From Nitrospira sp. (GTDB taxonomy: Bacteria > Nitrospirota > Nitrospiria > Nitrospirales > Nitrospiraceae): DNA of 16,009 nucleotides. The translations under genes were made by a program, and so were the position numbers. Position 1 is the first letter of the stretch; every line of letters starts with the position of its first letter. The notes under the pieces were generated by a model. It searched no databases, had not been told where the DNA came from, and saw only the letters and a program-made list of their open reading frames with translations. The stretch spans positions 30,054 to 46,062 of the forward strand of contig JABMDE010000081.1 in NCBI GenBank assembly GCA_015904055.1, given 5' to 3'. This document shows positions 1 through 16,009 of the stretch, piece by piece.

Positions 1-1280
1 GGCGTAATCTGCTGCAGCGCCGGTTCGAGTGATTGAAGCCCGGCGGGGAGAAAATGCAGCACGTAGGCGACGATCAAGACGACCGCCGTACCATAAAAGA
101 ACGGCAGCAGCTTAAGGCACAGCACTAAGACGGCCAGGGCCGCAACCGGCCCGGGGAGCACATACCCAGCATAGGCTGCCTGCAGGCAGCCCAGATTGAG
201 CCATGTCGGTTTCCGGCTCGCGAGATAGGCCAGTGGAAGGCCGATCAAGACTCCTGCCGTAGCGGCAAGGGCTGAAAGGAATGCGCTATTCCAGACAAAG
301 CCGACGAAGCGGGTATCCAAAATTGCCAGCGCTTCTGGAGACAGGCTCCATTGCACGAGCAAGTAGAAAGGAATACCGAAGGCCGCGCCGAGGATGGCGG
401 AAAGATATGCGGTAAAGGCCGTAGTCTTGAGCCAGCTGCAGTCGATACGCAGTGGCGCACGGTAGCGGCCTGTCGTTTGATAGAATCGGCTCTTGTGGCG
501 AAACCAACGCTCGGTTAGCAAGAAGACCAAGGCGAGCACTACCAGCAGGATGCTCAGAATGCTGGCAGCGGCGTTGTCCGATCGGCCGGTCATTTGCTGA
601 AAGACGGCATAGGTCAGCGTCTGGTAGCGCAAGAGAGAGACCGCGCCAAAATCGGAAACCACGTAGAGAATTACCAATGCCGTTCCCGCGACGATTGAAG
701 GGCGAAGCAGTGGCAGGGTTATGCAGAGCATCGTGCGTACGCGCGATGCGCCGCATGTGCGGGCCACTTCTTCGAACGACACGTTTAAACTCAAGAGCGC
801 ACTGCGGGTAAGGAGATACACAAACGGGAAGGTATCAAGCGCCATCACCAGCGTGGCGCCCCAGAAACTCTGCGGCGAGAAGATTCTGGCCTGAGGCCCG
901 GCGAAGGTTTGCCAGAGGTGCTCCACTGGCCCGCCGAATCCCAACAGATAGTTGTACACGTAAGCCAACACATAGGTTGGCATTGCCAGTGGCAGCACGA
1001 GGGCGATTTCCCAGAGCCGACGCCCATGAAAATCAAATCGTGTGACCACCCAGGCAGTTGAGACCCCTAACAGGAGGGTTAGAACGGCCACGGTTCCAGC
1101 CAAGGCTACAGTATTGGTCAACAGTTCGGGGATGCGCGTAGCCCACAGGCGTTGCCACACCGCAAGATCGGCTGACATGGCCAGCCCGGTGACATACCCC
1201 AGCGGTAGAAGAATGAGGACAGCGCTGCCCAGCACGGCCAACTGGAGGGGGAGTGCAGCATGGAGCCGTAGATTGGTCAC
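1..1280 (-). CDS. Ferric-iron ABC transporter permease (FbpB/SfuB/FutB type), 3' end outside window
   Basis: Inner-membrane permease that would move Fe3+ delivered by the adjacent binding protein. I translated the minus strand from a GTG at 1280 and found one open frame of 426 codons with no stop to the window edge; the family is usually about 500-560 residues, so the C-terminus is missing. The protein is very hydrophobic with many membrane spans. The first EAA loop, which contacts the ATPase, is at about residues 170-189 (EEVARTCGASRVRTMLCITL), followed by SDFGAVSLLRYQTLTYAVF, typical of iron permeases of this family. A second hydrophobic half starts near residue 250. The GTG lies 15 nt after the stop of the binding-protein gene and in the same frame, so translational coupling is likely; no clear Shine-Dalgarno is visible. 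The ATPase gene would be expected further left, outside the window. Confidence 0.85.
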   Translation of the reverse strand, partial: MTNLRLHAALPLQLAVLGSAVLILLPLGYVTGLAMSADLAVWQRLWATRIPELLTNTVALAGTVAVLTLLLGVSTAWVVTRFDFHGRRLWEIALVLPLAMPTYVLAYVYNYLLGFGGPVEHLWQTFAGPQARIFSPQSFWGATLVMALDTFPFVYLLTRSALLSLNVSFEEVARTCGASRVRTMLCITLPLLRPSIVAGTALVILYVVSDFGAVSLLRYQTLTYAVFQQMTGRSDNAAASILSILLVVLALVFLLTERWFRHKSRFYQTTGRYRAPLRIDCSWLKTTAFTAYLSAILGAAFGIPFYLLVQWSLSPEALAILDTRFVGFVWNSAFLSALAATAGVLIGLPLAYLASRKPTWLNLGCLQAAYAGYVLPGPVAALAVLVLCLKLLPFFYGTAVVLIVAYVLHFLPAGLQSLEPALQQIT

Positions 1281-1295
1281 AAGCAGGCTCGCGTA

Positions 1296-2375
1296 TTACC
1301 GGAGGCCTACTTGCTCGATGAGCAGCTGTGTTGGTTCACGCAACTCGGCCAGCTTGGTAAGTGGCACCAGGGCTGCGCGAAAGCTCTTGCGCTCGACAAG
1401 AGCAGGATCGGGCTTGACCTCCGGATGAAGCGGATATTCCTTGTCGAGATCGGCAAACATCTTCTGGCCTGCCTGCGCCACCAGAAATTCGACAAGCAGT
1501 TTGGCGCTGTCGAGCCGCGGGGTATGTTTGAGGATCCCAACGCCCGCCACATTCATGATCGCACCCATGCCACCCTCATGTTGGTCCGGCATCAAGACGG
1601 CGAGCGGCGCAGTCGGTTGTGCGGCGAGATGTCGATACACGTAATAATGATTCACGATGCCGATGGCGACCTGGCCTTTGGCCACGGCTTCCACGATTTG
1701 AGAGCTCTTCTGATAGACCTGGCTTCCGGCATTATCTCGAAGTCCCTGAAGAAAACTCTTCGTGCGTTCGTCTCCCACACTCGCGCGGATGACGGAGACC
1801 CCTGCCTGTAAGTACTCACTGCCGGAATTCGGAATGGCGATTTTGTCTTTCCATTCGGCATTGGCCAGATCGAGTAACGATTTGACTTGGTCAGGTTTCA
1901 CCAGGGTCGTGTTATAGACGATGATCCAGAAGCGTCCGGACAAGCCGATCCAGCTATTGTCTGCGGCGCGGAATTGCGAAGGGATTGCGCGGTCGATTTC
2001 CCGCATGTTCAGCGGACGAAGCAGACCCGCAGTACGGGCTATCTCCAGGCTGCCGGCGTCATTGGTAATGAACAGATCTGCCGGGCTGCGGTCTCCTTCT
2101 AGCTTCAACCGGTTGACCAGTTCGGTGGTGCCGGAGGAGAGCAGATCGATTTGAATGCCGGTCTTAGCGGTGAAGGAATCAAGCACCGGCTTAATCAGCC
2201 GTTCAGCGCGCCCTGAATAGACGGTCAACTTCTCCTCGGCCCATACCGGCGTTGTGGCATTCGGCCATGCGGAGAGGAACAGGCCGCAGAGCGCCAGGGC
2301 GACTGAGGCGAATTGGGGCCGGAGCGAACGAGAAGAAGAGAGCCGATGCTGTAGGATGTTCCACACAGGCCACAC
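1296..2375 (-). CDS. Periplasmic Fe3+-binding protein of ABC transporter (FbpA/FutA family)
   Basis: Captures ferric iron in the periplasm and hands it to the permease encoded just downstream. It has 359 residues from GTG 2375. A hydrophobic stretch at about 21-38 is followed by a likely signal-peptidase site after VWA (residue 46), with the mature protein beginning EEKLTVYSGR, a classic start for iron-binding proteins of this family. The paired tyrosines NHYYVY (Y244-Y245) match the metal-binding tyrosines of FbpA. The start is uncertain: an in-frame GTG at 2366 has a better placed AAAGG and would shorten the protein by 3 residues. It is the complete member of a pair; the copy at 4203-4876 is cut before the tyrosines. 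Genes run fur, binding protein, permease on one strand, so iron control by the adjacent Fur protein is an inference from position. Confidence 0.9.
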   Translation of the reverse strand: MWPVWNILQHRLSSSRSLRPQFASVALALCGLFLSAWPNATTPVWAEEKLTVYSGRAERLIKPVLDSFTAKTGIQIDLLSSGTTELVNRLKLEGDRSPADLFITNDAGSLEIARTAGLLRPLNMREIDRAIPSQFRAADNSWIGLSGRFWIIVYNTTLVKPDQVKSLLDLANAEWKDKIAIPNSGSEYLQAGVSVIRASVGDERTKSFLQGLRDNAGSQVYQKSSQIVEAVAKGQVAIGIVNHYYVYRHLAAQPTAPLAVLMPDQHEGGMGAIMNVAGVGILKHTPRLDSAKLLVEFLVAQAGQKMFADLDKEYPLHPEVKPDPALVERKSFRAALVPLTKLAELREPTQLLIEQVGLR

Positions 2376-2383
2376 CTTTCATT

Positions 2384-2402
2384 AAATTGAAATTGATAAA
2401 TC
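2384..2402. promoter_or_regulatory. Possible Fur-type operator upstream of iron-binding protein gene
   Basis: AT-rich stretch with two AATTGA units followed by TAAATC, just in front of the binding-protein start and next to a fur gene. The same segment is kept at 4885-4903 with one base changed. It resembles a degenerate array of NATWAT hexamers but is not a good match to the 19-bp consensus. Position and base composition are the only support. Confidence 0.25.
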
Positions 2403-2436
2403 GTCTCAAAAAGAATACCAAAAAAACAGGCGGGGG

Positions 2437-2868
2437 TCAATGACGACAGCGAGAACAGAGGCCATAGAGTTCGAGACGGTGAGTTTTGATCGTGAACCCA
2501 TTTTGTGTGGCCACCTCTTCCTGAAGCCGTTCGATGTCGCAGTTTTCAAACTCTACGATCTTTCCGCAGTCTGTGCAGATGAGATGGTCGTGATGGCCTT
2601 TATGGGAGACATTGTCGTACTGGGTCTGCGTGCCGAAGTGCCGGGCCTGCGCCAGTCCGGCTTCGCAAAAGAGATTGAGCGTGCGGTAGATTGTGGCCAG
2701 CCCCAAATGCGGATCTTTTTTCGCCAGCTGGTGATACATCGCCTCCGCGGTGATGTGCTCTTGCTTGAGAAAGGCATCAAGAATCAGCTCCCGTTGGCGG
2801 GTGCATTTCAGCTGATGTTTTCCGAGGTGCTCTTTCAGAGCCGTAATTTCTTTTTGATGTTTCGACAT
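2437..2868 (-). CDS. fur: Fur-family metal-responsive repressor (copy 1)
   Basis: Ferric-uptake-regulator family protein of 143 residues, a dimeric winged-helix repressor that uses metal as co-repressor. The N-terminal winged helix includes GLATIYRTLNLF (about 56-67). The dimerisation half has HHDHLICTDC (92-101) and a C-terminal CSRC (138-141), giving the two CxxC zinc pairs of the family. I chose ATG 2868 rather than the upstream ATG 2901, because in the second copy the equivalent extension contains a stop codon; an AGGAG lies 13 nt before the ATG, longer than usual spacing. It faces away from the small protein gene at 3014, sharing a 145-bp control region, and is followed after 61 bp by the iron-binding protein gene, so iron homeostasis is the likely job. 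PerR or Zur roles cannot be excluded. Confidence 0.9.
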   Translation of the reverse strand: MSKHQKEITALKEHLGKHQLKCTRQRELILDAFLKQEHITAEAMYHQLAKKDPHLGLATIYRTLNLFCEAGLAQARHFGTQTQYDNVSHKGHHDHLICTDCGKIVEFENCDIERLQEEVATQNGFTIKTHRLELYGLCSRCRH

Positions 2869-2952
2869 GGTGCCAGCCGAACTCCTGTTGAGACGAGCCA
2901 TTAAAGACGAAACACGCTATAAGGGTCAAGGGCATAGGGCGGGACAACAGGT

Positions 2953-2981
2953 TTGACGATCCCTGATCGCCTATTTATAGT
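2953..2981 (+). promoter_or_regulatory. Sigma70-type promoter for the small protein gene (copy 1)
   Basis: TTGACG (2953-2958), exactly 17 bp, then TATAGT (2976-2981), placed 32 bp before the ATG at 3014. Both hexamers and the spacing are preserved in the second copy at 5455-5483, although the spacer differs in several bases, which supports function. Confidence 0.65.
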
Positions 2982-3013
2982 GAGGACCCGTATCTTGCTA
3001 TTAGGACGACGGC

Positions 3014-3610
3014 ATGAGAACACCGAACCAGATTACCGTTGATCGTGCGCTCCTCTCCTATGTACTGCATCTGGCGGAGCCCTACGGTTTATTGAGCGAT
3101 GTCAAACTGCAGCAGTTGTGCTTTCTGTGCGAACTCCAAACATTCGGCAAAGGATTCAAGGGGTTGCACTTTGAGTTTTTCAGGTTCGCCTATGGCGCGT
3201 TCAGTAAAGATCTTGATAACGATCTCACCTCGCTCCGCCGGAAGGGACGGATCGAGAACTTCACCTTGTCCGACCAGGCCAAGGATGAGGTGATTCCGCT
3301 ACTGTTGACGTCGATCGAAGGGGTGGAGATCAATGAGAAGATTAAAGAGATCATTGATGCTGTCGTCGCGGTCTATGGGTCACAGGACAGTGGTGCGATT
3401 ACCTATTCTGTCGAGGCGGTGGAGCTGAGCACGCCGCAGCAACCGGAATTCAAAATTCCGATTCGGGACATTACCTTCCATACCACGCTCCTTGTGCCCG
3501 ATCGGATCGACGTGCAGGCTGAATTCACCAGTTCCCCTGCATTGCTGGCCAAGCTGAATGTGGCGATGGGCTATGACAGCAAGGCAGTGTCGAGCATTCA
3601 GAGCTGGTAG
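3014..3610 (+). CDS. Panacea/SocA-like (DUF4065-type) small protein, copy 1
   Basis: A soluble 198-residue protein with no signal peptide or membrane span. Residues about 8-75 (LLSYVLHLAEPYGLLSDVKLQQLCFLCELQ..., then FEFFRFAYGAFSKDLDNDLTSL) have the pattern of the Panacea/DUF4065 fold: a KLQ-LCF helix, then a YG-F/PxSxxL segment and a winged-helix-like region ending RRKGRIENFTLSDQAK. Panacea proteins are best known as antitoxin-like partners, but no toxin gene is adjacent, so no such role is claimed. The start ATG 3014 has AGGA 7 nt upstream and a promoter at 2953-2981. Its 3' end overlaps the convergent M32 peptidase gene by 13 bp (3598-3610). A second, mostly synonymously different copy is at 5516-6112. 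The family call is from pattern recognition and is moderate. Confidence 0.75.
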   Translation: MRTPNQITVDRALLSYVLHLAEPYGLLSDVKLQQLCFLCELQTFGKGFKGLHFEFFRFAYGAFSKDLDNDLTSLRRKGRIENFTLSDQAKDEVIPLLLTSIEGVEINEKIKEIIDAVVAVYGSQDSGAITYSVEAVELSTPQQPEFKIPIRDITFHTTLLVPDRIDVQAEFTSSPALLAKLNVAMGYDSKAVSSIQSW

Positions 3611-4202
3611 ATCTCGCCGTATTTCTTTTCCACATACAATAGAAATGGATCAGGACTGATCGTCGCGCCGGTGACGCGTTGGGCCAGATGGTCCGGGGTA
3701 AACATGCGGCCCCAGCGGTGAATTTTCTGCTCCAACCAGCGGCGTAATTCCAGTAATTGCCCCGCGGCGATGGCCTCTTCAAGACGGGGAATCTCCAGTG
3801 TGGCTTGCTCGAAGAATTGCACAGAATAAAGATTGCCCAGCGTATAGGTTGGAAAGTAGCCGAAGGCGCCGAACGACCAATGGACGTCCTGCAGCACGCC
3901 TTCCGCATCTGATGTCGGCGTGATCCCCAAATACTCCTCCATCTTTTGGTTCCACAAGGCGGGCAAGTCTTCGGGCTGCACTTTGCCTTCAATGAGGTCC
4001 TGTTCGATTTCGAAGCGCAGCATGATGTGGAGGTTATAGGTCAGCTCGTCGGCTTCCACGCGGATGAACGAGGGTTTCACGCAGTTGATCGCGGCGTAAA
4101 ATTGCTCGACGTCCACGCCCTGCAGCTGGTGATGGAAGGTCTGTTGCAGAATCGGATAGAAGAAGCGCCAAAAGGCGCGGGAGCGCCCGACGCAATTTTC
4201 CC
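3598..4202 (-). pseudogene. M32 carboxypeptidase, C-terminal fragment (residues ~311-510)
   Basis: The last 200 residues of an M32 (Taq-type) metallocarboxypeptidase, ending in YVEKKYGEIYQL like the complete copy at 6100-7632. Homology stops abruptly at 4202, after which the sequence is the 5' part of an iron-binding protein gene read in another frame. The fragment lacks the HEGGH zinc motif and has no start of its own; the open frame extends upstream to 4362 only through out-of-frame sequence. The missing N-terminal part (residues 1-320) is found at 8582-9541, with the two parts sharing 32 bp. Joined, they would give a 510-residue protein in frame. Protein-level conservation with the intact copy is still high, so the break looks recent or artefactual. 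Confidence 0.85.
4171..4202 (+). repeat. 32-bp direct repeat, left flank of inserted block
   Basis: Bases 4171-4202 (begins AAAGGCGCGG, ends ATTTTCCC) recur without mismatch at 8582-8613. Both belong to the M32 gene, and the flanking bases differ outside the 32 bp. The equivalent stretch in the intact M32 copy (6673-6704) differs at one base (T for C). Confidence 0.9.
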
Positions 4203-4876
4203 GAGCTTTTCTGATAGACCTGGCTTCCGGCATTATCTCGAAGTCCCTGGAGAAAACTCTTTGTCCGTTCGTCTCCCACACTCGCGCGGATGACGGAGAC
4301 CCCCGCCTGTAAGTACTCACTGCCGGAATTCGGAATCGCGATCTTGTCTTTCCATTCGGCATTGGCCAGATCGAGCAACGACTTGACCTGATCCGGTTTC
4401 ACCAGGGTTGTATTATAGACGATGATCCAGAAGCGTCCGGACAAGCCGATCCAGCTATTGTCCACGGCGCGGAATTGCGAAGGTATTGCTCGGTCGATTT
4501 CCCGCATGTTCAGCGGGCGAAGAAGTCCAGCAGTACGGGCTATCTCCAGGCTGCCGGCGTCATTAGTAATGAACAGATCAGCCGGGCTGCGGTCACCTTC
4601 TATTTTCAACCGGTTGACCAGTTCGGTGGTGCCGGAGGAGAGCAGGTCGATTTGAATACCGGTCTTAGCAGTGAAGGAATCGAGCACCGGTTTGATCAGC
4701 CGTTCGGCGCGCCCTGAATAGACGGTCAACTTCTCATCGGCCCATGCTGGTGTTGCGGCATTCGGCCATGCGGAGAGGAACAGGCCGCAGAACGCCAGGG
4801 CGATTGAGGCGAATCGGAGCCGGAGTGAACGAGAAGAAGAGAGCCGATGCTGTAGGATGTTCCACACAGGCCACAC
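4203..4876 (-). pseudogene. Fe3+-binding protein gene, 5' fragment (residues 1-224)
   Basis: Second copy of the iron-binding protein gene, cut after SQVYQKSS (residue 224 of 359) at the junction with the M32 fragment. The frame continues to 4034 through out-of-frame peptidase sequence. It keeps the signal peptide and N-lobe but lacks the tyrosine pair at 244-245 and the whole C-terminal part, so it should not bind iron normally. Compared with 1702-2375 the alignment is gap-free; I count about nine amino-acid changes, most of them in the signal peptide. The start (GTG 4876) and upstream region match copy 1. Confidence 0.85.
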
Positions 4877-4884
4877 CTTTCATT

Positions 4885-4903
4885 GAATTGAAATTGATAA
4901 ATC
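4885..4903. promoter_or_regulatory. Possible Fur-type operator, second copy
   Basis: Counterpart of 2384-2402, upstream of the truncated binding-protein gene, with the two AATTGA units and TAAATC retained and one base changed at its left edge. Same weak support: position beside fur and AT-rich hexamer pattern. Confidence 0.2.
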
Positions 4904-4937
4904 GTCTCAAAAAGAATACCAAAAAAACAGGCGGAGG

Positions 4938-5369
4938 TCAATGACGACAGCGAGAACAGAGGCCGTAGAGTTCCAGGCGGTGGGTTTTGATGGTGAAGCC
5001 GTTGCGAGCAGCGACCTCCTCCTGAAGACGTTCAATGTCGCAGTTTTCAAACTCCACGATCTTTCCGCAGTCTGTGCAGATGAGATGGTCGTGATGGCCT
5101 TTATGGGAGATGTTGTCGTATTGGGTCTGCGTGCCGAAGTGCCGGGCCTGTGCCAGGCCGGCTTCACAAAAGAGATTGAGCGTGCGGTAGATCGTTGCTA
5201 GTCCCAAATGCGGATCTTTTTTCGCTAGCTGGTGATACATCTCCTCCGCGGTGATGTGTTCTTGCTTGAGAAAGGCATCAAGAATCAGCTCGCGTTGACG
5301 AGTGCATTTCAGCTGATGTTTCCCGAGATGCTCTTTCAGAGCCGTAATTTCTTTTTGATGCTTCGGCAT
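4938..5369 (-). CDS. fur: Fur-family metal-responsive repressor (copy 2)
   Basis: Complete 143-residue Fur-family protein, nearly identical to the one at 2437-2868. I see five replacements: S2P, A43E, V87I, T121A and Q122R. All zinc cysteines (98, 101, 138, 141), the HHDH cluster and the recognition helix are kept, so it should be functional. The upstream ATG used by the long form of copy 1 is here followed by an in-frame TAG, which fixes the start at 5369. The gene it would lead into, the second iron-binding protein gene, is truncated. Two such regulators could form heterodimers or simply double the dose; if the block is an assembly artefact there is only one gene per cell. Confidence 0.88.
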   Translation of the reverse strand: MPKHQKEITALKEHLGKHQLKCTRQRELILDAFLKQEHITAEEMYHQLAKKDPHLGLATIYRTLNLFCEAGLAQARHFGTQTQYDNISHKGHHDHLICTDCGKIVEFENCDIERLQEEVAARNGFTIKTHRLELYGLCSRCRH

Positions 5370-5454
5370 GGCGCCAGCCTAACTCCTGTTGAGAATAGCC
5401 ATTAAAGACGAAACAAGCTATACGGGTCAAGGGCATAGGGCGGGACAAATAGGT

Positions 5455-5483
5455 TTGACGGTCACCGATCGCCTATTTATAGT
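5455..5483 (+). promoter_or_regulatory. Sigma70-type promoter for the small protein gene (copy 2)
   Basis: TTGACG (5455-5460), 17-bp spacer, TATAGT (5478-5483), 32 bp before ATG 5516. Same hexamers and spacing as at 2953-2981. Confidence 0.65.
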
Positions 5484-5515
5484 AAGAATCCGTATTTTGC
5501 TATCAGGATAACGGC

Positions 5516-6112
5516 ATGAGAACACCGAACCAGATTACCGTTGATCGTGTGCTCCTCTCCTATGTAGTGCATCTGGCGGAACCGTATGGTTTATTGAGCG
5601 ATGTCAAACTGCAGCAGCTGTGCTTTCTATGCGAACTCCAAACCTTCGGCAAAGGATTCAAGGGGATGCACTTTGAGTTCTTCCGGTTCGCCTATGGCGC
5701 GTTCAGTAAAGATCTTGATAATGACCTCACTTCCCTTCGTCGAAAGGGGCGGATCGAGAATTTCACTTTGTCCGACCAGGCCAAGGAGGAGGTGATTCCA
5801 CTATTGTTGACGTCGATCGAAGGGGTGGAGACCAACGAGAAGATCAAAGAGATCATTGATGCCGTTGTAGCTGTCTATGGACCGCAGGACAGCGGTGCGA
5901 TCACCTATTCTGTCGAGGCGGTGGAGCTGAGCACTCCGCAGCAGCCAGAATTCAAAATCCCGATTCGGGATATTACATTTCACACCACGCTCCTTGTGCC
6001 CGATCGGATCGATGTGCAGGCGGAATTCGCCTGTTCCCCTGCGGTGCTGGCCAAGCTGAATGCGGCGATGGGCTATGACAGCAAGGCGGTGTCGAGCATT
6101 CAGAGCTGGTAG
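5516..6112 (+). CDS. Panacea/SocA-like (DUF4065-type) small protein, copy 2
   Basis: Complete 198-residue paralogue (or strain variant) of the protein at 3014-3610, with the same start, length, promoter and 3' overlap. Most nucleotide differences are silent; replacements include A13V, L18V and L51M plus a few near residues 173-182. The KLQQLCFLCEL helix and the FEFFRFAYGAFSKDLDNDL segment are kept, so both copies appear to have been under selection for the protein. The last 13 bp overlap the end of the intact M32 gene on the opposite strand (6100-6112), so the two transcripts must be complementary at their 3' ends. No partner toxin is adjacent; function unknown. Confidence 0.75.
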   Translation: MRTPNQITVDRVLLSYVVHLAEPYGLLSDVKLQQLCFLCELQTFGKGFKGMHFEFFRFAYGAFSKDLDNDLTSLRRKGRIENFTLSDQAKEEVIPLLLTSIEGVETNEKIKEIIDAVVAVYGPQDSGAITYSVEAVELSTPQQPEFKIPIRDITFHTTLLVPDRIDVQAEFACSPAVLAKLNAAMGYDSKAVSSIQSW

Positions 6113-7632
6113 ATCTCGCCGTATTTCTTTTCCACATACGATAAAAATGGATCGGGACTGATCGTCGCGCCGGTGACGCGTCGGGCCAGACGGTCCGGAG
6201 TAAACATACGACCCCAGCGGTGAATCTTCTGTTCCAACCAGCGGCGTAATTCCAGTAATTGCCCCGCGGCGATGCCCTCTTCAAGACGGGGGATCTCCAG
6301 TTTGGCTTGCTCGAAGAATTGCACAGAGTACAGGTTACCCAGCGTATAAGTTGGAAAGTAGCCGAAGGCACCGAACGACCAATGAACGTCTTGCAGCACG
6401 CCTTCCGCATCTGAAGTCGGCGTGATCCCCAGATACTCTTTCATTTTTTGGTTCCATAAGGCGGGCAAGTCTTCGGGCTGCACCGTGCCTCCAATGAGGT
6501 CCTGTTCGATTTCGAATCGCAGCATGATGTGGAGGTTATAGGTCAGCTCGTCGGCTTCCACGCGGATGAACGAGGGTTTGACGCAGTTGATCACGGCATA
6601 AAATTTCTCGACGTCCACGCTCTGCAGCTGGTGGTGGAAGGTCTGTTGCAGAATCGGATAGAAGAAGCGCCAAAAGGCGCGGGAGCGTCCGACGCAATTT
6701 TCCCACAGCCGGGATTGACTCTCATGAATGCCGAGTGAGACCGAGTCGCCGAGCGGTGTGCCGAAATACCGCTGGTCGAGCCCCTGATCGTAGAGGCCAT
6801 GCCCGCCTTCATGTATGCAGCTGAACAGACAGGATTGGAGTTCGCGCTCATACACGCGAGTGGTCACCCGCACGTCAGTCGGATGAAACGAGGTCGTGAA
6901 TGGATGGGCCGAAAGATCCAATCGGCCGCGCGCGAAGTCATAACCCATAGCAGTGAGGACCAGGCGCCCGAACTCCAGTTGCCGGGTTTGATCATACGAG
7001 TGCCGGAGGATACTGTCGTCGATCCGAACGTGGCTCTCAGTAATTCGCTTCAGCAGCGGGACGAGGCGGGCTTTCAGTTGGGCGAAAATGGGTTGAAGCG
7101 CGGCGATCGTGGAGCCCGGTTCATAGACGTCCAGGAGCGCGTTATAGGGTGAATCGGTATAGCCGAGATATTGAGCCTCTTGGCGTTTGAGCGACAGAAT
7201 CGTGCGGAGGTTTGGGAGAAACTTGGCGAATGTACTCTGTTCCTTTGCTTCTGCCCAGACCTGCTGCGCGAGCGAGCATTCCCGGCTTAACGTGACCACA
7301 AAATCAGATGGGAGCTTCTTGGCCCGGCTGAAGTCCCGCCAGACTTCTCGCAACAGCGATCGAGAGGGCTCGTCCCACAGATCGCCGGGCTGATCGAAGG
7401 CCTGCCCTGTCACGGGATTGACCCATTGGGACAAGAGCGTTTCAATGTCCGGGGACACCAGCTTCTGATGGGCCAGCCCCTGAAGGACGGCGATTTGTTC
7501 CGCCCGTGCCGCTCCTCCGCCGGCCGGCATATAGGTCTCTTGATCCCATGACAGCACCGAGGCGGCGCTATTGATACGCTGGATTTCAAGAAGTCTAGTT
7601 GTGAGCGGCTCTAGTGTGGTGATGGTCTTCAA
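6100..7632 (-). CDS. M32 family zinc metallocarboxypeptidase (Taq carboxypeptidase type), intact copy
   Basis: Cytosolic exopeptidase that removes C-terminal residues from peptides. It has 510 residues, the usual length for M32. The zinc motif HEGGH is at 274-278 (E275 catalytic) and the downstream IHESQSRLWEN supplies the third ligand Glu (E304), both diagnostic of the family. The N-terminal region has the usual SVLSWDQETYMPAGG segment (25-39). The start is TTG 7632, preceded by GAGGAG about 7 nt upstream; the other copy also uses TTG with a strong AGGAGG, so the rare start is well supported. It is divergent from the O-methyltransferase gene at 7729 and overlaps the convergent small protein gene by 13 bp. 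It is the only uninterrupted M32 gene in the window. Confidence 0.93.
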   Translation of the reverse strand: MKTITTLEPLTTRLLEIQRINSAASVLSWDQETYMPAGGGAARAEQIAVLQGLAHQKLVSPDIETLLSQWVNPVTGQAFDQPGDLWDEPSRSLLREVWRDFSRAKKLPSDFVVTLSRECSLAQQVWAEAKEQSTFAKFLPNLRTILSLKRQEAQYLGYTDSPYNALLDVYEPGSTIAALQPIFAQLKARLVPLLKRITESHVRIDDSILRHSYDQTRQLEFGRLVLTAMGYDFARGRLDLSAHPFTTSFHPTDVRVTTRVYERELQSCLFSCIHEGGHGLYDQGLDQRYFGTPLGDSVSLGIHESQSRLWENCVGRSRAFWRFFYPILQQTFHHQLQSVDVEKFYAVINCVKPSFIRVEADELTYNLHIMLRFEIEQDLIGGTVQPEDLPALWNQKMKEYLGITPTSDAEGVLQDVHWSFGAFGYFPTYTLGNLYSVQFFEQAKLEIPRLEEGIAAGQLLELRRWLEQKIHRWGRMFTPDRLARRVTGATISPDPFLSYVEKKYGEIYQL

Positions 7633-7728
7633 GCAATATCTCCTCGTGGCTATGCTACAATTCTTGGCGCTGCGATCACCAGTCTACGCAACCGCATCGA
7701 TGTTTTTCAAACCTGTAAAGGAACTGTC

Positions 7729-8378
7729 ATGAAATCACTCGTGCGTCCTGACATCGAAGTCTACGCGCAGGCACATTCGACACCGGAATCGTCGGTGTGT
7801 CGGGCGCTCAGAGAAGAGACGCAGCGGACGATGGAGTATGCGCAAATGGTGGTCGGCCCCTTGGAAGGGGCCTTTCTCAAAATGATGACGCAGTTGGTGG
7901 GCGCCAAGCGGGTGCTCGAAGTCGGGATGTTTACCGGCTACAGCGCCTTGTGCTTTGCAGAAGCGCTGCCGGGAGATGGGACGGTCGTTACGTGTGAAAT
8001 CGATGAAGTGTCTGCGGCACTGGCTCGACGCTATATTTCGCAGGCGCCATTCGGGAGCAAGATCAGCATTCGCATGGGGCCGGCCCTGGACACGATGGGC
8101 ACGCTCACCAGTCCATTCCATTCGACGTGATCTTTATCGATGCCGATAAGGCCAACTATGTGAATTACTACCGACGTGCGCTCGATCTGCTTTCGCCAAA
8201 CGGTGTGATCTTGATCGACAACGTGCTCTGGAGTGGCGAGGTGCTCAAACAGCCGCCGTCTGACGATCAGACGGCTGTCATCCAGGAATTGAACCGGACG
8301 GTGGCGAACGATACCCGTGTGACCGCTGTGCTGGTGACGATTCGTGATGGGGTGTTGGTGGTGAGACGGAAGACGTGA
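7729..8378 (+). pseudogene. Class I SAM-dependent O-methyltransferase (family 3), frameshifted copy
   Basis: Homologue of the intact gene at 9662-10306. The first frame (7729-8130) encodes the N-terminal half with the SAM-binding VLEVGMFTGYSALCFAEALP and then hits TGA; the rest continues in another frame from about 8124 (IFIDADKANYVNYY ... LIDNVLWSGEV). The cause is visible: CATTC is present twice in a row at 8114-8123, where one copy would restore PFDVIFIDAD. The 5-bp gain is the size expected of slippage or a small duplication. A GTG at 8127 overlapping the stop might allow a separate C-terminal peptide, but that would lack the SAM site. ATG 7729 has AAGGA 6 nt upstream. Confidence 0.85.
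8114..8123 (+). repeat. 5-bp tandem duplication (CATTC x2) causing frameshift
   Basis: CATTCCATTC lies inside the methyltransferase coding region; the intact copy has a single unit-length stretch here. Deleting one unit restores the reading frame. Confidence 0.8.
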
Positions 8379-8487
8379 CCTGTGACTATTGATGGGTGAG
8401 TAGACTTCATTGTCAGTAGGCTGCCCCTCCTGTTTCATAACCCCAACTCACGACGATCGATATTGAGACCCTCCTGCGGAAGGCGAA

Positions 8488-8516
8488 TTGACCGAATTAT
8501 GGCAGAGGGATACACT
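8488..8516 (+). promoter_or_regulatory. Promoter-like pair upstream of the truncated TIR gene copy
   Basis: TTGACC (8488-8493), exactly 17 bp, then TACACT (8511-8516), 42 bp before the ATG of the TIR fragment. In front of the intact TIR-FGE gene the same two hexamers are present (10415-10420 and 10422-10427) but 16 bp between them are missing. Confidence 0.4.
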
Positions 8517-8557
8517 CTCGGCCAAAGAATCGAGGGACAGCCGAGCCTTTTGTTGCC

Positions 8558-8581
8558 ATGAGCAAGATACTGATCTCCTAT
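8558..8581 (+). pseudogene. TIR-FGE gene, first eight codons only
   Basis: ATG plus seven codons (MSKILISY) identical to the start of the intact TIR-FGE gene at 10469, then an abrupt switch at 8582 to antisense M32 sequence with no shared bases at the joint. The frame runs on for about 20 unrelated codons before a stop. It marks the right end of the inserted block. Confidence 0.85.
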
Positions 8582-8613
8582 AAAGGCGCGGGAGCGCCCG
8601 ACGCAATTTTCCC
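8582..8613 (+). repeat. 32-bp direct repeat, right flank of inserted block
   Basis: Exact partner of 4171-4202. It is the C-terminal edge of the N-terminal M32 fragment (codons about 310-320). Confidence 0.9.
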
Positions 8614-9541
8614 ACAGGCGGGATTGGCTCTCGTGAATGCCGAGTGAGACCGAGTCGCCGAGCGGTGTGCCGAAATACCGTTGGTCGAGCCCCTGGTCGT
8701 AGAGGCCGTGCCCGCCTTCATGAATGCAGCTGAACAGACAGGATTGGAGCTCGCGCTCATACACGCGAGTGGTCACCCGCACGTCAGTCGGATGAAACGA
8801 GGTTGTGAATGGATGGGCCGAAAGATCCAATCGGCCGCGCTCGAAGTCATACCCCATGGCAGTCAGGATCAGGCGTCCGAACTCCAGTTGCCGGGTTTGA
8901 TCATACGAGTGCCGGAGGATACTGTCGTCAATCCGAACGTGGCTCTCAGTAATTCGCTTCAGCAGCGGGACGAGGCGGGCTTTCAGTTGGGCGAAAATGG
9001 GTTGAAGCGCAGCGATCGTGGAGCCCGGTTCATAGACATCCAGGAGTGCGTTATAGGGCGAATCGGTATAGCCGAGATACTGAGCCTCTTGGCGTTTGAG
9101 CGACAGAATCGTACGGAGGTTCGGGAGAAACCTGGCGAATGCGCTCTGCTCCTTTGCTTCGGCCCAGACCTGCTGCGCGAGCGAACATTCCCGGCTTAAC
9201 GTGACCACAAAATCAGATGGGAGCTTCTTGGCCCGGCTGAAGTCCCGCCAGACTTCCCGCAACAGCGACCGCGAAGGCTCGTCCCACAGATCTCCGGGCT
9301 GATCAGAGGCCTGCCCCGTCGCAGGATCGACCCATTGTAACAAGAGCTTTTCAATGTCTGGGGACACCAGCTTCTGATGGGCCAGCCCCTGAAGGACGGC
9401 GATTTGTTCTGCTCGCGCGGCTCCTCCGCCGGCCGGCATATAGGTTTCTTGATCCCAGGACAGCACGGAGGCGGCGCTATTGATGCGTTGGATTTCAAGA
9501 AGTCTGGTTGTGAGCGGCTCTAGCATGGCCAATGTCTTCAA
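8582..9541 (-). pseudogene. M32 carboxypeptidase, N-terminal fragment (residues 1-320)
   Basis: The first 320 residues of an M32 carboxypeptidase, nearly identical to the intact protein and including HEGGH and IHESQSRLWEN, cut after ENCVGRSRAF. The reading frame continues to 8435 through 48 unrelated codons, antisense to the TIR leader. TTG 9541 is preceded by AGGAGG at ideal spacing, so a stable truncated product could still be made. It lacks about 190 C-terminal residues and is unlikely to fold as a normal M32 enzyme. It complements the fragment at 3598-4202 exactly, with 32 bp in common. Confidence 0.85.
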
Positions 9542-9661
9542 GCGAGGCCTCCTATTTCATCTGAGACTAAGACTGCGCATCACGCTTCACGCGAAGGTGC
9601 TGTATGATGGCGCTGCAGTGTACGCAACCCCGGTCGCATTTTTCAAACCAGCGAGGCCTGT

Positions 9662-10306
9662 ATGAAACACCTGGTGTCCCCTGAAATCGAAGCCTATGCC
9701 CAGGCACATTCGACGCCGGAATCGTCGGTGTGTCGGGCGCTCAGAGAAGAGACGCAGCGGACGATGGAGCATGCGCAAATGGTGGTCGGTTCCTTGGAAG
9801 GGGCTTTTCTCAAAATGATGACGCAGTTGGTGGGCGCCAAGCGGGTGCTCGAAGTCGGGATGTTTACCGGCTATAGCGCACTGTGCTTTGCCGAAGCGCT
9901 GCCAGCGGACGGGATGGTGGTCACGTGTGAAATCGATGAAAAGTCTGCTGCACTGGCTCGACGCTACATTTCGCAGGCCCCATTCGGGAACAAGATCAGC
10001 ATTTGCATGGGGCCGGCCCTCGACACGATGAGTACGCTCACCGGTCCGTTCGATCTGATCTTTATCGACGCGGATAAAGTGAATTATCTGAATTACTATC
10101 GGCGTGCCCTTGAGCTGCTCTCTCCGAACGGTGTGATCTTGATCGACAATGTGCTCTGGAGCGGTGAGGTGCTCAAACAGCCGCCGCCCGACGACCAGAC
10201 GGCTGTCATCCAGGAGTTGAACCGGACGGTGGCGGACGATTCTCGTGTGACCGCTGTGCTGGTCACGGTTCGAGACGGGGTGTTGGTGGTGAGATGGAAG
10301 ACGTGA
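9662..10306 (+). CDS. Class I SAM-dependent O-methyltransferase (Methyltransf_3 / caffeoyl-CoA OMT-like), intact
   Basis: Transfers a methyl group from S-adenosylmethionine to a hydroxyl (catechol-type) acceptor; the true substrate is unknown. The 214 residues match the 200-230 typical of bacterial family members. Motifs: SAM-binding VLEVGMFTGYSALCFAEALP (62-81), acidic VTCEID (87-92), the metal and substrate loop IFIDADKVNY (133-142; D136, D138) and LIDNVLWSGEV (160-170; D162, N163). ATG 9662 has GAGG a few bases upstream. It is divergent from the N-terminal M32 fragment and is followed after 162 bp by the TIR-FGE gene on the same strand. The second copy at 7729-8378 is frameshifted, so this is the only functional version in the window. 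Confidence 0.9.
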   Translation: MKHLVSPEIEAYAQAHSTPESSVCRALREETQRTMEHAQMVVGSLEGAFLKMMTQLVGAKRVLEVGMFTGYSALCFAEALPADGMVVTCEIDEKSAALARRYISQAPFGNKISICMGPALDTMSTLTGPFDLIFIDADKVNYLNYYRRALELLSPNGVILIDNVLWSGEVLKQPPPDDQTAVIQELNRTVADDSRVTAVLVTVRDGVLVVRWKT

Positions 10307-10468
10307 CGTGTGGATAGTAATGGGTGAATAGGCTTCATTGTCAGTAGGCTGCCCCCTGTTTCATAACCCCAATCTCACGACAATCGATATTGAGACCCTC
10401 CTGCGGAAAGCGAATTGACGATACACTCTCGGCCAAAGAATCGAGGGACAGCCGAGCCTTTTGTTGCC

Positions 10469-11683
10469 ATGAGCAAGATACTGATCTCCTATCGTCGAGA
10501 GGATAGCGCCGATGTCACGGGGCGGATCTATGACCGGCTTGTCCAGCAGTTTGAGCGAGAGGCTGTGTTCAAAGATGTGGATTCTATCCCCCTGGGTGTC
10601 GATTTTCGGATCTATCTGGATGAACAGGTGGCCAAGTGCGACGTGTTTCTTGCGGTGATCGGGCGGGATTGGATGAAAGCAGGAGGCCGGAAGGGCAAGT
10701 CCAGGCTTGATGACCCAGGAGATTACGTTCGGATTGAAGTCGAGTCGGCGTTAAAGCGGCACATCCCAGTGATTCCAGTGCTTGTTGGAGGGGCCTCAAT
10801 CCCGTTCGTTGAGCGGCTTCCGGCCAGCATTCAAGGTTTGTCTTACCGAAACGGTATCGCGGTGCGGCCAGATCCAGATTTTCACCGGGACATGGATCGG
10901 TTGATCGAGTATCTCAAGCAACAGGTTCGCGGTCTAAACGAGCCTCATGCGGAACCGGACACCCACGCCAAGCCTGTTCTCAAGGAGACAAAGTCAGTCT
11001 CCCCTGCCACACCAATAGACATGGTGAAGGTGATGAAAGGGCCGTTCCTGTATGGCGACGAGAAAATTCGTGAGACGATCGACCATGACTATTGGATCGA
11101 TCAGTACCCTGTCACGAACGAGAAGTATCGAGCGTTCATCTCGGCAGGTGGCTACGGGAATCAGGCCTACTGGTCACCTGAAGGGTGGAAGTGGAAGACC
11201 AAATACAACATAACAGCTCCGGAATATTGGAATGACAGCACATGGAACCAAGCAGATCATCCAGTTGTGGGAGTTAGCTACTTCGAAGCAGAGACCTATG
11301 CCAAATGGGCAGGAAAGCGTCTTCCTGCCGAACAAGAGTGGGAAAAAGCGGCGCGAGGCGAGGATGGGCGCGAGTATCCATGGGGGGAGGAGTTCGATAA
11401 GGCTCGATGTAACAGTTCTGAATCTGGATTTAAGCAGAGCACCCCAGTGACTCAGTATCCCAAGGGAGTCAGTCCCTATGGGTGCTACGACATGGCGGGA
11501 AACGTGTGGGAGTGGTGTGTGAGTTGGTCTGACAAAAGCCAGGGCGAGCGTGTGGTCCGTGGCGGTTCCTGTTTCAACGCAAACACATCGGGGTACTTGC
11601 GTGTGTCGTTTCGGGGTAGGAACCACGTCATCCACCGGCTCAACTACATTGGCTTCCGTCTCGTCCAGGACCTTGAGCCGTAA
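10469..11683 (+). CDS. TIR domain fused to FGE/SUMF1-like (C-type-lectin fold) domain
   Basis: A 404-residue soluble protein. Residues 2-150 form a bacterial TIR domain (ILISYRREDSADVTGRIYDRL, VFKDVDSIPLGVDFRIYL, DVFLAVIGRDW, YVRIEVESAL); E90 or E92 sits where NAD-cleaving TIRs carry the catalytic Glu. After a linker (about 151-182), residues 183-400 form an FGE-sulfatase domain (DYWIDQYPVTNEKYRAF, HPVVGVSYFEAETYAKWAGKRLPAEQEWEKAARG, YPWG, YDMAGNVWEW, RVVRGGS, YIGFRLV). The paired active-site cysteines of true formylglycine-generating enzymes are absent (only C368 lies near), so a binding role is likelier than catalysis. I chose ATG 10469, because the second copy shares this ATG; an in-frame TTG at 10415 would add 18 residues, and the Shine-Dalgarno is weak. 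The last 40 codons resemble a DGR variable repeat. Confidence 0.88.
   Translation: MSKILISYRREDSADVTGRIYDRLVQQFEREAVFKDVDSIPLGVDFRIYLDEQVAKCDVFLAVIGRDWMKAGGRKGKSRLDDPGDYVRIEVESALKRHIPVIPVLVGGASIPFVERLPASIQGLSYRNGIAVRPDPDFHRDMDRLIEYLKQQVRGLNEPHAEPDTHAKPVLKETKSVSPATPIDMVKVMKGPFLYGDEKIRETIDHDYWIDQYPVTNEKYRAFISAGGYGNQAYWSPEGWKWKTKYNITAPEYWNDSTWNQADHPVVGVSYFEAETYAKWAGKRLPAEQEWEKAARGEDGREYPWGEEFDKARCNSSESGFKQSTPVTQYPKGVSPYGCYDMAGNVWEWCVSWSDKSQGERVVRGGSCFNANTSGYLRVSFRGRNHVIHRLNYIGFRLVQDLEP
11568..11670 (+). other. Candidate DGR variable-repeat-like 3' end of the TIR-FGE gene
   Basis: After RVVRGGS, the C-terminal codons include TTC, AAC, TAC, AAC, CAC, GTC, ATC, CAC, CTC, AAC, TAC before ATT GGC TTC CGT CTC GTC. 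This run of NNC codons at positions that are asparagine (AAC) in diversity-generating retroelement templates, ending in IGFRLV, is the pattern left by adenine mutagenesis. FGE domains in general also end in GFR, and no template repeat or reverse transcriptase is in the window, so this is a suggestion only. Confidence 0.35.
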
Positions 11684-11723
11684 CCATTTGCTCTGTATCT
11701 GAATTCTTTCTTGTGAGGAAACT

Positions 11724-11810
11724 ATGTTGAAGAAGCCGACGGATCATCAGAAGTTGCGGGCTGAGATGGGCAAACTCATTGAGGCGGATCGGCGGCGGAA
11801 TACTCCTTGA
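11724..11810 (+). CDS. Small ORF of 28 residues after the TIR-FGE gene
   Basis: Encodes MLKKPTDHQKLRAEMGKLIE followed by eight residues ending RRRNTP. ATG 11724 is preceded by GTGAGGAAACT, a good Shine-Dalgarno at normal spacing, and the gene lies 40 bp after the TIR-FGE stop on the same strand. The peptide is highly charged and probably a single helix. I do not recognise it; it may be the remains of a longer gene, since its frame stops just before the EamA gene. The ribosome site is its only real support. Confidence 0.35.
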   Translation: MLKKPTDHQKLRAEMGKLIEADRRRNTP

Positions 11811-11837
11811 CGAGATAAAGAAACAGCGGTATGTCCC

Positions 11838-12746
11838 ATGCCCATGACGCCACCATCTTCGACATTGGCCTATGGGTCGGTCGTGCTCGCCGCTGTGCTT
11901 TGGGGCGGGTCGATTGTTGCACAGAAGATGGCACTGGGGTCGTTTTCTGCGGTCGAAGCGTCGGTGTTGCGCGATATCGGTGGATTGACGATTCTCCTGG
12001 CCACCTGGTGGTGGCAGGAAGGCGGCGTCATCAAGATCGGCAAGCCGGATCTCCGTCTGTTGGGCCTGCTTGGGCTCGGCGTGCTGGGGAATCATCTGTT
12101 GATTATGATGGGACTTAAATACGTGAGTGGAGCGGTCGGGGGAGTCATTATCGGATCGAGCCCGGTGGTGACCGCGCTACTCTCGGCCATGTTGATCCGC
12201 GATGTCCCGCTCCGTGCCGTGTGGGTCGGGGCCGGTCTGTCCTTTGCCGGTGTCGGATTGGTCTCCGTGGCTGGGTTCCAGGCGGCCGGCGAACAGCCGT
12301 TACTGGGCAGTACGCTGGTCTTTCTGGGGGTCGTTAGTTGGGCGCTGTATAGCATCGGCAGCCGTGCAGTCATGGAACGTGTCTCGGCGTTGACCGTCAA
12401 CTGGACTACGCTGTTGGTCGCGACTGCCTTGCAGGTCCCGTTGCTCTGGACCGACCGGAAGATGTTGGATGCAGGCGCCGCGTCGGTGACCATGTCCGAT
12501 TGGCTGGCGTTGGGCTATCTCGTGGTTTTTGCCACGGCTGTGGCGCAACAGGCGTGGTTATTTGGTGTAAAAGGGGTCGGTCCGTCTCGGGCCTCAGTCT
12601 TGGGGAACCTCACGCCGGTAGCGGCCATTGGACTGTCTGCGCTGATTCTGAACGAATCGGTTGGTCTCATCGAAGTCATCGGCATCGGCCTTATTCTGGC
12701 CGGCGTCTGGGTAGTGAACCGCCAAACAGTTGAGTCAACGAACTAA
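11838..12746 (+). CDS. DMT superfamily transporter, EamA type
   Basis: Inner-membrane drug/metabolite exporter of 302 residues, the normal length, with about ten membrane spans in two EamA repeats (about 10-145 and 155-295). The first repeat starts AYGSVVLAAVLWGGSIVAQKMAL, with the WG pair common in this family, and each repeat ends in a glycine-rich span (SFAGVGLVSVAG; IGLILAGVWVVNRQ). The second repeat carries GPSRASVLGNLTPVAAIGLSALILNE, the best conserved EamA segment. The substrate cannot be told. ATG 11838 is chosen, with a second in-frame ATG at 11844; the ribosome site is weak. It is on the same strand as the TIR-FGE gene, but nothing ties the two functionally. A repeat begins immediately after the stop. 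Confidence 0.9.
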   Translation: MPMTPPSSTLAYGSVVLAAVLWGGSIVAQKMALGSFSAVEASVLRDIGGLTILLATWWWQEGGVIKIGKPDLRLLGLLGLGVLGNHLLIMMGLKYVSGAVGGVIIGSSPVVTALLSAMLIRDVPLRAVWVGAGLSFAGVGLVSVAGFQAAGEQPLLGSTLVFLGVVSWALYSIGSRAVMERVSALTVNWTTLLVATALQVPLLWTDRKMLDAGAASVTMSDWLALGYLVVFATAVAQQAWLFGVKGVGPSRASVLGNLTPVAAIGLSALILNESVGLIEVIGIGLILAGVWVVNRQTVESTN

Positions 12747-12980
12747 CAGGATGCTGAAAAATTCCGCCAGCGGCGTTCTCGCATCGCTCAGAGGCTCAAC
12801 GTAATAAGCCCAACTGACACAAGAAACCTATCCGCTCGCATCTGATCGAAACGAGCGGTTCAAGCGAAGCTTGGTATGTACCTCCTCGCCTCTTCGCTCG
12901 CTCCGGCCTTGCTTGTGGAACAGGGCGTCTTGGCGCACCGGGGTGGGCGGGTGAGACCATTGATCTTTTTGAGCATCCTG
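12747..12980. repeat. MITE-like intergenic repeat with terminal inverted repeats
   Basis: Left end CAGGATGCTGAAAAA (12747-12761) and right end TTTTTGAGCATCCTG (12966-12980) are inverted copies with 14 of 15 matches. The interior holds CCGCCAGCGGCGTTCTCGC and CTCCTCGCCTCTTCGCTCGC but no coding gene. It starts directly after the EamA stop codon. I recall this end sequence as a frequent intergenic repeat in Nitrospira genomes, but could not check. It could fold into a long hairpin and end transcription. The 212 bp that follow, up to 13193, hold no gene or clear site. Confidence 0.65.
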
Positions 12981-13192
12981 ATGCGATCGAATTTGTAGTG
13001 CTATCTGTAAGATGGCAGCGATTTTTTCCGTAGCCTGCTAAGCTCCTGTAATTATCGTATTCTCCCTGCTCTCGATCATGGCCCCCGTTTGGAGTATCAT
13101 GCACATCCGGGGAATGCTGGGCCTTCTGTCGCTTCGTGGTCAACGTCGTCGTCGGATACTAGACGGTCGAGTTTTTCAGGTCGCGAACAGTC

Positions 13193-14650
13193 ATGAACAT
13201 TAATTACGCCCGGGCACTCATTCCGCTGATCCTGGCCGGAACGTTCCTGGCCGATGTATTCATGCCGTGGGGTTATGCGGTCTGGGTTGTCGGGGATGCC
13301 TTCGGCGTGTTCTTGGCTCTCTGGATCGAGTGGCCGATTGCCCCCTATGTCGTTGCGGCCATTGGGACCGTTCTCGTGTACATGGGGCATACACTTTCTC
13401 TCCCGGGTATTCCCCAGGACATCGCGATCTTCAATCGGATTCTGGGCGTTATCCTCTTGTGGATTACAGCGGGGCTTGTCGCACGAGCGAGAAGGGCGAA
13501 GCTCGACGATGCCACCAGGCGGCTGGGTGCGATTGTCGAGAGCAGCAGCGATGCCATTTTGAGTGTGACTCCTGACGGGTTTGTGACCACGTGGAATGCC
13601 GGCGCAGAGCGTATTTTCGGGTATACCGCCACGGAGATGATCGGTCGTTCGATACTGACGCTGATCCCCGCGCATCTACGGCGGGATATGGCCTGGCTGC
13701 TGGCTACGGTACGGGGTGCGCATGACATTCATACCTATGACGCCGTTCGGTTGACTAAAGACAGCCGGTGCATCGATGTATCAGTCACCTTATCGCCGCT
13801 CAAAGACGCGGTTGGTCAGTTTGTGGGGGTCTCGAAAGTCATCCGCGATATCAGCGAGCGGAAGCGAGGGGAGACACTTCTGCAACAGGCGCATGAAGCG
13901 CTGGAAATGAAAGTTCAAGAACGAACTGCCGAATTGAGCAGGGCCAACAACTCTCTACGGGAACTATCCGGCCGGTTGATGCAAGTGCAGGAAGAAGAGC
14001 GAAGCCGGCTTGCCCGAGATCTGCACGACGAAATCGGACAGTTGCTGACGGCACTGAAGATCGATCTCCAGGCAATCCAGCACGGTGAGGTCGGACAGGC
14101 ACGGTCCGGTTCCCTCATGGACAGTCTTGCGTTGGTGGACCGACTGTTGACTCAAGTGCGGACGTTGGCGCTGGATTTACGCCCGGCCATTCTTGACGAT
14201 CTGGGTCTCGTGTCGGCGCTTCGGTGGTACGCGAACAGGCAGGCAGCGCGTAATGGATGGATCCTTCATTTTTCCGTTGAGGGAATGGTTGAGCGGGTTC
14301 CGGCCCTCATCGAGGTGGCGTGTTTCCGCAGTGTGCAAGAGGCGCTGACCAACATCGCGAAATACGCGAGCGCGAAGATCATCGATCTCACATTGTCTCG
14401 GCAGGACCAGGAAGTGACGCTGGTGATTCAGGACAACGGGATTGGATTTGACATGGCGTCGGCGCGGCAACATGCACTGGACGGGGAAAGCATGGGATTG
14501 TTCGGTATGGAGGAGCGAGTGCGATTGGCCGGCGGAAACTTGGTGATTGCGTCGACGCCGGGGCAAGGGACGAGATTGCACCTTCGTTTTCCACTCGTCG
14601 AGCACGAGCAGACCAAGCGGCGTGGAACCATTGAGGCGATGACATCATGA
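13193..14650 (+). CDS. Membrane PAS-domain sensor histidine kinase (HisKA_3 / NarX-like class)
   Basis: Sensor kinase of 485 residues that autophosphorylates and passes phosphate to the regulator encoded next. Order: three to four membrane spans in residues 8-97; PAS domain at about 108-220 (LGAIVESSSDAILSVTPDGFVTTWNAGAERIFGYTATEMIG) ending in VSKVIRDISERKR; a coiled coil at about 224-262; HisKA_3 with RDLHDEIGQLLTALKIDL (phospho-acceptor H278); and a HATPase at about 370-468 with N387, DNGIGF (414-419), GLFGM and TPGQGT. The N box reads NIAKYASA, with Tyr where His is usual. The signal is not evident: there is no large periplasmic domain, so sensing is by the membrane part or the cytoplasmic PAS, and no haem or flavin motif is clear. 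It overlaps the regulator gene by ATGA. Confidence 0.93.
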   Translation: MNINYARALIPLILAGTFLADVFMPWGYAVWVVGDAFGVFLALWIEWPIAPYVVAAIGTVLVYMGHTLSLPGIPQDIAIFNRILGVILLWITAGLVARARRAKLDDATRRLGAIVESSSDAILSVTPDGFVTTWNAGAERIFGYTATEMIGRSILTLIPAHLRRDMAWLLATVRGAHDIHTYDAVRLTKDSRCIDVSVTLSPLKDAVGQFVGVSKVIRDISERKRGETLLQQAHEALEMKVQERTAELSRANNSLRELSGRLMQVQEEERSRLARDLHDEIGQLLTALKIDLQAIQHGEVGQARSGSLMDSLALVDRLLTQVRTLALDLRPAILDDLGLVSALRWYANRQAARNGWILHFSVEGMVERVPALIEVACFRSVQEALTNIAKYASAKIIDLTLSRQDQEVTLVIQDNGIGFDMASARQHALDGESMGLFGMEERVRLAGGNLVIASTPGQGTRLHLRFPLVEHEQTKRRGTIEAMTS

Positions 14651-15300
14651 GCCACCTTCGGGTTGTGATCGTAGAAGATCATGCGTTGGTCAGGGCCGGT
14701 ATGCGGGCCCTTCTGCAAAAACTCGATGGCATCGAAGTCGTCTCGGACGTGGGAGATGGGTTGGAGGCCATCAAGGCGGTGCACACAGACGCGCCCGATC
14801 TTGTGCTGATGGATATTGCTATGCCGGGCTTAAACGGACTCGATGCAACATTCCGGATCGTGAGGGAGTCGCCGACTACGCGTGTGATTCTGGTCTCGAT
14901 GCATGCCAATGAAGAATATCTCCGGCAAGCGCTGCACGCTGGTGCGTCGGGCTATCTCTTGAAGGGCGCAGAATTATCCGAACTTGAGTTGGCCATCAGG
15001 ACGGTGGGAAGAGGGGAGACGTACCTGACTCCGGCGGTCGCGAAATATGCCATTGAAGCGTATCGGGAGCATCCCGAAGGGCCCTCCGGACCGTTGGCCA
15101 AGCTCAGCATGCGGCAGCGTGAAATTCTGCAGCTCATTGCGGAAGGGCATACCACAAAAGATATTGCCCAGCGTCTCAACTTGAGCGTCAAAACGGTTGA
15201 AACACACCGAAGCCAATTGATGGAACGGCTCGAAATTCATGATGTGCCCGGTCTCGTTCGCTTCGCGATCGGTGTCGGATTGGTCCAGCCCTACTCCTAG
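14647..15300 (+). CDS. NarL/FixJ-family response regulator
   Basis: DNA-binding regulator of 217 residues. The receiver domain (about 4-120) has E10 and D11, the phosphorylated D56 in LVLMDIAMPG, S84 in ILVSMHA, and K106 in GYLLKGAE. The C-terminal LuxR-type helix-turn-helix (about 150-205) reads LSMRQREILQLIAEGHTTKDIAQRLNLSVKTVETHRSQLMERL, close to the family consensus. Its ATG overlaps the kinase stop (ATGA at 14647-14650), so the two are translationally coupled and form one two-component system. Targets are not visible in the window; no transport or metabolic gene is co-transcribed with it. No strong terminator follows; 15301-15730 has repeats and one doubtful ORF. Confidence 0.95.
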   Translation: MSHLRVVIVEDHALVRAGMRALLQKLDGIEVVSDVGDGLEAIKAVHTDAPDLVLMDIAMPGLNGLDATFRIVRESPTTRVILVSMHANEEYLRQALHAGASGYLLKGAELSELELAIRTVGRGETYLTPAVAKYAIEAYREHPEGPSGPLAKLSMRQREILQLIAEGHTTKDIAQRLNLSVKTVETHRSQLMERLEIHDVPGLVRFAIGVGLVQPYS

Positions 15301-15393
15301 CCCGCACGGCTCATAACGGGTCGTTGCCTCTTCAACAGGCTCAGGGTTCCGGGCACGGTTGAGGGGCGAAACAAATTCCATGGAATGCTTCGG

Positions 15394-15469
15394 GTTTCGA
15401 GCCCTGAGTTTCGAGTATCAGGGGCGTGTTTCCTGGCAACACGAAACATGAAGACAGAAACTTGAAACG
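15394..15469. repeat. Degenerate heptad-phased GAAAC/GTTTC inverted repeats
   Basis: On the right, GAAAC-type units begin at 15443, 15450 (as GAAGA), 15457 and 15464, an exact 7-bp step. On the left, GTTTC begins at 15394, 15408 and 15428, in the opposite orientation. The two sets could pair as an imperfect hairpin after the response-regulator gene. Function unknown; the sequence lies inside the doubtful minus-strand ORF 15418-15714. Confidence 0.45.
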
Positions 15470-15714
15470 CTATTCTCCAGAGCGCTGCATCGGCGATTGC
15501 CGTAGAAACGCTCATGAATTGTCCAGGTTTCTGCGCAAAAGTTTAAATGCATCATGCCTTCCTGAACTCCCTGTAACTTCTCAGTGATTTCCCGGCTTGC
15601 TTTCAGGGTTTTCCCGATAGGGGGGGCATCGTCTTTTATGAGATGGTGGACTTGGATACGGGCCGCAAATTGGTGCCGTACGTATTCATGAATAGGCTCA
15701 CGCTGGGTGGTCAT
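15418..15714 (-). CDS. Doubtful hypothetical protein, 98 residues
   Basis: An open frame starting MTTQREPIHEYVRHQFAARI, with no recognised domain. The first 60 residues have ordinary protein composition, but no Shine-Dalgarno precedes the ATG; the preceding bases are the complement of the ribosome site of the divergent gene at 15731, leaving only 16 bp between the two starts. The C-terminal part runs through the heptad-repeat region. It may be a real small gene or a chance frame; I lean to chance. Confidence 0.25.
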   Translation of the reverse strand: MTTQREPIHEYVRHQFAARIQVHHLIKDDAPPIGKTLKASREITEKLQGVQEGMMHLNFCAETWTIHERFYGNRRCSALENSVSSFCLHVSCCQETRP

Positions 15715-15730
15715 AGGGAGGTTGTTGTCG

Positions 15731-16009
15731 ATGAACCTGGCCGGTGTTCCGAAAGCAATACTCGGACTCGTTCTAGGCGCCGTTCTCCCCTTAGGGATTG
15801 ATTACCAGTCAGTGTTCGCATTTGATGAGGCAGTCCCGACTACCACCGGGAGTCAGCCTTCTGTACATTCCCTCGACCAAGCCTTGGTGGATATTACGAG
15901 TGAAGAGGTAGGGGTGCGGAACGCGGCGGCGGCGCTGCTGATTGAACGGGGCGACGCGACCCTCATTCCGAAACTGGACGGGATCCGGGCGGAGGGGAGC
16001 CGGGCCGTG
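15731..16009 (+). CDS. Exported HEAT-like protein, N-terminal part (3' end outside window)
   Basis: The first 93 codons of a gene that continues past the right edge. A strong AGGGAGG (15715-15721) lies 9 nt before ATG 15731. Residues about 8-30 (KAILGLVLGAVLPLGIDYQSVFAF) look like a signal peptide, with cleavage probably near 30. The mature part has a HEAT-like helical pair: SLDQALVDITSEEVGVRNAAAALLIERGDATLIPKLDGIRAEGSR. Such a leader plus a HEAT-like region is found in UrtB-type urea permeases and in other exported scaffold proteins; with the membrane domain, if any, outside the window, I do not assign a function. Confidence 0.7.
   Translation, partial: MNLAGVPKAILGLVLGAVLPLGIDYQSVFAFDEAVPTTTGSQPSVHSLDQALVDITSEEVGVRNAAAALLIERGDATLIPKLDGIRAEGSRAV

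What the first reader, a model, noticed from the sequence alone, without database searches (positions are those of the whole stretch)
4203..8581. A diverged second copy of a six-gene locus sits inside an M32 peptidase gene
Bases 4203-6704 are a second version of 1702-4202, and 6673-8581 a second version of 8582-10492; each pair abuts exactly. The block starts mid-gene in the iron-binding protein gene, ends eight codons into the TIR gene, and splits one M32 gene into 3598-4202 and 8582-9541. The broken pieces still differ from their partners mainly at silent sites (binding-protein fragment: about nine changes in 224 residues, mostly in the signal peptide), so selection acted until recently and the junctions are young. 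Two independent old tandem duplications would need both breakpoints to fall within 32 bp of each other in M32; one insertion of sister-strain DNA, or an assembly chimera of two strains, explains both at once.
Basis: partly seen in the sequence, partly recalled or inferred. Interest (0 to 1): 0.75.

Follow-up and report, generated by a model that had tools for sequence, protein, structure and literature searches.

The report
Sister-strain gene block, probably assembly chimera
A stretch of Nitrospira DNA carries a second, 8-11% different version of a small gene neighbourhood wedged into the middle of a peptidase gene; at least part of it comes from a related lineage, and the join is more likely a mix-up of two co-occurring strains during assembly than a real insertion.

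Summary
4203-6704 matches 1702-4202 (92.4%) and 6673-8581 matches 8582-10492 (88.6%); each pair abuts exactly. A 32-bp A-type stretch (4171-4202 = 8582-8613) brackets the block, so the record reads A[1..4202] - B - A[8582..16009]. Nearest relatives are Nitrospira. The 30 relatives inspected have the locus once, and no match crossed either join in 79 congeneric genomes. B is not a duplicate born in A's own lineage over the left pair: a tree with A and B together is rejected (p-AU 0.001). The right pair is undecided. Broken gene pieces show no decay, so the joins are recent or artificial. Nested placement at its own homologous site, two blunt joins at one point and a block end 73 bp into perfect A/B identity fit a sister-strain contig put into an assembly gap (0.65). 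Against: no N at the joins; a frameshift in B's O-methyltransferase, weakened because some relatives also lack or break that gene; and a database cluster of 11 proteins whose shown member carries the join. No reads were available; a real insertion (0.27) stays open.

The parts
1..4202 (.). A-type sequence, left arm
   Evidence: collinear with relatives; 93.5% to L090 (G021)
3..1280 (-). ABC permease (BPD_transp_1), cut by the window edge
1296..2375 (-). A solute-binding protein, 359 aa, whole (iron type is inferred from the Fur neighbour)
2437..2901 (-). A Fur-family regulator, whole
3014..3610 (+). A 198-aa protein, no Pfam match at E 0.001, whole
3598..4202 (-). A M32 carboxypeptidase, C-terminal piece (about 201 codons)
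   Evidence: listed in the protein database as a 211-aa ORF, P0210
4171..4202 (.). 32-bp stretch, first copy
   Evidence: identical to 8582-8613
4203..8581 (.). B block (second version of the locus)
4203..4876 (-). B solute-binding protein, first 224 codons only
4938..5369 (-). B Fur, whole
5516..6112 (+). B 198-aa protein, whole
6100..7632 (-). B M32 carboxypeptidase, 510 aa, whole
7729..8378 (+). B O-methyltransferase, frame broken by a 5-bp tandem duplication
8509..8581 (.). last 73 bp of B, identical to A 10420-10492, includes 8 codons of the TIR gene
8582..8613 (.). 32-bp stretch, second copy
8582..9541 (-). A M32 carboxypeptidase, N-terminal piece (320 codons)
9662..10306 (+). A O-methyltransferase, whole
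10469..11683 (+). A TIR_2 + FGE-sulfatase domain protein (the ORF tool starts it at TTG 10415; ATG at 10469)

Best explanation
The record joins two co-occurring Nitrospira lineages. Strain A's assembly breaks in its M32 gene, leaving two ends that overlap by 32 bp; a 4379-bp piece of strain B, covering the same locus, was put into the gap. Shown: two versions 8-11% apart, blunt joins, the 32-bp overlap, no such join in the relatives searched, and a separate ancestry of B over the left pair. Inferred: that the join happened in assembly rather than in a cell, and that both A arms are one strain.
For: The block sits exactly at its own homologous place, as scaffolding by read pairs would put it. 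In 79 congeneric genomes 74 match the first join's query and 71 the second's, and no listed match crosses a join by more than 4 bases. A+B as a clade is rejected over 1702-4202 (31 log-likelihood units, p-AU 0.001); informative sites there run 38 for A+G021|B+G001 against 10 and 9. Both joins meet at one point of A with a 32-bp overlap and no visible microhomology. B stops 73 bp into perfect identity with A, the second longest of the identical runs over 4439 alignment columns; 9 columns end a run of 73 or more, 8 of them in one run of 80 in M32. A graph assembler would lose strain B there. Broken pieces keep open frames and dN/dS of 0.07-0.10. A review names chimeric contigs from related (sub-)species as a known fault (PMC7299287, passages seen); coexisting Nitrospira species with low recombination are reported (PMC8751384, passages seen).
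Against: No N marks either join. B's left end shows no long A/B identity (first mismatch at base 6), so only one end of B looks like a graph branch. The two lengths, 32 and 73, do not point to one k-mer size. B's O-methyltransferase is frameshifted, which would suit a spare copy; 50 of 52 relatives with a match keep it in one open frame, but one of them (L027) has an internal stop, and L006, L023 and L028 have genes from both sides of the locus without it, so a strain B with a broken copy is not far-fetched. The database cluster of the window's own truncated M32 (P0210, whose first residues come from B) stands for 11 member sequences on 1 listed contig of 46,062 bp; if members other than the window carried the join, that would favour a real structure, and I could not see them.
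Confidence: 0.65

Rival explanations
1. Real recent insertion: a linear fragment of a sister lineage (or of its recombinant with A) was captured in one event at a staggered break in A's M32 gene; fill-in of the break made the 32-bp repeat. B's whole M32 now stands in for the split one, Fur and the 198-aa gene are doubled, and B's spare O-methyltransferase has begun to decay.
For: One event explains both joins and the 32-bp repeat. Each of the six doubled or split genes keeps at least one whole copy, and the one whole-length gene that is damaged is a spare. No N at the joins. Ku, needed for bacterial end joining (recalled), has a match in 10 of 79 congeners, G001, nearest to B on the left pair, among them. 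The 11-member cluster P0210 is compatible with it.
Against: End joining needs no homology, so landing inside the fragment's own homologous region would be a coincidence unless pairing held the fragment there. 69 of 79 genomes show no Ku match, G021, nearest to A, among them (several are small and probably incomplete). A 32-bp duplication is long for a filled-in break (recalled). The 73-bp identical end needs a further coincidence or a hidden crossover.
Confidence: 0.27
2. Two separate tandem duplications inside strain A's own lineage, later diverged.
For: Each pair is head to tail and abutting. Over the right pair A and B fall together, weakly (56/93), and 5 of 11 informative sites near the join agree.
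Against: A+B rejected over the left pair (p-AU 0.001); single copy in the 30 relatives inspected; 8-11% divergence without decay of the broken pieces; both breakpoints within 32 bp.
Confidence: 0.03
3. Unequal exchange during natural transformation with sister-strain DNA (merodiploid formation or homology-facilitated illegitimate recombination).
For: B's last 73 bp equal A, as if a crossover lay there. Both processes are described in other bacteria (PMC3784515, passages; PMC3240628, start of abstract in a listing).
Against: As described in those texts each process uses a homologous exchange; here both visible joins are non-homologous. Published Nitrospira populations show low recombination (PMC8751384, passages).
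Confidence: 0.05

Closest known systems
Chimeric metagenome contig from related strains
   Same: two versions of one locus in one record, not found in the other genomes searched, joins without a biological signature
   Different: the joins are abrupt and non-homologous and carry no N; strain switching in a graph is expected inside shared sequence (inference)
Merodiploidy by transformation (Streptococcus pneumoniae, PMC3784515, passages seen)
   Same: two versions of one segment in one chromosome after uptake of homologous DNA
   Different: there a plain tandem duplication forms by unequal crossing-over at repeats; here the second copy is nested in the first, with two non-homologous joins
Homology-facilitated illegitimate recombination (PMC3240628, start of abstract seen)
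   Same: linear related DNA with a non-homologous join
   Different: that process has one homologous and one illegitimate end; here both visible joins are illegitimate

Membership tests
Assembly chimera of two strains | two versions of one locus with separate ancestry | tested here: met
   left pair: A+B clade rejected; the right pair does not resolve it
Assembly chimera of two strains | arrangement absent from independent genomes | tested here: met
   no crossing match in 79 congeners for either join, up to 8 or 9 candidates scored per genome; join patterns not in viral contigs. The other members of cluster P0210 could not be seen
Assembly chimera of two strains | no single read spans the joins; strain A reads run through M32 | not testable with these tools
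   no reads, coverage or own genome held
Assembly chimera of two strains | block ends lie in sequence shared by the strains | tested here: inconclusive
   right end yes (73 bp), left end no (5 bp)
Tandem duplication within one lineage | the copies are each other's nearest relatives | tested here: not met
   left pair: p-AU 0.001 against; right pair: together with weak support 56/93
Transposition or site-specific insertion | element-borne recombinase | tested here: not met
   no recombinase family among the ten proteins scanned: A copies, B's M32 and right-hand neighbours; B's remaining genes are homologues of these. The 32-bp direct repeat is present
Homology-facilitated illegitimate recombination | one homologous junction | tested here: inconclusive
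   both visible joins are non-homologous; a hidden crossover in the 73-bp end cannot be excluded

The most novel reading that the evidence does not exclude
A real, recent, single-event capture of a sister-lineage fragment at its own homologous locus by non-homologous joining, with a 32-bp duplication of the break site: pairing brings the fragment in, end joining fastens it, and the result is a partly diploid bacterium whose M32 gene has been replaced by insertion rather than by recombination.
Probability: 0.25. Interest if true: 0.5.

Novelty: not a real feature. Interest (0 to 1): 0.25.

Why it matters
If an artefact, it warns that abrupt strain chimeras without N can enter public contigs and yield false broken genes and false duplications (the window's truncated M32 ORF already stands in a protein database as P0210). 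If real, it would show homology-guided but non-homologous capture of sister-lineage DNA in an environmental bacterium, a route to partial diploidy that does not fit the recombination models compared here.

Tried and rejected
A breakpoint hot spot in M32. P0021, a 319-aa M32 piece from another record, leaves the M32 sequence after residue 310, at the border of the 32-bp stretch. The ends of the truncated proteins, mapped, are spread along the gene; some carry a tail that looks like adapter read-through (recalled), so I claim no hot spot. Two six- and five-residue motifs of the P0021 tail were not found in the loci then held.

A shared fusion protein elsewhere. For the fused M32 ORF 8435-9541, the best 120 of 7472 matches cover at most 87% of it, which is the M32 part (7999 candidates scored). 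For the C-terminal piece, P0210 is the only 100% match among the 120 listed of 4726. Rows beyond the lists, and the other members of each cluster, were not seen.

Relaxed selection on the broken pieces: not seen; dN/dS lies in the range of whole pairs.

Of 67 relatives' loci given, 52 have a match; 51 are near complete in one frame (at least 200 of 214 residues), of which L027 has an internal stop, and L005 is cut by the record's end. 15 loci have no match, some because the record ends.

M32 in the family: matches in 153 of 175 genomes; G013, G023, G067, G071, G077 and G150 list two or three, several visibly partial, which I did not follow up, and not all matches were printed. In one search, 66 loci were compared but only the first 30 by number, and pieces of 200 bp or more, were printed and inspected.

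Full report
What is there. The window reads A[1..4202], B[4203..8581], A[8582..16009]. B is a second version of the locus that surrounds its own insertion point: 4203-6704 pairs with 1702-4202 (92.4%) and 6673-8581 with 8582-10492 (88.6%). The two A arms overlap by exactly 32 bp (4171-4202 = 8582-8613), a stretch in which B differs by one base. The window holds no N, the joins are blunt, and I see no base shared by the parents there. The genes are an ABC permease, a solute-binding protein, a Fur regulator, a 198-aa protein without Pfam match, the M32 carboxypeptidase, an O-methyltransferase, a TIR/FGE-sulfatase protein, an EamA transporter, a PAS histidine kinase and a LuxR-type response regulator. 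A's binding protein is whole and B's is cut after 224 codons; A's M32 is split and B's is whole; Fur and the 198-aa gene are whole in both; A's O-methyltransferase is whole and B's is frameshifted by a 5-bp tandem duplication.

Where it comes from. B's M32 matches Nitrospira MAGs best (94% to L001). In the 30 loci printed the parts lie once each and in one order, as far as each contig reaches. The first join (query 4035-4500) was sought in 79 genomes of the genus of G001, the genome of L001: 74 match, none crossing the join by more than 4 bases. The second join (8432-8731): 71 of 79 match, none crossing. In both searches at most 8 or 9 candidates a genome were scored, and the genomes are of unstated completeness. 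M32 has a match in 153 of 175 genomes of the family. The window's own truncated M32 ORF is listed as P0210, 211 aa, on one contig of 46,062 bp, which I take for the source record; its cluster stands for 11 member sequences, which I could not see.

Ancestry of B. Over 1702-4202, sites informative for four sequences run 38 (A+G021|B+G001), 10 and 9. The tree puts B with G001 (97/95) and A with G021 (82/85), and holding A and B together costs 31 log-likelihood units, p-AU 0.001. Over the right pair the picture differs. In the first 503 bp the three splits have 5 (A+B), 3 and 3 sites; the M32 N-terminal tree leaves A, B, G001, G021 and G058 unresolved; with the O-methyltransferase included A and B fall together with weak support (56/93) and B+G001 is rejected at p 0.02. 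B is therefore mosaic, and at least its left part belongs to another lineage than A. I cannot show that the left and right A arms are one strain: the 32-bp stretch that they share is also found unchanged in G021 and G001.

Age of the joins. The broken pieces have no internal stops. dN/dS between A and B is 0.074 (binding-protein piece), 0.101 and 0.086 (M32 C- and N-terminal pieces), against 0.030 and 0.056 for the two genes whole in both. Values from 0.05 to 0.27 occur between whole A copies or pieces and relatives for the same stretches. There is no clear sign of decay: the joins are recent, or never existed in a cell.

Ends of B. B's last 73 bp equal A, whereas the eleven blocks of 73 columns before them carry 2 to 22 differences; of 4439 columns 9 end an identical run of 73 or more, 8 of these in one run of 80 inside M32. 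G058 differs from both at many of these positions, so the identity is not simple conservation. It lies at the start of the TIR gene, for which G001 shows no match beside its locus. A recent exchange of that gene between strains would make them identical from there on, and an assembler would lose strain B there; this is inference. B's left end shows no such feature (first mismatch at base 6).

Chimera or insertion. Two random chimeric joins would not be expected to meet within 32 bp, so one cause should explain both: a piece put into an assembly gap, or one insertion at a break. A random insertion would not pick the fragment's own homologous site, while scaffolding by read pairs would, and the 73-bp end fits too. 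Review passages name chimeric contigs from related (sub-)species (PMC7299287). For a real event speak the absence of N, the tidy outcome (each doubled or split gene keeps a whole copy), the frameshift in B's spare O-methyltransferase and possibly the 11-member cluster. The frameshift is weak evidence: of 51 relatives with a near-complete gene in one frame one (L027) has an internal stop, and L006, L023 and L028 have matches on both sides of the place without the gene. Ku has a match in 10 of 79 congeners, including G001 but not G021, so end joining is possible in some. Merodiploid formation (PMC3784515, passages) and homology-facilitated illegitimate recombination (PMC3240628, start of abstract) both use a homologous exchange, which is not visible here. 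I weigh the chimera at 0.65 and a real insertion at 0.27; reads would settle it.

Noticed in passing
P0021 (protein record, 319 aa): An M32 N-terminal piece from another record leaves the M32 sequence after residue 310, right at the border of the 32-bp stretch. A single case; ends of other truncated M32 proteins are spread.
   Followed up: partly
window 7729-8378: B's O-methyltransferase has a 5-bp tandem duplication that breaks the frame. The gene is near complete in 51 of 67 relatives' loci, one of them with a stop, and missing between matching flanks in L006, L023 and L028.
   Followed up: yes
window 10469-11683; L093, L092: The TIR/FGE-sulfatase gene is present in A and matched in G058 (L092), but G001 (L093) shows no match to it there: an accessory gene in this neighbourhood.
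   Followed up: no
window 3014-3610 and 5516-6112: A 198-aa protein whole in both versions (dN/dS 0.056) has no Pfam match.
   Followed up: no
genus of G001: Ku is patchy in the genus: matches in 10 of 79 genomes.
   Followed up: no
P0210 (protein record, 211 aa): The window's own truncated M32 ORF heads a cluster of 11 member sequences on 1 listed contig of 46,062 bp; whether other members carry the join is unknown.
   Followed up: no
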